A stretch of DNA of 63,245 nt, from positions 1 through 63,245 of the forward strand of contig CACGON010000005.1 in the NCBI GenBank assembly GCA_902574695.1, in the 5' to 3' direction. Below the pieces are notes generated by a model. That model saw only the letters and a list, made by a program, of their open reading frames with translations. It did not search any database and was not told the origin of the DNA. Both the position numbers and the translations under genes were made by a program. The stretch is from an uncultured Pelagibacteraceae bacterium (GTDB lineage: Bacteria; Pseudomonadota; Alphaproteobacteria; Pelagibacterales; Pelagibacteraceae). This document shows, one piece after another, positions 1 to 63,245 of this stretch. Position 1 is the first letter of the stretch. Every line of letters begins with the position of its first letter.

Positions 1-272
1 CATTTACTTATTTAAACCCTCATGTTTACTCAGATACAGTTTTTTTCTTAGGAAATTTATCTAAAAATTTTGAATTAACAGATAAATATTCTTTTGGAAT
101 AGGGGCCTCTTTATCTTCATTTATTTTTTTTTTTACACTTGGCTACCTATCAAAATTTACATCTAATTATTTGAAGAGTCCGAGGATTTGGAAAATTATA
201 AATAATTTTATAATTCTATTTATGGGTGGAATAGCTTTATTTGTATTAAGAGAAATAATTAATTATTATTGA
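1..272 (+). CDS. LysE/ArgO-family amino acid exporter, C-terminal part
   Basis: Only the last ~89 codons are present; the start lies upstream of the window. The reading frame opens with codon 3-5 and stops at TGA 270-272. The visible protein begins with a NPHVYSDT segment, the conserved loop of LysE/ArgO/RhtB exporters (usually NPHVYLDT). It then has hydrophobic segments with FGIGASLSS and a final helix ending in a short polar tail. The family exports basic or other amino acids through the inner membrane by proton antiport; the substrate cannot be told here. About 67 bases of non-coding AT-rich DNA follow before the oxidase gene. Confidence 0.85.
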   Translation, partial: FTYLNPHVYSDTVFFLGNLSKNFELTDKYSFGIGASLSSFIFFFTLGYLSKFTSNYLKSPRIWKIINNFIILFMGGIALFVLREIINYY

Positions 273-339
273 AAAATCTAGCTTTTAGCAGACCATAATA
301 ACTCATTGGAAATTTAAAATTTGTCACTAAATATAAAGC

Positions 340-1020
340 ATGAGTCTAGACAAACATTTTACGCCAAAAAATTTTAGTGACAAGGTTGCACTTGGTTTCA
401 CTAAATTTTTAAGATTCCTTGCTGATACTTTTTTCAAAAAAAGATACGGTCATAGAGCTGTTGTCCTTGAAACGGTTGCAGCAGTGCCAGGTATGGTAGC
501 TGGAATGTTACTTCACCTTAAATCTTTAAGAAAAATGCAAGATGATAGAGGATGGATAAAAATTTTATTAGATGAAGCCGAAAATGAACGAATGCATCTA
601 ATGACTTTTATACATATTGCAAAACCAACTTTGATTGAAAGAATTATTATAATGATAGCTCAATTCATTTTTATTATCACTTATGCGATAATTTTTATTG
701 CATCACAAAGAACTGCTCATAGAATAGTAGGATACTTCGAAGAGGAAGCTGTTAGAAGTTATACAGAGTATTTAAATGAGTTAGAGATGGGTAAAATTAA
801 AAATATCTCCGCACCTGAAATTGCTATTAATTATTGGAACTTGCCACTCAATGCAACTTTGAAAGATGTTGTAAAAGTTATTAGAGATGATGAGGCAGGA
901 CACAGAGATGTAAATCATAGCTTTGCAGATATAATCAATAGCAAAATTAAACCAAAATCAGAAACAAATAAAAATAAAGAGCAAATTAAAGATTCTCAAA
1001 CCTTAAAAGAAAATAATTAA
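340..1020 (+). CDS. aox: Alternative oxidase (cyanide-insensitive ubiquinol oxidase)
   Basis: 226 residues. The di-iron four-helix signature of alternative oxidase is complete: LETVAAVPG (Glu44), ENERMHL (Glu83, His86), EEEAV (134-138) and DDEAGHRDVNH (Glu185, His188). Two hydrophobic stretches lie at ~49-62 and ~103-121, as expected for an interfacial membrane protein. The family oxidises ubiquinol and reduces O2 to water without pumping protons, so it acts as an electron overflow valve. The C-terminal ~25 residues are a polar Lys/Asn-rich tail beyond the catalytic core. The next gene starts 10 bases downstream after a strong AGGAGA, so the two are probably co-transcribed. Bacterial AOX is patchily distributed; its role beside a copper protein is inference. 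Confidence 0.95.
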   Translation: MSLDKHFTPKNFSDKVALGFTKFLRFLADTFFKKRYGHRAVVLETVAAVPGMVAGMLLHLKSLRKMQDDRGWIKILLDEAENERMHLMTFIHIAKPTLIERIIIMIAQFIFIITYAIIFIASQRTAHRIVGYFEEEAVRSYTEYLNELEMGKIKNISAPEIAINYWNLPLNATLKDVVKVIRDDEAGHRDVNHSFADIINSKIKPKSETNKNKEQIKDSQTLKENN

Positions 1021-1029
1021 AGGAGATTT

Positions 1030-1533
1030 ATGAAATTTTTAAATTTATTCGTAATTTTTATACTTTTTAATACAGCATCTTTTGCTGATAAAAATATGAA
1101 AATTGGATCTAAAGGGAAGTTGAGTGAGGTAGATAGGGTAATTAAAGTTAAAATGTATGACAATTACTATGAGCCAAAGTTTTTCAATATTAAAAAAGGC
1201 GAAACAATTAAATTCGAAATTGTTAATGCTGGCAACCTCGTTCATGAATTTAATATTGCTAACGCAATGATGCATAAAAAACATCAGCCAGAAATGGAAA
1301 GAATGGTTGAAAATGAGATACTGCTTGCAGACTCAATTGATAGAGAAAAAATGAAAAAGATGGCAAAAATGGATAAAGCCATGGCACACTCGCACAGTAA
1401 TAGCGTTCTACTAGCTCCTAAAGAAAAAAGAGATTTAGTTTGGAAATTCGATAACGCAACGAATATTGAAATCGCTTGTAATGTACCTGGTCATTATCAA
1501 ATAGGAATGATTGCCAAAGTACAACTAGACTAA
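1030..1533 (+). CDS. Exported cupredoxin (plastocyanin/azurin-like copper protein)
   Basis: 167 residues with a signal peptide of about 19 residues ending at FADKN, so it is probably periplasmic. The C-terminal half is a cupredoxin fold with type I copper ligands His72 (LVHEFN), Cys150 and His155 (ACNVPGHYQIGM) and Met160. Between the first ligand and the Cys loop is an insertion rich in Met and His (about 79-122), which could bind additional copper. The start is fixed by AGGAGA at 1021-1026 right after the oxidase stop codon. It probably carries electrons or copper. Its partner is not shown, but the tight pairing with an alternative oxidase and a DUF4396 protein suggests a shared copper or respiratory function (inference). 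Confidence 0.9.
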   Translation: MKFLNLFVIFILFNTASFADKNMKIGSKGKLSEVDRVIKVKMYDNYYEPKFFNIKKGETIKFEIVNAGNLVHEFNIANAMMHKKHQPEMERMVENEILLADSIDREKMKKMAKMDKAMAHSHSNSVLLAPKEKRDLVWKFDNATNIEIACNVPGHYQIGMIAKVQLD

Positions 1534-1558
1534 ATATTTATTAACTAATCTAGTAAAA

Positions 1559-2002
1559 ATGAGTTCTGAAACTATAATCTTTAATTGGTCATGTAAGCAT
1601 ACCTGGAAAAAAAGTGCAAAAAATACTGCTTGGTGTTTGCTTGGCTGTGCGATTGGAGACTTTGGAACAATATTATTTTTTCAAATAACAAAAATACCAT
1701 TTCCTGTTCTAGCAATTATGATACTTGCAATCATTAATGGTTTGATAACAAGTATTATTTTAGAAACTATTATTTTATTTAGACAAAATTTTAAATTTTT
1801 GAATGCTTTAAAAACAGCATTGGGAATGAGTTTTATCTCTATGATAAGTATGGAAATTACAATGAACCTAACTGATTATTTTTTAACAGGTGGTGCGATA
1901 CTTACGTGGTGGGTTGTACCAATTATGTTAGTGATAGGTTTTTTAACACCTTGGCCTTACAATTATTGGAGATTAAAGAAGTTTAATATTAGTTGTCACT
2001 AA
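1559..2002 (+). CDS. DUF4396-type membrane protein
   Basis: 147 residues with about four membrane segments and a Trp/Cys-rich N-terminus (WSCKHTW, CLLGCAIGDFGT) and the end motif GFLTPWPYNYWRL, the pattern I associate with DUF4396 proteins. No biochemical function is known for the family. The Cys/His pairs near the N-terminus and His147 at the very end could bind metal, which would fit the preceding cupredoxin gene, but that is inference. It is the third gene of the oxidase-cupredoxin run, 25 bases after the cupredoxin stop, and its end overlaps the end of the convergent dehydrogenase gene by 4 bases. Confidence 0.82.
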   Translation: MSSETIIFNWSCKHTWKKSAKNTAWCLLGCAIGDFGTILFFQITKIPFPVLAIMILAIINGLITSIILETIILFRQNFKFLNALKTALGMSFISMISMEITMNLTDYFLTGGAILTWWVVPIMLVIGFLTPWPYNYWRLKKFNISCH

Positions 2003-3285
2003 TTTGAGTAACCATATTTTCTTAGTCGGACGTCACCTGTTCTAGCATGGGCTTCCATACCTTCATATCTAGAAATTCTCGCTGCTGCTGCGCCCACTTC
2101 TTTAGTAGATTCTTTTGTCATTCTTTGAAAACTCAAAGTTTTAATGAACTTTCCGACAAATAATCCACCAGTATATCGACCTGCACCTTTAGTTGGTAAA
2201 ATATGATTTGTTCCTGAGCACTTATCTCCATACGCAACAGTTGTTTCTTCCCCAATAAAGAGAGATCCATAATTTTTAAGTCTTTCGTGAAACCATTTTA
2301 GATTTTTAGTTTGAACCTCTAGATGTTCAGGCGCATATTCATCACTAATAGAAGCCATCTCCTCATCATTATCACATAAAATTACTTCTCCATAATCTCT
2401 CCATGCTGCTTCTGCACTAGCTCTTGGCATTTCAGGTAATTCTGAAATTAATTCTGGAACTCTTTTTATTACATCTTCGGCTAGCTTTTTACTTGTTGTA
2501 TAAAGCCAGGCTGGAGAATTATATCCATGCTCAGCTTGTCCAACTAAATCTACAGCAACAATTTCAGGATCAGCAGTTTCATCTGCAATAACTGCAATCT
2601 CAGTCGGTCCTGCAAACAAATCAATTCCAACTTTTCCAAATAAAATTCTCTTTGCTTCTGCAACAAATTGATTACCAGGTCCTACCAATATATCTGCTGG
2701 TGTATTTCCAAACATTCCATAAGTCATTGCAGCAATAGCTGGAACACCGCCTAAATTTAAAATTTTATCTGCACCACACAAATTAGCTGTATAAATTATT
2801 GCAGGATGAGCTCCCACTTTTTCTTTTGGTGGAGAACAAGCAATAATATTTTTAACACCAGCGACTTTAGCTGTTGTAACACTCATTACTGCAGAAGCTA
2901 TATGCGCAAATCTTCCCCCAGGTATATAGCAACCTGCAGTATTTACTGGTATAAGTTTCTGACCGGCATACAAACCTTTAGATAACTCAACCTCAAAATC
3001 TTGACCATAATTTTTTAATTGCGCTTCTGCAAACTTTCTAACTCTTTCATGTGAGAATTGAACATCATCTTTTGTTTTTTGATCTAGAGTTTTTTTAATT
3101 TCATCTATTCTTTCTTCAGAAACTATTATTTCTCCATTATATTTATCAAATTTTTCAGTTAATTCTTTACACCCTTCTTCTCTTGATTTCTCTAAATCAT
3201 TAAGAAGTTTTTGAACTATTTCTTTTGTTTTGTTGTCGTCCGTTGAAGATGTTTTTGGTGATTTTTTAAGATATTTAATTGGCAT
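1999..3285 (-). CDS. HisD-superfamily dehydrogenase, sulfopropanediol dehydrogenase (HpsN)-like
   Basis: 428 residues, the length of histidinol dehydrogenase. Family motifs are present: AGPTEIAVIAD (225-235), QAEHG (250-254), EYAPEHLEV (316-324) and SGTNHILPT (357-365). The segment NTAGCYIPGGRFAH and the QAEHGYNSPAW context resemble HpsN-type enzymes, which oxidise 2,3-dihydroxypropane-1-sulfonate to sulfolactate with NAD. There are no other histidine biosynthesis genes nearby; instead a phosphotransacetylase follows 26 bases downstream on the same strand order and a taurine-type transporter is close by. Assignment as sulfonate dehydrogenase rather than biosynthetic HisD is an inference from motif flavour and context. 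A Lys/Glu-rich N-terminal arm of ~70 residues precedes the catalytic core. Confidence 0.88.
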   Translation of the reverse strand: MPIKYLKKSPKTSSTDDNKTKEIVQKLLNDLEKSREEGCKELTEKFDKYNGEIIVSEERIDEIKKTLDQKTKDDVQFSHERVRKFAEAQLKNYGQDFEVELSKGLYAGQKLIPVNTAGCYIPGGRFAHIASAVMSVTTAKVAGVKNIIACSPPKEKVGAHPAIIYTANLCGADKILNLGGVPAIAAMTYGMFGNTPADILVGPGNQFVAEAKRILFGKVGIDLFAGPTEIAVIADETADPEIVAVDLVGQAEHGYNSPAWLYTTSKKLAEDVIKRVPELISELPEMPRASAEAAWRDYGEVILCDNDEEMASISDEYAPEHLEVQTKNLKWFHERLKNYGSLFIGEETTVAYGDKCSGTNHILPTKGAGRYTGGLFVGKFIKTLSFQRMTKESTKEVGAAAARISRYEGMEAHARTGDVRLRKYGYSN

Positions 3286-3311
3286 AATTTTATAAACTTT
3301 TAAATCAAAAG

Positions 3312-4223
3312 CTAATCTAATGCAACAACTGCAGCTGCAATTGAAGCTAATCTTGCTGGAGCATCATCTGACCTACTTGTTATTACAACTGGAACTTTTC
3401 CACCAACCACAACACCAGCAGCACAGGCTCCCATAAAATAAATCATCATTTTTACTAAACCATTTCCAGTTTCAAAACTTGGAACTAATAAAACATCTGC
3501 AGAACCCGCAACAATATTTTTAATGCCTTTGATTGCAGCAGATTTTTTTGAAATGCTATTATCAAATGCTAAAGGACCAAAAACATCAGCATTTAATTTT
3601 TCTTTCTTTGCAAGTTCAGTTATTTCCTTTGCATCAAGAGAACTTTGAACACTATCCAGTACTTCTTCTGTTGCAGATAAAACAGATACTTTAGGTCTAG
3701 ATATTCCTATTCTATTACAAAAATCAATCACGTTTCTTAGAATATGCATTTTAGTTTTAACATTAGGTAACACATTCAATGCTCCATCAGTAATTATCAA
3801 TGGATGGTCATCTTTATTCAAAGTCATATGCCAAATATGGCTCATTCTATTTTTTCCAAGTAAATTATATTCTCTCTTTAAAACCTCTTTCATTAATACA
3901 TCTGTGTGAATATGACCTTTTACGATAATTTTAATCTCACCCTTTGCAGCAAGTTTTGCTGCAACTTTTGCAGTATTATTTTCTACTGGCTCATGAATGA
4001 TTTTAAACCTTGATATATCAAACTTTAATTCTCCAGCACATTTTTCAATTTCAGATTTATCACCAATTAAAATGGGAACTATCAAATTTTCATTAACCGC
4101 ATCCATAGCTGATTGCATTGGTAATAATTTTCCCGCATTTACAATTGCTACTGGCACACCTTTTTTATTATGTGCAACATCTAATAAATTATGCGGGCAA
4201 ATTATTTCTTTATCTGATAGCAT
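3312..4223 (-). CDS. pta: Phosphate acetyl/butyryltransferase family enzyme
   Basis: 303 residues, matching single-domain phosphate acetyl/butyryl transferases. Visible family features are VAIVNAGKLLPMQSAMDAV near the start, KGHIHTDVLMKEVL, HIWHM, ITDGALNV and a C-terminal LVPSFETGNGLVKMM followed by GGKVPVVITSRSD. These enzymes interconvert acyl phosphate and acyl-CoA. No acetate kinase lies beside it. In sulfonate catabolism the enzyme converts the acetyl phosphate released by sulfoacetaldehyde acetyltransferase (Xsc) to acetyl-CoA, so pairing with an HpsN-like dehydrogenase is suggestive, but xsc is not in this window. It lies upstream of the hpsN-like gene in the same transcription direction, and is divergent from the BASS transporter. 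Confidence 0.9.
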   Translation of the reverse strand: MLSDKEIICPHNLLDVAHNKKGVPVAIVNAGKLLPMQSAMDAVNENLIVPILIGDKSEIEKCAGELKFDISRFKIIHEPVENNTAKVAAKLAAKGEIKIIVKGHIHTDVLMKEVLKREYNLLGKNRMSHIWHMTLNKDDHPLIITDGALNVLPNVKTKMHILRNVIDFCNRIGISRPKVSVLSATEEVLDSVQSSLDAKEITELAKKEKLNADVFGPLAFDNSISKKSAAIKGIKNIVAGSADVLLVPSFETGNGLVKMMIYFMGACAAGVVVGGKVPVVITSRSDDAPARLASIAAAVVALD

Positions 4224-4280
4224 TTGTTATTTAATTTCATATTTATATGATGTGTATATATTAAGTTATTATGGCATAAA

Positions 4281-5129
4281 ATGGAAATTGTAACTAAAAT
4301 TTTACCTATTGCTTTAGCATTCATAATGCTCACCCTTGGTCTCAGTCTAACCACACAAGATTTTATAAGAGTTATAAAGCAACCCAAAGATTTTTTATTG
4401 GGAATGTTTAGTCAGATTCTTATTTTACCTTTTGTTGCAATTTTATTAATTAAAGTTTGGCCAATATCTCCAGAAATTGCGGTAGGATTGTTGATTATTG
4501 CTGCAGCTCCAGGTGGCGTTACATCAAATGTACTTACGTCATATGCAAAAGGTGATGTAGCTTTATCAATATCTCTAACAGCAGTTATTAGTTTATTAAG
4601 TATTATAACTGTTCCATTTATAATTTTTAATTCTATAAATTTTCTTGGATTTAATATCGTTAATAAAAATATTTCCTTGTTATCAGTTGCAATGCAAATG
4701 TTTTTTATTGTATCAGTACCAACTTTAATAGGAATGATAATAAGAAAAATGTTAAATCGATTTACACAAAAATTTGAACCAATTGCAAATAAAATATCTT
4801 TATTTTTATTTTTAATCGTTCTGGTAGGGGCTATTTATTCTGAGAAAGATAATATAATTAATTATTTTGTAGAGTCTGGTATTATTACTTTATCGTTAAA
4901 TTTATTAATGATGGTAATTGCATTTTTTTTAGCTCATTTTTTTGGCTCAGGAATTAAACAAAAAAAAACTATCGCTATTGAGTGTGGACTTCAAAATGGA
5001 ACATTAGCTATATTTGTTGGAACAATAATGTTTGAAGGTGGTATTTATATTATTCCAGCTGCAACTTATAGCCTAATTATGTTTGCAACCTCAATACTGT
5101 TTGTATTATTTTTAAGAAATTCGAATTAA
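4281..5129 (+). CDS. Bile acid:sodium symporter (BASS) family transporter
   Basis: 282 residues with nine to ten hydrophobic segments. The BASS signature region AAAPGGVTSNVLTSYAKGDVALSISLT (split across residues ~73-99) and the second crossover motif ECGLQNGTLA are present. The family couples Na+ to uptake of organic anions such as bile acids, pyruvate, pantothenate or sulfated compounds. The substrate is not evident. It starts 57 bases from the divergent phosphotransacetylase gene and so may share its control region. A second BASS gene lies at 18776-19618, at the other border of the sulfonate/amine region. Confidence 0.93.
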   Translation: MEIVTKILPIALAFIMLTLGLSLTTQDFIRVIKQPKDFLLGMFSQILILPFVAILLIKVWPISPEIAVGLLIIAAAPGGVTSNVLTSYAKGDVALSISLTAVISLLSIITVPFIIFNSINFLGFNIVNKNISLLSVAMQMFFIVSVPTLIGMIIRKMLNRFTQKFEPIANKISLFLFLIVLVGAIYSEKDNIINYFVESGIITLSLNLLMMVIAFFLAHFFGSGIKQKKTIAIECGLQNGTLAIFVGTIMFEGGIYIIPAATYSLIMFATSILFVLFLRNSN

Positions 5130-5143
5130 TTTAAGATCTTATT

Positions 5144-5527
5144 TTATCGTCTGCCTTTTTTACTCTTTAGACCTAGTTTATCGCTGTGTCTTAATCTTAA
5201 GATTACAATTGCTGCCGCAATTAAAACTATTGCAACTGCTTCGTAAACAAGAGCAGAAGGATCCATTTCCTTACCTTGTAGAATTATAAATCGAGCTAAA
5301 GCAGTAATAGCTATAAGCAAAGGCAAAGTTATACTTATAGATTGTTGATCCCAAAATACTCTTACCATTGCAAGCACTTCTAAGTATAGAAACATTAATA
5401 ATAAATCTGCTAGAGTAACGTTTTTATTTATAAACATTGTATAAATTTCAATTCCCACAGCAATAATTGTGCTCACTAGAATTATTATAAGTAAAATTAA
5501 TTGAACGTTTTTTGTAATTTTTTCCAT
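5144..5527 (-). CDS. PsiE-like small membrane protein
   Basis: 127 residues when started at the ATG at 5527-5525, which overlaps the stop of the upstream gene as TAATG; an in-frame ATG nine codons earlier lies inside that gene and is less likely. Four hydrophobic helices are seen. The pattern VTLADLLLMFLYLEVLAMVRVFW followed by ITALARFIIL (each a short conserved block) is that of the phosphate-starvation-inducible PsiE family, whose molecular function is unknown. It ends in a Lys/Arg-rich tail (GLKSKKGRR). It is coupled translationally to the hypothetical membrane protein before it. Confidence 0.85.
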   Translation of the reverse strand: MEKITKNVQLILLIIILVSTIIAVGIEIYTMFINKNVTLADLLLMFLYLEVLAMVRVFWDQQSISITLPLLIAITALARFIILQGKEMDPSALVYEAVAIVLIAAAIVILRLRHSDKLGLKSKKGRR

Positions 5528-5979
5528 TATTTTCCTTTTGTAAACGGTAGCCATTTTTCAAAAGCAGACTTATCCGGACCGTCATAAGGTATCTTATAAG
5601 AGTTTGTGTTTGTCAATACCTCAATACCTTTTGAAAAAACAAACATGAATACAATAATAAAAACTAAAGCCATGATTTTAAAAGGACTATAATTTTTTAC
5701 TTTAAATACACTGGATGATTGTGCTTCTGCTTTGTGGAACTGTTTAAAAGTCCAGTATGTTGCAAATATTAAACCAATATGTGCAATAAAAACTCCAGCC
5801 CATCCAAAAGCAAATGTAGCGTATGAAAATACATACAAGCTAAATACCGTTGACCAAATGAAACTTAAAACAAGTAATATTTGTAATCTTACAGTTCTTG
5901 GCAATGCTCGAAGATCATTTTTTGTATCATCAAACAGTATATTTGCTGCGTCTATAAACCAGTTTTTTATTGATTCCAT
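5527..5979 (-). CDS. Conserved hypothetical membrane protein
   Basis: 150 residues; not recognised as a named family. The N-terminal ~30 residues are polar (NWFIDAANILFDDTKNDL), followed by hydrophobic helices at about 32-50, 55-75 and 100-120, then a polar tail. Its stop overlaps the start of the PsiE-like gene (TAATG), so the two products are probably made together. It lies 45 bases downstream of the Ldh-family gene, in the same direction as the tau operon, and may be part of that transcript. Confidence 0.8.
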   Translation of the reverse strand: MESIKNWFIDAANILFDDTKNDLRALPRTVRLQILLVLSFIWSTVFSLYVFSYATFAFGWAGVFIAHIGLIFATYWTFKQFHKAEAQSSSVFKVKNYSPFKIMALVFIIVFMFVFSKGIEVLTNTNSYKIPYDGPDKSAFEKWLPFTKGK

Positions 5980-6024
5980 AATTTTAAGCTTATGAAAAAA
6001 ACTATAATTAGAGATAATTAATTG

Positions 6025-7035
6025 TCAAGAAGCAATTAAACTCTCTAAATCATTTTTAATATTTTCTGGAATATATATTTTTTTATTTACGTTTTTTTTA
6101 AATCTTTTCTGCTTGTTTTGTCCCGGGTATAAAATTTCTTTCACACCTTTGATTTTAGGCAAACCCTTAACTCTTTTAATATTTTGTTTTATTTTTTCAT
6201 TGAAATTTCCTACAAATAAATTTGGTTTAATTGTCAAAAACATATGCCCAACATTTTGTGGTCCTGAAAAGTCATCAAACGGATCTTTGACTTTTCCACC
6301 ATGGTTAGCACCAGTCATAACTCCACTTAATATATCTACCATCCAAGCTAAACCTGATCCTCTAAATCCGCCTAATGGCAATTGAACGCCTAATAAAGCT
6401 TTTTTTGCATCAGTTGTTGGTTTGCCAAACTTATCTAAAGCAACACCGGCAGGAATTTTTTTTCCTGTTTTTGCTGCAACTCTTATTTTACCTCTATTAA
6501 TTTCAGAGACTGAAGTATCTAAAATAAAAGGTGTTTTTGATGAGGTAGGGGATCCAAAACATATTGGATTTGTTCCAAATAATTTTTTTCTCGAACCATG
6601 AGGTGCTACTGCAGGGGGCGCATTTGTAAAACATAAAACTATAAGATTTTTTTTTACCGCTTGTTCAGCGTAATATCCTGACAAACCATAGTGGCCACTA
6701 TTTTTTATACCAACTAATCCAATTCCTGTTTTCTTTGCATTTATAATTGCTTGTTTAATACCAATGTCTGCCGCTACAAATCCTATACTGTTATTAGCAT
6801 CAATATGCGAAATTGATTGTGAAATTTTTTTAATTTTTATTTTTGGCTTCGAATTTATTACTTTTTTTTTTATTCGGTCACAATACATTTTTAATCTTGA
6901 GAGACCATGAGTATGTGCACCAACTATTTCTGCATTAATTATTGCACTTGATGCAATATCTGCATGCTTGTTACTTAAGCCATGTTTTTTAAAAATATGG
7001 ATTATTTGTTTTTTTAATTTTTTTCCATCAACCAT
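6025..7035 (-). CDS. Ldh/malate-type NAD(P)-dependent dehydrogenase (YlbC/ComC family)
   Basis: 336 residues, typical for the type-2 malate/L-lactate dehydrogenase family, which is unrelated to the Rossmann LDHs. Family motifs seen: GAHTHGLSRL, SGHYGLSGYYAEQA (catalytic His region), TNAPPAVAPHG, FGTNPICFGSP, FILDTSVSEINRGKIRVAAKTG and FRGSGLAWMVDILSGVMTGA. Members reduce or oxidise 2-oxo acids, including (R)-sulfolactate (ComC), ureidoglycolate, diketogulonate and others. Its start overlaps the end of the PQQ-dehydrogenase gene by 22 bases, so it appears to be the last or a late gene of the tau operon. With an HpsN-like enzyme nearby, a sulfolactate role is a reasonable inference but unproven. 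Confidence 0.92.
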   Translation of the reverse strand: MVDGKKLKKQIIHIFKKHGLSNKHADIASSAIINAEIVGAHTHGLSRLKMYCDRIKKKVINSKPKIKIKKISQSISHIDANNSIGFVAADIGIKQAIINAKKTGIGLVGIKNSGHYGLSGYYAEQAVKKNLIVLCFTNAPPAVAPHGSRKKLFGTNPICFGSPTSSKTPFILDTSVSEINRGKIRVAAKTGKKIPAGVALDKFGKPTTDAKKALLGVQLPLGGFRGSGLAWMVDILSGVMTGANHGGKVKDPFDDFSGPQNVGHMFLTIKPNLFVGNFNEKIKQNIKRVKGLPKIKGVKEILYPGQNKQKRFKKNVNKKIYIPENIKNDLESLIAS

Positions 7036-8075
7036 AGTGCATCTTTAGTTAAAAAATATATCTTACCAGTGGTTGGATGCACTTGTATATCTCTTATTCG
7101 TCCAATTTGATTTTTAAAAATAACTTTTTCTTTGACATCTTGAAGGTTTGAAAAATCAAGCGATCTTAATGACATATCCTTTAAAGATGTGATCAATGCT
7201 AAACCATTCCATTCCTTAAATTCTTTTCCTTTGTAAATTGTTATCGCACTTACTGCAATTGATGGAACCCAATATTTTATTGCTTTAGTAAAACCTGGTT
7301 TCCATTTAGGACCAATTTTTGTTCCACTATAATTTGTACCTCCCCATCCTAAAATTTTCCATCCATAATTTTCTCCTTTTTTGACTTCACCGAACCAATC
7401 TCCACCTTTTGCGCCATGGTTTGACATGTAAACCTTCTGGTCAAAAGGAGACAAAAAAAGCCCTTGAGGATTTCTAATACCAATCTGAAAAATTTCAGGT
7501 AACCAATTATCTTTGCCTTTAAATTTTGGATTATCTTTAGGAATACTTCCGTCTAAATGTATACGAATAATACTTCCAGGGTGGGAAGCCGGATCCTGAG
7601 CAATCATACCTTGACCTCTTTCACCAGCTGATGCATATAAGTAATTATCTTTAATAACTAATCTAGATCCAAAATGATAACCAGAGTCTATTGGTGGTTC
7701 AGCTTGAAATATATTTGTAAAAGATAATTTTTTTTTATTTAATTTAGCTCTTGCAATAGATGTACTTGTTTTCCAATCTCCTCTATTTTCAGAGTAGGAA
7801 ACCCACAGACTGTTTTCTTTATGTAAGATGTCTAATAATCCGCCCTGACCATAAACCAAGAAATTAAGATTGTGATCTACATTTGAAATATTTTTTGTGT
7901 CTATATTGACTATTTTAATTTTTCCTTCTTTTTCTGTAATAATGATCTCATCATCGTTTATGAAAGAAGATCCCCAAGGTTCATCTAAATTTACTATTTT
8001 ATTAAGTCTAATCTCATCTGCTTGAGTTATAGATGAAATAAAAAATATAAAAAATATTAACCTTTTCCACGCCAT
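7014..8075 (-). CDS. PQQ-dependent soluble aldose sugar dehydrogenase-like beta-propeller protein
   Basis: 353 residues with an N-terminal signal peptide (about 1-19, ending ITQADE), so periplasmic. It has the six-bladed quinoprotein glucose dehydrogenase-B family pattern: EPWGSSFINDD, GQGGLLDI, GSRLVI, AGERGQGMIAQDPASHPG, IFQIGIRNPQGL and KKGENYGWKILGW. Relatives (for example YliI) oxidise aldoses with bound PQQ. Its first 19 bases overlap the 3' end of the enlarged tauC gene and its last 22 bases overlap the Ldh-family gene, so all are probably one transcript. No PQQ biosynthesis gene is in the window; the true substrate is unknown. Confidence 0.93.
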   Translation of the reverse strand: MAWKRLIFFIFFISSITQADEIRLNKIVNLDEPWGSSFINDDEIIITEKEGKIKIVNIDTKNISNVDHNLNFLVYGQGGLLDILHKENSLWVSYSENRGDWKTSTSIARAKLNKKKLSFTNIFQAEPPIDSGYHFGSRLVIKDNYLYASAGERGQGMIAQDPASHPGSIIRIHLDGSIPKDNPKFKGKDNWLPEIFQIGIRNPQGLFLSPFDQKVYMSNHGAKGGDWFGEVKKGENYGWKILGWGGTNYSGTKIGPKWKPGFTKAIKYWVPSIAVSAITIYKGKEFKEWNGLALITSLKDMSLRSLDFSNLQDVKEKVIFKNQIGRIRDIQVHPTTGKIYFLTKDALWLMEKN

Positions 8076-9982
8076 GGGATGGTTTTATCGATTATTTTTC
8101 TTAAAGTAACGTCGAATAAAAGTCCCAGCATACCCATTATAAATATAGTTATCCATATTACTTCATACTGAAAGTATTTTTTTGCAACGTTTTCAACAAA
8201 ACCAATACCAGTTGTTCCAGCCAAAAATTCTGCCGCTACCAATGTTCCCCAGCACATTCCAACAGCAACTCTAATACCTGTTAAAATTTCTGGAAGAGAG
8301 TTTGGAAATATTACATATCTTAGTATTTGTTTTTTAGATGCACCAAGAGAGTGGGCGGCGTGGATTTTAGATAATTGAGTTCCTGAGGCACCAGCTCTCG
8401 CTGAAATGATCATAATTGATAATGAAACCATAAATAACAAGAATACTTTTCCAGTATTATCAATACCAAGCACTGATATGATAAGAGGAGCCCAAGCTAA
8501 AGGTGGTACAGGCCTATAAAGCTCAATCAAAGGATCAAAGAAACCTTTTGCAAATCTATTTAGGCCCATGAACAAACCTAATGGAACACCAATTAATATT
8601 CCAAAAATTAATCCTAAAAACACCCTCAAAAATGAATCCCAAATATGTCCATATGGAACTGGAATTTTAAATAATTTAAAATCACCGGTAACAAATTTAA
8701 GAACTTTTCCCTTAAAGTTTTGTTTAACTATTCCATCTTTTGTGTGAACAGGATATTCTCCAGGCAATATATCTGCAATCCAATCAGGTAAAATGAAACC
8801 AATTATTTTACTTACATCAACCATGTTAATCCAGAGAAGAGGGATGTCTTTATAGCCTACACTCGGTTTTGACATTAAGATAAATTTATTAAAAGTATCA
8901 GAAGGTTTTGGTAACCATCTACCAGAACCTTGCTCTGAGCAGCTTGGACCACTTGCAACAATTGTTCCTGCTGGAAATAAAAAAATATCAATAAATCTTA
9001 ATCCACCTTGAGCTTTTATTTGTGCATTATCAAATTGAACAATTGCATTTTGCATTTTATCAAGTGCGTTTGGAGGGTAAATACTTGCAAATTCTATTCT
9101 CCTTGCAATTTTGACAATATTTTTTGCATAAGTAGAAGCTACTTCTTCGCTATCACTTAAATCATTTCTATAAGCTTTAATATCGTCTTTCAGTTCTTTA
9201 ATTCTTTTTTTGAATTCTGGATTATGATTTCTTAATTGAAAAAATTCGTCACTTATAAGATTTAATTCTTGAGCCGCTACGTGAAATTTCAAACCTCTGT
9301 TAGTCGCAGGTATTAAAGGAACCTCAATAGTATTTTCAATTGTTCCTGATCCAGCATCAACTTTTGTAATACCCCAACCACCTTCTTCACTAACAGCTTT
9401 AAGTCTTTCATTAAATTCTAGTTCTGTCTCGAATGGATAATCAGATTTTTGAAAATTTTCTGTTAAAAGATTTATTTTACCAGTTATATCATCAATTCTT
9501 TGTTTAGTTTCATTCTCAAGTAAATCTTCATTGGTTAATAATGGAATTAATTGGTTAGTTTTAGTTATGAAATCAACAAGAATTGTTTTTTGCTGACTAT
9601 CAAGCTCATTCGAATTTTGAATTTCTATTGTTATTTTTTTAAGATTTTTATTTTCTTGTTTAATTTGTGAAGTACTTTTTAGCTCTCTTTCTTCAATAGG
9701 AAATTGATATTTTAATCCTAGTAACGAGTCATTTACTTTAGCTACCTGACAAAGTTCATTCGCTGATTTTGGATAAAAACCTTTTGCAATATCCCAAGAA
9801 TAGTAAAGCCAAACCAAAAGTAAAAAGCTACTACCAACTATAACCCAATGAGTTCCACCTAATGCTCTTTCAGGGTTTCCAAAAACTGCATCAATTTTTT
9901 CAGTTTTAATTAAACGTCTTCCATAAAGAATACAGCCAATAACAGCAAAAAAAATTAAGAATGTTACTATTTGTGTAAGCAT
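8057..9982 (-). CDS. tauC: Taurine/sulfonate-type ABC permease with large N-terminal extension
   Basis: 641 residues, more than twice a normal TauC (about 250-280). The C-terminal ~210 residues form a normal SsuC/TauC permease: WDSFLRVFLGLIFGILIGVP, an EAA-loop AHSLGASKKQILRYVIFP, and final helices. Ahead of this lie two N-terminal membrane helices (about 3-20 and 45-63), a charged mostly helical region of ~300 residues (75-375) with coiled-coil-like stretches, a RWLPKPSDTF motif (normally near the start of such permeases) around residue 365, and an insertion with further hydrophobic segments up to ~440. It is adjacent to tauB with no gap. The extension's function is unknown; it may be periplasmic and contact the binding protein (inference). 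Confidence 0.93.
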   Translation of the reverse strand: MLTQIVTFLIFFAVIGCILYGRRLIKTEKIDAVFGNPERALGGTHWVIVGSSFLLLVWLYYSWDIAKGFYPKSANELCQVAKVNDSLLGLKYQFPIEERELKSTSQIKQENKNLKKITIEIQNSNELDSQQKTILVDFITKTNQLIPLLTNEDLLENETKQRIDDITGKINLLTENFQKSDYPFETELEFNERLKAVSEEGGWGITKVDAGSGTIENTIEVPLIPATNRGLKFHVAAQELNLISDEFFQLRNHNPEFKKRIKELKDDIKAYRNDLSDSEEVASTYAKNIVKIARRIEFASIYPPNALDKMQNAIVQFDNAQIKAQGGLRFIDIFLFPAGTIVASGPSCSEQGSGRWLPKPSDTFNKFILMSKPSVGYKDIPLLWINMVDVSKIIGFILPDWIADILPGEYPVHTKDGIVKQNFKGKVLKFVTGDFKLFKIPVPYGHIWDSFLRVFLGLIFGILIGVPLGLFMGLNRFAKGFFDPLIELYRPVPPLAWAPLIISVLGIDNTGKVFLLFMVSLSIMIISARAGASGTQLSKIHAAHSLGASKKQILRYVIFPNSLPEILTGIRVAVGMCWGTLVAAEFLAGTTGIGFVENVAKKYFQYEVIWITIFIMGMLGLLFDVTLRKIIDKTIPWRGKG

Positions 9983-10780
9983 TTAAATATCTTTTCCCAT
10001 AATTTCTTCTTCCATATTCCAAATCATTTCCAATATTTCTTCTCTAGTAGACGAAAAATCTTTATTTTTTTTTATTTCTCTTAAGTCTTGTTTTAAGCCC
10101 ATTGAGGCAAATGGAAGATTATATTCTTTATGTATACGACCTGGTCTAGGTGCCATGACATATAGTCTTTCACCAAGCAATAAAGCTTCTTCAACTGAGT
10201 GTGTAATTAAGATGATAGTTTTTCCAGTTTCTTTCCAAATTTTTAAAACTAATGACTGCATTTTTTCTCTTGTTAATGCATCTAAAGCTCCAAGTGGTTC
10301 ATCCATAAGAATTAAATCTGGATCATTAATTAAACATCTTGCTAAGGCAACTCTTTGCTGCATTCCACCAGACAATTGATAAGTTGGGGTATTTCCAAAA
10401 CCTTGAAGCCCAACTATTTCTAACCATTCATCAACTTTTTTTTGTGTTTTAATTGGATCTTCTTTTTTCATTCTTAATCCAAAGTTGACATTTTCAGCTA
10501 CAGTCAGCCATTCAAACAAAGCTCCTTGTTGAAAAACCATTCCTCTTTCAACACCTGGTCCATCAATTTCTTTTTTATTTAAAGTAATAGTTCCGGAAGT
10601 TGGTCTAATAAATCCAGCAGTGATATTTAATAAAGTTGTTTTTCCACAACCTGACGGTCCAAGAACCGTTAAAAGCTCTCCTTTTTTTAATGTAAAATTT
10701 AAATCTTTTAATGCATGTACAGTTTCCCCCTTAGGAGTCTTAAAGATCATATTAAGATTTTGAGAAATTAAATCACTCAT
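9983..10780 (-). CDS. tauB: Taurine/sulfonate-type ABC transporter ATPase
   Basis: 265 residues with a complete ABC ATPase: Walker A GPSGCGKTT (41-49), signature LSGGMQQR (136-143), Walker B LILMDEP (156-162), D-loop GALD and switch His194. The nitrate/sulfonate/taurine subfamily is indicated by the FQQGALFEWLTVAENVNFG region and the final residues after PGRIHKEY. It energises uptake through the TauC-like permease, whose start follows immediately. A terminator-like hairpin lies between it and tauA. Confidence 0.95.
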   Translation of the reverse strand: MSDLISQNLNMIFKTPKGETVHALKDLNFTLKKGELLTVLGPSGCGKTTLLNITAGFIRPTSGTITLNKKEIDGPGVERGMVFQQGALFEWLTVAENVNFGLRMKKEDPIKTQKKVDEWLEIVGLQGFGNTPTYQLSGGMQQRVALARCLINDPDLILMDEPLGALDALTREKMQSLVLKIWKETGKTIILITHSVEEALLLGERLYVMAPRPGRIHKEYNLPFASMGLKQDLREIKKNKDFSSTREEILEMIWNMEEEIMGKDI

Positions 10781-10807
10781 AAGCTGACTTTATATTAAAA
10801 TTTTAGC

Positions 10808-10847
10808 AAAAAAAATAGGCACCAATTTAGAAAATTGGCGCCTATTT
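10808..10847 (-). terminator. Hairpin with U-tract between tauA and tauB
   Basis: Arms 10813-10828 and 10832-10847 pair over about 15 of 16 positions (one A-C mismatch) around a three-base loop. Read on the minus strand the stem is followed by a run of T residues (complement of the A-run at 10808-10812). This is an intrinsic-terminator shape lying 20 bases after the tauA stop and ~27 bases before the tauB start. It probably lets most transcripts end after tauA, or protects the tauA message from 3' decay, giving more binding protein than membrane complex. Pairing was read by eye. Confidence 0.8.
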
Positions 10848-10867
10848 AATTTTAATTTACCTTTAAA

Positions 10868-11809
10868 TTATAAAGGTAAGAAACTTGTATCTACGTTTCC
10901 TCTTGGCGTTCCCATTCCTTTTAAGAATGCATCAAGATTTCCTTTAGTCATAGACTGTTTAGTTTCTTCTGGTGTTAAGAATTTAAAACCACTTAAAGTT
11001 TCTTTCATATCACCAACTTTCATTTCTGAAGCTTTAGCCATAACACTCATGTTACTTTTACCAGCTTTATATCTAGCATTTGCCTCATGAGTTACTTCGA
11101 TGAAAGTTCTTAGCATACCTGGATTTTCCTTCATGAACTTTGTAGTTACAGAAGTAATATCTATACCTAAGATACCCGCATCTCTAGCTTCCTGAACAGT
11201 AAGTAATCTTGATCCAACTGCAGTTGCAGCTTTAATAGAATTACCACCAAATAGACAAGCCATTACAACATCTCCACTTACTAATGCAGCAGCACCTTCT
11301 TCAGGGTCCATTTGAATTATATCCATTTTTTTTCTATCAGCTCCAACAACTTTCATACTTTCATCAAAAACGTATTCAGCCATTGTTCCAAGTGGTACAG
11401 CAACTTTTTTACCTTCTAGTTCTGTAGCATTTGCTTTTGTAATACCAGAAGCGTTAGAAGTTACACAAGTTGTTCCTCCCATTCCATATTCCATAGCAAT
11501 ATCTACAAGTTTGATTGGCGCTTTAGATTTTACTGCGTTAATGAAAGGTACTAAACCTTGCGAATAAGAAATATCAATGTCTCCTGCTAACATAGCATCA
11601 GTCATTGCTCCACCGTTTGTGAAGTTAGTCCATTTTACTGGCACACCTAGAGCTTTAGCAAAATTTTTCTTCTGCATGTCCTCTAAATTTGGACTTGGCC
11701 ATTCTAAAAAGTAAGCAACTCTAACTTCTTTAGCTGCTGAATTAGCAACAGAAATACTTAAGTTAAGAGCAACAATTACTCCTAGAAGATAGCTTATTAT
11801 TTTTCTCAT
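10868..11809 (-). CDS. tauA: Taurine/sulfonate-type periplasmic binding protein
   Basis: 313 residues with a signal peptide (about 1-25, cleavage near NSAAKE). The mature protein is of the NMT1/TauA/SsuA type: VRVAYFLEWPSPNLE, GAMTDAMLAGDIDISYSQGLVPFINAV, ELEGKKVAVPLGTMAEYVFDE and GDVVMACLFGG. It would deliver its ligand to TauBC. Taurine is the best guess, given the adjacent divergent aminotransferase and alanine dehydrogenase, but hypotaurine, other sulfonates or aliphatic amines are possible. An AGGGGA-like ribosome site lies just before the ATG. It is the first gene of the operon and is followed by a strong hairpin. Confidence 0.93.
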   Translation of the reverse strand: MRKIISYLLGVIVALNLSISVANSAAKEVRVAYFLEWPSPNLEDMQKKNFAKALGVPVKWTNFTNGGAMTDAMLAGDIDISYSQGLVPFINAVKSKAPIKLVDIAMEYGMGGTTCVTSNASGITKANATELEGKKVAVPLGTMAEYVFDESMKVVGADRKKMDIIQMDPEEGAAALVSGDVVMACLFGGNSIKAATAVGSRLLTVQEARDAGILGIDITSVTTKFMKENPGMLRTFIEVTHEANARYKAGKSNMSVMAKASEMKVGDMKETLSGFKFLTPEETKQSMTKGNLDAFLKGMGTPRGNVDTSFLPL

Positions 11810-11902
11810 ATTTATCCCCTTTGATAATTATTAATAAACGGTATTTAAGTTCATATTCTGATAGATGTAAATGATCATTTAGTTCTATTTAAGTTAATTA
11901 AA

Positions 11903-11917
11903 ACAACCAAAAGTTGT
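11903..11917. promoter_or_regulatory. ACAAC-N5-GTTGT inverted repeat in the tauA/aminotransferase divergent region
   Basis: The 180-base region between divergent tauA and the aminotransferase holds a perfect 5-base inverted repeat ACAAC/GTTGT with spacer CAAAA. It sits about 90 bases from both starts, a plausible operator position. A further TTGTTGT lies at about 11934-11940. Similar arms occur before 17468 and before nrdA. Whether a regulator binds is unknown. Confidence 0.35.
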
Positions 11918-11989
11918 ATATTATGACGCGCTATTGTTGTTATATTTTTCTAGTTAAGAATACTGTAATAGTCTAAATATATTTTAATA

Positions 11990-13336
11990 ATGAGTTCAGA
12001 AAATAAAAACAAAATACCCAATTCTTTGAATGAGCACTGGATGCCATTTACATCCAATAAAGATTTTAAAGCTAAACCAAGGTTAATCACAGAAGCAAAA
12101 GGGTGTTATCTAAAAAATCATGAAGGTCAAACCATGATTGATGCAAGCTCAGGACTTTTTTGTAATCCACTTGGACACGGAAGAAAAGAAATTATAGATG
12201 CTATAACAAATCAATTAAATACATTAGATTATTGCCAACCCTTTCAACAAGGCTTTGGTGGATCTTTTGACCTTGCAACAAAAATTTCTAAACATACACC
12301 AGGAAATATAAATAAAATGTTTTATACTATTTGTGGATCAACAGCAGTTGAGACAGCTATAAAAATTGCAATTGCATATCACAAGGCAAGAGGACATGGC
12401 CATAGATACAGATTTGTTGGTAGAGAAAGAGCTTATCATGGAATGAATATAGGAGCTACTTCTGTTGGGGGAATGATTAATAATGTTAAAACTTTTGCGA
12501 GTGTATTAATGCCTGGAGTGCTTCACATGAGACACACTCATTTACCTGAACATAAATTTATAAGTGGACAACCAGATACTGGTGCCGAGTTAGCTGATGA
12601 TTTAGAGAGAATTTGTACAAACTTTGGTGCTGAAAATATTGCAGCTTGTATAGTTGAGCCAGTAGCTGGATCGACAGGAACTTTGGTTCCACCGAAAGGA
12701 TATTTACAAAGACTAAGAGAAATTTGTGATAAACACGGTATACTCTTAATTTTTGATGAGGTTATAACCGGATGGGGAAGAATGGGTTCTGCATTTGGAG
12801 CTCAAGAATTCGGTGTTACTCCAGACATAATGACAATGGCAAAAGCCACTACAAATGGAATTAGTCCAATGGGAGTAGTTGCTTGCAAAGATGAAATTTA
12901 CGATACACTTATGGATGGCGCTCCAAAAGGAACAATAGAACTGTTTCACGGTTACACTTACTCAGGAATTCCAATTTCAGTTGCAGCCGCGTTAGCTGTT
13001 CAAGAGATTTTTGAAAAAGATGATATTTTTAATAGAGCTAGAGACATGTCACCATACTTCCAAAAAGGTTTATTCTCTCTTAAAGATATTGATATCGTAG
13101 ATAATATAAGAGGGTACGGCATGATGGGTGGAATTGATCTCAAGATGGACAAAAAACCTGGGGTAGCTGGATTTACATGTTTCAAACATTGTTATGAAGC
13201 AGGAGTAAATTTTAAAGCAACAGGTGACTGTTTAATAATTGCTCCAATGTTTATTTCTGAAAAAAAACATATTGATGAGATTATTGAAAAATTAAGAACA
13301 GGTATTACTAACTATTCGAAAAGTAAAAAAAATTAA
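11990..13336 (+). CDS. Omega-amino acid (taurine/beta-alanine):pyruvate aminotransferase, class III
   Basis: 448 residues. Class III PLP aminotransferase features: LNEHWMPFTSNKDFKAKPRL at the start, as in omega-amino-acid:pyruvate transaminases, GSTAVETAIKIA, EPVAGSTG, LLIFDEVITGWGR (Asp256) and the PLP lysine Lys285 in MAKATTNG. It would move the amino group of taurine, hypotaurine or beta-alanine to pyruvate, giving alanine and sulfoacetaldehyde or an analogous aldehyde. It is divergent from tauA and 33 bases upstream of alanine dehydrogenase, which would return alanine to pyruvate plus ammonium: a Tpa-Ald pair. The exact amine is not decided by sequence. Confidence 0.92.
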   Translation: MSSENKNKIPNSLNEHWMPFTSNKDFKAKPRLITEAKGCYLKNHEGQTMIDASSGLFCNPLGHGRKEIIDAITNQLNTLDYCQPFQQGFGGSFDLATKISKHTPGNINKMFYTICGSTAVETAIKIAIAYHKARGHGHRYRFVGRERAYHGMNIGATSVGGMINNVKTFASVLMPGVLHMRHTHLPEHKFISGQPDTGAELADDLERICTNFGAENIAACIVEPVAGSTGTLVPPKGYLQRLREICDKHGILLIFDEVITGWGRMGSAFGAQEFGVTPDIMTMAKATTNGISPMGVVACKDEIYDTLMDGAPKGTIELFHGYTYSGIPISVAAALAVQEIFEKDDIFNRARDMSPYFQKGLFSLKDIDIVDNIRGYGMMGGIDLKMDKKPGVAGFTCFKHCYEAGVNFKATGDCLIIAPMFISEKKHIDEIIEKLRTGITNYSKSKKN

Positions 13337-13369
13337 TTTTCATCTTGTTAGGGTAAGAGGAAAAATATT

Positions 13370-14485
13370 ATGAAAATTGGCGTGCCAAGAGAAATTAAAC
13401 CTCAAGAAAATAGAATTGGACTCACACCACAGAGTGTAAAAACTCTAGTCTCTGAAGGTCATGAAGTAATTGTAGAAAATAATGGTGGTTTCGAAGCTGG
13501 TTTTGAAAATGACCAGTATACAAAAGCTGGAGCTAAAATTGCTAATAGTGCTTCTGATATTTTTGATGATGCTGAAATTATTGTCAAAGTGAAAGAACCT
13601 CAAAAAGTTGAAGTTGACATGTTAAAAGAAAATCAAATTGTCTATACATACCTACATTTAGCTGCAGCAAGAGAATTAACAGAAGGTTTAATTAAATCAA
13701 AAAGTATTAATATTGCTTACGAAACAGTTACAGATGATAATGGTAGACTTCCTTTACTTGCACCAATGAGTGCAGTTGCAGGACGTATGTCAGTTCAAGC
13801 TGGAGCACATTGTTTAGAGAAAAATCAAAAAGGAAGAGGAATATTATTAGGGGGAGCTCCAGGGGGTGAACCAGCAAATGTATTGATACTTGGAGGTGGA
13901 GTAGTAGGAGAGAATGCTGCAATAATAGCTACAGGAATGAAAGCAAAAGTTCATATTGTAGATAAATCAGAGGCAAGACTAAAACAACTAGTTCAAATGT
14001 TCGGAGACAAAATTATCCCAGAGCATAGTGATAAAATAGACTTAAATAAATTAGTTGCAGAGGCAGACTTATTAGTTGGCGGTGTTTTAATTCCTGGTGC
14101 GGAAGCTCCTAAATTAGTAACAAAAAAAATGTTAAAATTGATGAAAAGAGGATCAGTTATTGTTGATGTTGCAATTGATCAGGGTGGATGTGTTGAAACA
14201 AGTAAACCAACAACTCATGGAGATCCAACATATATAGTTGATGATGTTGTTCATTATTGTGTAGCTAACATGCCGGGTGGAGTTCCCAGGACTTCAACTT
14301 TTGCCTTAAATCAAGCTACACTTCCTTATTTAGTAAAATTAGCTAACAAAGGTTATCAAAAAGCCTTAGGTGAAGATAAAAACTTTTTAGCAGGTCTAAA
14401 TGTATGTAAAGGAAATATTACTTATAAAGCGGTTGCCGAAGCTTTTGGACATAAATATTTATCTGCAGAAGAGGCAATTGCATAA
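13370..14485 (+). CDS. ald: Alanine dehydrogenase
   Basis: 371 residues, the standard length. Catalytic Lys75 (VKVKEP) and His96 (YLHLA) are present, as are the nucleotide-binding VLILGGGVVGENAA and the segment RGSVIVDVAIDQGGC with SKPTTHGDPTY. The enzyme interconverts L-alanine and pyruvate plus ammonium with NAD. Placed after an amine:pyruvate aminotransferase, it likely regenerates pyruvate and frees ammonium. Its stop overlaps the start of the SET-domain gene (TAATG). Confidence 0.97.
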   Translation: MKIGVPREIKPQENRIGLTPQSVKTLVSEGHEVIVENNGGFEAGFENDQYTKAGAKIANSASDIFDDAEIIVKVKEPQKVEVDMLKENQIVYTYLHLAAARELTEGLIKSKSINIAYETVTDDNGRLPLLAPMSAVAGRMSVQAGAHCLEKNQKGRGILLGGAPGGEPANVLILGGGVVGENAAIIATGMKAKVHIVDKSEARLKQLVQMFGDKIIPEHSDKIDLNKLVAEADLLVGGVLIPGAEAPKLVTKKMLKLMKRGSVIVDVAIDQGGCVETSKPTTHGDPTYIVDDVVHYCVANMPGGVPRTSTFALNQATLPYLVKLANKGYQKALGEDKNFLAGLNVCKGNITYKAVAEAFGHKYLSAEEAIA

Positions 14486-14925
14486 TGTACAGACCATTAC
14501 CTGATGGGTTAACAATTAAAAACTCTCCAATTGAAGGACTGGGATTATTTACCAATGTAGATATAAAAAAGAACTCATTTATTGGTGTTACACATATACG
14601 AGATGAACAATTTGAAAATAAATATATAAGAACGCCTTTAGGTGGGTTTTATAACCATTCTGATGTTCCGTCAGTTGTGAGGATGGTTACAGATACTTTA
14701 CCAAAACTTAAATTCGGTGATATTTTAGACGTGAGTTCTACTACAAAAAAATTTCCAGGAAAAGAAAATGACGGTGAGAATGTATTTTTTAACTTACAAG
14801 AAAAACCCGATGCAAAATATTTTTTTATGGTTGCCGCCAAAGATATAAAGGCTGGTGAAGAATTAACAGCTAACTATAATCTTTATACTTACCCTAAAAC
14901 AGGCGTAGGTTTGCAAATGTTGTAG
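14485..14925 (+). CDS. SET-domain protein
   Basis: 146 residues forming a minimal SET domain: IEGLGLFTNVDIKKNSFIG near the N-terminus, GGFYNHSDVPS in place of the usual NHS motif, and AAKDIKAGEELTANYN at the C-terminal end. SET proteins are usually protein lysine methyltransferases, but bacterial members of this size rarely have a known substrate. It overlaps the alanine dehydrogenase stop and is followed directly by the FAD dehydrogenase gene, so it is translated within a catabolic operon. A role in modifying an operon enzyme is possible but unproven. Confidence 0.88.
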   Translation: MYRPLPDGLTIKNSPIEGLGLFTNVDIKKNSFIGVTHIRDEQFENKYIRTPLGGFYNHSDVPSVVRMVTDTLPKLKFGDILDVSSTTKKFPGKENDGENVFFNLQEKPDAKYFFMVAAKDIKAGEELTANYNLYTYPKTGVGLQML

Positions 14926-17370
14926 ATGGAAAAAAAATTACCAGTAAGTTGTAAAGTTGTTGTAATTGGAGGGGGTGTTGTTGGTTGTTCAGCAGCCTAT
15001 CATTTAGCTAAATACGGGTGGAAAGATACAATTTTACTTGAAAGAGACCAATTAACGTCTGGAACGACTTGGCATGCTGCCGGCTTGGTAAGCCAATTAG
15101 GGCCTTCAGCAGCAATTACAAAAATTAGAAAATACTCATTGGACTTATATAAAAAATTGGAAAAAGAAATTGATTTTTCACCAGGATTAAAACTTAATGG
15201 GGCTCTATCAATAGCAACAACACCGGGGAGATGGGAAGAATTAAAAAGACAAGCAACCACCGCCCAACTCTATGATGTTAATGTTGAAGTTTTAGATTTA
15301 GATCAAATAAAAAAAAAATATCCTATAATCAATAATGACGGTGTATTGGGCGGAATTTTTATGCCTGGCGATGGACAAGCTGACCCAATTGGAGTTACAA
15401 ACCTTTTAGCAAAAGCTGCAAAAAAGGAAGGGGTTCAAATTTTTGAAAAATCACCAGTTCAAAAAATTTTAAAAAAAAATGGAAGAGTAGCTGGGGTAAT
15501 AGCAAATGGGGTAACAATTGAATGTGAATATATTGTTTTAGCAACAGGTATGTGGTCGAGACAAATTGGTGAAGATATGGGGTTTAGTGTTCCACTTTAT
15601 CCAGCAGAACATTTTTATATAATCACCGAAGCTATTAATGACCTACCTAAAGATCTCCCTGTTTTAAGAGATTTTGATGACAGTCTTTATTTAAAAGAGG
15701 ATGCAGGAAAAATGCTCGTAGGAATATTTGAGGGAAAATCAATTCCAGCTTTTAATAAAACTAATAGAGTTCCAGAAAATTTTTCTTTTGGTGAATTTCC
15801 AGAAAATTTTGATCACTTTGAACCTTATCTTGCAGCCGCAATGAAAAGAGCACCGATCTTAGAAAAAGCTGGAATAAGAAAATTTTTTGCAGGTCCAGAA
15901 TCTTTTACACCAGACACAAATACTTTGTTAGGTGAAATTCCTGGTTTCAAAAATTTATTTGCTTGTTGTGGGTTAAATAGTATTGGAATTGGAAGTGGTG
16001 GAGGAGTTGGTAAAGTTACTGCTGAGTGGATGATGAAAGGTCATATTAATGAAGATTTATTTATCTATGATATAAAAAGATTTCAAAACTTTCACTCAAA
16101 TATAGATTTTATCAAAGAACGAGTAACTGAAACGTTAGGAGATTTATATGGTATGCATTGGCCATACAAACAACACAAAACATCGCGGAAACAAAAAATA
16201 CTTCCATATCATGATGAACTTGAAAAAGCTGGAGCATGCTTTGGTGTTTCAGGAGGTTATGAAAGGCCAATGTGGTTTAATTTAAATGGATCACCTACAG
16301 AATATAAATATAGTTATGGTTATCAAAATTGGTACCCTTCTGTAGAAAAAGAAACAAAAAATACAAAAAAAAATGTTGGACTATTTGATTTAAGTCCTTT
16401 TTCAAAATTTGATTTAATTGGGGAAAAAAGTTTTGAAGAATTACAAAAAATTTGTACAGCTAATATTAAATCTAATCCTGGTAAAACAACCTATACACAA
16501 ATATTGAACAAAGATGGTGGTATTGAAATTGATTGCACAGTTGTTTGTTTAGATAAGAATTTTTTTAGAATTATAAGTTCAGCCGCAACTAGAGAAAGAG
16601 ATAAGTTTTTTATATCGAAAAACATTTCTAATGAAGTTGCGTTAAAGGATGTGACTGATGATTATTGTTGTTTAGGATTGTTTGGTCCGAAATCAAGAGA
16701 TTTACTATCTAAAATAAGTAAAGAAAATTTTTCGAATGAGACTTTCAGGTTTGGATCGGGCAAATATGTGAATATTAATGATATAAAAGTATGGGCTCAA
16801 AGACTTTCCTATGTAGGAGAAATAGGCTTCGAGCTGTATGTTGATAGTTCTAATGCTAAAAAATTATATAAAAAAATAGTTACAGAGGGAAAAAGTTTTA
16901 ATTTATCTCATTGCGGAATGCATGCTATGGATACGATGCGAATGGAAAGTGGTTTTCTGCATTGGGGACATGATATATCACCTGAGGAAAATCAATATCA
17001 AGCTGGTTTAAGTTTTGCCATTAGTTATAAAAAGAATACTAACTTTTTAGGTAAAGATGCACTACTTAAAATTAAAGACAAAGAACCAGGTAAAAAAATG
17101 ACGATGTTAACTTTAAAAAGTAAAAAGCCTGGGGAACCATTATTACTACATGATGAGCCAATTTATCTGGATGATAAAATAATTGGAAGAACTACTTCTG
17201 GAAACTATTCATTTAATTTTAATAAAAATTTAACATTTGGATACGTAAACAAAGATCTTTCTAATTTAGACACAAGTAAAAATAAAATTTATGTAGAAGT
17301 TGGCAAAATTAAATATGAAGCGGAATACTTAGCTAAACCCTTAAATCAAAACAATTTTAAGACAATCTGA
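14926..17370 (+). CDS. Sarcosine/dimethylglycine dehydrogenase-like FAD oxidase fused to GcvT domain
   Basis: 814 residues. N-terminal DAO domain: FAD-binding GGGVVG (15-20), RDQLTSGTTWHAAGL with His50, the position of covalent FAD attachment in relatives; and GLNSIGIGSGGGVG near 350. The C-terminal half (about 430-814) is a GCV_T aminomethyltransferase fold (GLFDLSPFSKFD, LFGPKSRDLLSK, SYVGEIGFELYV, MRMESGFLHWG). Such fusions demethylate dimethylglycine, sarcosine or related N-methyl compounds and pass the one-carbon unit to tetrahydrofolate. The gene begins right after the SET stop. Methylamine-type one-carbon oxidation is characteristic of SAR11. Substrate is uncertain. Confidence 0.93.
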   Translation: MEKKLPVSCKVVVIGGGVVGCSAAYHLAKYGWKDTILLERDQLTSGTTWHAAGLVSQLGPSAAITKIRKYSLDLYKKLEKEIDFSPGLKLNGALSIATTPGRWEELKRQATTAQLYDVNVEVLDLDQIKKKYPIINNDGVLGGIFMPGDGQADPIGVTNLLAKAAKKEGVQIFEKSPVQKILKKNGRVAGVIANGVTIECEYIVLATGMWSRQIGEDMGFSVPLYPAEHFYIITEAINDLPKDLPVLRDFDDSLYLKEDAGKMLVGIFEGKSIPAFNKTNRVPENFSFGEFPENFDHFEPYLAAAMKRAPILEKAGIRKFFAGPESFTPDTNTLLGEIPGFKNLFACCGLNSIGIGSGGGVGKVTAEWMMKGHINEDLFIYDIKRFQNFHSNIDFIKERVTETLGDLYGMHWPYKQHKTSRKQKILPYHDELEKAGACFGVSGGYERPMWFNLNGSPTEYKYSYGYQNWYPSVEKETKNTKKNVGLFDLSPFSKFDLIGEKSFEELQKICTANIKSNPGKTTYTQILNKDGGIEIDCTVVCLDKNFFRIISSAATRERDKFFISKNISNEVALKDVTDDYCCLGLFGPKSRDLLSKISKENFSNETFRFGSGKYVNINDIKVWAQRLSYVGEIGFELYVDSSNAKKLYKKIVTEGKSFNLSHCGMHAMDTMRMESGFLHWGHDISPEENQYQAGLSFAISYKKNTNFLGKDALLKIKDKEPGKKMTMLTLKSKKPGEPLLLHDEPIYLDDKIIGRTTSGNYSFNFNKNLTFGYVNKDLSNLDTSKNKIYVEVGKIKYEAEYLAKPLNQNNFKTI

Positions 17371-17421
17371 GATAGAATACCCATCTTGGACAATTTGAAT
17401 CATTAGTTAACCTCAATTTGA

Positions 17422-17437
17422 ACAACGATTGAGTTGT
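17422..17437. promoter_or_regulatory. ACAAC-N6-GTTGT inverted repeat upstream of the small membrane protein
   Basis: Arms ACAAC and GTTGT with a six-base spacer lie 30 bases before the start at 17468. They are embedded in a second inverted repeat, CTCAAT (17412-17417) and ATTGAG (17428-17433). The site resembles the elements at 11903-11917 and 58784-58798. A function as operator is speculative. Confidence 0.3.
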
Positions 17438-17467
17438 ATCGATTCGCAACCCATGATTTATTACGCT

Positions 17468-17674
17468 ATGTCTACAGAACAAATTTTAAGAGAGCCTAAA
17501 GAAAATTTTTTAGATCAAGACGAACTAAAAACGCCAAATTCAAATAAAGTAGACATTAATGTTTTATTAGAAAAAGTAAGAGCTGAAAAAAAGAAAGAAA
17601 AGAAAGAAAACCTAATTTTTTTGAGTCTTATTTCATCTGTGGTGCTTATCACAGCATTCATAGCTTCTTTTTAA
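17468..17674 (+). CDS. Small tail-anchored hypothetical protein
   Basis: 68 residues from the ATG at 17468; in-frame ATGs at 17429 and 17453 would add up to 13 residues but run across the inverted repeat. The first ~45 residues are charged and predicted helical (VDINVLLEKVRAEKKKEKKE), followed by one C-terminal membrane helix of ~18 residues. No family recognised. The positive charges before the helix suggest the N-terminal part stays in the cytoplasm. It is convergent with the winged-helix regulator, ending 4 bases into that gene's 3' end. Confidence 0.65.
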   Translation: MSTEQILREPKENFLDQDELKTPNSNKVDINVLLEKVRAEKKKEKKENLIFLSLISSVVLITAFIASF

Positions 17675-18684
17675 TTTTTTTGTTGATTTAATCTAGCAGT
17701 ATTCAGTAACTTACAAATCATCGAAGATATTCGATTTAAATTTTTTAATCTCATATTTTCTATATCTACACTAACTCTTTGACCGTCATTAATACTGTAT
17801 AAATTAGATTCATTTTTTAAAATAAATTTTTCTTTTTCTAATTTTTTTAATTTTCTAATAACAGTTGGTCTTGGTATACCGGTTAAATCTGAAATAGTCA
17901 TAGCATTTAAACCAACACTTCCACTTATACCAAGTATCTCTTTTGAAAATCTAATTCCTTCTTCACTGATATCATCCAAAAATTTACTATAATTTTTATC
18001 TCCTTTAATTTTATTATTTAAATGCAGATTTTGATTATAAACTATTACGGTCCAAATTGAAAAAGTTTCAAAATCTTTAAAAAAAATTCTTTTAAATTCA
18101 GTCATAAATAAAATTTGAAACTCAAGAAAATATTTCCAACATTGAGTGTAATTTTTCTTAATTAAATTTACAAATTCGTCGGTTGAGATTTTATTATTTA
18201 CTAATTTATTCTCAAAAAGTTTTTTACATATAGTAGATAGTAATTTCGAAATGTTTCTTATAGCAGTAGAAGGTTTCTGAAACTCAAAACCATCACGTTG
18301 AATTGTTAAGCTTTTTTTATTTTTTTTTAAAACACCTGATTTTTCCAATTCTAGAATCTTTCTTCTCGCTGTCTCTTTTGAAATATCTAGTTCATTAGCA
18401 ATATCAACTATACTGAATTTTTTTAATTCGATTTCTTTAGGTTTATAGTATTCATCCCAAGAGTAGCTCAACATATAATCACCATAAGCTCCCATAGTTT
18501 TATGAACTAAGCTTATCAATATAAAGTATTTATCAAGATCCTGAAATTGACTGTATGCTCTATATAACCATTCCCTTTGCATTTCTAAGTAATCAGTATG
18601 AAATTCATGGTAGTTTTTTGAATAAATATTAGCTACCTGATTATCTTGTATTTCTGTTGAGAAAATTTTTAAAGTTTCTTTCAT
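17671..18684 (-). CDS. Transcriptional regulator with two internal repeats, each with a winged helix
   Basis: 337 residues. Two helix-turn-helix/winged-helix units are visible: residues ~90-131 (SIVDIANELDISKETARRKI, then LEKSGVL) and ~260-302 (MTISDLTGIPRPTVIRKLKK, then LEKEKFI). Each is preceded by a helical segment with aromatic residues (about 31-65 and 185-220) and followed by a similar helix (ISKLLSTICKKL at 145 and RISSMICKLLNTA at 318). The protein thus looks like a tandem duplication of one ~130-residue MarR/Crp-like unit. No known family name can be given. Its start is ~92 bases from the divergent BASS gene, which it may control. Confidence 0.85.
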   Translation of the reverse strand: MKETLKIFSTEIQDNQVANIYSKNYHEFHTDYLEMQREWLYRAYSQFQDLDKYFILISLVHKTMGAYGDYMLSYSWDEYYKPKEIELKKFSIVDIANELDISKETARRKILELEKSGVLKKNKKSLTIQRDGFEFQKPSTAIRNISKLLSTICKKLFENKLVNNKISTDEFVNLIKKNYTQCWKYFLEFQILFMTEFKRIFFKDFETFSIWTVIVYNQNLHLNNKIKGDKNYSKFLDDISEEGIRFSKEILGISGSVGLNAMTISDLTGIPRPTVIRKLKKLEKEKFILKNESNLYSINDGQRVSVDIENMRLKNLNRISSMICKLLNTARLNQQKN

Positions 18685-18775
18685 TTTTAAAATTTATTTA
18701 TCGTGAAATAATAATATTATTGAAATTACATCAAGAAAAATTTATAAATAAAAATCTTAACTTTAGGGAAATTTA

Positions 18776-19618
18776 ATGGAATTTGTCAAATTAGTAGGAC
18801 CTGGTGGTGTTTTTTTTATAATGTTTGCCCTAGGTTTAAACCTAAGCATAAAGCATTTTCTTAAAGTATTTAGAGATTATGAAAGCCTGATAACAGGAAT
18901 TGTTTGTCAAATAATAATATTACCGGTTATTGGATTAATTCTAATTAGTTTGATGGAGCTTGAGCCTGAATTTCAATTTGGAATATTTTTACTTTTAATT
19001 ATGCCATCTGCTGCTATGTCAAATTTTGCAACAAAGTTATCAGATGGTAACACACCTCTGTCTATAACCTTAACTTCATCATGCGCCTTACTTTCATTTA
19101 TAACTATACCACTGTATTTAAATTACTTTGGTAAATTTATTTATAATGATGCATTTGAATTAAACTTATTTGCTTTTTCGTTTAAAACATTTCTATTCAT
19201 TACTGTTCCAGTTTTCCTTGGAATTTTTATTAGACGAAAATTTCCAAAAATAATTGAGGAAAATATTTTTACTTTAGATCGATTGGCATTCGCTTTATTC
19301 TTAATAATTGTCTTCATTGCAATCTTCATGGAGAAAGATAATTTGGTGAATTATTTTGACGATATTGGCTTTGTAGTGATTTGTCTTTTAATTTCTATAA
19401 TTTTAATTATCACAATTATAGTTAATATTTTTGTAAAAGACGTTCCTTCAAGAAGAGCTATTATAATTGAGGGAATGCTTCAAAACGGAGCAATGGGTTT
19501 TGTGGTCGGATCATTAATTTATGATGACGTTGTTTATCTTATTCCTATCGCTATTTATGCTTTATTACAATATTGCGCATTATTATTTTATATAGCTAAT
19601 ATAAAAGTAAGAGACTAA
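18776..19618 (+). CDS. Bile acid:sodium symporter (BASS) family transporter, second copy
   Basis: 280 residues, nine to ten membrane helices. It has the BASS core pattern LLLIMPSAAMSNFATKLSDGNTP-type motif around 80-100 and the second crossover IIEGMLQNGAMGFVVG. It is only distantly similar to the BASS protein at 4281-5129. The usual PGG(T) of the first motif is replaced by PSAAMSN, so ligand choice may differ. Divergent from the duplicated winged-helix regulator. Its end overlaps the end of the convergent DUF4422-like gene by four bases. Confidence 0.92.
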   Translation: MEFVKLVGPGGVFFIMFALGLNLSIKHFLKVFRDYESLITGIVCQIIILPVIGLILISLMELEPEFQFGIFLLLIMPSAAMSNFATKLSDGNTPLSITLTSSCALLSFITIPLYLNYFGKFIYNDAFELNLFAFSFKTFLFITVPVFLGIFIRRKFPKIIEENIFTLDRLAFALFLIIVFIAIFMEKDNLVNYFDDIGFVVICLLISIILIITIIVNIFVKDVPSRRAIIIEGMLQNGAMGFVVGSLIYDDVVYLIPIAIYALLQYCALLFYIANIKVRD

Positions 19619-20406
19619 TTTATATCTTTAAAAATCCAAGGCCACTCAATATAATTCGAATATTTCTTGAACCAAAAAGATAAATATCTCTCTGACAAAT
19701 AAGCATATAGTCTAGTTTGATCATATCCTTTTAAATTTTCAAAACCAAAAACTTTTTCACACTCAAATAGCCAAGGAAAAACATCATTAAAGTATTTTTC
19801 CATAATATTTTTTTTAGCTATAAACATTATATGAGGATTGTAGAAGGATCTATTATTCACGTAGTTTCTAAATTCCTCTCGATCTTCTTTTTTTAATACA
19901 TCTATTGCTTTGTCAAGAATACCAAAACCATGATGCATATCAAAATGCAGCTTAATACTTGAATTTTTTAAGTTAAATAAAATTTTAGGATCTCTTATTA
20001 AATTTCGCCATCCTCTTTTAATTAATTTCATAAATTTTGTACCGAGATGAATTGACTCACAAATGACAGCGTTATGTTTATGCCAATCGTTAGGCACTTC
20101 TCTTAAAATTATATCTTTTAAAGGCTTGTTTAAATCCTCATTTTTAGACTTAAGCCAGAATCTTCTTCTTTGACAAAATCCAATCCACTCATCTTCACTA
20201 TATTTTGATAACTTGTTTTTCCAAAACCAATAATGAAAAGCTAATTCTGAATAATTTTTTTCTTTATTATTAATATTTTCTCCACCTTCGCATCTAATAT
20301 AATTAGATTTAAATTTACCTGTGCCCACTCCAACTAAATTAATATCCAAATTATCTAATTTTTCTGAATCTTTATTTGTAATACAGTAAATTTCTAATTT
20401 ATTCAT
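19615..20406 (-). CDS. DUF4422-like putative glycosyltransferase
   Basis: 263 residues. It carries the pattern YSELAFHYWFWKNKL followed by WIGFCQRRRFW and a late GYDQTRLYAYLSERYLSFWF block. These recall DUF4422 proteins, which have Y.EL..YW.WKN, GL.HYRR and a final AFLAERL.T.W. These proteins are considered glycosyltransferases from their location in polysaccharide loci. Cytoplasmic, no membrane helix. It stands alone in its direction at the island's left edge, 73 bases from the divergent GT17 pair. Confidence 0.78.
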   Translation of the reverse strand: MNKLEIYCITNKDSEKLDNLDINLVGVGTGKFKSNYIRCEGGENINNKEKNYSELAFHYWFWKNKLSKYSEDEWIGFCQRRRFWLKSKNEDLNKPLKDIILREVPNDWHKHNAVICESIHLGTKFMKLIKRGWRNLIRDPKILFNLKNSSIKLHFDMHHGFGILDKAIDVLKKEDREEFRNYVNNRSFYNPHIMFIAKKNIMEKYFNDVFPWLFECEKVFGFENLKGYDQTRLYAYLSERYLSFWFKKYSNYIEWPWIFKDIN

Positions 20407-20479
20407 TTATTAATATATTTGTCTTGCTAAAATTGATATTAGTTCATTTTTTATGAAATAAGATTATATTTTAAAATAT

Positions 20480-21358
20480 ATGAAAATTTACGATTGCACA
20501 ACATTTTACTCAGAACATATGATGATGGATGTTAGATTTCATATTTTGGATAGATATGTAGAAAAATTTATAATTACTGAATCCAAATTCTCACATAGTG
20601 GAAGAAAAAAAGATCTTAATTTTAATATTGATAATTACCCTAAGTTCAAAGATAAAATTATCTATTTAGTGATTGAAAAAGAGCCAGATGATTTAATAAA
20701 TGAGGGAAAAGAATTATCAGGTAATAAGAGATTAAATAGCATTAAAAGGATTGAACAATCATATGATTTTATGTTCGAGGGTATAAAAAATTTAGCAGAG
20801 GACGACTTAATAATACTCAGTGATAATGATGAAATACCCAATTTAGGCTCTAAGCATTTTAGCCAAATTAAAAAAGATATCGTTTTATTTAAACAAAAAA
20901 TTTTTTATTATAAATTTAATTTACACTATGATTTAATTCCATGGTTTGGATCGAAGGCTTGTAAAAAAAAATCATTAAAATCATTTTCATGGTTAAATAA
21001 TTTAAAACCAAGAAAATACCCTTTTTGGAGACTAGATACCTATTTTACTAATAACAAGGTAATTGATTTGGAAATTATTAATGATGGTGGATGGCATTTT
21101 ACAAATTTAAAAACACCTGAAGAATTGTACGAAAAATTTAAAAATTTTGGACATCACAACGAATTTGACGAAAGTGGTATTACTAAAGATAAGTTAAAAA
21201 AATTTGTCGACTCAGGCGTAGTATTTTATAATCATTTTGCAGACCAGTCTGATCCAAATAAATGGAGTTATAATTATTCTTTAAAAAAAGCTGATGATAA
21301 AATTTTACCTGATTATTTAATTAAGAACAAAGCAAAATATAAAGATTGGCTAAGTTAA
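20480..21358 (+). CDS. GT17-family glycosyltransferase
   Basis: 292 residues. The start MKIYDCTTFYSEHMMMDVRFHIL and the following KFIITESKFSHSGRKK, then DLIILSDNDEIPN, match glycosyltransferase family 17. In that family IYDCF.F.NE, E....SG..K and DxDE.P are typical. In animals the family adds bisecting GlcNAc; bacterial members are found in surface glycan loci and their donors are unknown. The NDGGWHFTNLKTPEEL block is also family-typical. The next gene, a paralogue, starts three bases after the stop. Confidence 0.88.
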   Translation: MKIYDCTTFYSEHMMMDVRFHILDRYVEKFIITESKFSHSGRKKDLNFNIDNYPKFKDKIIYLVIEKEPDDLINEGKELSGNKRLNSIKRIEQSYDFMFEGIKNLAEDDLIILSDNDEIPNLGSKHFSQIKKDIVLFKQKIFYYKFNLHYDLIPWFGSKACKKKSLKSFSWLNNLKPRKYPFWRLDTYFTNNKVIDLEIINDGGWHFTNLKTPEELYEKFKNFGHHNEFDESGITKDKLKKFVDSGVVFYNHFADQSDPNKWSYNYSLKKADDKILPDYLIKNKAKYKDWLS

Positions 21359-21361
21359 TTT

Positions 21362-22162
21362 ATGGGTATTTATGATTGTTTTATGTATTTTGATGAAGAT
21401 CTAATTACAGATCTTAGATTAAATATATTGCAAGATCGGGTAGATAAATTTGTAATAGTTGAAGCAACAAGAGATCATGCAGGAAATGAAAAAAAACTTA
21501 ATTTTAATATTAAAAACTTTAAAAAATTTGAAAATAAAATTATTTATCATGTAGTAGACGATATACCCAAAAAGGTTATTAATTATAAAAAAGGGTGGAG
21601 TGAAAATTTCTATAGAGAAAATTTTCATAGAAATTCAATATCAAATGCTATCAAAAATTGTAATGAAAATGATTTAATTTTAATTTCTGATGCAGACGAA
21701 ATACCAAATCTTAAAATGCTCGATAGTATTAAAATAAAAAAATATGCATTGTTTAGTCAAAAAAACTTTTATTATAAATTAAATTTACAAAGCCCTGAAA
21801 ATTGGCTTGGTACTGGTGCTTGTTACAAGAAATTTTTAAATTCACCACAGTGGCTAAGAAATAAACGATTTCTTAGAAGAGGTTTTTTTAGAAGAATATT
21901 TTTTAAAACTCAAATAATAAAAAATGGTGGTTGGCATTTTTCTTTTTTAAAAACCCCAGAAGAAATAAAGAAAAAGATGCAATCTTATGGTCACGGTGAA
22001 CACCACCAATTATCTACTATTGATAATATAGCCAAAAATATTGAGGCAAAAACTTTTTTTATAAATACTGATATTAAATTAAAAAAAATTGAAATTGATG
22101 AATCTTATCCTGAGTATATTAAAAAAAATAAAAATTTTTTATTGGATTGGATATCCAATTAA
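21362..22162 (+). CDS. GT17-family glycosyltransferase, second copy
   Basis: 266 residues, clearly paralogous to the preceding gene: MGIYDCFMYFDEDLITDLRLNIL, FVIVEATRDHAGNEKK, DLILISDADEIPN and NGGWHFSFLKTPEE. Probably arose by tandem duplication and diverged, so it may add a different linkage. The stop overlaps the next start as TAATG, so three genes (20480-23199) form one transcription unit. Confidence 0.88.
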   Translation: MGIYDCFMYFDEDLITDLRLNILQDRVDKFVIVEATRDHAGNEKKLNFNIKNFKKFENKIIYHVVDDIPKKVINYKKGWSENFYRENFHRNSISNAIKNCNENDLILISDADEIPNLKMLDSIKIKKYALFSQKNFYYKLNLQSPENWLGTGACYKKFLNSPQWLRNKRFLRRGFFRRIFFKTQIIKNGGWHFSFLKTPEEIKKKMQSYGHGEHHQLSTIDNIAKNIEAKTFFINTDIKLKKIEIDESYPEYIKKNKNFLLDWISN

Positions 22163-23199
22163 TGAAAATTTTATTTATAACTCAACTTTCAGAAACTAAT
22201 AATTATAATGATAATTTAATTAACGACATTATTAGCGACATGACATTACATGGCTTAAAAGAGGTTCATGGAGACAACTTAATTGACTATCCTGGTGCAT
22301 GGTACATGTACAAAGATGAGGTCGTTAAAAAAAATTATGACATTAAAAAATTATGGGGCAATGGATTCACATATTATAATCTTTTAGATAATTACAACTC
22401 TATTGATCGATCAGATATAAAAAATAAAATAAAAAAAAATTATTTTGAATTTATAATTTATGGTGCTTTTGAAAAGTCTAAACTTTATTTTGAAGAATCC
22501 TTAAATTCTAATAGTAAAATAATAATAATTGACGGAAGAGATACAAATCAATTTAATAAAATAGTCGAGAATAATAAAATAATTTATTTTAAAAGAGAGC
22601 TAACAAAAAATAATTTTAGAAATGTGTTTCCAATAAATGTTTCTATCCCTAGTAAAAAAATAAAAGATCATGTAAATAAAAACCCAAATAACTTATTAGC
22701 CCCATTAATTCCATATAGATATAAAACTTATGTATATAAAGATGAAAACGAATATTATCAAATGTGGAGAGATAGCTTATTTGGAATTACTTATAAACCT
22801 CCTTGGGGCCATTGGTGGGAGTCTGTTAAATACTATGAAATGATGATGAATGGATGTATTCCATTATTTGTAGGCTTAAAAAACTGTCCAGAACAAACAC
22901 TTACATTATTTCCTAAAAAAAATTTATTAAATATTTTTAATAAATATTCCTGGATATTAAACCAATATTTTCCATCAAAAATTTATAGAAAAGAACTTTT
23001 AACCTATAAAAATTTTGCTTTATATTTTAAAAATGTTTTTAAAAAAAAAATGAATATAAAAAATTTTTTAGATCAAAATCCTGATATTATCTCAATAAGA
23101 AGCAATTTAATAAACTATACCAAGGAATATCTAACTACAAATTATACTGCAAAATATATTATAAATACTTCTCAGGATTTTTATAATTCTAAGAAATAA
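22162..23199 (+). CDS. Hypothetical protein of the glycan island, exostosin/GT-B-like
   Basis: 345 residues from the ATG at 22162, which overlaps the upstream stop (TAATG); an in-frame ATG five codons earlier is less likely. N-terminal MKILFITQLSE looks like a Rossmann-type beta strand. A mid-region reads GITYKPPWGHWWESVKYYEMMMNGCIPLFVG, similar in shape to the C-terminal donor site of GT-B or exostosin-type transferases, where a conserved E and a C(I/V)P mark the nucleotide-sugar pocket. No confident family. Strongly Asn/Lys/Ile-rich. Confidence 0.75.
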   Translation: MKILFITQLSETNNYNDNLINDIISDMTLHGLKEVHGDNLIDYPGAWYMYKDEVVKKNYDIKKLWGNGFTYYNLLDNYNSIDRSDIKNKIKKNYFEFIIYGAFEKSKLYFEESLNSNSKIIIIDGRDTNQFNKIVENNKIIYFKRELTKNNFRNVFPINVSIPSKKIKDHVNKNPNNLLAPLIPYRYKTYVYKDENEYYQMWRDSLFGITYKPPWGHWWESVKYYEMMMNGCIPLFVGLKNCPEQTLTLFPKKNLLNIFNKYSWILNQYFPSKIYRKELLTYKNFALYFKNVFKKKMNIKNFLDQNPDIISIRSNLINYTKEYLTTNYTAKYIINTSQDFYNSKK

Positions 23200-23305
23200 A
23201 TATAAGTTTATTTGTGGTCCACAAAGAAACCCTTTTAAAACGTAATTTCTTAATTTCTTGTTTGAATGAAAAAAAATAAGTAGTATATATCAACGTGAAC
23301 TTAAC

Positions 23306-23382
23306 GGCGGGGTAGCTCAGTTGGTTAGAGCGCGGGACTCATAAGCCCGAGGTCAGTGGTTCGATCCCACTTCCCGCTACCA
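23306..23382 (+). tRNA. tRNA-Met (CAT), elongator type
   Basis: 77 bases including encoded CCA. Acceptor stem 23306-23312 pairs with 23372-23378 (G-T at both ends). The D-arm is GCTC/GAGC and the T-arm AGTGG/CCACT encloses TTCGATC. The anticodon CAT sits at 23340-23342 in loop CTCATAA. The anticodon stem is CGGGA/GCCCG, giving an A-G mismatch next to the loop (positions 31-39). A G1-U72 pair and G-C pairs not flush with the loop argue against initiator tRNA. It lies in the middle of the glycan island, 10 bases before a glycosyltransferase start. Confidence 0.95.
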
Positions 23383-23392
23383 CTTTAAAATT

Positions 23393-24100
23393 ATGAATGG
23401 TTTATCAATAGTAATTCCAGTTTTTAATGAAAGAAAAAATCTTGATCAATTATTAAAGAGAATTGTTAAAAATTTTAAAATTAAAAATTATGAAATAATA
23501 ATAGTAGATGACGACTCTACAGATGGTTCTGACTTAATTTTAAAAAAGTTAAAAAAAAAATATAATAAACTTAATTATTTTATAAGAAAAAAAAAACCAA
23601 GAGATTTATCTAAATCATGCACATTTGGTTTTTTAAAAGCCAAATTTAATATGGTAATGGTAATGGATGGAGACCTACAACATAGACCTGAGGAAATAAA
23701 TAAACTTTATAAAAAGATTAAAAGCAAAGATTTCGATATTGTTGTGGGAAATCGTGGTTTACTTGAAAGGAAGAACTATGGGCTGAGTACAATTAGACTA
23801 ATTTCTTCCGTAATATTAATATTTGCTGTTAACTTTCTACTTGGATTGAAAACAAAAGATCCAATGAGTGGTTTTTTTATTTTTAAAAAAAAAATATACA
23901 CTAATAATAAAAATAGACTTTTTAATAAGGGATATAAAATACTTTTAGATCTAATTTATTCTTCAAAGGAAAAATTAAAAATTGTAGACGTTTATATAAA
24001 TTTTAAAAATAGAGCTGATGGTTTAAGCAAAATGAGTTTAAAGATAATTTATTTATTAATAATATTATTATTAAGAAATTTTTTAAAAAAAATATTTTAA
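23393..24100 (+). CDS. GT2 glycosyltransferase, dolichyl/polyprenyl-phosphate mannosyltransferase-like
   Basis: 235 residues. GT-A fold with IVIPVFNERKNLDQLL, IIIVDDDSTDGS, VMDGDLQHRPEEI and DIVVGNRG, the pattern of polyprenyl-phosphate hexose synthases (DPM1 type). A hydrophobic helix pair at ~140-165 and a C-terminal Leu/Ile helix may anchor it. Such enzymes make a lipid-linked sugar donor, which would suit the GT39-like integral membrane transferase encoded convergently next door. It begins 10 bases after the tRNA gene and ends 9 bases before the convergent stop. Confidence 0.92.
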   Translation: MNGLSIVIPVFNERKNLDQLLKRIVKNFKIKNYEIIIVDDDSTDGSDLILKKLKKKYNKLNYFIRKKKPRDLSKSCTFGFLKAKFNMVMVMDGDLQHRPEEINKLYKKIKSKDFDIVVGNRGLLERKNYGLSTIRLISSVILIFAVNFLLGLKTKDPMSGFFIFKKKIYTNNKNRLFNKGYKILLDLIYSSKEKLKIVDVYINFKNRADGLSKMSLKIIYLLIILLLRNFLKKIF

Positions 24101-24108
24101 ATTTTACT

Positions 24109-25554
24109 TCAGCGACTTAATAAAATGATTTCTAAACTATTAAAAAAAATATTTTTTTTAATATCATAATTTGTTAGTTTTTGAGGAATTGTATAATCTT
24201 TTTTTATGGTATCTCTAATATTAATTACCCAAAATGATTTTGGTATATCTGCGTTATCAACTTTAAAATACCGTAATTTCAAATCTTTTTTTTCAATATA
24301 TTTTTTAACATAATTTATATATGCTTCATTAGTGTTTTTTTCTTTTGCACTATAATTTCTTACAGTCAAATATTTTTCCCCTGATTTGTTTATAGCATTT
24401 AAAGCTGCTTTGAATTGAGGTTTTGTTGGGTAGGTTTCTGTGTAAAATTGCTTAAAGGTATTCTCATAAAAAATATGATTAATTAAAGATGTGAAACAAA
24501 TCAATATAACAATCATATATCTTTTGGTTTTACTGCTTAATTGAAAAGTAAAATGTGCTAGTAAAAATATAATTGGTATCAATGTAAACATTATATACCT
24601 GCTAATTAAAACAGGACTAAATAAATAACCGTAAACTATTGGAATGAAATATGAAAAAAATAATAATATTACAAAAAAAGTAAATATATTTATTTCCCTA
24701 AATAACTTTAATCTAAATTTATAGATAAGGTAAAACAAAACAAATAGGTGTATCAGTCCTAAAATTCTAGATCCAAAATATTGAGAAAAATAAAAATTTG
24801 TATAAAAACTTGGTTTTAATTGTTTTATCCAATGAGGAGAAAGACCTAAAAGTTGGTCAGCAAATTTGATATTTACAGGAAGATAAACAAACAAATAAAG
24901 AGAGGAAATTAATATTAAGCTTAAAACTAGAGAAACTTCAAATAAATTAAATTTTTGAAATTTAATAAATTTAATTATTTTGTATAATACAAATGAGCCA
25001 AGCACTAACAATGTAAAAGCATGACTAAGAACCATTAGTATTGCTACAAATACAATAAAAATAAGTTTTATTAAGTTAAGCTTCTCCTCTTGCTTTTCAT
25101 TCCTAAAATTTAAATAAATAAAAAGAGTAGTAAGAAAAAAAGTTAGTATGTAAGATCTTACCTCTATTGAATATCTAATGTGGAACAAATTTATAGATAA
25201 AATAAAAAAACCAAATATTAATGAATTAAAATTCGAAACTTTGTTGAATAGCAGAGCAAAAGTTATTAAAGAAAAAAAGCTGAGAAATAATGAAAAATAT
25301 CTTGAAACATAAACATCATATCCGAATAAAGAATGAAAAAACTTTAATAAAAAGTCATATAGACAATTAAAGTTAGAACTTAATGTTCTGACTAAAGTTT
25401 CTTTGAAAGAAATATTTGGTTCAGAAGTAAAAAAAGCAAATATCTCATCAGTCCAAAAGTCTTCAGAATTAATATTATAAGATCTAATTATTAAAGCAAA
25501 TAATAGAAAAATTAAAAAAATTGAAAATTGAAAATAATTTTTTTTTAATTTCAT
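24109..25554 (-). CDS. GT39/ArnT-like integral membrane glycosyltransferase
   Basis: 481 residues, with about ten to eleven membrane helices over the first ~370 and a soluble C-terminal tail. The first periplasmic loop has SEDFWTDEIFAFF, the acidic DE catalytic motif expected for GT-C enzymes of the PMT/ArnT type. A later VEVRSY-type block (RYSIEVRSYILTFF) is also typical. It would transfer a sugar from a polyprenyl-phosphate donor outside the inner membrane. The start overlaps the methyltransferase stop (ATGA), so it is the last gene of the rfbB-rfbA-methyltransferase run. Confidence 0.88.
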   Translation of the reverse strand: MKLKKNYFQFSIFLIFLLFALIIRSYNINSEDFWTDEIFAFFTSEPNISFKETLVRTLSSNFNCLYDFLLKFFHSLFGYDVYVSRYFSLFLSFFSLITFALLFNKVSNFNSLIFGFFILSINLFHIRYSIEVRSYILTFFLTTLFIYLNFRNEKQEEKLNLIKLIFIVFVAILMVLSHAFTLLVLGSFVLYKIIKFIKFQKFNLFEVSLVLSLILISSLYLFVYLPVNIKFADQLLGLSPHWIKQLKPSFYTNFYFSQYFGSRILGLIHLFVLFYLIYKFRLKLFREINIFTFFVILLFFSYFIPIVYGYLFSPVLISRYIMFTLIPIIFLLAHFTFQLSSKTKRYMIVILICFTSLINHIFYENTFKQFYTETYPTKPQFKAALNAINKSGEKYLTVRNYSAKEKNTNEAYINYVKKYIEKKDLKLRYFKVDNADIPKSFWVINIRDTIKKDYTIPQKLTNYDIKKNIFFNSLEIILLSR

Positions 25555-26258
25555 ATTTTTCTGATTTTTACGAAAATAAGAAATCCTGGGAAAATTAATG
25601 TTATTAATTTATCTATGAAAGAAAATCTTTTATAATTATTAAAAGAAAAAAAAGATAAAAAAGGACACAAAAATAAAAAACTTTGAATTTTTACAATTTC
25701 AAATTTTTTTTTATCAATAATATTTTTAATATTATATTTATTAAATTTAGTAATATGTTGGTGTTGATAGGACATATCAGATATTTTATTTAAAAAATAT
25801 TCTAATAAAGGCCAAAGGGATAAATAATTAGGCGTTGTAATATAAATCTCACCTTTTTTCTTTAAAGATTTATGACAGTTATTTAGTGTTAATTGAATCT
25901 CTTTACTAGTCAAATGTTCTATTAGCTCTATCATTGAGATTGTGTCAAATTTTTTATTAAACGGAAATTTTTTTTTAAACGAGTAGAATCTTTTAACTTT
26001 CGATCCATATTTTTTTTTCGCATATTTGATTTGATTTTTAGAAACATCTACTCCAAATGTTAATTTATTTTCTAATAAAGAAACAAAAGTCCCAGGTCCA
26101 CAACCAATATCTAAATGACTATTTTTTTTATTAATTAACTTTTTAACAAAATCGAATTTCGCATGATGCCAAGCACTTCTAACTCCTTTTTTCTTATGAA
26201 AAATATGATCATAATATCCCTCTACAATACTATTGTATTTAAATTTTTTTTTTTGCAT
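25551..26258 (-). CDS. Class I SAM-dependent methyltransferase
   Basis: 235 residues. SAM-binding motif HLDIGCGPGTFVSLL (residues ~45-59), then FGVDVSKNQIKYAKKKYG, TISMIELIEHL and KKGEIYITTPN: a methyltransferase 11-type fold. The N-terminal YYDHIFHKKKGVRSAWHHAKF is typical of glycan-locus members. Overlaps rfbA (TAATG) and the GT39-like gene (ATGA), so it probably methylates a sugar or lipid-linked glycan. Substrate unknown. Confidence 0.9.
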   Translation of the reverse strand: MQKKKFKYNSIVEGYYDHIFHKKKGVRSAWHHAKFDFVKKLINKKNSHLDIGCGPGTFVSLLENKLTFGVDVSKNQIKYAKKKYGSKVKRFYSFKKKFPFNKKFDTISMIELIEHLTSKEIQLTLNNCHKSLKKKGEIYITTPNYLSLWPLLEYFLNKISDMSYQHQHITKFNKYNIKNIIDKKKFEIVKIQSFLFLCPFLSFFSFNNYKRFSFIDKLITLIFPGFLIFVKIRKI

Positions 26259-27124
26259 TAAACCAATTTTTTTAAATAATTTGAATATTCACAATTTCCA
26301 TAAAATTTTATAGCTTTTTGAATATTTCCTTTATTTATCCATTTATTATTTAACGCAATCTCCTCCAAGCAAGCTATCTTAAAGCCTTGTCTATTCTCAA
26401 TGGCAGAGACAAATGCACTCGTTTTATAAAAATCCTCTATTGAGCCAGTATCAAGCCACGCACCTCCTCGACCTATTAAATCTGCGGATAAATTCTTTTT
26501 TTTTTTATAAATGTTAATTAAATCAACTATTTCTAGCTCGCCCCTTTTAGATGGTTTAAGCTTTTTTGCATATTTAATAACATTGTTATCAAAAAAATAT
26601 AATCCAGTAATTGCTAAGTCAGAAATATATTTCTTTGGTTTTTCTTTAATATGTAAAACTTTATTATTAGAATTAATTTTTGCTACTCCATATAATTCTG
26701 GTTTAATAACTTTATGCAAAATTATTCTTGCACCTTTTTTCAAAGTTGTATTCTTTTTCAATTGTTGTGTTAAATTTTGACCATAAAAAAAATTATCACC
26801 CAATATTAAAGCTACATTGTCTTCTGCAATAAATTTTTCACCCAAGATAAATGCTTCAGGCAAACCCTTTGGAGAAGCTTGCTCTTTATAGGAAATTTTT
26901 ATTCCAAGATTGTCACCATTTGGTAGTATTTTTTTATATTGACCTAATTGTCCTTTGTTAACTATTATTAATATATCTCTGATATTAGCTAACATTAAGA
27001 TTGATAATGGATAATAAATTAGCGGCTTGTCGTAGATTGGTAACAATTGTTTATTTACTGCTTTTGTTAAAGGACTCATTCTTGTTCCTTTTCCACCAGA
27101 TAAAATAATACCTTTTTTAATCAT
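26258..27124 (-). CDS. rfbA: Glucose-1-phosphate thymidylyltransferase
   Basis: 288 residues, standard length. Nucleotidyltransferase signature GGKGTRMSPLTKAVNKQLLP near the N-terminus, then DKPLIYYPL, LILGDNFFYG and WLDTGSIEDFY. It makes dTDP-glucose from dTTP and glucose-1-phosphate. Its start overlaps the end of rfbB by four bases. The phosphohexomutase at 57222-58676 could supply glucose-1-phosphate. Confidence 0.96.
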   Translation of the reverse strand: MIKKGIILSGGKGTRMSPLTKAVNKQLLPIYDKPLIYYPLSILMLANIRDILIIVNKGQLGQYKKILPNGDNLGIKISYKEQASPKGLPEAFILGEKFIAEDNVALILGDNFFYGQNLTQQLKKNTTLKKGARIILHKVIKPELYGVAKINSNNKVLHIKEKPKKYISDLAITGLYFFDNNVIKYAKKLKPSKRGELEIVDLINIYKKKKNLSADLIGRGGAWLDTGSIEDFYKTSAFVSAIENRQGFKIACLEEIALNNKWINKGNIQKAIKFYGNCEYSNYLKKLV

Positions 27125-28143
27125 CTACTTTTTCCTAGCCTTCTGACAATATCTTTTTTTTTTAATTTTGAGTAGTACCCAGGGTTTTTAAAATACCAAT
27201 CAAAAGTCTTTTCCAAACCATTAAATATACTAATTTTTGGTCTCCATTTTAATTTTTTTATAATTTTGTTACTGTTTAAAGCATATCTTAAATCATGGCC
27301 TGGCCTATCTTTAACAAACTTAATTTTCACATTATTACCAATTTTTAATTTTCTTTTTGATATATTTATTAATGTTTTTGTAATTTTAAGATTATTCAAG
27401 TTTATGTTGGATCCTATGTTATAAAAATTACCAATACTTCCCTTTTCAGAAATTTTTATTAAAGCATTACAATGATCTTCAACATGTATCCATTCTCTTG
27501 AATTTAAACCTTTTCCGTAAATGGGTAAATTTTTATTATTTAATATATTATAAATAAGTTTTGGTATTAACTTTTCTGGATGTTGTTTTGGCCCATAATT
27601 ATTTGAGCAATTCGTTATTATCGCGGGAATTTTATAAGTTCTTATATATGACGATACTAGATGATCAGAAGATGCCTTCGATGCAGCATATGGCGAACTA
27701 GGCTTATACTTATCATCTTCTTTTGATCTTCCTTTAAGAACATCACCATAAACTTCATCAGTTGAGATATGTATTAACTTACAAACCTTATTATTTTTAG
27801 AAAATTTCTTAAAGACTTCCAATAAATTAAAAACTCCTAAAATATTACTTTTAATAAAATTTTCGGGTCCATCAATAGATCTATCAACGTGAGTTTCTGC
27901 TGCTAAATTAAATATTATTTTTGGTTTATATCTATTTAAAATTTGTTTTAATTTTTTTTTATCATTTATGTCAGCTTTAATAAATTTATAGTTTGCCACT
28001 TTTTTAAACTCTCTCACATTGTAAAAATTTGCTGAATAAGTAACTTTATCAACATTAATCACTGAATATTTTTTCTTAAGTAATAAACTTATAAGATTGC
28101 TTCCGATAAAACCTAGACCACCAGTTACAATTACTTTTTTCAT
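27121..28143 (-). CDS. rfbB: dTDP-glucose 4,6-dehydratase
   Basis: 340 residues. Extended SDR fold with VTGGLGFIGSNL (NAD binding), NLAAETHVDRSIDGP, HISTDEVYGDV (the TDE triad Asp/Glu of the dehydratases), SPYAASKASSDHL (catalytic Tyr/Lys) and CSNNYGPKQHPEKLIP. Converts dTDP-glucose to dTDP-4-keto-6-deoxyglucose. First gene of the run rfbB-rfbA-methyltransferase-GT39. rfbC and rfbD, needed for dTDP-rhamnose, are not in the window. Confidence 0.97.
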   Translation of the reverse strand: MKKVIVTGGLGFIGSNLISLLLKKKYSVINVDKVTYSANFYNVREFKKVANYKFIKADINDKKKLKQILNRYKPKIIFNLAAETHVDRSIDGPENFIKSNILGVFNLLEVFKKFSKNNKVCKLIHISTDEVYGDVLKGRSKEDDKYKPSSPYAASKASSDHLVSSYIRTYKIPAIITNCSNNYGPKQHPEKLIPKLIYNILNNKNLPIYGKGLNSREWIHVEDHCNALIKISEKGSIGNFYNIGSNINLNNLKITKTLINISKRKLKIGNNVKIKFVKDRPGHDLRYALNSNKIIKKLKWRPKISIFNGLEKTFDWYFKNPGYYSKLKKKDIVRRLGKSR

Positions 28144-28193
28144 AATTTTTTTTTTTACAATAATTGCTCTTTTAAGTATACTTTTTATTATTA

Positions 28194-29045
28194 ATGAATT
28201 TTAAATTAAATGACATCACTTTTGTTATAGTTGTATATAGAAGTGAAGAAATTATACACAAGTGTTTAAGCTCACTACCAAAAGAGTGTAAAAAAATTAT
28301 TATTGAAAATTCAAATAATACTTATTTAAGTAAAGATCTTACTTCTAATTATGACAATATTGAGGTCATTTTGTCAGAAAATAATGGAATGGGTAGCGGC
28401 AATAACATTGGCCTTAAATCTTGTAAAACAAGATTAGCTTATGTGATTAATCCAGATGTTCATTTTAAAGAAGATACATTTAACATTTTACTTCAAGAGC
28501 TAAATAAATATCCAGATTTTTCATTAGCATCCCCATTAAATAGTGATAAAAAAATTCCAAATTTTAAAATATTTAACTCTGACAATGAAAACTATAGCGA
28601 TAATATTAAGTCAGTAGATAGTATTGATGGATTTTCAATGATTTTTAATTTGGAAAAATTTAAAAATCAAATTTTCTTTGATGAAAATTTCTTTTTATTC
28701 TTAGAAAATGATGACTTGTGCTTAAGAGTAAAAGAAAAAAATGAAAAGATATTTATAATAACAAATGCCACAATACATCATAGTGGAGGAATAGGTAAAA
28801 ATGATCAGTTAGAATATTTAAGAAATTGGCATTGGATGTGGTCAAAATATTATTTTAATAAAAAACATTATGGAGCCAACGTAGCAATAAAAAAAGTTTT
28901 TTTTAATTTTATATCTGCAAGTTTGAAATATATTATTTACTCAATATCATTTAATAAACATATGAAAAAAATTTATCAAATGAGACTTTGTGGACTAACA
29001 ATGTCATTTTTAGGAAAGCGATCATTCTTGAGACCAAAGGATTAA
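28194..29045 (+). CDS. GT2-family glycosyltransferase (rhamnosyltransferase-like)
   Basis: 283 residues. GT-A pattern: TFVIVVYRSEEIIHKCLSSL, KKIIIENSNN, ENNGMGSGNNIGLKSCKT, YVINPDVHF (metal-binding acidic motif) and a later FLFLENDDLCLRVKE with HHSGG. This layout is that of WbbL-type rhamnosyltransferases. Divergent from rfbB by 50 bases and 4 bases ahead of the next methyltransferase gene. With RfbAB nearby a dTDP-sugar donor is plausible (inference). Confidence 0.9.
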   Translation: MNFKLNDITFVIVVYRSEEIIHKCLSSLPKECKKIIIENSNNTYLSKDLTSNYDNIEVILSENNGMGSGNNIGLKSCKTRLAYVINPDVHFKEDTFNILLQELNKYPDFSLASPLNSDKKIPNFKIFNSDNENYSDNIKSVDSIDGFSMIFNLEKFKNQIFFDENFFLFLENDDLCLRVKEKNEKIFIITNATIHHSGGIGKNDQLEYLRNWHWMWSKYYFNKKHYGANVAIKKVFFNFISASLKYIIYSISFNKHMKKIYQMRLCGLTMSFLGKRSFLRPKD

Positions 29046-29049
29046 TTCA

Positions 29050-29862
29050 ATGTCAGAATTAAAAAAATATTTTTTAGATCTAGAAAATTATTCAACAAAA
29101 TGGGAAAAATATTTTGATGTATATGAAAATTTGTTAAGCAAATATAAAAACAAAAATATTATTTTTGTCGAAATAGGTATTTTTAATGGTGGATCTCTCA
29201 AACTTTGGAAAAAATTTTTTGGCGAAAATTCTAAAATTATAGGAATAGATATTAATGAAAAATGTAAACAATTTGAGGATAAAGAAAATAATATAGAAGT
29301 TTTTATAGGTAACCAATCAGATGAAAAATTTTGGTTAAGTTTTTTTGATAAAGTTGGAAATGTAGATATTATTTTAGATGATGGGGGACATACTAACTTA
29401 GATCAAATTGTTACTACAATAAATACCATACCCCATATAAATGACAATGGTGCATTAATAATAGAAGATACCCATACTAGTTATTTGAAAAACTACAATT
29501 CAAATTTAAGTTATTCATTCGTTAATTTTACAAAAAATTTAATAGATGACCTGAATTCAAATATAGATTTGAATTTGCACTTGAAAAAAAATAATAATTT
29601 AAAGAAGATGATATATTCAATTGAATATTTTGAGAGTATTGTTGTTTTTAAAATAAATAGAAAAAAGGCTTTTAAAAATTATCCTATTAAAAATAATGGA
29701 GCTTTTCATTCAATAGAAGATTTAAGTGAAAGAGGAAATGAAATTTTTATCGGCAATATAAAAAACTTTTTATCAAAAATTCCATTTATAAGATTAAATA
29801 AATTTACAAAGTTTATTAAAAATAAAATAAATAATAATAAAATAAAAAAATTTTTTAAATAA
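29050..29862 (+). CDS. CmcI/macrocin-type SAM methyltransferase
   Basis: 270 residues. VEIGIFNGGSLKLWKKFF, IIGIDINEKCK, VDIILDDGGHTNLDQI and GALIIEDTHTSY are the pattern of the cephalosporin-hydroxylase/macrocin O-methyltransferase group. Its Lys-rich, Asn-rich tail is strongly basic. Paralogous to 42522-43334 (ILEIGIADGKSLLMWSDYF, IIIDDGSHLAKDV, YVVEDIQTSY). Probably O-methylates a surface sugar. It closes the island against the convergent apt gene. Confidence 0.88.
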   Translation: MSELKKYFLDLENYSTKWEKYFDVYENLLSKYKNKNIIFVEIGIFNGGSLKLWKKFFGENSKIIGIDINEKCKQFEDKENNIEVFIGNQSDEKFWLSFFDKVGNVDIILDDGGHTNLDQIVTTINTIPHINDNGALIIEDTHTSYLKNYNSNLSYSFVNFTKNLIDDLNSNIDLNLHLKKNNNLKKMIYSIEYFESIVVFKINRKKAFKNYPIKNNGAFHSIEDLSERGNEIFIGNIKNFLSKIPFIRLNKFTKFIKNKINNNKIKKFFK

Positions 29863-29866
29863 AAAT

Positions 29867-30394
29867 TTAATGACCTGGAAACTCAATTAAATTTTCGACT
29901 TGATAATTTGCTTTTTTTAAATTGTCCGATCCACCTAAATCAAAAAGATTAATTACAAAAATGAAACCAGCAACATTACCTCCAGACATTTTTACTAATT
30001 TTGCAGCAGCTTCAGCTGTTCCACCAGTTGCAATCAAATCATCTATAATCAATACACTATCATTTTTATTTATAGAGTCTTTATGCACTTCTATAGTTGC
30101 TGTACCATATTCTAGCTCAAAATCAGTAGAGTATGTATCTGCTGGTAACTTATTTTTTTTTCTTAACATTATAAAAGGTTTTTTTAATATATATGAAACG
30201 GCTGAAGCAAAAACAAACCCCCTTGATTCAATTGCACCAATCTTGTCTATTTGAAATTTTTTTGACCTTTGAACAATCTGATTAATTGTTTCTGCAAATG
30301 CTTTTTCATCTTTTATAAGTGTTGTAATATCTCTGAACAAAATTCCCTTTTTAGGATAATCTGGAATTGATCTAATATAATCTTTTAAATCCAT
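29867..30394 (-). CDS. apt: Adenine phosphoribosyltransferase
   Basis: 175 residues, standard size. PRPP-binding motif VLIIDDLIATGGTAEAAAKL, N-terminal DLKDYIRSIPDYPKKGILFRDITTL, and IESRGFVFASAVSY are all typical of APT. It converts adenine plus PRPP to AMP. It is divergent, by 40 bases, from mtnP, whose product releases adenine; so it likely salvages adenine from methylthioadenosine. Confidence 0.97.
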   Translation of the reverse strand: MDLKDYIRSIPDYPKKGILFRDITTLIKDEKAFAETINQIVQRSKKFQIDKIGAIESRGFVFASAVSYILKKPFIMLRKKNKLPADTYSTDFELEYGTATIEVHKDSINKNDSVLIIDDLIATGGTAEAAAKLVKMSGGNVAGFIFVINLFDLGGSDNLKKANYQVENLIEFPGH

Positions 30395-30434
30395 AATTTT
30401 TTAAGTTATAAATAAATAAATCATTTTAAATAAT

Positions 30435-31304
30435 ATGACAAATAAATTAGCTATTATTGGGGGTAGTGGACTTTATGATGTTGAAGAATTTAAGGTCCGT
30501 GATTTTTTAGACATTAAAACTCCGTGGGGCTCGCCCTCCGATCAAATTTTAAAAACAAATTTTAATAAAAAGGAAGTTTACTTTTTACCTAGACACGGAA
30601 AAGGACATTTCATTTCACCTTCAAAAATAAATTTTAGAGCAAATATTGATGCATTAAAACAACTTGGTGTTACGGATATAGTATCTATATCTGCAGTAGG
30701 ATCATTAAAGGAAAATCTATCACCTGGAAAATTTGTAATTGTAGATCAATTTATAGATAGGACATTTGCGAGAAACAAAACTTTTTTTGATGATGAAATT
30801 GTTGCTCATGTATCGATGGCACATCCAACTTCAAACGGTTTAATGAATGCATGTGAAGAAGCTATAAAAAAAAATAAAATTGACTATCAAAGAGGCGGCA
30901 CATATGTCGTTATGGAAGGGCCACAATTTTCTACCCTTGCAGAGTCTAAACTTTATAGATCTTGGAAAGCGGATGTAATTGGAATGACCAACATGCCTGA
31001 AGCAAAATTAGCAAGAGAAGCAGAGATTAGATACGCATCAGTTTCAATGGTTACTGACTATGATTGTTGGCACCCGGATCATGAAAATGTTGATGTTCAA
31101 AAAGTTATTAAAGTTCTTTTAGGCAATGCAGAAAAAGCGAAAAATATGATTAAAAATTTAATAGAAAATTTTGAAGATCATATTGATCCTAAAGACCCAA
31201 CAAATAACTGTTTAGATGTTGCAATAATTACCGCAACGGAGAAAAGAACAAAAAAAACTATAGAAAAATTAAAAACCGTTGCTGGAAGAGCATTAATTAA
31301 ATGA
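30435..31304 (+). CDS. mtnP: S-methyl-5'-thioadenosine phosphorylase
   Basis: 289 residues. Family motifs: IIGGSGLYDVEEF, PRHGKGHFISPSKINFRANI, ISAVGSLKE, MEGPQFSTLAES and IGMTNMPEAKLAREAEI. It phosphorolyses methylthioadenosine (MTA) to adenine and 5-methylthioribose-1-phosphate. The stop overlaps the mtnA start by four bases (ATGA). First gene of a unit running to the spermidine synthase fusion. Confidence 0.97.
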   Translation: MTNKLAIIGGSGLYDVEEFKVRDFLDIKTPWGSPSDQILKTNFNKKEVYFLPRHGKGHFISPSKINFRANIDALKQLGVTDIVSISAVGSLKENLSPGKFVIVDQFIDRTFARNKTFFDDEIVAHVSMAHPTSNGLMNACEEAIKKNKIDYQRGGTYVVMEGPQFSTLAESKLYRSWKADVIGMTNMPEAKLAREAEIRYASVSMVTDYDCWHPDHENVDVQKVIKVLLGNAEKAKNMIKNLIENFEDHIDPKDPTNNCLDVAIITATEKRTKKTIEKLKTVAGRALIK

Positions 31305-32371
31305 GAATAGGAGGGAAAGAATATCGTACTATTTGGTTTGAAAATAATATTGTAAAAATTATTGACCAAACAAAACTTCCACATCAGTTTGTTATTAAAG
31401 ATCTTAAAACCGCTAGGGATGCAATAAATGCAATTAAAGATATGGAGGTAAGGGGAGCTCCATTAATAGGAGCGACCGCAGCTTATGGGTTAGTCTTAGC
31501 GATTCTTGAAAATAATAATCAATCATTTTTAAATAAATCTGCAGAAAATTTAATTAGTTCAAGACCTACTGCTATTAATTTAAAATGGGCAGTTGATAGA
31601 ATGATGAGTAAATTATCAGGTGTTAATAGTGATAAGATTTTGGAAATAGCTCTGAGTGAAGCAAAAGAAATATGTGAAGAGGACATAAAATTTTGTGAAA
31701 ATATAGGATCAAATGGTCTTAAAATAATTGAAGAAATTTATAATAAAAAAAAAGATACAGTTAATATTTTAACTCATTGTAATGCAGGATGGCTTGCAAC
31801 GATTGATTGGGGCACTGCAACCTCACCAATTTATCATGCTCACAAAAAAAGAATTCCAGTTCATGTTTGGGCTGATGAAACAAGACCTAGAAATCAAGGT
31901 GCAAATCTAACCTCTTATGAGTTAAACGAAGAGGGCATCAAGAATACAATCATTGCAGATAATACAGGTGGTATCTTAATGCAAAGAGGAAAAATTGATA
32001 TGTGTATTGTTGGTACAGATAGAACTTTAGCAAATGGAGATGTTTGTAATAAGGTTGGAACTTACTTAAAAGCACTAGCAGCTCATGATAATAATATTCC
32101 TTTTTATGTAGCTCTTCCAAGCTCAACAATTGATTGGAATATTAAAGATCACAAATATATTCCAATTGAGGAAAGAAACTCTGAGGAATTATCACACATA
32201 GAGGGCATTGATAAAGAAGGTAATATTAAAAAATTACAAATTTATCCAAAAAAAAGCAAAGCAATGAATTTAGCTTTTGATATCACACCCGCTAAATATA
32301 TTACAGGTTTGATAACTGAAAAAGGTATTTGTGAAGCATCTGAAAATGGTTTAAGAAAATTGTTCAAATGA
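31301..32371 (+). CDS. mtnA: S-methyl-5-thioribose-1-phosphate isomerase
   Basis: 356 residues. MtnA/eIF2B-like motifs: MEVRGAPLIGATAAYGL, NILTHCNAGWLAT (catalytic Cys), VWADETRPRNQGANLTSYEL and GTDRTLANGDVCNKVGTY (catalytic Asp). Isomerises methylthioribose-1-phosphate to methylthioribulose-1-phosphate. Overlaps both the preceding mtnP and the following small gene by four bases. Downstream classical methionine-salvage genes (mtnB, C, D) are not seen; a class II aldolase follows instead. Confidence 0.96.
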   Translation: MRIGGKEYRTIWFENNIVKIIDQTKLPHQFVIKDLKTARDAINAIKDMEVRGAPLIGATAAYGLVLAILENNNQSFLNKSAENLISSRPTAINLKWAVDRMMSKLSGVNSDKILEIALSEAKEICEEDIKFCENIGSNGLKIIEEIYNKKKDTVNILTHCNAGWLATIDWGTATSPIYHAHKKRIPVHVWADETRPRNQGANLTSYELNEEGIKNTIIADNTGGILMQRGKIDMCIVGTDRTLANGDVCNKVGTYLKALAAHDNNIPFYVALPSSTIDWNIKDHKYIPIEERNSEELSHIEGIDKEGNIKKLQIYPKKSKAMNLAFDITPAKYITGLITEKGICEASENGLRKLFK

Positions 32372-32574
32372 TAAAGAAAAATATATATTATATACTCTTT
32401 TTAATTATAGCATTTATAATGTTATATATTTCCAGAATAGAGTATGGTTCTTTTAGTTTAGATAAATCTATGAAATCATGCATAATTGCACAAAAAAAAT
32501 TATTTAAAGATAGAAACATAGAAGATATAAAAATTTTTTGTGAAAATGAAATTAATAAAAATCTAAATAAATAA
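32368..32574 (+). CDS. Small membrane-anchored hypothetical protein in the MTA module
   Basis: 68 residues: one N-terminal membrane helix (~6-24, possibly an uncleaved signal anchor) and a charged tail with two Cys (SCIIAQKKLF and IFCENEINK). No family recognised. Start overlaps the mtnA stop (ATGA) and stop overlaps the aldolase start (TAATG), so it is almost certainly translated and coupled to both. Its position inside a metabolic operon suggests an accessory role, unknown. Confidence 0.75.
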   Translation: MIKKNIYYILFLIIAFIMLYISRIEYGSFSLDKSMKSCIIAQKKLFKDRNIEDIKIFCENEINKNLNK

Positions 32575-33233
32575 TGGACGATGCAAGATTAGATGTAATT
32601 AAATTTGCAAAAAAATTAAACAGTTCCAATTTATCACCACTTAGATCAGGCAATATTTCGATTAGGGCAAACCAAAATAATAAAGAGGGATTTTTTATCA
32701 CACCTTCGGGTATAAAGTATGATCAATTAAAAGAGGATAATATTGTATTTTTGGAATTAGAGGAGAAAATAAATGAAGAAAAAATTAGAAGAGAAGGGAT
32801 TAATCCCTCCTCAGAATGGAGATTTCATCAGGATATTTATATTGAAAGAATAGATGCTAAAGCAATAGTACATGCCCACTCTACACACGCTACAGCTGTC
32901 TCAGCTCATAGAAAAAATATTCCAGCCTTTCATTATATGATTGCTCTTGCTGGTGGTAACGATATTAAATGCGCTCAATACGCGACTTTTGGTACAAAAG
33001 AATTATCAGAAAATATTCTTCACGCTTTAAAAAAAAGAAAAGCTTGTTTAATGTCAAACCACGGACAGGTTGCATTTGGAAAAAATTTGGACGAGGCTTT
33101 TGAATTAGCCGAAGAGATAGAAAATATTTGTCATCAATATATAAATACAATAAAATTAGGTATTCCTAAGATTCTTTCATTTGAAGAAATGAATAAAATT
33201 TTAGAAAAAACTAAAAACTATAAAAAAAGTTAA
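32574..33233 (+). CDS. Class II (fuculose-phosphate type) aldolase, candidate methylthioribulose-phosphate aldolase
   Basis: 219 residues. Class II aldolase/adducin fold with Zn ligands His100, His102 (IVHAHSTHA) and His163 (SNHG), and catalytic Glu81 (PSSEWRFH). Placed after mtnP-mtnA, it fits the aldolase (Ald2) of the DHAP shunt, which cleaves 5-methylthioribulose-1-phosphate to DHAP and methylthioacetaldehyde. MtnB dehydratase belongs to the same superfamily and is the main alternative; absence of mtnC/mtnD nearby favours the aldolase. Followed 13 bases later by the AdoMet decarboxylase/spermidine synthase fusion. Confidence 0.9.
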   Translation: MDDARLDVIKFAKKLNSSNLSPLRSGNISIRANQNNKEGFFITPSGIKYDQLKEDNIVFLELEEKINEEKIRREGINPSSEWRFHQDIYIERIDAKAIVHAHSTHATAVSAHRKNIPAFHYMIALAGGNDIKCAQYATFGTKELSENILHALKKRKACLMSNHGQVAFGKNLDEAFELAEEIENICHQYINTIKLGIPKILSFEEMNKILEKTKNYKKS

Positions 33234-33246
33234 AAGTATTTTTGTT

Positions 33247-34287
33247 ATGACTAAAGTAGGTGAGCATATTACTCTTGATATAATTGGTACAGAAAAAGAA
33301 TATGAGCCAAAATTTTTTGAAAAACTTGTATACAAAATTGCTAAAAAAGCAAAGGTAACTGTATTAGAGATTTCTAAATATAAATTTGAGCCACAAGGGT
33401 TTACTCTAGTAGCTTTACTTGCAGAAAGTCACATAAGTTTTCATACATTTCCAGAAAAAGGTATAATCAGTTTTGATTTTTTTACCTGTGGAAAGGTAAA
33501 CCCAGCTGTTGCCTTAGATGTATTAAAAAAAGACATTAAACATAAACGTATCGTTAAAAAAGAATTTAATAGAGATACTGTTAGTTATTATGATGACATT
33601 TATAGCTCACCAGGATTAAAGAAATATTATATGGTAAAAAATGTATTAGAAAATTTTACATCTAAAGTTGGTCAACACATTGAAATATTAGATTTAGAGC
33701 AATTTGGTAAATCTTTATTTATAGATAATGAATTGCAAGTATCGGAAAAAGATGAACATTTATACAGTTCTACTTTTGTAAATTCTGGTATTAAGCTTAA
33801 CCCTAATAAAGATAAATCAGCAATTATTGGAGGCGGAGACGGAGGTGTTGCCAGAGAATTAATTTCTAAAGGTTTTAATTTAATTGATTGGTATGAGCTT
33901 GACCCAGAGGTTGTTAAAGTTTGTGAAAAACACCTATCTAAAATTGGAGATAAGGCTACAACAAAAAATTCTGTAAAGTGTGTTTGGGGCGATGCGTTTG
34001 AGAGTATTAAAAAAGTAGAAGATAACAAATATGATAAAATTTTTGTTGATTTAAATGATGATCAGTATTGCATCGATCTTGCCGCGAAAAATATTAAATC
34101 TTTAAAAAGGATTTTAAAATCTGATGGCACAATTACTGCTCAAGTTGGAAGCCAAGATAAAAAGCCTAAACAAGTCGACAAATGGTTAAATTTATTTGAA
34201 AAAAGCTTCGGCAATACATCTTTAGATAGAATTTATATTCCAAGTTTTGACTGTTCTTGGAACTTTGCATCCTCAGTAAATAAATAA
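33247..34287 (+). CDS. Fused S-adenosylmethionine decarboxylase - spermidine synthase
   Basis: 346 residues in two domains. Residues 1-~115 are a prokaryotic AdoMet decarboxylase: the self-cleavage site is AESHISFHTFPE with Ser61 as pyruvoyl precursor, His66, and Cys81 in FFTCG. Residues ~120-346 are an aminopropyltransferase: YYDDIYSSPGLKKYYMV, LEQFGKSLFIDNELQVSEKDEHLYS, AIIGGGDGGVARELI, YELDPEVV and KIFVDLNDD. One polypeptide would make decarboxylated AdoMet and transfer its aminopropyl group to putrescine, releasing MTA, the substrate of MtnP upstream. The fusion is complete with both active sites intact. Confidence 0.95.
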   Translation: MTKVGEHITLDIIGTEKEYEPKFFEKLVYKIAKKAKVTVLEISKYKFEPQGFTLVALLAESHISFHTFPEKGIISFDFFTCGKVNPAVALDVLKKDIKHKRIVKKEFNRDTVSYYDDIYSSPGLKKYYMVKNVLENFTSKVGQHIEILDLEQFGKSLFIDNELQVSEKDEHLYSSTFVNSGIKLNPNKDKSAIIGGGDGGVARELISKGFNLIDWYELDPEVVKVCEKHLSKIGDKATTKNSVKCVWGDAFESIKKVEDNKYDKIFVDLNDDQYCIDLAAKNIKSLKRILKSDGTITAQVGSQDKKPKQVDKWLNLFEKSFGNTSLDRIYIPSFDCSWNFASSVNK

Positions 34288-34344
34288 CTTCTTTTTAAAT
34301 TTAATTTTCTGTGAAATACTTCGCCTTATAAAATTGGAGGAGAA

Positions 34345-35172
34345 ATGAATATAATTAAAAAATTCAGCTTAGGAGTATTGATAAGTTTATTTTTAACAAT
34401 ATCTGCTAACGCTGATAAAATAAAAATAGGAACAGAGGGTGCTTACCCACCTTGGAATTCTAAAGACGCTTCAGGCAAATTAATTGGTTTTGAAGTTGAA
34501 TTGGCTTGGACACTTTGTAGGTATATTGGACAACAATGTGAAATAGTTGAACAAGATTGGGATGGAATGATACCAGCACTTATTATGAGAAAATTCGATG
34601 CAATTATGGCTGGAATGTCTATTACTGCAGAGAGACAAAAAGCAATTAACTTTTCTCAAGGTTATGCTGATGAAGTAGCTTCTCTAGCTGTTATGAAAGG
34701 TTCAGATCTTGAGGGAATAAGTACATCTGAAGGAATTAATCTTACAAAAAAAACAGGTACAGTAAAAAAAGATCTTAAAACTTTAACTTCTGCATTAGCT
34801 GGAAAAACTGTATGTACACAAACTGCTACAATTCACCAAAACTTTTTAGAATCTGGTGACGTAGGCAAGGTAAATGTAAGAACTTACAAAACTCAAGATG
34901 AGGTAAACCTAGATTTAGCTTCAGGAAGATGTGACGTTGCATTAGCTGCAGCAGTAGCATTTACAGATTATGCAGAAAAATCTGGTAAACCAGTAGTCTT
35001 AGTTGGACCAACATTTTCAGGTGGTGCATTTGGAAATGGTGTTGGCGTTGGTATTAGAAAAGATGATACTGAATTATTAAAGGCATTTAATAAAGCTATT
35101 GATAAAGCTAGAAAAAATGGAGACATTAGTAGAATTGCTACTAAATGGTTTGGTTTCGACGCTTCTATGTAA
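34345..35172 (+). CDS. Amino-acid-type ABC transporter binding protein (SBP family 3)
   Basis: 275 residues with signal peptide (~1-22, ending ISANADK). Family 3 fold: KIKIGTEGAYPPWNSKDASGKLIGFEVEL, the Arg-containing DAIMAGMSITAERQKAINFSQ and the closing DISRIATKWFGFD. Similar to opine/Lys-Arg-Orn binding proteins. A very strong ribosome site GGAGGAG at 34336-34342 precedes the ATG. First gene of an operon; a hairpin separates it from the permeases. Ligand may be a basic amino acid, opine or other polar solute. Confidence 0.93.
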   Translation: MNIIKKFSLGVLISLFLTISANADKIKIGTEGAYPPWNSKDASGKLIGFEVELAWTLCRYIGQQCEIVEQDWDGMIPALIMRKFDAIMAGMSITAERQKAINFSQGYADEVASLAVMKGSDLEGISTSEGINLTKKTGTVKKDLKTLTSALAGKTVCTQTATIHQNFLESGDVGKVNVRTYKTQDEVNLDLASGRCDVALAAAVAFTDYAEKSGKPVVLVGPTFSGGAFGNGVGVGIRKDDTELLKAFNKAIDKARKNGDISRIATKWFGFDASM

Positions 35173-35185
35173 TTAATTTTAGATT

Positions 35186-35210
35186 TGGCGACTATAATAT
35201 ATAGTCGCCA
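35186..35210 (+). terminator. Stem-loop between the binding protein and permease genes
   Basis: A perfect 10-base-pair stem (35186-35195 with 35201-35210, arms TGGCGACTAT/ATAGTCGCCA) closes a five-base loop. Only three Ts follow, so it is more likely a 3' stabiliser or weak attenuator than a full terminator. The permease ATG is at 35217, six bases after the stem, leaving no space for a Shine-Dalgarno sequence. Confidence 0.75.
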
Positions 35211-35216
35211 GTCTTT

Positions 35217-35909
35217 ATGGAACTTCTAGCATTTGGAAAAACTGGTTGGGGCGACGAACTATTCATCGCAACGTTAATGACTATAGCTGTTTCAATAACA
35301 GCGATGCTAATTGGTTTTATTTTTGCATTAATTTTTACACCTTTAAAACTATCAAAAAATAAATTTTTAAATATTATAGCTAATTGTTACACAACAATAA
35401 TTAGAGGGGTTCCAGAATTATTAGTTATTTATCTTTTCTTTTTTGGGGGGAGCGGTGCAGTAATGTTTGTTGCCTCTATTTTTGGTTATAATGACTATAT
35501 AGAAATAAATGCATTTATCACAGGATCACTTGCAATTGGAATAATTTCTGGAGCATATTCAACTGAGGTCTTTAGAGGAGCCATCCAATCAATTGACAAA
35601 GGCCAGTTTGAAGCTTCAAAAGTATTAGGTTTAAAAAAACCAATACATTTTTTTAAGGTCATTATGCCTCAAATGTTAAGATTAGCCATTCCTAATTTAA
35701 GTAATGTTTGGCAAATTACACTTAAAGATACATCATTAATTTCTGTAACAGGTTTAGTTGAAATTATGAGACAATCTTATATTGCAGCTGGATCTACAAG
35801 AGATCCTTTGTTCTTTTATTCTTTTGCAGCAATTTTATATCTATTGCTGACTTTCTTAAGTATGAAGTTAATAAACAAATTAGAACTTAAGTATAGCAGG
35901 GGGTATTAA
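35217..35909 (+). CDS. Polar amino acid ABC permease (HisQ/OccQ type)
   Basis: 230 residues with five or six helices. Conserved TTIIRGVPELLVIYLFFFGG, GAYSTEVFRGAIQSIDKGQFEASKVLGL (EAA loop) and PQMLRLAIPNLSNVWQITLKDTSLIS are typical of HisQ/OccQ. Forms a heterodimer with the next gene, whose start overlaps its stop (TAATG). No Shine-Dalgarno is seen; a stem-loop lies directly in front of the start. Confidence 0.94.
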   Translation: MELLAFGKTGWGDELFIATLMTIAVSITAMLIGFIFALIFTPLKLSKNKFLNIIANCYTTIIRGVPELLVIYLFFFGGSGAVMFVASIFGYNDYIEINAFITGSLAIGIISGAYSTEVFRGAIQSIDKGQFEASKVLGLKKPIHFFKVIMPQMLRLAIPNLSNVWQITLKDTSLISVTGLVEIMRQSYIAAGSTRDPLFFYSFAAILYLLLTFLSMKLINKLELKYSRGY

Positions 35910-36586
35910 TGGATTTTGAATTAATGATTAATAGTTTTCCCAAATTACTAAATGCCGCTGTTATTACTTTAAAACTTTTGTCCGTGTCTTTAATTGTAGG
36001 ATTGTTCATTGGTCTTTTATTTGCAATTCTAAGATTAAATAAAAATATTTTTATTAATAAATTTGCATATGGGTATTCATATGTTTTTAGAGGAACACCA
36101 TTATTAGTGCAAATATTCATTATATATTTTGGTCTAGGTCAAATAGAGTATTTAAGGTCAACATTTTTGTGGGTGATTTTAAAAGAACCTTATTGGTGTG
36201 CAATTATTGCTTTTGCTTTAAACACTGGTGCTTACACTTCTGAAATTTTAAGATCTGCATTTCAAACAATTCAACCTGGAATAATTGAAGCTGGCAAAAG
36301 CTTAGGAATTTCTAACAAAATAATATTTTATAAAATTCAAATTCCAATTGCTATTAGACAATCTTTACCAGCTTATGGTAATGAAATTATTTTAATGATG
36401 AAAGGAACTTCTTTAGCAAGCACTGTTACAATAATGGATCTAACTGGTGTTGCAAAATATATAATTTCAACAACTTTTAAGCCGATCGAAGTATTTATTG
36501 TTGCAGGTGGAATTTACTTATTTATGACTTTTATAATTCATAATGTAATCAAGTATCTAGAAAAAAAATATAGTTTCTCTCAATGA
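35909..36586 (+). CDS. Polar amino acid ABC permease (HisM/OccM type)
   Basis: 225 residues. YSYVFRGTPLLVQIFIIYFGLGQ, NTGAYTSEILRSAFQTIQPGIIEAGKSLGIS and PAYGNEIILMMKGTSLAST are HisM/OccM family motifs. Partner of the preceding permease. No ATPase gene follows; instead a PhyH dioxygenase overlaps the stop by four bases, so the ATPase must be supplied from elsewhere in the genome. Confidence 0.94.
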   Translation: MDFELMINSFPKLLNAAVITLKLLSVSLIVGLFIGLLFAILRLNKNIFINKFAYGYSYVFRGTPLLVQIFIIYFGLGQIEYLRSTFLWVILKEPYWCAIIAFALNTGAYTSEILRSAFQTIQPGIIEAGKSLGISNKIIFYKIQIPIAIRQSLPAYGNEIILMMKGTSLASTVTIMDLTGVAKYIISTTFKPIEVFIVAGGIYLFMTFIIHNVIKYLEKKYSFSQ

Positions 36587-37410
36587 CAGGGTTAACAGCA
36601 AAACAATTAGATCATTACAAAAACAAAGGATATATTTCACCTGTAAATGCCTTGAGCTTATCTGAAGCAAAAGAAATTAGAAATGAAATAGAAAAAATTG
36701 AAAAAGATTGGCCAGGAGCACTAGAGGGAGTTAATCGAAACTACGTCCATTTAATTTCACCAATATTTAATAAAATTTGTTTAAATAAAAATATCCTAGA
36801 TGCAGTCGAAAGTATAGTTGGTGATAATATTCTAATTTGTGGTACTACACTATTTATAAAAAATCCTAATGAAAAGGGTTTTGTAAGCTTTCATCAAGAC
36901 GCTAAATATATTGGTCTGGAGCCACATAATTGGGTAACTGTTTGGTTAGCTGTTACTGATGCAAATGAACAAAATGGATGCATGAGAATGTTACCAGGTT
37001 CACATAAGGAAAATTTAAAAAAGCATGATCAAAAGTTCGATAAAAATAATTTATTAACTCGTGGTCAGACAATAACAAATGTTCCATTAGACAAAACAGA
37101 ACCTATAATTCTTAAAGCAGGCCAAGTATCATTGCATCATCCATTAATTGTTCATGGATCAGGGTTAAACCAAAGTAACGATAGAAGAATAGGATTTGTT
37201 ATTCAAAGTTATATAGGAAGTAATGTTAATCAAGTAATTGGAAAAATGTATGTTCAGCTAGCTAGGGGAATAGATAAATATAAATATCATGAGTATTCTA
37301 AAGTACCTGTAGAATTAATGGGAAAAAGTGAAGTATCTTCTCAAAATAAAGCTAACGAAGAATTATCTAAGATTTTTTATAGTGGCTCAAAAAAAATAGG
37401 AAAGTTTTAA
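36583..37410 (+). CDS. PhyH-family Fe(II)/2-oxoglutarate dioxygenase
   Basis: 275 residues. Phytanoyl-CoA dioxygenase fold with the iron triad: the HxD in VSFHQDAKYIG (~104-106), and the distal His in SLHHPLIVHGSG, with RRIGFVIQ supplying the 2-oxoglutarate-binding Arg. GCMRMLPGSHK is also typical. The family hydroxylates or demethylates small molecules. Because it overlaps the permease gene, its substrate is probably what the transporter brings in. The ectoine-hydroxylase signature was not recognised. Convergent with the M24-like hydrolase gene, ends overlapping by four bases. Confidence 0.92.
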   Translation: MTGLTAKQLDHYKNKGYISPVNALSLSEAKEIRNEIEKIEKDWPGALEGVNRNYVHLISPIFNKICLNKNILDAVESIVGDNILICGTTLFIKNPNEKGFVSFHQDAKYIGLEPHNWVTVWLAVTDANEQNGCMRMLPGSHKENLKKHDQKFDKNNLLTRGQTITNVPLDKTEPIILKAGQVSLHHPLIVHGSGLNQSNDRRIGFVIQSYIGSNVNQVIGKMYVQLARGIDKYKYHEYSKVPVELMGKSEVSSQNKANEELSKIFYSGSKKIGKF

Positions 37411-38558
37411 AGGACGACAAGATCTAACTTTTGTTTCCCAAGTCTTTCATTTCCATTTTCAGTTACCAGATAAGTTTCACCTAAATTCATTGCTAATTGG
37501 TTTTTAGAGTCCATTAATATCATGTGCATAAAAAAAACATTTCCAGGCTGAATTTCATAAGGATTATTGGTGTAAAGCATTGGCCAGTCCATCCAGTTCG
37601 GTGAAAAAGTATTTCCTAATGAATAACCACAAGCATTCATTCTAGCTTTATTAAAACCAAGGTCATCAAAGGTCTTTGCATGAGCATCAAAAACTTCTCC
37701 AATTTTATTTCCTGGTTTAAGTTTACTTTCACAATTCTTTAATGCCTCAATACAAGCCTCGTGCATTTTATAATGTTTAGGATCTGCTTTACCAATAGGA
37801 ATTGTTCTAAACATAGCTGAATGATAATGTTTGTAAGTTCCTGCCCACTCTACTGTTAATTGATCTTGATTGCTTAAAATTTGTTTTTCAGATTGATAAC
37901 GACATAGAAGAGCATTTTTCCCAGAACCAATAATAAATTCATTAGCAGGATAATCTCCTCCATCCTCAAAAATAACTCTATTCATTTCAGCTAATATCTT
38001 AGACTCACTTACTCCAGCTTTTGCATGCTTCCATACTTCATCCAAAGCTTTATCAGCAAGCTCAGCAGCTTTTTTTACATAAACAATTTCTTCTTTGGAT
38101 TTGATAACTCTTAACTTTGTTATTAAGTCTGATTTATCTTCGAAACTACAATAATTTTCTAAAGATTTATTAAGTCTAAGTGCATTACGTCCAGTTAAAC
38201 CGTATGCCTCGTATTCAACCCCTAATTTTTTTCCTTTAAGATTTAACTCTTCTAAAATAACTTTAAGATCATCGGTCGGATTAGAGCCATCTTTATCAAT
38301 CCAAATTCTGATATCCTCAAGGTTAGAGGTATTCTGTGCTTGTCGTAAATCTGGAGCTCTAGTTAAGAGTATTGTGTTCCCATTTTTATCTATAATTAAT
38401 GATTGAAAAAAAACGTAACCAAAAGTGTCATAACCTGTCAACCAATACATAGACTCTTGTCTAAACATCAATAAAGCATCAAGATTCTGCTCTTTCATTG
38501 ATTTTAAAACTTTATTTTTTCTTTGTGAAAATTCTTGCTTTGAAAAATGAAGTCCCAT
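37407..38558 (-). CDS. M24-fold hydrolase without metal site (creatinase/ectoine hydrolase-like)
   Basis: 383 residues from the ATG at 38558 (a TTG four codons earlier overlaps the upstream gene). Pita-bread fold with creatinase N-domain (LTGYDTFGYVFFQSL) and C-domain. The two Asp of the metal site are replaced in VEWAG (Glu237) and YHSAMFRT (Ala248), and the usual GHG and EPG ligands are absent (CGYSLG, MHMILMD). This is as in creatinase and the DoeA/EutD ectoine hydrolases, which cleave C-N bonds without metal. So an amidine or ring hydrolase acting on an osmolyte is more likely than a peptidase. Convergent neighbours: a PhyH dioxygenase and an ABC uptake system. Confidence 0.87.
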   Translation of the reverse strand: MGLHFSKQEFSQRKNKVLKSMKEQNLDALLMFRQESMYWLTGYDTFGYVFFQSLIIDKNGNTILLTRAPDLRQAQNTSNLEDIRIWIDKDGSNPTDDLKVILEELNLKGKKLGVEYEAYGLTGRNALRLNKSLENYCSFEDKSDLITKLRVIKSKEEIVYVKKAAELADKALDEVWKHAKAGVSESKILAEMNRVIFEDGGDYPANEFIIGSGKNALLCRYQSEKQILSNQDQLTVEWAGTYKHYHSAMFRTIPIGKADPKHYKMHEACIEALKNCESKLKPGNKIGEVFDAHAKTFDDLGFNKARMNACGYSLGNTFSPNWMDWPMLYTNNPYEIQPGNVFFMHMILMDSKNQLAMNLGETYLVTENGNERLGKQKLDLVVL

Positions 38559-38566
38559 TAAAATGA

Positions 38567-38956
38567 TCAATAGCCAGTATATTCTTTGATTTCTTTGATT
38601 TTAGATCCAGTATAGTTATTGATTTCTAATTTAATATTTCCTCTCTTATCATTTAAAAAATGTATATCTCTTGATGTTTTTATGAAAACTTCACCAAAAT
38701 CAGAATTTTTTTCACAAAGCCTCTTTTCATTTTCAATATCCCATAACTTATTATTTATATCTTTGAGTTCTTTAAAAAGATCACTTAATTTTTCATCAAT
38801 TTTTACGTTGTTTTCAAACTGATTCTTTAAAATGACATATTCTTCATTTATAAAATTGAGTTTATCAGGATCTTTGATCCTGTCTTTTTTAATTTCTAAT
38901 ATGGATAATTTGTCTAAAAGCTCACCAACAGATACTTCAACTAAAATCTTATTCAT
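38567..38956 (-). CDS. DUF6165-type hypothetical protein
   Basis: 129 residues, fully helical and charged, with ILVEVSVGELLDKLSILEIKKDRI at the N-terminus and a C-terminal RDIHFLNDKRGNIKLEIN, the pattern I associate with DUF6165. These proteins are often found beside ADP-heptose-type GT9 transferases, as here (the GT9 gene is divergent, 32 bases away). Function unknown. Confidence 0.78.
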   Translation of the reverse strand: MNKILVEVSVGELLDKLSILEIKKDRIKDPDKLNFINEEYVILKNQFENNVKIDEKLSDLFKELKDINNKLWDIENEKRLCEKNSDFGEVFIKTSRDIHFLNDKRGNIKLEINNYTGSKIKEIKEYTGY

Positions 38957-38988
38957 AAAAAATAATACTATGTTAAATTGTTAAAAAT

Positions 38989-39927
38989 ATGTCTAATATT
39001 TTAATAATCAAACATGGCTCTTTAGGTGATATAGCGCAGTCAAGTGGGGTAATTCAAGATATATTTGAGAATCACAAGAAAGATAAAATCTATTTATTAA
39101 CAACCAAACCATATTTTGATTTATTTAAAAAAAATCCTTATCTTACAGACGTAATTTTAGATAAAAGAGCATCCAAATTTAATTTAATTTATCTTTATCT
39201 TTTAATGAAAAATATTAAAAAATTTAATTTTTCAAAAGTTTATGATTTACAAAATTCAACAAGAACTAATTTTTATAAAAAAATTTTATTTCCTCGTTCA
39301 GAATTAGATAAATGGTCTTCGTCTGAAACTACATTACCAAAAGATAAGACTAAAGAGGAATTTGATAAAAATCCAGTTCTTAATAGATTTGAACATCAAC
39401 TCAAGATCTCTGGACTTAAAACTTATCACACAATGAAACCAAATTTTTCATGGAGTTGCGAAAATATATCTAAATTAAAATCAGAGTTTAATCTTGAAAA
39501 ATATATTTTATTATTTCCATTTTGTTCACCACACTTAAAACAAAAAAAATGGCCATTCTTTAATGAGCTAATTGATATAATTAAAATTAATTTTAAAGAC
39601 ACATATAAAATTATTGTTGCACCAGGTCCTAATGAGATTGAACAAGCAAAACAAGTAAAAGCAGATTGTATTTTAGACAATGGGAAACCAGTAAGTATTT
39701 CTCAGTTGTCATCATTAATAAAAGAAAGCACTTTTGTAATTGCAAACGATACTGGGCCAGCACATATGGCTGCTCATTTAAACGCAAAAGGATTTAGTTT
39801 ATTTGGATCGCATACAACTGCTTATAAGGTTAGTATAGAGAGAGAAAATTTTAAAGCCATTCAAGTTAGTGATTTGAATAAATTAAGTGCTGAAAAAGTA
39901 TTTAATAGACTAAAAGAAAAAATTTAA
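38989..39927 (+). CDS. GT9 heptosyltransferase-like glycosyltransferase
   Basis: 312 residues. GT-B fold: N-terminal ILIIKHGSLGDIAQSSGVIQDI, DLQNSTRTN, then LLFPFCSP, FVIANDTGPAHMAAHL and KGFSLFGSHT, the ADP-heptose:LPS transferase pattern. Likely acts in outer-membrane oligosaccharide synthesis in the cytoplasm. Convergent with the small membrane protein gene; its end overlaps that gene by four bases. Confidence 0.92.
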   Translation: MSNILIIKHGSLGDIAQSSGVIQDIFENHKKDKIYLLTTKPYFDLFKKNPYLTDVILDKRASKFNLIYLYLLMKNIKKFNFSKVYDLQNSTRTNFYKKILFPRSELDKWSSSETTLPKDKTKEEFDKNPVLNRFEHQLKISGLKTYHTMKPNFSWSCENISKLKSEFNLEKYILLFPFCSPHLKQKKWPFFNELIDIIKINFKDTYKIIVAPGPNEIEQAKQVKADCILDNGKPVSISQLSSLIKESTFVIANDTGPAHMAAHLNAKGFSLFGSHTTAYKVSIERENFKAIQVSDLNKLSAEKVFNRLKEKI

Positions 39928-40340
39928 TAATAAATTTTGTCTGCTAAACCGTAACAAAGTAATGCACTCATTATTGTAAATACAAGTGGTGCTATCACAG
40001 GTTCGTTACCAGTCTTTTCTGTAACACCTGTTTTATCTATTTTAACAGAATAAAAATTACAAAGAAAAATACATAAATTATTTACAAAAACTAAATTAAA
40101 AAATGCCCAAGATCCCTCAAGTCCAGCAGGCCTTATAAATCCAACATAAATTGACATTAAAAAAACAGCTAGCATAAAAGCACCAGCCATACGCGTCATT
40201 ATCGCAGCTGATGGCTCTATGTTAAATCTCTCCATAAAACTTTTAGTACCTACTATTGTTTGAAATGCATAAATACCAACACCAAGGAAATGAACTAAAA
40301 AAATTATTAAATAAAAAATGTTATTAAATTTATCGATCAT
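39924..40340 (-). CDS. Hypothetical four-helix membrane protein
   Basis: 138 residues with four predicted helices (about 8-30, 47-66, 73-98, 112-134). Loops are short and contain RMAGAFMLAVF and GLEGSWAFFNLVFVNNL. No family recognised with confidence. It lies 9 bases downstream of the GT4 gene in the same direction, so it may be co-transcribed with it. Confidence 0.78.
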   Translation of the reverse strand: MIDKFNNIFYLIIFLVHFLGVGIYAFQTIVGTKSFMERFNIEPSAAIMTRMAGAFMLAVFLMSIYVGFIRPAGLEGSWAFFNLVFVNNLCIFLCNFYSVKIDKTGVTEKTGNEPVIAPLVFTIMSALLCYGLADKIYY

Positions 40341-40349
40341 ATTAAAAAT

Positions 40350-41429
40350 TTATAAGATTCTCTTATAATTTTCAATGACCTTGTCCCAATGAAATTTTTC
40401 TGAATTTTCTTTGGCTAATTTCCCGTAATCTTTATATTTTCGATCCTTGAGAAGCTTATCTATTGATGTATAAATTTCTTCCAAATCATTACCATCACAA
40501 ATTAAACCTGTTTTTTCATGTATTATTGCATCTGACTCACCGCCATGCTTACCACCTAATGATGGAACACCAAATTGTGCAGCTTCAATATACGCAATTC
40601 CAAATCCTTCGACTGATTTTTTTTCTATTACTGAAGGCATTACAAAAATATTTGAAGAGGCAACCAAAGCGTTTTTAAATTCGTTTGAGATATTTTTCAT
40701 AAATATTACTTGATTTGATAAATTAAGTTGTTCAACCAACTTTTTAATATTTTCTTCCTCTTCACCATGACCTACACAAACATAAATAATATCCGGATAA
40801 ATTTCTTTTAAATTTCTTAAAGCCATTATAATCTTTTCATGATTTTTTCTTTTATCAAATCGAGAAACTGTGATTAGTCTATTCTTTTTCTCACCAAATA
40901 TATCCTCAGCTTTAGTTATATATTCTTCAGGGATTTTTTTAACTGGATCAATTCCTGGATTTATAACAATTATTTTTTCAGAATTTACCCCTAATTCAAT
41001 TGCTAAATTTTTGGTGAAATTAGAATTAGCAACCACATAATCAATATTATTTAATATTTTAAGCAATCTTCTATTAAGCCATGAGTTTTTTTTATGGTTT
41101 ATTTCTTTCGAATGAATCAAACAAATTTTTTTTTTATTTGACTTAATGTTCTCAAGACTTTTCCAGTGATCTGCAATTATACAACTTACTTTATTTTTTT
41201 TTAAAAATTCGTTAATTAAAAAGGATTTTCTATATTTTCTAATTAATTTTGGACCTTTGACTCTCTCAATTGAAAATGAAACCTTCTCATCGTGCTCACT
41301 ATGATCTTCATGAAAATCTGCAAAGACTTTAACCATATTAAATTTTGACAATGATTTTGTCAGTCCCCACATTAAATTTTGCATACCACCTACATCGGGA
41401 GGAAAATTTCGTGTTATGATTAAAAACAT
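40350..41429 (-). CDS. GT4-family glycosyltransferase
   Basis: 359 residues from the ATG at 41429, one base after the thioredoxin-like gene stop; a longer in-frame start inside that gene is unlikely. GT-B fold: FLIITRNFPPDVGGMQN (typical GT4 N-terminus), VIVINPGIDPVKKIP-type linker, LITVSRFDKRKNHEKII and the donor site EGFGIAYIEAAQFGVPSLGGKHGGESDAI. Probably adds a hexose to surface glycan. The PGID and E-x7-E motifs are intact. Confidence 0.93.
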   Translation of the reverse strand: MFLIITRNFPPDVGGMQNLMWGLTKSLSKFNMVKVFADFHEDHSEHDEKVSFSIERVKGPKLIRKYRKSFLINEFLKKNKVSCIIADHWKSLENIKSNKKKICLIHSKEINHKKNSWLNRRLLKILNNIDYVVANSNFTKNLAIELGVNSEKIIVINPGIDPVKKIPEEYITKAEDIFGEKKNRLITVSRFDKRKNHEKIIMALRNLKEIYPDIIYVCVGHGEEEENIKKLVEQLNLSNQVIFMKNISNEFKNALVASSNIFVMPSVIEKKSVEGFGIAYIEAAQFGVPSLGGKHGGESDAIIHEKTGLICDGNDLEEIYTSIDKLLKDRKYKDYGKLAKENSEKFHWDKVIENYKRIL

Positions 41430-41430
41430 G

Positions 41431-41985
41431 TTATTTTGTCCATTTAATGTTACATCCCATGCTTGGGATTTGGTTTTTAGGGCCATTTCCTGTTTGTGAT
41501 ATTTGTTTTAATGCCATTAACAATTCACTATCACCGTTTCTAATTGGTTTTAAATCTTTCAGCTCTCTAATTCTTCCTCTGTATTGAAGTTCTAATTTAT
41601 TATTATACGCAAAAAAATCTGGTGTACATACAGCATTATATTTTCTTGCTATTTCCTGTGTATCGTCATGAAGGTAGGGGAATTTAAAATTATTTTCTTT
41701 GGCAAATTCGATCATTTTTTCAAAAGAATCTTCAGGATAATTTTTTACATCATTTGAACATATAGCAGCCGAGTTTATTCCAATCTTTTTAATTTCATCA
41801 CAATCATCAACTAAATCTTTAATGATAGCCTTCACATAGGGACAATGATTACAGATAAACATTATAAGGGTTCCTTTTTCACCTTTAATATCTGTTAATG
41901 AAAGTATTTTATTATCGGTAGATTTGAGTTTAAATTCTTCTGCTTTTTTTCCAAAATCACATATTGGTGTTTTTGTAAGAGCCAT
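41431..41985 (-). CDS. Thioredoxin-fold redoxin protein
   Basis: 184 residues. AhpC/TSA-redoxin fold with a CNHCPYVKAI motif (Cys-x-x-Cys-Pro), GTLIMFICN before it and AICSNDVKNYPEDSFE after it, then VCTPDFFAYN, the cis-Pro loop. Lacks a signal peptide, so cytoplasmic. This subgroup is common in marine bacteria and has no defined partner. Only one base separates it from the GT4 start. Confidence 0.88.
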   Translation of the reverse strand: MALTKTPICDFGKKAEEFKLKSTDNKILSLTDIKGEKGTLIMFICNHCPYVKAIIKDLVDDCDEIKKIGINSAAICSNDVKNYPEDSFEKMIEFAKENNFKFPYLHDDTQEIARKYNAVCTPDFFAYNNKLELQYRGRIRELKDLKPIRNGDSELLMALKQISQTGNGPKNQIPSMGCNIKWTK

Positions 41986-42005
41986 GGTAAGTTAATATAT
42001 AATTT

Positions 42006-42518
42006 ATGTTTTACGATTTAAAAGATAAAAAACCAAAAAACTCTGGCGAAAATTGGGTAGCTCCTAATGCGACTATAATTGGTGATGTTACCTTAGAAAA
42101 AAATTCAAGTATTTGGTTTAATGCCGTTTTACGAGGTGATATTGAAAACATTCATATTGGAGAGGGATCAAACGTACAAGACGGAAGTGTTTTACACACT
42201 GATCCAGGTTGTCCATTAAAAGTTGGAAAAGACGTAACGATTGGCCACATGGTTATGCTTCATGGATGTACGATTGGAGATAACAGTTTAATAGGAATTG
42301 GTGCAGTCATTTTAAATAATGCAAAGATTGGAAAAAATTGCATTATTGGTGCGAAAGCTTTAATTACCGAAAATAAAGAAATACCAGACAATTCTTTAGT
42401 GATAGGTTCGCCTGGCAAAGTTGTAAGAGAAGTTACTGCAGAAGAAAAAAAGGCAGTGTTTGAAAATACAAAGCACTATCAGGATAATTGGAAAAAATAT
42501 TCTAAATCTATATTTTAG
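42006..42518 (+). CDS. Gamma-carbonic anhydrase-family (YrdA/CaiE-like) hexapeptide protein
   Basis: 170 residues. Left-handed beta-helix repeats (ATIIGDVTLEKNSSIWFNAVLRGD), with the three zinc His of the family in SVLHTDP, TIGHMVMLHGC. Standard length. Many relatives bind zinc but show little carbonic anhydrase activity. Divergent by 20 bases from the redoxin gene and 4 bases ahead of a methyltransferase gene. Confidence 0.93.
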   Translation: MFYDLKDKKPKNSGENWVAPNATIIGDVTLEKNSSIWFNAVLRGDIENIHIGEGSNVQDGSVLHTDPGCPLKVGKDVTIGHMVMLHGCTIGDNSLIGIGAVILNNAKIGKNCIIGAKALITENKEIPDNSLVIGSPGKVVREVTAEEKKAVFENTKHYQDNWKKYSKSIF

Positions 42519-42521
42519 TTA

Positions 42522-43334
42522 ATGACATCAAATAAAAATTTAAACTCAATTGCCGAAACTTATAAAACTGACAAATTTGAGCATGGATATACTAAAGTCT
42601 ATGAAAAATATTTTGAAGGTTTAAGAGATCAAAGATTAAAGATACTTGAGATAGGTATAGCAGATGGAAAATCTTTATTAATGTGGTCAGATTATTTTAA
42701 AAATTCTTCTATAATTGGCATAGATATTCATGAAATTAATACAGAAGAAAAAAAACTTGATAGACCAAACATTTACATTCATCAGGGATCTCAAAGTGAT
42801 AAAAAATTTATTGAAGAATTAATAAAGGAATATAAACAATTCGATATTATTATTGATGATGGAAGCCATTTAGCTAAAGATGTTAAAAAAAGTTTTGAAC
42901 TTTTATTTCCAGCTTTAAAAGATGATGGTTTATATGTAGTTGAAGACATTCAAACAAGTTACAATCATTTTTTTGGAGGGAACCCCTTTGATTTAAAATA
43001 CTCAAACTCACATATGAATTTTTTTAAACAACTCACCGATAGTTTAAACTATCAAGAAATAGCAAATCCTTTTTATATTGAAAAAGAATACGACGGAAAA
43101 ATAACAAATATTTCCTTTTATCATAATATGATTTTTTTAAGAAAAGGTAATAACGATGTACAAAGCAGAGAAGTAATTAAACATTCCTATGAGGATATGA
43201 AATTTATAGAAAAATCTAAAAGGACAGGAAAAAAACTACAATATTTTATTAAATATAAAATATTCTATAAAACCTACACTCTCTTATTATTTGTATTTAA
43301 CACCATTAAAAAATTATTACTATTTAGAATATAG
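42522..43334 (+). CDS. CmcI/macrocin-type SAM methyltransferase, second copy
   Basis: 270 residues, same size as the paralogue at 29050-29862. Motifs: IAETYKTDKFEHGYTKVYEKYF at the start, KILEIGIADGKSLLMWSDYF (SAM site), IIGIDIHE, FDIIIDDGSHLAKDV and GLYVVEDIQTSYN. The N-terminal block is typical of methyltransferases in glycan clusters. It ends with a hydrophobic, Leu/Phe-rich tail that may associate with membrane. Confidence 0.9.
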   Translation: MTSNKNLNSIAETYKTDKFEHGYTKVYEKYFEGLRDQRLKILEIGIADGKSLLMWSDYFKNSSIIGIDIHEINTEEKKLDRPNIYIHQGSQSDKKFIEELIKEYKQFDIIIDDGSHLAKDVKKSFELLFPALKDDGLYVVEDIQTSYNHFFGGNPFDLKYSNSHMNFFKQLTDSLNYQEIANPFYIEKEYDGKITNISFYHNMIFLRKGNNDVQSREVIKHSYEDMKFIEKSKRTGKKLQYFIKYKIFYKTYTLLLFVFNTIKKLLLFRI

Positions 43335-43336
43335 TT

Positions 43337-43726
43337 TTAAACTTTAAGAATTTTAAAACTTATTTTTATATTAGGGTATTTTTTTTTAAGTTTCCTTTTA
43401 ATAACTTGAAATGATTGTTTATGAATTTTATTTTCTATAGATGTGCTAAATTTATTTTTACCGTTTACAATTTTAGCAGCACCACAATCATTATGATTAA
43501 TTACAATTAAATTACTTATTTTATGTAATTTAATTGATGTTGCAAAGTTTTCCCAAAATGTAGCATGCCATTTTTTGAATTTTTTTGCTGTCACGCCTAT
43601 TGATCCTCCAGCTATAGTGAAACTACTATATTTTCCTGTTAGCTTTTTTTTTCTTAAATAATTGAAAACTTTTGGTTGAAATCTAGGATCAATACAAGAT
43701 AAAACCATAGCTTTATATTTTTTCAT
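43337..43726 (-). CDS. Short beta-carbonic anhydrase-like protein
   Basis: 129 residues from the ATG at 43726, overlapping the upstream stop (TAATG); a longer start is inside that gene. Zinc-site motifs of beta-carbonic anhydrase are seen: SCIDPRF (Cys, Asp, Arg) and NHNDCGAA (His, Cys), with FTIAGGSIG between. At about two thirds the usual length it lacks the C-terminal helices of classic enzymes, so activity is uncertain. Confidence 0.85.
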   Translation of the reverse strand: MKKYKAMVLSCIDPRFQPKVFNYLRKKKLTGKYSSFTIAGGSIGVTAKKFKKWHATFWENFATSIKLHKISNLIVINHNDCGAAKIVNGKNKFSTSIENKIHKQSFQVIKRKLKKKYPNIKISFKILKV

Positions 43727-44325
43727 TACGGTACCAACCAAGTATTTTTATTATTCTCCAAGTCAAATTTTGCTCTGCGATGCCCTTTGGCAGCAAGGAA
43801 TAACCATTCAATAGATTTAATTTTACACTTTATAACAGTAAAATTTTTATAACCTTCTTCACTTTGCTCCATCGTATAATCAAAATCTTCTAATTTAGAA
43901 ATCATACCAGATGTTGGATTTTCTGATGTAGTTCCAGGAGGATTATCAGTTAAATAGCAACGTCTACTTATATGCTTAGTTTTATTCCAAGACTCTTCCG
44001 TTGTTGGGTTTTGATTATTAATTTCACACACAACTTTAACTCTTAATTGAATTTTTTCTTCTTTATCATAAAAAAGTAGTGAGGCATTGTCATTCTTCTT
44101 AATGATATCTACCTTTGGAGACCTAAGATCTGTGTGAAATTGTAATAAATTATTTTTTCTATCAGATTTTCTTAAAACAACTATCCTTCCATCAACTTCA
44201 TCTTGATGCGCGCACATAAAAACAGGAATTCTAAAAGGTGAAGCTCTGTTGGTCACTGCATCATCCAACATAGACCAATACTTATTTTTTATCTCTTCCA
44301 GATTTTCATAGTATGCTGGCTGCAT
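43726..44325 (-). CDS. Pyridoxamine-phosphate oxidase-like FMN-binding protein
   Basis: 199 residues with a split-barrel FMN fold: DEVDGRIVVLRKSDRKNNLLQFHTD, RSPKVDIIKKNDNASLLFYD and a conserved IEWLFL AAKGHRRAKF end similar to PNPOx (two adjacent blocks). The C-terminal R.. W..P dimer region of true PdxH is partly different (NKNTWLVP), so it may be another flavin reductase-type enzyme. Overlaps the beta-CA-like gene and follows the dehydrogenase gene by six bases. Confidence 0.85.
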   Translation of the reverse strand: MQPAYYENLEEIKNKYWSMLDDAVTNRASPFRIPVFMCAHQDEVDGRIVVLRKSDRKNNLLQFHTDLRSPKVDIIKKNDNASLLFYDKEEKIQLRVKVVCEINNQNPTTEESWNKTKHISRRCYLTDNPPGTTSENPTSGMISKLEDFDYTMEQSEEGYKNFTVIKCKIKSIEWLFLAAKGHRRAKFDLENNKNTWLVP

Positions 44326-44331
44326 ACCTTA

Positions 44332-45201
44332 TTACTTTCTAAACCTTTTAATTAAACTAGATGTATCCCACCGGTTTCCACCCATTCCTTGGACTTCACC
44401 ATAATATTTATCTACAAGTTCAGTTACAGGTAATAAAGAACCATTATTCTTCGCTTCTTCCATTGCAATTTTTAAATCTTTCCTCATCCAATCAACAGCA
44501 AAACCGAAATCAAACTTATCATCAATCATAGTTTTGTATCTATTTTCCATTTGCCAAGATTGAGCAGCACCCTTCGAAATAACCTCAATAACATCTTCCA
44601 TATTTAACCCTGCTTTCATTCCAAAATTAATAGCCTCAGACAAACCTTGAACTAATCCAGCTATACAAATTTGATTTACCATTTTAGCTAATTGTCCACT
44701 ACCAGCTTTACCAAGTAATTTCATTTTTTTGCTATAACAATCAATTTTATCTTTTGCTTTATCAAAATCATTTTGATCACCACCAATCATAACTGTAAGT
44801 GCGCCGTTTTCAGCACCAGCTTGACCACCTGATACCGGAGCATCTAATGATCCGAATCCATTTTTCTTTGCGTATTCGTGTATCTCTCGTGCAATTGTTG
44901 CTGAGGCTGTAGTATTATCAATATAAACTGCACCTTTTTTAATTGTTTTAAAAGCACCATTGTCACCAAATGTTACTTCACGTAAATCACTGTCATTTCC
45001 AACACAAGTAAAAACAAACTCTGCATCTTTTGCTGCTTCAGCAGGCGTTTCTGCCATTTTACCTTTATATTCCTTAATCCATTTTTCAGCTTTAGATTTG
45101 GTTCTGTTAAAAACACTTACATTGTGTCCACCTTTTGATATATAACCAGCCATTGGATAACCCATGACACCAAGACCTATGAAAGCAACATTACAACTCA
45201 T
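44332..45201 (-). CDS. 3-hydroxyisobutyrate dehydrogenase-family reductase
   Basis: 289 residues. Beta-hydroxyacid dehydrogenase: NAD(P) motif FIGLGVMGYPMAGYIS, then FNRTKSKAEKW, the substrate-binding DAPVSGGQAGAENGALTVMIGG and the catalytic Lys in SGQLAKMVNQ. Standard length. Members act on 3-hydroxyisobutyrate, tartronate semialdehyde or succinic semialdehyde. The NRT after the second strand favours NADP. Neighbours do not decide the substrate. Divergent from the MFS gene by 11 bases. Confidence 0.93.
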   Translation of the reverse strand: MSCNVAFIGLGVMGYPMAGYISKGGHNVSVFNRTKSKAEKWIKEYKGKMAETPAEAAKDAEFVFTCVGNDSDLREVTFGDNGAFKTIKKGAVYIDNTTASATIAREIHEYAKKNGFGSLDAPVSGGQAGAENGALTVMIGGDQNDFDKAKDKIDCYSKKMKLLGKAGSGQLAKMVNQICIAGLVQGLSEAINFGMKAGLNMEDVIEVISKGAAQSWQMENRYKTMIDDKFDFGFAVDWMRKDLKIAMEEAKNNGSLLPVTELVDKYYGEVQGMGGNRWDTSSLIKRFRK

Positions 45202-45212
45202 ATTTTTTTTAT

Positions 45213-46418
45213 ATGTTTAAAAGTTTAAGTTTAAAAGTAATTCTATTTGGATTTATTTTTACATTTTTTTCTAGTTTTGGACAGAGTTTTTTTCTCGGAT
45301 TATTTAATTCTAGTATACGTGATGCTCTTTCTATAACTCATGGACAATTTGGCTCAATTTATGCCTCTGCAACACTTTTAAGCAGTGTTGTTTTGATTTG
45401 GGTTGGAAAAAAAATTGATGATATCAATATTTTTAAATTTGCTTTTTTTGTAATTATTGCATTATCATTTTCTTGTTTTTTCTTTTCTAAAATATCATCT
45501 GTAACTATTTTATTTATAGCCATTTTTTTAATGAGATTTTCTGGACAAGGAATGATGTCTCACACAGCCACAACAACAATTTCTAGATATTTTACTAAAT
45601 CAAGAGGTAAAGCTTTAAGCACTGGATGGTTTGGACTATCAACCGCTGAATTTATTTTACCAGTTTTAATTGTTTATCTTTTAACAATATATGATTGGAG
45701 GAATATCTGGATATATACATCAATTTTAATAATTTTATTTTTACCCATTGTATCTTTTTCCTTAATAAGAAAACTAAATTTTGAATCTAGGGAACCAGAT
45801 CAAGAAAATTTAAATAATCAGAATATTAAAAATTGGAAAAGAATTGAAGTTTTAAAGGATTATAGATTCTATATTTTATGTGCAAACATGCTTGCTATGC
45901 CATGGATTGCAACAGGAACTTTTGTTTATCAATCTTTTATTCTGTCTTCAAAAGGGTGGGGCCCATATGTAATTGCACAATCATTTATGGTCTATTCAGT
46001 TCTTTCAGTAATAACTCTTTTTATTGCAGGCTTTCTAATTGATAAGTTTACAAGCAGAAAAATACTAATTTATATGAACCTACCTTTATTATTGTCTATC
46101 TTTGTAATTATATTTTTTGATCATCAATTTACATCTTTTGTTTTTTTAGGATTAATTGGCATCACAAATGGTTTAGCTAACGTATTAGGCTCTTCCACTT
46201 GGGCAGAAATTTATGGTGTAAAGTATATTGGTTCAATTAAGGCTTTAACAACTGCATTGATGGTTTTTGCTACTGCTTTTGGAACGGCACTCTTTGGACT
46301 TTTGATAGATAAAGGGTTTTCAATAGAACAAATAGCTACGATATCTGGTATTTATATTTTTTTATCATTAGTTTTACTTTTTTTGGTTAAAACCAAATTA
46401 AATCCAGTGAAAATTTAA
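45213..46418 (+). CDS. MFS transporter
   Basis: 401 residues with about twelve helices. MFS loop motifs: WVGKKIDDINIFK (loop 2-3, degenerate GxxxDRxGRR), MRFSGQGMMSHTATTTISRYF (resembling the oxalate:formate-like/monocarboxylate porter block) and IDKFTSRKILIYM between helices 8 and 9. Likely a proton-linked organic acid or drug transporter. No operon partner. Confidence 0.92.
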   Translation: MFKSLSLKVILFGFIFTFFSSFGQSFFLGLFNSSIRDALSITHGQFGSIYASATLLSSVVLIWVGKKIDDINIFKFAFFVIIALSFSCFFFSKISSVTILFIAIFLMRFSGQGMMSHTATTTISRYFTKSRGKALSTGWFGLSTAEFILPVLIVYLLTIYDWRNIWIYTSILIILFLPIVSFSLIRKLNFESREPDQENLNNQNIKNWKRIEVLKDYRFYILCANMLAMPWIATGTFVYQSFILSSKGWGPYVIAQSFMVYSVLSVITLFIAGFLIDKFTSRKILIYMNLPLLLSIFVIIFFDHQFTSFVFLGLIGITNGLANVLGSSTWAEIYGVKYIGSIKALTTALMVFATAFGTALFGLLIDKGFSIEQIATISGIYIFLSLVLLFLVKTKLNPVKI

Positions 46419-46465
46419 TAATAAAATACCTTGATTTATTGAAATCTTAAGTATAAATACCTCGC

Positions 46466-46999
46466 ATGGCTAGAGTAACAGTTGAAGATTGTATAGATAA
46501 AGTAGAAAGTCCTTACGAATTAGTTTTAGTTGCTAAAGAGAGAACAACACAATTAAATTCAGGTGTTGAACCAACAGTTAGTATTGATAATGATAAAAAC
46601 ACAGTAATTTCATTAAGAGAAATTGCAAACGAGAATGTAAAAGTATCAGATTTAAAAGATAGCGCAGTTTACAAGCTTAGAAAACATGTTGAGCAGGTTG
46701 ACGACACTTCATTAGAAGACGAAGAAGTTGGTGATGATTTTGAAAATCTTTACAAAGGTGAAATTTCAAAAAGTGGTGCACCAATATTGCCATCAAAAAG
46801 AGCAAGAAAAATTCCAGAAAAAATTCAAGTATCAAAAGATGATTTAGCAGAGATTTCTGGAGGAGCTCAGCCAGAAGTAAATGTAGAAACACCCGAAACA
46901 GAAGCTACTGAAAGTGAAGATGTTTCTTTAGATCAAGTTACTGAAGCCGAGGAACAAGTACAAGATCAAAGTTCTGAAGATACAGAAAATAACTCTTAA
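46466..46999 (+). CDS. rpoZ: RNA polymerase omega subunit with acidic C-terminal extension
   Basis: 177 residues. The first ~60 are the omega fold: [29 protein letters not shown], and [12 protein letters not shown]. The remainder (~85-177) is low complexity and strongly acidic ([40 protein letters not shown]). Typical omega is 70-130 residues, so the tail is long. The first half sets RNA polymerase assembly; the role of the tail is unknown. Confidence 0.95.
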
Positions 47000-47001
47000 T
47001 A

Positions 47002-48147
47002 CTATTTTACAAATTCTTTAATTATTTTTTCTCTGTGTTCATCCAGATCAGGAATATCTCCTCTTGTTGTTTCATCTTTGTAATTTGACATTTTAATTGG
47101 GTTTCCTGCTAACTTAAAATCACCAATAACTTTATGATATGCTTTAACAATCATATTTCTTGATTCAATTTGTGGATTTTCAACCGCTTCCTTAATATTA
47201 TATATAGGCCCGCATGGAATTTTATCCTTTTCCATTTCTTTTACCCACTCAGATGTTGTTTTGTTAATAAGTTTATCTTCAAGTATTTTTTTAAGTTGAT
47301 TTATATTTTTCGATCGTTCTAAATTAGATTTATATTTTTCATCATTTGATATTTCTGGTATATTTAAAACACTACATAATTTCTCAAATAATTTATCATT
47401 CCCCGCAGCTATAATTATGTAACTATCTTTTGTTTTAAATGCCTCAAATGGAGCAATAGATGGGTGTCTTGATCCTAAAGGCTTTGGTATTTCATTATTT
47501 GCTAAATATCTAGCTATTGCATTTTCTAAAATTGCAATTTGACAATCTAACATCGAAACATCAATAAACATTCCTTTACCTGTTTTTTGTCTATCATAAA
47601 GAGCTGCATTAATTCCTATTGCTGTGAACAGTCCTGCCGTAATATCTCCAATAGAAGTCCCAACTCTTGTAGGTTCAGAGTTTGGTTGACCTGTTACACT
47701 CATTAATCCACCCATACCTTGAACTACCATATCATATGCAGGCAATTCTTTTAGTGGACCAGTTTGACCAAATCCAGATGCAGATGCATAAATTAATTTT
47801 GGATATTTTTTATTAACATCTTTCCAACCATAACCCCATTTTTCTAAAGTACCTGGTTTGAAATTTTCAACAAGGATATCTGCTTTTGATAAAATTTTTT
47901 CAAAAATTTTTTTATCATCTTCATTTTTTAAGTTAAGCGCTATACTTTCCTTGCCTCTATTTAATGACATGAAATATGCAGAGTAGTCTTTAACAAAAGG
48001 TCCAAATTTTCTAGAGTCATCACCTGTTTCAGGAGCTTCAATTTTAATAACTCTTGCACCTAAGTCCGATAGTATCATTGTACAGTAAGGACCAACTAAT
48101 ACTCTAGTTAAGTCCACAACCAAAAGGTTTTTTAAAGGTCCATCCAT
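47002..48147 (-). CDS. Class III CoA-transferase (CaiB/BaiF family)
   Basis: 381 residues. Family motifs: VVDLTRVLVGPYCTMILSDLGARVIKIE at the N-terminus, NRGKESIALNLK, ENFKPGTLEKWG, ASGFGQTGP, DMVVQGMGGLMSVTG and the catalytic Asp region DVSMLDCQIAIL. It moves CoA from a donor acyl-CoA to a carboxylic acid. Divergent (84 bases) from the TRAP binding protein, so it may activate the acid the TRAP system takes up. With malonyl-CoA decarboxylase downstream, a dicarboxylate such as malonate is a possible substrate (inference). Confidence 0.94.
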   Translation of the reverse strand: MDGPLKNLLVVDLTRVLVGPYCTMILSDLGARVIKIEAPETGDDSRKFGPFVKDYSAYFMSLNRGKESIALNLKNEDDKKIFEKILSKADILVENFKPGTLEKWGYGWKDVNKKYPKLIYASASGFGQTGPLKELPAYDMVVQGMGGLMSVTGQPNSEPTRVGTSIGDITAGLFTAIGINAALYDRQKTGKGMFIDVSMLDCQIAILENAIARYLANNEIPKPLGSRHPSIAPFEAFKTKDSYIIIAAGNDKLFEKLCSVLNIPEISNDEKYKSNLERSKNINQLKKILEDKLINKTTSEWVKEMEKDKIPCGPIYNIKEAVENPQIESRNMIVKAYHKVIGDFKLAGNPIKMSNYKDETTRGDIPDLDEHREKIIKEFVK

Positions 48148-48230
48148 ATATATTGCCTACTTTGTAGCCTTGACTCTTATCAATACTTTCATTTTAATGC
48201 ATTAATTAAATAATAATAGAGGAGATAATA

Positions 48231-49241
48231 ATGTTTAAAAAAATATCTTTATTTTTAGTCTCATCATTTTTAGTTCTTTCAACAATTGGATCTGCCTATG
48301 CAGTGACACTTAAAGCTAGTCACCAATGGCCAGGAACTCCAAGAGCTGATGGTTCATATGATGTAAGACATGAAATGGTACAAATAATTGCTGATGAAGT
48401 AGCAAAAGCAAAAGTGGATATGGATATCAGAATTTATCCAGCTAAATCTTTATATAAACCTAAAGAGCAATGGAAACCAATGACAACAGGGCAACTTGAT
48501 ATTTCTGCTTTCCCTTTAGCTTATGCAGCAAAGTTTCACCCAGAGTTTGATATTACTTTAATGCCTGGAATGGTTAAAAATCATAAACATGCATTAAGAG
48601 TTAACAAATCACCTATGATGGATGAAATAAGAAAAATTATGGATGATGCTGGTGTAATCGTGCTTTCAGATGCATGGTTAGCTGGTGGTTTTGCATCAAA
48701 AACAAAATGTATAAAAAATCCAGCTGACGTTCAAGGTCAAGTAATGAGAGCTGCAGGTAAAGCTTTCAATCAAATGTTAGCTGCGGCAGGTGCTGGTATT
48801 CAAAAAATGCCATCATCAGAAATTTATACTGGTTTACAAACAGGCGTACTAACAGGTGCTAACACAAGTTCAGGAAGTTTTGTTAGTTATAAAATTTATG
48901 AACAAGTTAAGTGTGCTACACCTCCAGGAAAATTTGGACTATGGTTTATGTATGAGCCAATATTAATGTCTAAAAAGAATTTTAATGCTCTAAACGAAAA
49001 ACAACAAAAAGCATTAATGAAAGCTGGAAAAAAAGCTGAAAAATATATGACTAAACAAGCAGCAGGCTTAGATAAGACTTTTGAAAAAGCTTACAAAGCA
49101 GCTGGTGTTGAGCTAGCGTATATGGATCAAGATGATTTTAATGCGTGGTTAGATATTGCAAAAAAATCGTCATATAAACAGTTTTCTGACAAAGTACCAA
49201 GCGGTCAAAAATTGATCGATATGGCTTTGGCAGTTAAATAA
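48231..49241 (+). CDS. dctP: TRAP transporter solute-binding protein
   Basis: 336 residues with signal peptide (~1-24, ending GSAYA). DctP-type: LKASHQWPGTPR, ISAFPLAYAAKFHPEFD, GFASKTKCIKNPADVQGQVMRAAGKAFNQMLAAAGA (with the ligand-salt-bridge Arg) and EIYTGLQTGVLTGANT. The family binds organic acids in the periplasm. The Shine-Dalgarno GAGGAG at 48221-48226 is strong. A terminator follows before dctQ. Confidence 0.95.
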   Translation: MFKKISLFLVSSFLVLSTIGSAYAVTLKASHQWPGTPRADGSYDVRHEMVQIIADEVAKAKVDMDIRIYPAKSLYKPKEQWKPMTTGQLDISAFPLAYAAKFHPEFDITLMPGMVKNHKHALRVNKSPMMDEIRKIMDDAGVIVLSDAWLAGGFASKTKCIKNPADVQGQVMRAAGKAFNQMLAAAGAGIQKMPSSEIYTGLQTGVLTGANTSSGSFVSYKIYEQVKCATPPGKFGLWFMYEPILMSKKNFNALNEKQQKALMKAGKKAEKYMTKQAAGLDKTFEKAYKAAGVELAYMDQDDFNAWLDIAKKSSYKQFSDKVPSGQKLIDMALAVK

Positions 49242-49256
49242 AAATAATATATAAAG

Positions 49257-49291
49257 AACCCCTATTTACTTTTGTAAGTAGGGGTTTTTTT
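49257..49291 (+). terminator. Intrinsic terminator between dctP and dctQ
   Basis: Arms 49257-49269 and 49274-49286 form a 13-base-pair stem (AACCCCTATTTAC / GTAAGTAGGGGTT, one G-T pair) with a four-base loop, followed by T at 49285-49291. This is a textbook rho-independent terminator. It ends one base before the dctQ ATG at 49292, so readthrough sets membrane-subunit levels and no Shine-Dalgarno can precede dctQ. Confidence 0.9.
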
Positions 49292-49786
49292 ATGAAATCA
49301 AAATACTTAAAATTCTGTAATTACGTTTCACAGGTTTGTGGTGCTTTTGCTGTAATTGCGTTAGCTTTATCAATCTTAATCATAGTTGAACTAGTATTTG
49401 AAAGATACTTTTTCCAAAGAGCAATTACTTGGCAAAATGAATTAGTGACTATGTTACTTGTTGCATCAACTTTTATTGGAAGTGCTTATGTACTAAGTGA
49501 AAAAGCACATGTGAGCATGGAATGGATTTATGATTTTCTATCAAAGAAAAATATTATTAAATTAAAAATTTTTACATCACTTCTAAGTTTGTTATTTTTT
49601 TTAATGCTTTTTTATTTTGGTTATTTAATTACTGAGGAAGCATTTATTAAAAAATATACAACAGGAAGCATTTGGGATCCTCCTCTTTGGGTTCCGTATT
49701 CTTCAATGTTAATTGGTTCTTTTTTAATGATAACTCAATACATTGCTGAGATAATTAAATTATTTGACGATAAGGATTTTAAATAA
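49292..49786 (+). CDS. dctQ: TRAP transporter small permease
   Basis: 164 residues, four helices. DctQ family: RAITWQNELVTMLLVASTFIGSAYVLSEKAHVSMEWIYDFL (blocks WQNEL and HVSM) and WDPPLWVPYSSMLIGSFLM at the C-terminal end. The start ATG abuts the terminator T-run. Its stop overlaps the dctM start (TAATG). Forms the membrane complex with DctM. Confidence 0.94.
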   Translation: MKSKYLKFCNYVSQVCGAFAVIALALSILIIVELVFERYFFQRAITWQNELVTMLLVASTFIGSAYVLSEKAHVSMEWIYDFLSKKNIIKLKIFTSLLSLLFFLMLFYFGYLITEEAFIKKYTTGSIWDPPLWVPYSSMLIGSFLMITQYIAEIIKLFDDKDFK

Positions 49787-51117
49787 TGGATCCACTTATA
49801 ATAGCTCTTATAGTTGCTGTATTCACTTTGATAACCTTGTTTTCAGGCATTCCCATAGCTTTTGGTTTAAGTTTTGTATCTGTAGTATTGTTAGTTTCAT
49901 TTGAAGGTTTTCAAATGTTAGATGTTTTTGCAGAAACATTTTATGCGGGCTTAAATTCATTCGTACTTTTATCAATACCGATGTTTATCTTGATGGGTAT
50001 GGCTGTTGCAAATTCTCCCGCTGGTAAAGATTTATATACTGGTCTAGATAGATGGCTTTGGAGACTTCCTGGTGGATTGGTAATCTCAAATATTGGGGCA
50101 TGTTCAATTTTTGCAGCTTTAAGTGGTTCAAGTCCTGCAACGTGTGCTGCGATAGGTACCATGGGCATTCCTGAAATGAGAAAAAGAGGATACTCAGATC
50201 AAATAGCTACAGGAACAATTGCAGCAGGAGGAACGCTAGGAGTTTTAATTCCTCCAAGTATTGTTCTTATTGTTTATGGTATGGCAACTGGAACATCAAT
50301 TGGAAGATTATTTTTATGCGGTTTAATACCTGGTTTTATGTTAGCTGGCCTTTTTGCGATTTGGGCACTTATACACAGTTACTTTATCGATAAAGACTCT
50401 GCAAAAGCCCTAAGAAATAAGAAGCCTCCAACTTTAAAAGAAAAATTAGAGGTATTACCTAGGGTTTTACCTTTTTTATTTATTATTGCTGGTGTTCTTT
50501 ATGTTTTATACGGAGGAGTTGCCACTCCTTCTGAAGCTTCAGGAGTGGGTGCTTTTTTAGTATTTGTTTTAATTGCTGTTGTTTACAAAATATATCAACC
50601 AAAAAAGATTTGGAACATCATAAAAGTATCGATGAAGGAAAGTGTAATGATAATGTTTATTATTGCAGCATCATACTTTTTTTCATTCACTCTATCACAG
50701 TTATACGTAACACAATCATTAGCTCAAAGCATGATAGAACTAAGTGCTAACAAATGGGTAATTTTCTTTTTAATAAATATTTTTTTATTAGTAGCTGGTT
50801 TCTTTTTGCCTCCTGTCGCGGTAATAGTAATGACATCAGCTATTTTATTACCAGTTATAACAACACTTGGTTTTGATCCATATTGGTTTGCAATTGTGTT
50901 TACAATTAATATGGAAATAGGATTAATCACACCACCTGTGGGATTAAATCTTTATATAATAAAAGGGATTACACCTGACGTTAGTTTATCTGAAATATTA
51001 AAAGGATCTATACCATTTATGGTAATGATGGCATTAGCAATTGTAATATTGTGTATCTTTCCAGAAATTGTAACTTGGTTACCAGATAAATTAATGGGGA
51101 AACCTCTTGGATATTAA
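49786..51117 (+). CDS. dctM: TRAP transporter large permease
   Basis: 443 residues, about twelve helices. DctM family motifs: TLFSGIPIAFGLSF, LLSIPMFILMGMAV, GGLVISNIGACSIFAALSGSSPATCAAIGTMGIPEM and LIPPSIVLIVYG, with MEIGLITPPVGLNLYIIKG near the end. It is the Na+-driven transport channel. Its last codons overlap the dusA start region. Confidence 0.96.
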   Translation: MDPLIIALIVAVFTLITLFSGIPIAFGLSFVSVVLLVSFEGFQMLDVFAETFYAGLNSFVLLSIPMFILMGMAVANSPAGKDLYTGLDRWLWRLPGGLVISNIGACSIFAALSGSSPATCAAIGTMGIPEMRKRGYSDQIATGTIAAGGTLGVLIPPSIVLIVYGMATGTSIGRLFLCGLIPGFMLAGLFAIWALIHSYFIDKDSAKALRNKKPPTLKEKLEVLPRVLPFLFIIAGVLYVLYGGVATPSEASGVGAFLVFVLIAVVYKIYQPKKIWNIIKVSMKESVMIMFIIAASYFFSFTLSQLYVTQSLAQSMIELSANKWVIFFLINIFLLVAGFFLPPVAVIVMTSAILLPVITTLGFDPYWFAIVFTINMEIGLITPPVGLNLYIIKGITPDVSLSEILKGSIPFMVMMALAIVILCIFPEIVTWLPDKLMGKPLGY

Positions 51118-52111
51118 AAATAAGATAAATAGAAAAGTATCTGTGGCACCGATGATGGATTGTACCGATCGTCACGATAGATATTTTTTAAGATTAATAA
51201 GTAAAAATGTAATGCTATACACTGAGATGGTGGTAACAAAAGCTGTATTACGAGGTGATAAGCATAAACTTTTAAAATTCAATGATTTAGAAAAACCACT
51301 AGCTTTGCAGGTTGGAGGATCAGAAAAAAAAGAATTAGCCGAAGTGGCTAAGATAGCAGAAGATTATGGTTATGATGAAGTAAATATTAACTTAGGTTGC
51401 CCAAGTAAAAAAGTTCAAAAAAATTCTTTTGGTGCTTGCTTAATGAAAGAGCCAGATCTTGTATCTGAATGTTTAGCAGAAATGAAAAATGCTTGCAGTA
51501 TACCAGTAACTGCCAAAACTAGAATAGGATTTGATAACACTGAAGAATTTGATTATTTAAATATGTTTATTAACAAGATGAAAGCATCTGGTTGTCGAAC
51601 TATTATTTTACACGCAAGAAAGGCAATATTAAAAGGATTAACCCCAAAACAAAACTTAAATATACCAAAATTAAATTATGAAATGGTCTATGATATAAAA
51701 AAATCAAATCCCGATTTAGAAATAATTATTAATGGGGGAATTACTGATACTGATCAAATTCAAAAACACTTAAAATTTTGTGATGGTGTAATGATTGGTA
51801 GAGCAATATATCAAAATCCTTATTTTCTAAAAGATATTGAAAATAATATTTTTAAAAATTCAAATATATCTTCAAGGGAAGAAATTGTTAAAAAAATCTT
51901 AAAATATCTTGAGGATGAAGTTAAAACTGGAACTAAAGTAAATCAAGTAATGAGACATACAGTTGGACTTTACTATGGCCAACCAGGTTCTAAAGAATGG
52001 AAAAAATATTTAAGTGATAACATGATGGCAAGAGACTCTGATTTTCAAAAATCAAAACATATAATGACAATTGTTCAAAATAACGAAAAGGCAAATCAAG
52101 CAAATACTTAA
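51107..52111 (+). CDS. dusA: tRNA-dihydrouridine synthase A
   Basis: 334 residues from a TTG start at 51107 that overlaps the dctM end; a later ATG would cut into the FMN-binding N-terminus (VSVAPMMDCTDRH), so the TTG is preferred. Catalytic Cys98 in NLGCPSKKVQ, FGACLM, TAKTRIGFD and INGGITDTDQI are Dus motifs; GLTPKQNLNIP and YYGQPGSKEWKKYLS identify DusA. It reduces uridine 20 in tRNA D-loops. Its place inside a transport/catabolism run looks accidental. Stop overlaps the TauE-like gene (TAATG). Confidence 0.95.
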   Translation: MDIKNKINRKVSVAPMMDCTDRHDRYFLRLISKNVMLYTEMVVTKAVLRGDKHKLLKFNDLEKPLALQVGGSEKKELAEVAKIAEDYGYDEVNINLGCPSKKVQKNSFGACLMKEPDLVSECLAEMKNACSIPVTAKTRIGFDNTEEFDYLNMFINKMKASGCRTIILHARKAILKGLTPKQNLNIPKLNYEMVYDIKKSNPDLEIIINGGITDTDQIQKHLKFCDGVMIGRAIYQNPYFLKDIENNIFKNSNISSREEIVKKILKYLEDEVKTGTKVNQVMRHTVGLYYGQPGSKEWKKYLSDNMMARDSDFQKSKHIMTIVQNNEKANQANT

Positions 52112-52947
52112 TGGAAACTTTAAATTTAAACGAGATAATAAATCTATTATCAGTTCTTGCACTAGCAGCGGCTGTCGCTGGTTTTATGGCTGGACTCCTT
52201 GGGGTAGGGGGAGGAATAATAATGGTTCCAGCTTTATATTATGCATTTACTGTTTTAGATTTTGATATTGTAACAAGAATGCATTTGTCTGTAGGTACTT
52301 CTTTAGCGATAATTATACCAACCTCAATTATCTCAACAAAAACTCACATGGAGTATGATGCAGTTGATTTTGGTATGGTAAAGTCCTTTGGCTTATTTAT
52401 CCTTACAGGAGTAATTGCAGGAACTTTTTTAGCTGTAAATATGAAAACTCCAGCATTAGTTTTATTTTTTTCTATTTTTGCTTTTATGGTTGGATTATTT
52501 TTTATTTTTTTAAGAGAAAAGTTGGTCGATAATCCAAAGAAAATATCTGAATTCGTGAAAAAAATTTCTGGCATAATAATTGGCTTTATATCTGTACCCT
52601 TAGGTATTGGAGGCGGCTCTTTGATGGTTCCTTTTATGAGAACGTTTGGCTATGACATAAGAAAATCTATTGGAACAGCTGCAGCCGTAGGATTTTTAAT
52701 AGCTGTTAGTGGAACAATTACAATGATATCTGGTGGAAAAATAATTAACAACGTAAATACACCTTTTAGTTTTGGTTATATTAATTTATTAGGTTTTTTA
52801 GTTTTCGTACCTGTGACAATGATAATGGCTCGTTTAGGCGCAAAAGCTGTTTATAAAATAGATAAGAAATTATTAAGTAAGATTTTTGGAACATTTCTTA
52901 TAGTTGTTTCAATAAGATCATTTATTGAATATTTAAATATAAGCTAA
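52111..52947 (+). CDS. TauE/SafE-family permease
   Basis: 278 residues, eight or so helices. The two family repeats each have a glycine motif: GFMAGLLGVGGGIIMVPALY and GFISVPLGIGGGSLMVPFM. HLSVGTSLA and RKSIGTAAAVGF are also typical. The family exports sulfite, sulfoacetate or small organic acids. Paralogous to 54278-55111, with malonyl-CoA decarboxylase in between. Substrate open; sulfite or malonate-related anion are both possible. Confidence 0.92.
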   Translation: METLNLNEIINLLSVLALAAAVAGFMAGLLGVGGGIIMVPALYYAFTVLDFDIVTRMHLSVGTSLAIIIPTSIISTKTHMEYDAVDFGMVKSFGLFILTGVIAGTFLAVNMKTPALVLFFSIFAFMVGLFFIFLREKLVDNPKKISEFVKKISGIIIGFISVPLGIGGGSLMVPFMRTFGYDIRKSIGTAAAVGFLIAVSGTITMISGGKIINNVNTPFSFGYINLLGFLVFVPVTMIMARLGAKAVYKIDKKLLSKIFGTFLIVVSIRSFIEYLNIS

Positions 52948-52966
52948 TTAATATATAGATAATAAA

Positions 52967-54271
52967 ATGTTTAATTTAAAAGATATTATTTCATCCATTG
53001 CTGATGCTGGAAAGAAATTATTTAAAAAAAATGTTGTAGCTAAAAAAAATGATGTTGAAACTATAATATCTCTTTGTGATGATTTGCTTTCAAATAAAGG
53101 CGCTGCTTTTGGTATAACAGTTGCAAGAGATGTTACAGAATTATATCAGACATTATCATATGAAAATAAATTATTATTTTTTAAAAAAATAAATGAAAAA
53201 TATAAACCAAGCCATAGCAAAGTAGAAGCAGCTATCGAAGTATATAAGAAAAAACAAGATGACAAAAATTTGTTTGACTTATTCAGAATTGCAGAAGGAA
53301 AAAGAAGAGAGTTATTCACGAGAATGAATATGGCACCAAACGGAACACCTGTAATTCTAAGTATAAGAGAAGATTTAATTAATTTTCTAAAAGATAATAA
53401 TGAACTTAAATCATTAGATAATGATTTAAGGCACTTGTTTAAATCATGGTTTAATCCAGGCTTTTTAAAACTAGAAAAAATTACTTGGGAAACTAAGGCG
53501 GCTATTTTAGAAAAAATTATTAAATACGAGCGTGTTCATCATATTAAAGACATGAGTGATCTTAAAATAAGATTGGGAGAAGATAGAAGATTTTTTTCTT
53601 ATTTCCATCCAGCGCTCGATGATGAACCAATTATATTTGTTCAAGTTGCATTAACAAAAGGTTTAGGTAAATCAATACAAGAATTGCTTAAACCAACAAC
53701 TGCTGGTGATAAAAAAAATGATACAGCAACTTTTTATTCTATCAGCAATTGTCAAGAGGGGTTATCAAGAGTTACATTAGGAAATTTTTTAATTAAAAGA
53801 GTAGTATATGAAATACAAGAAGAATTACCTCATATTAAAAATTTTGGAACATTATCACCAATTCCAGGTTTTAGAGACTGGTTTTCCTATTTAGATGATC
53901 AAAAAATTAAAACAATTACTGGCTCAACTTCTGACAGTATTAATTTTCTTAAATCATCAGATCTTAAAATTGGAGACACAAGAATTTTAGAAAACAAAGA
54001 GTCTATGATTAAATTAGTAATGCATTATTTAATTAATGAAAAAAATAAAAAAGGATTTCCTGTAAATGACGTAAGTAGATTTCATTTAGGAAATGGAGCA
54101 ATAATAGATGATATTAATATAAATGCCAACGTCTCAGAGGTAGGATTTAAAAGATCTTTTGGAATTATGGTTAATTATTTGTACGAATTAAAAAATATTG
54201 AGCAAAATCATGAAAATTATATTAATAATAAAAAAATTAATGTTTCAGATAAACTAAAGAAATATTTGTAG
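52967..54271 (+). CDS. Malonyl-CoA decarboxylase
   Basis: 434 residues. MCD fold with helical N-domain (RELFTRMNMAPNGT, SWFNPGFLKLEKITWETKA) and GNAT-like catalytic domain (DRRFFSYFHPALDDEPIIFVQVALT, then YSISNCQEGLSRVTLGNFLIKRVV and PIPGFRDWF, and FHLGNGA). The Ser in SNCQEGL and the His in SRFHLGNGA fit the known catalytic positions. Converts malonyl-CoA to acetyl-CoA and CO2. It sits between two TauE/SafE paralogues. No N-terminal transit peptide, as expected for a bacterium. Confidence 0.94.
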   Translation: MFNLKDIISSIADAGKKLFKKNVVAKKNDVETIISLCDDLLSNKGAAFGITVARDVTELYQTLSYENKLLFFKKINEKYKPSHSKVEAAIEVYKKKQDDKNLFDLFRIAEGKRRELFTRMNMAPNGTPVILSIREDLINFLKDNNELKSLDNDLRHLFKSWFNPGFLKLEKITWETKAAILEKIIKYERVHHIKDMSDLKIRLGEDRRFFSYFHPALDDEPIIFVQVALTKGLGKSIQELLKPTTAGDKKNDTATFYSISNCQEGLSRVTLGNFLIKRVVYEIQEELPHIKNFGTLSPIPGFRDWFSYLDDQKIKTITGSTSDSINFLKSSDLKIGDTRILENKESMIKLVMHYLINEKNKKGFPVNDVSRFHLGNGAIIDDININANVSEVGFKRSFGIMVNYLYELKNIEQNHENYINNKKINVSDKLKKYL

Positions 54272-54277
54272 GTTTCT

Positions 54278-55111
54278 TTGATTGATATAATTTTATCCAA
54301 TAATTATATTTTTTTTATTATACTGATGATAATTGCGGCCATTCCTGTGGGTTTTTGTGCTGGATTATTTGGAATAGGTGGTGGCTTAATATCAGTACCT
54401 TTCCTTTTTTTTATTTTTGATACTTTAATTATAGATAAAGAATATCTGATGCACTTATCTGTTGGCACAGCGTTTTCAATAACTATTATGACATCATCAG
54501 CCTCTGTTATGACACACAGAAAACATGGAGCAGTAGACTTCAATTTGTTAAAAACATTTGGTTTATTTGTTGGTATTGGAGTCATATTTGGAACTTTATT
54601 AGCATCACTTTTGAATACAAAAACCCTAGTTTTATTCTTTTCATTTATTGTATATTTTTTTGGAGCCTACCTTCTTTTAATTCAAGAAAGTTCAAAAATT
54701 GCTAAAAAAAAATTTAGCATTTTATCAAAAGTAATATTGGGGTTTTTTTCAGGATTTATATCAGCACCTATGGGAATAACAGGAGCAATGATAAACGTAC
54801 CAATACTTAAGTATTTTGGCTATAATATCAAAAGAGCCATAGGTACCGCAGCTTCCATCGGATTTATAATATCTTTATTTGGTGCAATTGGATTTTTTAC
54901 TTCTGGCACTCTGTTGAAGGTAGATTTACCACTGAGTGTTGGTTTTATAAATATACCTGCGTTTTTAATTTTTGTTCCAATTACAACAATAATGGCTAGA
55001 GTTGGCGCGAACACAGTCCATTCTATGAATAGGATTAAAGTACAAAAATTTTTTGGAATATTTCTTTATATTATAGGAACAATTTTTATTTACCGATTTT
55101 TAAATCTTTAA
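54278..55111 (+). CDS. TauE/SafE-family permease, second copy
   Basis: 277 residues, starting at a TTG six bases after the MCD stop; the first in-frame ATG would delete part of helix 1. Repeats: GFCAGLFGIGGGLISVPFLF and GFISAPMGITGAMINVPILK. HLSVGTAFSI and KRAIGTAASIGF match the first copy, so this is a tandem-type paralogue separated by the MCD gene. Function as for the other copy, with a second-repeat glycine motif that is less canonical (GITGAM). Confidence 0.9.
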   Translation: MIDIILSNNYIFFIILMIIAAIPVGFCAGLFGIGGGLISVPFLFFIFDTLIIDKEYLMHLSVGTAFSITIMTSSASVMTHRKHGAVDFNLLKTFGLFVGIGVIFGTLLASLLNTKTLVLFFSFIVYFFGAYLLLIQESSKIAKKKFSILSKVILGFFSGFISAPMGITGAMINVPILKYFGYNIKRAIGTAASIGFIISLFGAIGFFTSGTLLKVDLPLSVGFINIPAFLIFVPITTIMARVGANTVHSMNRIKVQKFFGIFLYIIGTIFIYRFLNL

Positions 55112-55114
55112 CAA

Positions 55115-55561
55115 TTAATTTTCTGCAGTTATATTTAATTTAATTAAACTTTTTTTACCAACCTCTTTACACCACAGCTCATAACTTTCACACATACGCC
55201 ACAATAAATCAAAAGAATTTTGAGTGTTTGATAAAGGAAAGGCACTTTTTGCAAAATATGTATTATTTGAAAAATTAAGTTTTTCCATAACAGTATCTCT
55301 TTGCACTTTTAATAGATTGATAGTTTCTTCTGGAATTTTTAATTTAGTCTCTTTATTTATAAAATTATTTTCTCTTATGTCGTCAAATAATTCATTGTGA
55401 AAGTTTCCACACTTAATATTTATATATTCTTTAGATACAGAAAACATTTCAATTGCTTCGATTAAAGTAATGCCAGGATTATCATCTTTAATTTTTGATA
55501 CATCGTTATATATTTTTTCTGCAACGTATAGCATAAGTGGTTTGGAACTATCTTTTTTCAT
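55115..55561 (-). CDS. Conserved hypothetical protein
   Basis: 148 residues, soluble, mainly helical; not recognised. It has KPLMLYVAEKIYNDVSKIKDD, a central KIPEETINLLKVQRDTVMEKL and a Cys/Trp-rich end LLWRMCESYELWCKEVG. The Trp/Cys block might bind a ligand, but no function can be assigned. Lies 7 bases downstream of the peroxiredoxin gene and 3 bases from the convergent TauE-like stop. Confidence 0.7.
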   Translation of the reverse strand: MKKDSSKPLMLYVAEKIYNDVSKIKDDNPGITLIEAIEMFSVSKEYINIKCGNFHNELFDDIRENNFINKETKLKIPEETINLLKVQRDTVMEKLNFSNNTYFAKSAFPLSNTQNSFDLLWRMCESYELWCKEVGKKSLIKLNITAEN

Positions 55562-55568
55562 TTAAAAA

Positions 55569-56033
55569 TTAAATATTTTTAATTTCTTCAAAAACTTCGT
55601 TAGCATGATCTTTGACTCTAACATTATTCCAAATCTTATGAATTTTACTATTAGCTTTAATAATGACTGTAGTTCTAATTATTCCCATATACTCTTTTCC
55701 AAGAAATTTTTTTTTACCCCATACACCATATTTTTTTAGTACTACTTTTTTTTCATCTGATAATAAATCAAATTTGAGCTTATACTTTTTCTTAAATTTT
55801 AAATGAGATTGAATACTGTCAGCAGATATACCATAAACAACTGTATTATTTTTTGACATCAAATTATTTAACTTGCTAAAGTCACGTGACTCCAAGGTAC
55901 AACCGGGAGTATCATCTTTTGGATAGAAGTATAAAACAATATTTTTTTTTTTATTTTTATTTAATTCAAATATATTTCCATCAGTAGATGGTAATTTAAA
56001 ATTAGGTGCTGTTTTATTTTCTTTAATTTTCAT
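55569..56033 (-). CDS. bcp: Peroxiredoxin of the Bcp/PrxQ family, 1-Cys type
   Basis: 154 residues. Peroxidatic Cys45 in YPKDDTPGCTLESRDF, with GISADSIQSHLKFKKKY and KYGVWGKK, all Bcp features. No second cysteine is present; the usual resolving Cys five residues later is Arg50, so it must be recycled by an external thiol. Reduces hydroperoxides. The gene follows the DmdA-like gene by three bases. Confidence 0.93.
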   Translation of the reverse strand: MKIKENKTAPNFKLPSTDGNIFELNKNKKKNIVLYFYPKDDTPGCTLESRDFSKLNNLMSKNNTVVYGISADSIQSHLKFKKKYKLKFDLLSDEKKVVLKKYGVWGKKKFLGKEYMGIIRTTVIIKANSKIHKIWNNVRVKDHANEVFEEIKNI

Positions 56034-56036
56034 AGT

Positions 56037-57185
56037 TTATAATTTTGCTGATGTTATTTTTTTTTTAGGATCATAAAAAGGTTTCTCAACAATTTTACCT
56101 TTTATATCAATACCATTAATCTCCACATCAATTAAGTTCCCAATTTGACTTTCTTCAATTGCGATCATAGCAAGAGCAATATTTTTTTTTAATCTAGGTG
56201 AGTAAACAGCTGATGTTACTTTTCCAATATCTTTATTATTTTTTTTAATCTTCCAAAATATAGTATTAGGTCCTTCAAGAGGATCACAATCTATTATTAA
56301 TCCAATTTGTTTTCTGTTGATCCCATTTGCTTTAATTTTCTTTAAAGCATCTTTGCCAACAAAATTTATATCTGTGTCTAAATTTACCAATCTGTCCAAA
56401 CCAACTTCAAATGGATTTGTATTTATATCTGCATCTGCATGATAAGATAACATCGCTCCTTCAATTCTTCTTATAGAAGATGTATGACCAGGCTTTAGTC
56501 CAAAATCTTTTCCAGCTTCCATTATTTTTTCCCATAATAAGTTGCCTTTTGATCCATCTCTTAAAAATAATTCATAGCCTAGTTCGCTAGACCATCCGGT
56601 TCTTGATACCACCAATGGTATTCCATCTAGTTCTAACTCACGTAACCAATAGTATTTTAGATTCTTTATGTCTTCCCCAAATAATTTTTGCATAATCTTA
56701 CCTGAATTTGGACCTTGCAATTGAAGAGGAGATACATCTGGTTCTGTAATTTTAACATTTAAACCTGAATTTACAGCAACACCTTGAGCCCATAATAAAA
56801 TATCGCTATCACCTAATGATAGCCAAAAGTGGTTTTCAGCTAACCTTAAAAGCACTGGATCATTTAATATACCACCTTCATTATTAATGATTAAAACATA
56901 TTTACACTGACCTACATTTAACTTTGATAAATCTCTTGGTGTTAATAATTGAATGAATTTGTATGCATCTGGACCAGTTATTTCAACTTGTCTTTCAACA
57001 GCCACATCGCAAAGTATTGCTTTATTAATTAAGTTCCAAAAATTTTGTTCAGGACTACCAAAATCTCGTGGAATGTACATATGGTTATAAACAGAAAAAC
57101 CAGTTGCTCCCCACTTAACAGTAGAATTAAAGAAAGGAGATTTTCGAATTTGTGTACCAAACCCAAAATCTTTTTTATTTTGCAT
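56037..57185 (-). CDS. GcvT-family aminomethyltransferase-like protein, DMSP demethylase (DmdA)-like
   Basis: 382 residues. GcvT fold in full: AVERQVEITGPDA, LTPRDLSKLNVGQCKYVLIIN, GGILNDPVLLRL, EPDVSPLQLQGPNS, VSRTGWSSELGYELFL, IRRIEGAMLSY and FVGKDALKKI. The N-terminal RKSPFFNSTVKWGATGFSVYNHMYIPRDF block is much closer to DmdA than to glycine-cleavage T proteins. DmdA demethylates dimethylsulfoniopropionate with tetrahydrofolate. SAR11 genomes carry several DmdA-related paralogues, so substrate assignment is open. No glycine cleavage gcvH/gcvP nearby. Confidence 0.92.
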   Translation of the reverse strand: MQNKKDFGFGTQIRKSPFFNSTVKWGATGFSVYNHMYIPRDFGSPEQNFWNLINKAILCDVAVERQVEITGPDAYKFIQLLTPRDLSKLNVGQCKYVLIINNEGGILNDPVLLRLAENHFWLSLGDSDILLWAQGVAVNSGLNVKITEPDVSPLQLQGPNSGKIMQKLFGEDIKNLKYYWLRELELDGIPLVVSRTGWSSELGYELFLRDGSKGNLLWEKIMEAGKDFGLKPGHTSSIRRIEGAMLSYHADADINTNPFEVGLDRLVNLDTDINFVGKDALKKIKANGINRKQIGLIIDCDPLEGPNTIFWKIKKNNKDIGKVTSAVYSPRLKKNIALAMIAIEESQIGNLIDVEINGIDIKGKIVEKPFYDPKKKITSAKL

Positions 57186-57221
57186 AATGAGCTTGTATCA
57201 AAAAAAAAAAGTTTCTAAAGA

Positions 57222-58676
57222 TTAAATTTTTTGATCGTATTGACCAATTTTTCCAGTTTTTTGTAACAAACTGTCTATAAAGTCAAAAATCTTTTTCATT
57301 CGTTCATGAGAGGTAGGACTTTCAGTCACAACTACCAAGGATGGTTTATTTGATGAAGCTCTAATCAATCCCCAAGACCCATCAGCAAAAGAAAACCTTA
57401 CACCATTTACCGTTAAAATTTCTCTTATATCTTGGTCGTCAACCTTAAATTTTTTGTTTTGAAGATCTTGAACTTGTTTTACTAATTCTTCTACAACGTC
57501 ATACTTTTCTCCATCCTTGCAAAAAGGAGCCATTGTTGGTGATTGATATGTAATAGGCAGCTCATTTATAATCTCATTCATTTTTTTATTTTTGTTATCT
57601 AGCAAATGACAAACTTGTATTGCAGAATTTATACCATCATCATAACCATAACCTAAAGGTTGGTTAAAAAAGAAGTGTCCACTTTTCTCAAATCCAGCTA
57701 AAGCGTTTTCGTTGTGAACTTTTCTTTTGATGTGGGAATGTCCTGTTTTCCAATAAATAGTTTTACAATTATTTGACGCTAGTATTTTATCTGTATTAAA
57801 TAAACCGGTAGATTTTACATCAACAATAAATTTAGATTTTTTATGTTTAGTTGATAAATTTCTAGCAATTAATAAACCTATTTTATCAGAAAAGATTTCA
57901 TTTCCTTCATTATCTATTACACCACATCTATCTCCATCACCGTCAAAACCAAAACCTATATCAGCATTATTGTCTTTAACTGATTTACTTATTGCATGAA
58001 GCATTTCCATATCTTCTGGGTTTGGATTATATTTAGGAAAAGACCAATCTAATTTACAATCTAGTTCTATGACCTCACATCCAATTCCTCTTAAAATATC
58101 GGGTGCAAAGATACCTGCAGTCCCATTTCCACATGCTACTACAGCTTTAATTTTTTTTTTGATTTTATTTCCTTTAATCAAGTTTTGCTTATAAATTTTT
58201 TGAAAATCTTTAATTGATTTCTCATTTCCTTTACCTTCGGTAAACTTATTATTTAAAGTTATTTCTTTTAATTCTTTCATTTCTTCTGGTGCATGTGTTA
58301 ATCCTTTTTTGATACCCATTTTTACACCCGTCCAACCGTTTTCATTATGACTAGCTGTAACCATTGCTACCGCATCACTATTCAAATTAAATTGTGCAAA
58401 ATAAACCATTGGAGATAATGATAACCCCAGGTCTTCAACTAAACATCCTGTAGATGTTAAACCTTTTTTTAAACTCTCTTTAATTTCTTCACTGTAAGAT
58501 CTGTAATCATGTCCAACTATTACTCTTGGATTATTTTTTTCTGTATGTTTTATTATTTGAGTACCTAGACCTTTTCCGAGATTCTCGATTCCATTTAAAT
58601 TTATGTTTTCAGGATACAACCATCGTGCGTCATATTCACGAAAGCCAAACGGATCTATTTTTATCATATCTTTCAT
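57222..58676 (-). CDS. Phosphomannomutase/phosphoglucomutase
   Basis: 484 residues. Alpha-D-phosphohexomutase family: FGFREYDARWLYPEN at the start, catalytic Ser in VTASHNENGWTG, metal loop GFDGDGDRCGVID, substrate loop GFEKSGHFFF and the C-terminal phosphate site RASSNKPSL. It interconverts hexose-6- and hexose-1-phosphates and so supplies mannose-1-P or glucose-1-P for the glycan genes and RfbA. Divergent from nrdA, separated by 144 bases. Confidence 0.94.
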   Translation of the reverse strand: MKDMIKIDPFGFREYDARWLYPENINLNGIENLGKGLGTQIIKHTEKNNPRVIVGHDYRSYSEEIKESLKKGLTSTGCLVEDLGLSLSPMVYFAQFNLNSDAVAMVTASHNENGWTGVKMGIKKGLTHAPEEMKELKEITLNNKFTEGKGNEKSIKDFQKIYKQNLIKGNKIKKKIKAVVACGNGTAGIFAPDILRGIGCEVIELDCKLDWSFPKYNPNPEDMEMLHAISKSVKDNNADIGFGFDGDGDRCGVIDNEGNEIFSDKIGLLIARNLSTKHKKSKFIVDVKSTGLFNTDKILASNNCKTIYWKTGHSHIKRKVHNENALAGFEKSGHFFFNQPLGYGYDDGINSAIQVCHLLDNKNKKMNEIINELPITYQSPTMAPFCKDGEKYDVVEELVKQVQDLQNKKFKVDDQDIREILTVNGVRFSFADGSWGLIRASSNKPSLVVVTESPTSHERMKKIFDFIDSLLQKTGKIGQYDQKI

Positions 58677-58783
58677 GTTGATATTTCTATATTTTTTTTA
58701 CTTTTTTATTGCAAAAAAATTTCTTTGTTCTATATATGTTCTGTTGATTTTTAATTTATATAGTATATTAAAGAAATCTACAT

Positions 58784-58798
58784 ACAACATATAGTTGT
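58784..58798. promoter_or_regulatory. ACAAC-N5-GTTGT inverted repeat upstream of nrdA
   Basis: The 144-base divergent region before nrdA contains ACAACATATAGTTGT, 23 bases ahead of the ATG. The AT-rich centre and its position recall an NrdR box, but the arms differ from the usual ACACTATAT form and only one clear copy is seen. Similar arms occur at 11903-11917 and 17422-17437. Confidence 0.35.
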
Positions 58799-58820
58799 TT
58801 AACTAAATATTAGGTAAAAT

Positions 58821-60764
58821 ATGAATAAATTAGTGTCTCAGGCTATCAAGAAAGCTGTCTCTGAATACAAAAATACTGAGAATTTGCAAGATTTAGGCAA
58901 AGATAAAAGACCTGATCTTTTTTCATTAAATACTAATACTGAACTATTTCAAAACTCCAAAGGTATAACAATCAAAATTGATAGAAGCAGGGATGAAAAC
59001 CTCACTGACTTTGGTAAGGCAACACTTAGCGATAGATACCTGGGTGAGAACGAATCCTTCCAAGACCTTTTTGCAAGAGTTGCAAGTCATTACGCAGATG
59101 ACAATTTACATGCCCAAAGAATTTATAATTACATAAGCAATTTATGGTTTATGCCAGCTACACCAGTTTTATCTAATGGTGGAACCAAAAGAGGACTTCC
59201 AATCTCGTGTTTTTTAAATGAAGCTGGAGATAGTTTAAATGGAATTTTAGATTTATGGAGTGAAAACGTTTGGTTAGCTGCTCGAGGTGGAGGAATAGGA
59301 AGTTACTGGGGTAACTTAAGATCAATTGGAGAAAAAATTGGAAGAGTTGGAAAAACTTCTGGAATAATTCCTTTCATTAAAGTGATGGACTCTTTAACTA
59401 TGGCAATTAGCCAGGGATCTTTAAGAAGAGGCTCTGCTGCTTGTTATTTACCTATTGACCATCCAGAAATTGAAGAGTTTATAGAAATGAGAAGACCAAC
59501 CGGTGGTGATCCAAATCGAAAAGCTTTAAACTTGCACCACGGAGTTTTAGTTTCAGATGCATTCATGAGAGCTGTTGAACTTGATGAACAATGGGCTTTA
59601 AAAAGTCCAAAAGATGGAGCGGTGCAAGCCACAGTATCAGCTAGAAATTTATGGATTAGACTTTTAACAGCAAGAATTGAAACTGGTGAACCATACATCA
59701 TTTACATTGATACAGTTAATAGGATGATACCACAACATCATAAGCTTGCAGGATTAACAGTTAAAACATCTAATCTTTGTAGTGAAATTACTTTGCCAAC
59801 TGGAATTGATAAAGAAGGTAGAGACAGAACAGCTGTTTGTTGTCTGTCATCTTTAAACGTTGAGAAATACGATGAATGGAAAGAAGATGAAAATTTCATA
59901 GGAGATGTAATGAGATTTCTAGATAACGTACTAACAGATTTTATTGAAAATGCCCCTGAGCAATTTAGTGATGCTACTTATTCTGCCATTAAAGAGAGAA
60001 GTGTTGGTTTAGGCGTTATGGGATTACACTCTTTCTTTCAAAAAAAAATGATCCCACTCGAGTCAGTAATGAGCAAAGCATGGAATAAAAAAATCTTTGA
60101 GCGTATTCATAAATATGTAGACAAAGCATCTAAAGAATTAGCTGAAGAAAGAGGTCCTTGCCCTGATGCTGCAGACTACGGAATTAACGAAAGATTTTCA
60201 AATAAAACAGCAATCGCACCAACGGCTTCAATCTCTATTATTTGTGGAGGAACATCTCCAGGTGTGGAACCTATTGCAGCAAATAGTTATACACATAAAA
60301 CTCTTTCAGGATCCTTCAACGTTAGAAACAGACATCTTAAACAGTTATTAGAAAAATACGGTAAGAATAATGATGAAGTTTGGTCAAGCATTACAACAAA
60401 CCAAGGATCAGTATCACACTTGGATTTTTTAACTCAAAATGAAAAAGATGTATTTAAAACTGCTTTTGAATTAGATCAAAAATGGATAATAGAATTAAGT
60501 GCTGACAGAACACCACATATTTCTCAAGCACAATCAATAAACATATTTTTACCTGCAGATGTACACAAGAAAGAGTTACATCAAATACATTTTCAAGCAT
60601 GGAAAAAGGGTTTGAAAAGCTTGTATTATTGCAGGTCAAAATCAATTCAACGTGCTGAAAATGTTAATGACGCAAATTCAACAGACATTACAGCCAACGT
60701 TTATAAATCAAAAAAACAACAAGACGACCAACCAGAATACGAGGAGTGTTTATCATGTCAGTAA
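58821..60764 (+). CDS. nrdA: Ribonucleoside-diphosphate reductase large subunit
   Basis: 647 residues. Class I catalytic subunit: PISCFLNEAGDSL (first active Cys), GGGIGSYWGNLRSIG, RRGSAACYLPIDHPEI, the radical-site SNLCSEITLP (Cys and Glu), the partner Cys in CCLSSLN, and the C-terminal redox tail ECLSCQ. It starts directly in the catalytic domain: the ~100-residue N-terminal ATP-cone of most NrdA proteins (about 760 residues) is absent, so the overall-activity allosteric site is missing. Its last ten bases overlap nrdB. Confidence 0.96.
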   Translation: MNKLVSQAIKKAVSEYKNTENLQDLGKDKRPDLFSLNTNTELFQNSKGITIKIDRSRDENLTDFGKATLSDRYLGENESFQDLFARVASHYADDNLHAQRIYNYISNLWFMPATPVLSNGGTKRGLPISCFLNEAGDSLNGILDLWSENVWLAARGGGIGSYWGNLRSIGEKIGRVGKTSGIIPFIKVMDSLTMAISQGSLRRGSAACYLPIDHPEIEEFIEMRRPTGGDPNRKALNLHHGVLVSDAFMRAVELDEQWALKSPKDGAVQATVSARNLWIRLLTARIETGEPYIIYIDTVNRMIPQHHKLAGLTVKTSNLCSEITLPTGIDKEGRDRTAVCCLSSLNVEKYDEWKEDENFIGDVMRFLDNVLTDFIENAPEQFSDATYSAIKERSVGLGVMGLHSFFQKKMIPLESVMSKAWNKKIFERIHKYVDKASKELAEERGPCPDAADYGINERFSNKTAIAPTASISIICGGTSPGVEPIAANSYTHKTLSGSFNVRNRHLKQLLEKYGKNNDEVWSSITTNQGSVSHLDFLTQNEKDVFKTAFELDQKWIIELSADRTPHISQAQSINIFLPADVHKKELHQIHFQAWKKGLKSLYYCRSKSIQRAENVNDANSTDITANVYKSKKQQDDQPEYEECLSCQ

Positions 60765-61762
60765 TAAAACAAGAGAAGAAAGAAATTATTCAGCCAAAAA
60801 AAATGGGTTTACTAGTAGAAAACCCAGTATACAAACCGTTCAGGTATCCATGGTGTTACGATGCATGGTTAACTCAACAAAGAATTCATTGGCTTCCAGA
60901 GGAAGTGCCACTTGGTGACGATGTAAGGGACTGGCAAAAAAATTTATCACAAGCTGAAAAAAATCTTTTAACACAAATATTTAGATTTTTTACACAAGCT
61001 GATGTTGAAGTAAACAACTGCTATTTAAGGCATTACACTACAGTCTTTAAACCAACAGAAGTTTTAATGATGATGACTGCTTTTGCAGCAATGGAAACAG
61101 TTCATATTGCAGCTTATTCGCATCTGTTAGACACAATTGGAATGCCAGAATCTGAGTATTCAGCTTTCATGAAATATAAAGAGATGAAAGATAAATATGA
61201 CTACATGCAAAATTTTAACGTAAACTCAAAAGAAGATATCGCAAAGACTGTTGCAGTTTTTAGCGCATTTACTGAAGGGCTTCAATTATTTGCAAGTTTT
61301 GCAATTCTATTAAACTTTCCAAGATTTAACAAAATGAAAGGTATGGGCCAAATTGTAACTTGGTCTGTTCGTGATGAAACTTTGCATTGCAACTCTATGA
61401 TTAGAATTTTCAAAGAGTTTATAAAAGAGAATCCAGAGGTTTGGACTCCTAAACTTAAAAAGGAGCTTTATGAAGCATGTAGAACAATTATTGAGCATGA
61501 AGATGCTTTCATTGACCTTGCTTTCGAAATGGGCCCAATGCAAGGTTTAACTGCACAAGAAGTAAAAGATTATATTAGATTTATTGGTAATAGAAGACTA
61601 ACTCAGCTTGGTCTTGAACCAATTTATAAAGTTGATAAAAATCCTCTAACTTGGTTGGATACTATGTTGAATGCTGTTGAACATATGAACTTCTTTGAAG
61701 GAAGAGCAACAGAGTATTCAAAAGCATCAACTAGAGGAAACTGGACTGAAGCGTTTAGTTAA
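60755..61762 (+). CDS. nrdB: Ribonucleoside-diphosphate reductase small subunit
   Basis: 335 residues from the ATG at 60755, chosen because GAGGAG at 60741-60746 lies eight bases ahead; an in-frame ATG three codons earlier would overlap that site. Di-iron ligands are all present: Asp83, Glu114, His117, Glu174, Glu208, His211. Radical Tyr121 lies in AAYSHL. No ATP-cone is fused to it. Supplies the tyrosyl radical to NrdA. Confidence 0.97.
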   Translation: MSVIKQEKKEIIQPKKMGLLVENPVYKPFRYPWCYDAWLTQQRIHWLPEEVPLGDDVRDWQKNLSQAEKNLLTQIFRFFTQADVEVNNCYLRHYTTVFKPTEVLMMMTAFAAMETVHIAAYSHLLDTIGMPESEYSAFMKYKEMKDKYDYMQNFNVNSKEDIAKTVAVFSAFTEGLQLFASFAILLNFPRFNKMKGMGQIVTWSVRDETLHCNSMIRIFKEFIKENPEVWTPKLKKELYEACRTIIEHEDAFIDLAFEMGPMQGLTAQEVKDYIRFIGNRRLTQLGLEPIYKVDKNPLTWLDTMLNAVEHMNFFEGRATEYSKASTRGNWTEAFS

Positions 61763-62887
61763 TTATCTCTGATTTAATTGAACAACTTTTCTGTGTTGGT
61801 TACCTTTGTAACTAGCCAAAGGTCTTATTAGTTTATTTGCAGCATGTTGTTCCATTATGTGTGCTGACCAACCTGTAATTCTGGAAATTACAAATATTGG
61901 CGTAAAAAAATCTGTATCAAAGCCCATTAAGTGATAAGTAGGCCCAGTAGGATAATCTACGTTTGGATGTATATTTTTTTTATCAATCATTACTTTTTCA
62001 ACAATGTCGTAAATTTTTTCAAACTTTTTATCTTTTTTAATTTTAGCAACTTTTGCAAAATATTTTCTCATTGTTGGGACTCTTGAGTCGCCAGATTTAT
62101 AAACTCTGTGGCCAAAACCCATTACAACTTCTTTTTGATCTAAAGCATTATTAATCCATTTAAGTGCATTTTCAGGTGTCTTAATTTTATTCATCATATG
62201 CATTACTTCTTCATTTGCACCTCCATGAAGAGGTCCTTTTAAACTCGCTATAGCTCCTGTTATAGCCCCATGAATATCAGATAAGCTACTTGTAATAGTT
62301 CTTGCTGTGAATGTTGATACATTAAAACTATGTTCAGCGTATAAAATAAGAGAAACATCAAAAGCTTTGACAATTTCTTTTTGTGGCACTTTACCAAAAC
62401 ACATATAGAAAAAATTTTCAGCAATATTCAGGTTTTTTTTTGGTTTAATAATTGTTTTTCCTTTTCTCAATCTATAAAAAGCAGCCAAAGCAGTAGGTGT
62501 TTTAGCTAAAATTCTAATAGCTTTTCGCATGTTTGCTTCTGGCGAAGAGTCTGTTGTTTCCTTATCTTCTAAACCCATTACACTAACAGCTGTTCTTGCT
62601 ACATCCATTGGATGAGCTCTTTTTGGCATCTTTTTCAAAATTGAATAAAGGTCTTTAGATAATTCTCTATTGTTTTTTTCTTCTTTTTCAAATTTTCTTA
62701 GCTGAATAGTATTTGGAAGATCTTTATTTAAAATTAAATAGGCAACTTCTTCAAATCTACAATATTCACATAGATCTTGAGCCGCATAACCTCTATAAGT
62801 AAGAGAATTAATTTCTGGCATAACTTTTGAAACTTCTGTCTCATCAACAACTATTCCAAGTAAACCCTTTTTTATGTCTTCACTCAT
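61763..62887 (-). CDS. prpC: 2-methylcitrate synthase
   Basis: 374 residues, citrate synthase fold: N-terminal KKGLLGIVVDETEVSKV and SLTYRGYAAQDLCEYCRFEEVAYLIL are typical of PrpC/short citrate synthases. Active-site residues lie in EHSFNVSTFTAR, GPLHGGANEEVM (His) and VMGFGHRVYK (His), with the Asp near DFFTPIFVISR. Condenses propionyl-CoA with oxaloacetate. The start overlaps the prpB stop (TAATG), confirming the 2-methylcitrate role rather than the TCA citrate synthase. Confidence 0.95.
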   Translation of the reverse strand: MSEDIKKGLLGIVVDETEVSKVMPEINSLTYRGYAAQDLCEYCRFEEVAYLILNKDLPNTIQLRKFEKEEKNNRELSKDLYSILKKMPKRAHPMDVARTAVSVMGLEDKETTDSSPEANMRKAIRILAKTPTALAAFYRLRKGKTIIKPKKNLNIAENFFYMCFGKVPQKEIVKAFDVSLILYAEHSFNVSTFTARTITSSLSDIHGAITGAIASLKGPLHGGANEEVMHMMNKIKTPENALKWINNALDQKEVVMGFGHRVYKSGDSRVPTMRKYFAKVAKIKKDKKFEKIYDIVEKVMIDKKNIHPNVDYPTGPTYHLMGFDTDFFTPIFVISRITGWSAHIMEQHAANKLIRPLASYKGNQHRKVVQLNQR

Positions 62888-63245
62888 TACTCATGACCCT
62901 CTGTATTAAAATTATAAATTTTTTCATCTAAACTATTATATTTTTCATAATCGACAAGCTCATATAATCGTTTCCTGGTCTGCATTTTATCAATAATATT
63001 ATTCTGATGTCCATTTACATAAATGTCCCTCAACCCATCTTCAACATTTTTCATAGCTAATCTTTGAGTTGTAACTGGGTAAATAACAATATTGTAACCT
63101 AGATTTTCTAATTTTTTGTAACTTAAAAGCTTTGATTTTCCAAATTCCGTCATATTAGCCAATAGATAACAATCTAGCGATTTTCTAACTTTTTCAAAAT
63201 CTTTTTCATCAGCAAGCGCCTCAGGAAAAATAATTTCAGCTCCAG
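62887..63245 (-). CDS. prpB: Methylisocitrate lyase, C-terminal part
   Basis: The reading frame runs off the right end of the window; about 119 C-terminal residues are visible, starting GAEIIFPEALADEKDFEKVR. Next come LLANMTEFGKSKLLS and the NIVIYPVTTQRLAMKNVEDGL block, all typical of PrpB/isocitrate lyase-superfamily C-termini. It cleaves methylisocitrate to pyruvate and succinate. Coupled to prpC by overlap. The active-site KKCGH motif lies outside the window. Confidence 0.93.
   Translation of the reverse strand, partial: GAEIIFPEALADEKDFEKVRKSLDCYLLANMTEFGKSKLLSYKKLENLGYNIVIYPVTTQRLAMKNVEDGLRDIYVNGHQNNIIDKMQTRKRLYELVDYEKYNSLDEKIYNFNTEGHE

Follow-up and report, generated by a model that had tools for sequence, protein, structure and literature searches.

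A probable DHAP shunt joined to polyamine synthesis in Pelagibacteraceae, with a swappable aldolase slot

What becomes of MTA when the gene that would release it stands beside genes that would consume it? The question is raised by a locus in a 63,245-nt stretch of DNA, hereafter the window, from an uncultured Pelagibacteraceae bacterium (SAR11; GCA_902574695.1, CACGON010000005.1, positions 1-63,245), whose genome is 88% complete. The original prediction placed five genes here, and all five are intact ORFs, with apt, mtnP and mtnA over the cut-offs of their family models and the other two recognised by Pfam. On the minus strand lies apt for adenine phosphoribosyltransferase (29867-30394; NCBIfam NF002634, 220.3 bits against a cut-off of 170). 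The plus strand carries mtnP for MTA phosphorylase (30435-31304; NCBIfam NF006492, 441.6 bits against 437), mtnA for methylthioribose-1-phosphate isomerase (31301-32371; TIGR00512, 424.3 bits against 279), the gene of a FucA/Ald2-type class II aldolase (32574-33233; Pfam Aldolase_II, 175.4 bits), whose assignment also draws on structure neighbours, residues, a tree and its tie to mtnA, and a speD-speE fusion (speDE, 33247-34287) of AdoMet decarboxylase and aminopropyltransferase. Both speDE domains are over their Pfam cut-offs (AdoMet_dc 96.3, Spermine_synth 75.8); in NCBIfam the decarboxylase half is over one cut-off (97.5 against 75.65), and the aminopropyltransferase half is under those of SpeE (121.4 against 260; 95.7 against 249.55). 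The starts had been said to overlap, which is true of mtnP and mtnA (4 bp, ATGA), whereas 13 bp separate the aldolase gene from speDE and 40 bp lie between the divergent starts of apt and mtnP. Absent from the earlier gene list is a plus-strand ORF of 68 aa (32368-32574) with a hydrophobic N-terminal stretch, judged by eye; it overlaps the end of mtnA by 4 bp and the start of the aldolase gene by 1 bp (TAATG), and its relatives are found in 35 of the 139 sequences searched, the window counted. In an Rfam scan only a tRNA at 23306 reached the threshold, and no other family did.

In the pathway that we infer, with its substrates and its direction of flux, SpeDE would make spermidine or spermine and release MTA, which MtnP would split by phosphorolysis into adenine and methylthioribose-1-phosphate. 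Apt would convert the adenine to AMP, MtnA would turn methylthioribose-1-phosphate into methylthioribulose-1-phosphate, and the Zn aldolase would cleave the latter to DHAP and 2-(methylthio)acetaldehyde. In our view the block is likely to couple a DHAP shunt to polyamine synthesis, with the aldolase slot swappable in SAR11. The genes that define the shunt, those of MtnP, MtnA and a FucA-class aldolase, stand together in the window, and the MtnP-MtnA-Ald2 route has been proven in R. palustris (PMC5893883). In its three enzyme steps, its gene neighbours and the FucA class of its aldolase, the block matches the shunts of R. rubrum and R. palustris (MtnP-MtnA-Ald2) and of E. coli (mtnK-mtnA-ald2). 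Unlike these, it is joined to speDE and apt, and SAR11 relatives replace the aldolase by a fusion or by a nucleosidase-like gene. The module had been called closed. This goes too far, since nothing at this locus recycles the methylthio-aldehyde or its sulfur, and the aldehyde remains. A general point against the pathway is that class II aldolases are promiscuous.

The block would have another meaning if the aldolase were MtnB, the methylthioribulose-1-phosphate dehydratase of the full methionine salvage pathway, an identity that we find hardly credible. The two belong to the same Pfam family, and the window aldolase, at 62.6 bits, is the only match of the MtnB model (TIGR03328) in its own genome, but its scores with this model (62.6-66.6 bits) are under the cut-off of 137.05. 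Aldolases and MtnBs form separate clades with a support of 100/100 in a tree built without eight fusion N-termini and without L002, the R. rubrum Ald2, DrdA and RhaEW sequences also being outside it. The E. coli S88 Ald2 falls on the aldolase side, where it groups with FucA and apart from the SAR11 aldolase, so that 'Ald2' is not one clade. The closest solved structure is E. coli FucA, and its Glu73, His92, His94, His155 and Tyr113 are kept in all 43 aligned aldolases. The alignment also shows that the window aldolase has every residue that we take to act in FucA as Zn ligand, catalytic Glu or catalytic tyrosine (Tyr113 and Tyr209). Both tyrosines are missing from three of three true MtnBs, and titles of PDB entries name E73, Y113 and Y209 mutants of FucA. 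AlphaFold gives a model of moderate quality for the aldolase (mean pLDDT 69.9; residues 112-140 and 193-219 below 50), and therefore only the fold class is taken from it. Apart from itself, the aldolase matches one protein of its own genome, which is PRK07044-like (185.7 bits, under 207).

The family sample comprises 99 Pelagibacteraceae genomes. In none of them does MtnD (ARD) exceed the cut-off; two partial matches stay below it (21.8 and 21 bits). Of the 99 genomes, 40 are complete to 90% or more, and among 14 control genomes the same search brought only 2 up to the cut-off. Full methionine salvage, which calls for MtnD in the genome or the family, is thus not what the gene content indicates, and, of the combination of clustering with MtnB and mtnC/mtnD elsewhere, neither the clustering nor an MtnD over its cut-off was seen. 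Score, tree, residues and the missing ARD together lead us to reject MtnB. Judged from its sequence, the window aldolase is a FucA/Ald2-type Zn aldolase, with methylthioribulose-1-phosphate (and 5-deoxyribulose-1-phosphate) as predicted substrates; fucose use is disfavoured by its tie to mtnA. Since the aldolase is of this type and MtnD is over its cut-off in no family genome, the DHAP shunt of the original prediction holds as the predicted role of the block.

The aldolase might also serve 5'-deoxyadenosine from radical SAM enzymes, the role of DrdA, and not MTA, with the proximity of speDE inherited rather than functional; we consider this unlikely. DrdK-DrdI-DrdA of B. thuringiensis is described in this role, where an isomerase and a FucA-like aldolase give DHAP and an aldehyde as in the SAR11 block, and methylthioribose is likewise a substrate of this trio; phosphorylase variants of 5-deoxyribose disposal have been noted as well (PMC6079011). 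In addition, DrdA (6btd) is among the structural neighbours of the window aldolase. The SAR11 block has a phosphorylase and not a kinase and is linked to polyamine synthesis. Against the 5'-deoxyadenosine reading, the MTA producer speDE adjoins the locus in all three states seen among relatives, including the state with only a nucleosidase-like gene. The use of 5'-deoxyadenosine and that of MTA are, moreover, not mutually exclusive.

On the whole, mtnA is found in 72, mtnP in 71 and speDE in 80 of the 99 family genomes, with mtnP lacking mtnA in two. The 72 genomes with mtnA consist of 44 with the aldolase, 27 with an aldolase-dehydrogenase (SDR) fusion and one (G092) cut by a contig end; none has both aldolase and fusion. 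Four aldolase or fusion genes occur in family genomes without mtnA, and these start within 155 bp of the contig start. Because many relatives share this set of genes and its order, the arrangement is not a matter of chance. Finding producer and recycler of MTA in one block had been thought unusually neat; the description fits the window, but such blocks are common in the family. Among the 27 best new loci of the class (L054-L080, two of them from the family), the aldolase has mtnA within 1.5 kb in 25, only mtnP in one and neither in one. For the named SAR11 loci, mtnA is out of view in 21 of 80 (11 aldolase, 10 fusion), with a contig edge there in some and a cluster of roughly 6 kb in one subclade. 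Four genomes of the class carry both aldolase and fusion.

The aldolase is one of three alternative states of the locus, which the original prediction missed, and apt flanks the locus in every state. The slot that it occupies in SAR11 is a swappable cassette. Loci L145 and L143, from close strains, differ by a clean swap: flanks of 5,880 bp (95.1% identical) and 4,120 bp (96.5% identical) enclose segments of 673 bp with the aldolase versus 2,119 bp with the fusion. In the third state a small nucleosidase-like ORF stands between apt and speDE and replaces mtnP-mtnA-aldolase, as seen in G026, G078, G012 and G040; a plain loss of MTA disposal in these four genomes is rejected on account of this ORF. 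Its protein is over the Pfam PNP_UDP_1 cut-off and under the NCBIfam ones (87.3 against 129; 57.8 against 73.8), and among its 40 PDB matches one is a plant protein whose name gives no function, the names of the others being those of MTA/SAH, adenosylhomocysteine or aminodeoxyfutalosine nucleosidases. Lineages of this kind would recover adenine and discard methylthioribose. Fusion and nucleosidase are both present in G010, a genome with 8% contamination.

The fusion is of the RhaEW type and non-orthologous to the window aldolase. All 28 fusion genes of the family lie 84-129 bp from speDE, and 27 of them accompany mtnA, the remaining one being at a contig start. The Zn-ligand His, the Glu, the SDR Tyr/Lys and the NAD-type Asp are present in 74 of 74 fusions, one of 45 SAR11 fusion loci having been left out for its length. 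The fusion shares with RhaEW of C. aurantiacus and B. subtilis, proven to be an aldolase with an NAD lactaldehyde dehydrogenase (PMC3870299), the union of a class II aldolase and an SDR in a single polypeptide that keeps these catalytic residues. It differs in belonging to another subfamily by NCBIfam score, a comparison of model scores and not a direct alignment: its scores with the RhaD-ADH model (448.3, 443.3 for L036 and 459.8 for L170) are all under the cut-off of 567.75, and that of another subfamily is exceeded (886.7 against 639). Its setting in SAR11 is also different, being apt-mtnP-mtnA-speDE and not a rhamnose locus.

These differences, together with the company of mtnA in the family and the absence of any family genome pairing the fusion with the single aldolase, make it quite unlikely that the fusion is a rhamnose- or fucose-type enzyme lying beside mtnA in SAR11 by chance. 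Such a view could point to RhaEW orthologues, described as always within rha loci (PMC3870299), and to the 10 of 18 named SAR11 fusion loci where mtnA is out of view. Of the 30 best class loci outside SAR11, 13 lack both mtnA and mtnP near the fusion, wider flanks, where the contig allowed, giving no further copy, so that its class-wide role may be broader. The remaining loci, however, have mtnA (13) or only mtnP (4) within 1.5 kb, which makes 17. In a set of 17 loci read for their neighbours, neither fucI nor mtnK was found near the fusion. We infer that the fusion acts as a methylthioribulose-1-phosphate aldolase and NAD-dependent aldehyde dehydrogenase. Its aldolase domain would perform the same cleavage, and the missing aldehyde would find its fate in oxidation to methylthioacetate by the NAD-binding SDR domain. 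In the known pathway the fate of methylthioacetaldehyde is a gap for which a putative alcohol dehydrogenase was assumed (PMC5893883); with the fusion, an oxidative exit has a concrete candidate. The DHAP shunt would then exist in a further, new form. We lean slightly towards a redox-coupled shunt in which cleavage and oxidation of the toxic aldehyde take place in one polypeptide and strains swap the cassette or keep a lone nucleosidase, so that neighbouring strains would release different organosulfur end products.

On the polyamine side, a SAR11 AdoMetDC-aminopropyltransferase fusion was reportedly described by Green in 2011, as cited in PMC8437039, and the window speDE has the domain order of the assayed Pelagibacter proteins, with no difference seen. 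SpeD-SpeE fusion proteins of Pelagibacter are already known, assayed and active (PMC11107197). The fusion of these two is thus in itself not new. Working in reverse, SpeE would need MTA. It has been proposed that SAR11 SpeE works in reverse on spermidine, and putrescine rose in one strain (PMC8437039). The main text of that paper makes no mention of mtnA or mtnP, which are possibly in its supplement. If the identification of the strain is right, the MTA on which the reverse reaction depends should be consumed by enzymes of the operon that carries speDE, in the very strain where putrescine rose. Two cultured SAR11 strains presumably differ in the state of the locus, and this difference, if true, would be testable. 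Organisms with MtnP-MtnA-Ald2 have been described as mostly terrestrial (PMC5893883), and our analysis shows the MtnP-MtnA-aldolase trio to be common in SAR11, a family of abundant marine bacteria.

The five genes that the original prediction gathered into one polyamine-to-DHAP module, i.e. apt, mtnP, mtnA, a class II aldolase and speDE (the speD-speE fusion, producer of MTA), are borne out as intact open reading frames that match their family models at the predicted coordinates. Apt lies on the minus strand and is followed on the plus strand by mtnP, mtnA, a small ORF (68 aa, 32368-32574, +), the aldolase (32574-33233, +) and speDE, with 4-bp overlaps for mtnP/mtnA and mtnA/small ORF, a 1-bp overlap of the small ORF with the aldolase, and a gap of 13 bp before speDE; apt and mtnP diverge from start sites 40 bp apart. 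The genome itself comprises 1.04 Mb in 32 contigs and is 88% complete. Elsewhere in the window, a PhyH-family oxygenase (36583-37410) with sub-threshold similarity to chlorinating enzymes adjoins an M24 peptidase (37407-38570) with sub-threshold similarity to the ectoine hydrolase DoeA.

The original prediction gave the aldolase the DHAP-shunt reaction, and the phylogeny sets it apart from MtnB, the dehydratase of full methionine salvage. The tree covers 46 proteins: 16 from SAR11, 25 from other members of the class, E. coli FucA, E. coli S88 Ald2, and three MtnB, taken as proteins scoring over the MtnB cut-off. MtnB is split off in it at 100/100 support. Among curated models the best are FucA-like, yet the score remains below their cut-offs (202.7 against 264), and the MtnB score is far below (66.6 against 137.05). 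By sequence and fold, the latter from a predicted model of only moderate quality, its nearest neighbours in the PDB are the FucA proteins from E. coli and S. pneumoniae, with DrdA next. The FucA residues Glu73, His92, His94, His155 and Tyr113 are kept in all 43 aligned aldolases and Tyr209 in 42, with one gap, while the three MtnB have Leu, Phe and Leu at Tyr113 and a gap at Tyr209. E. coli Ald2 groups with FucA, apart from the SAR11 protein, showing that 'Ald2' is a role and not a single clade. The S88 locus is ordered mtnK-mtnA-aldolase, and we take its aldolase to be the S88 gene annotated mtnB and described as Ald2-like in PMC6302742.

We then present the locus in 99 Pelagibacteraceae genomes, 40 of them at least 90% complete. 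SpeDE is present in 80, MtnA in 72, MtnP in 71 and the aldolase in 47. The original prediction saw no mtnD beside the locus; across the family, ARD/MtnD reaches the cut-off in none of the 99 genomes, with two partial matches below it, in a search that gave matches over the cut-off for 2 of 14 control genomes. In mtnA- and speDE-bearing genomes without the aldolase, a protein of some 677 residues encoded on the reverse strand takes its place, a fusion of class II aldolase and short-chain dehydrogenase (SDR) found in 28 genomes, each time 84-129 bp from speDE. Among the 72 genomes with mtnA, the aldolase is present in 44 and the fusion in 27, never both, and one genome (G092, where mtnA runs up to the contig end) has neither; of the 27 without mtnA, 23 have neither gene and four have one, at the contig start. 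For the tie to mtnA, Fisher's test yields 2e-17, shared ancestry ignored. A search of 139 sequences finds relatives of the small ORF in 35 (27 in the aldolase state, 6 in the fusion state, 2 without assigned state).

A third state is found in G026, G078, G012 and G040, which are 99-100% complete and have speDE while lacking mtnP, mtnA and both aldolases. In each, an ORF of 174-178 residues lies between apt and speDE. Two of these proteins were scanned and match PNP_UDP_1, under the NCBIfam nucleosidase cut-offs; matches occur in all four genomes, and one ORF hits MTA/SAH/aminodeoxyfutalosine-type nucleosidases in the PDB. Relatives are present in seven family genomes, the others being G005 and G028, without speDE, and G010, which is 8% contaminated and also has the fusion. 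In the genus coded g5, speDE, mtnP, mtnA and both aldolases are unmatched in all 13 genomes, several of them incomplete, and the nucleosidase-like gene is present in two. The remaining speDE genomes without mtnA are four contig-cut cases together with G032 and G048 (L229), which have mtnP and speDE; there methylthioribose-1-phosphate would go no further without some other enzyme to use it.

The two aldolase states are shown to interchange between close relatives. The best 80 of 520 speDE relatives in named genomes, all titled Pelagibacteraceae or Pelagibacterales and up to 97% identical, place the window in SAR11. They comprise 62 aldolase loci, 18 fusion loci and none with both, mtnA being out of view in 21. 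In the closest of 63 pairs, L145 and L143, the 5,880 bp upstream are 95.1% identical and the 4,120 bp downstream 96.5%, yet they enclose 673 bp with the aldolase in one and 2,119 bp with the fusion in the other; L136 and L160 repeat the pattern (flanks 96.8% and 92.8%). On a tree of 136 SpeDE proteins (aldolase state in 87, fusion in 43, nucleosidase in 4, no such gene in view for 2), a quick method counts 15 state changes, at least nine forced by well-supported branches, and recombination of speDE itself may contribute. The apt end of the window locus adjoins a low-GC surface-polysaccharide island (22.8% GC against 30.1%; 23-25% over 18000-29862, ending at apt) with glycosyltransferases, nucleotidyltransferase/dehydratase sugar genes, methyltransferases and a tRNA-Met (23306-23382), a plausible cause of the frequent exchange. 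In L139, L145, L151 and L155, mtnA is unseen within 8 kb, and a cluster of about 6 kb with, by eye, transporter-, monooxygenase- and DUF849-looking ORFs occupies its expected position upstream of the aldolase or fusion.

The fusion passes the 'bifunctional aldolase/short-chain dehydrogenase' model (886.7 bits, cut-off 639) and falls below the rhamnulose-form model (448.3, cut-off 567.75). All 74 fusions examined (44 of 45 SAR11 loci supplied and 30 class loci) keep the His that binds Zn, the Glu of the aldolase active site, the Tyr/Lys of the SDR domain and an Asp typical of NAD preference. At E <= 1e-60 the fusion is present in 66 of 337 alphaproteobacterial genomes. The best 30 class loci include 13 with mtnA, 4 with mtnP only and 13 with neither, and wider flanks, where the contig allowed, add no further mtnA or mtnP, so the fusion may have further roles. 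Between mtnA and fusion, L034-L042 hold variable extra genes (enoyl-CoA hydratase with CoA-binding protein, SMR transporter, MsrA, Ldh_2 dehydrogenase, flavodoxin); others, between mtnP and mtnA, are a weak GDSL match, a tautomerase, PhyH and one without family. The aldolase is present in 115 of 385 class genomes, and the new loci L054-L080 (27 of the best 30, two from the family) have mtnA within 1.5 kb in 25, mtnP only in one and neither in one. Among the matches listed, 55 class genomes have a fusion match below 1e-150. Four of them also have the aldolase, a gene present in 106 of the remaining 325 genomes from outside the family in the aldolase search; the comparison is approximate, since the fusion search covered fewer of these genomes. 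This distribution and the rarity of both genes together indicate an alphaproteobacterial alternative extending beyond SAR11.

Both the DHAP shunt and the SpeDE fusion have been described before. PMC11107197 reports that SAR11 SpeDE has AdoMet decarboxylase activity as well as spermidine/spermine/thermospermine synthase activity, PMC5893883 reports that R. palustris MtnP-MtnA-Ald2 turns MTA into DHAP and methylthioacetaldehyde, detected as methylthioethanol, and PMC3870299 reports RhaEW in vitro as aldolase and NAD-dependent aldehyde dehydrogenase that showed no reductase activity. The open-licence literature searched yielded no description of the DHAP shunt in SAR11 or of an aldolase-dehydrogenase fusion at mtnA, though one supplement may name mtnP and mtnA; we therefore treat the locus of the window as an ordinary DHAP shunt and file the swapping of aldolase, fusion and nucleosidase as new, as a variant of that shunt. 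The proposal that SAR11 SpeE runs in reverse (PMC8437039) merits a second look, because the reverse reaction requires MTA. The fusion would cleave methylthioribulose-1-phosphate and oxidise the resulting aldehyde to methylthioacetate, and strains in the nucleosidase state would discard methylthioribose.
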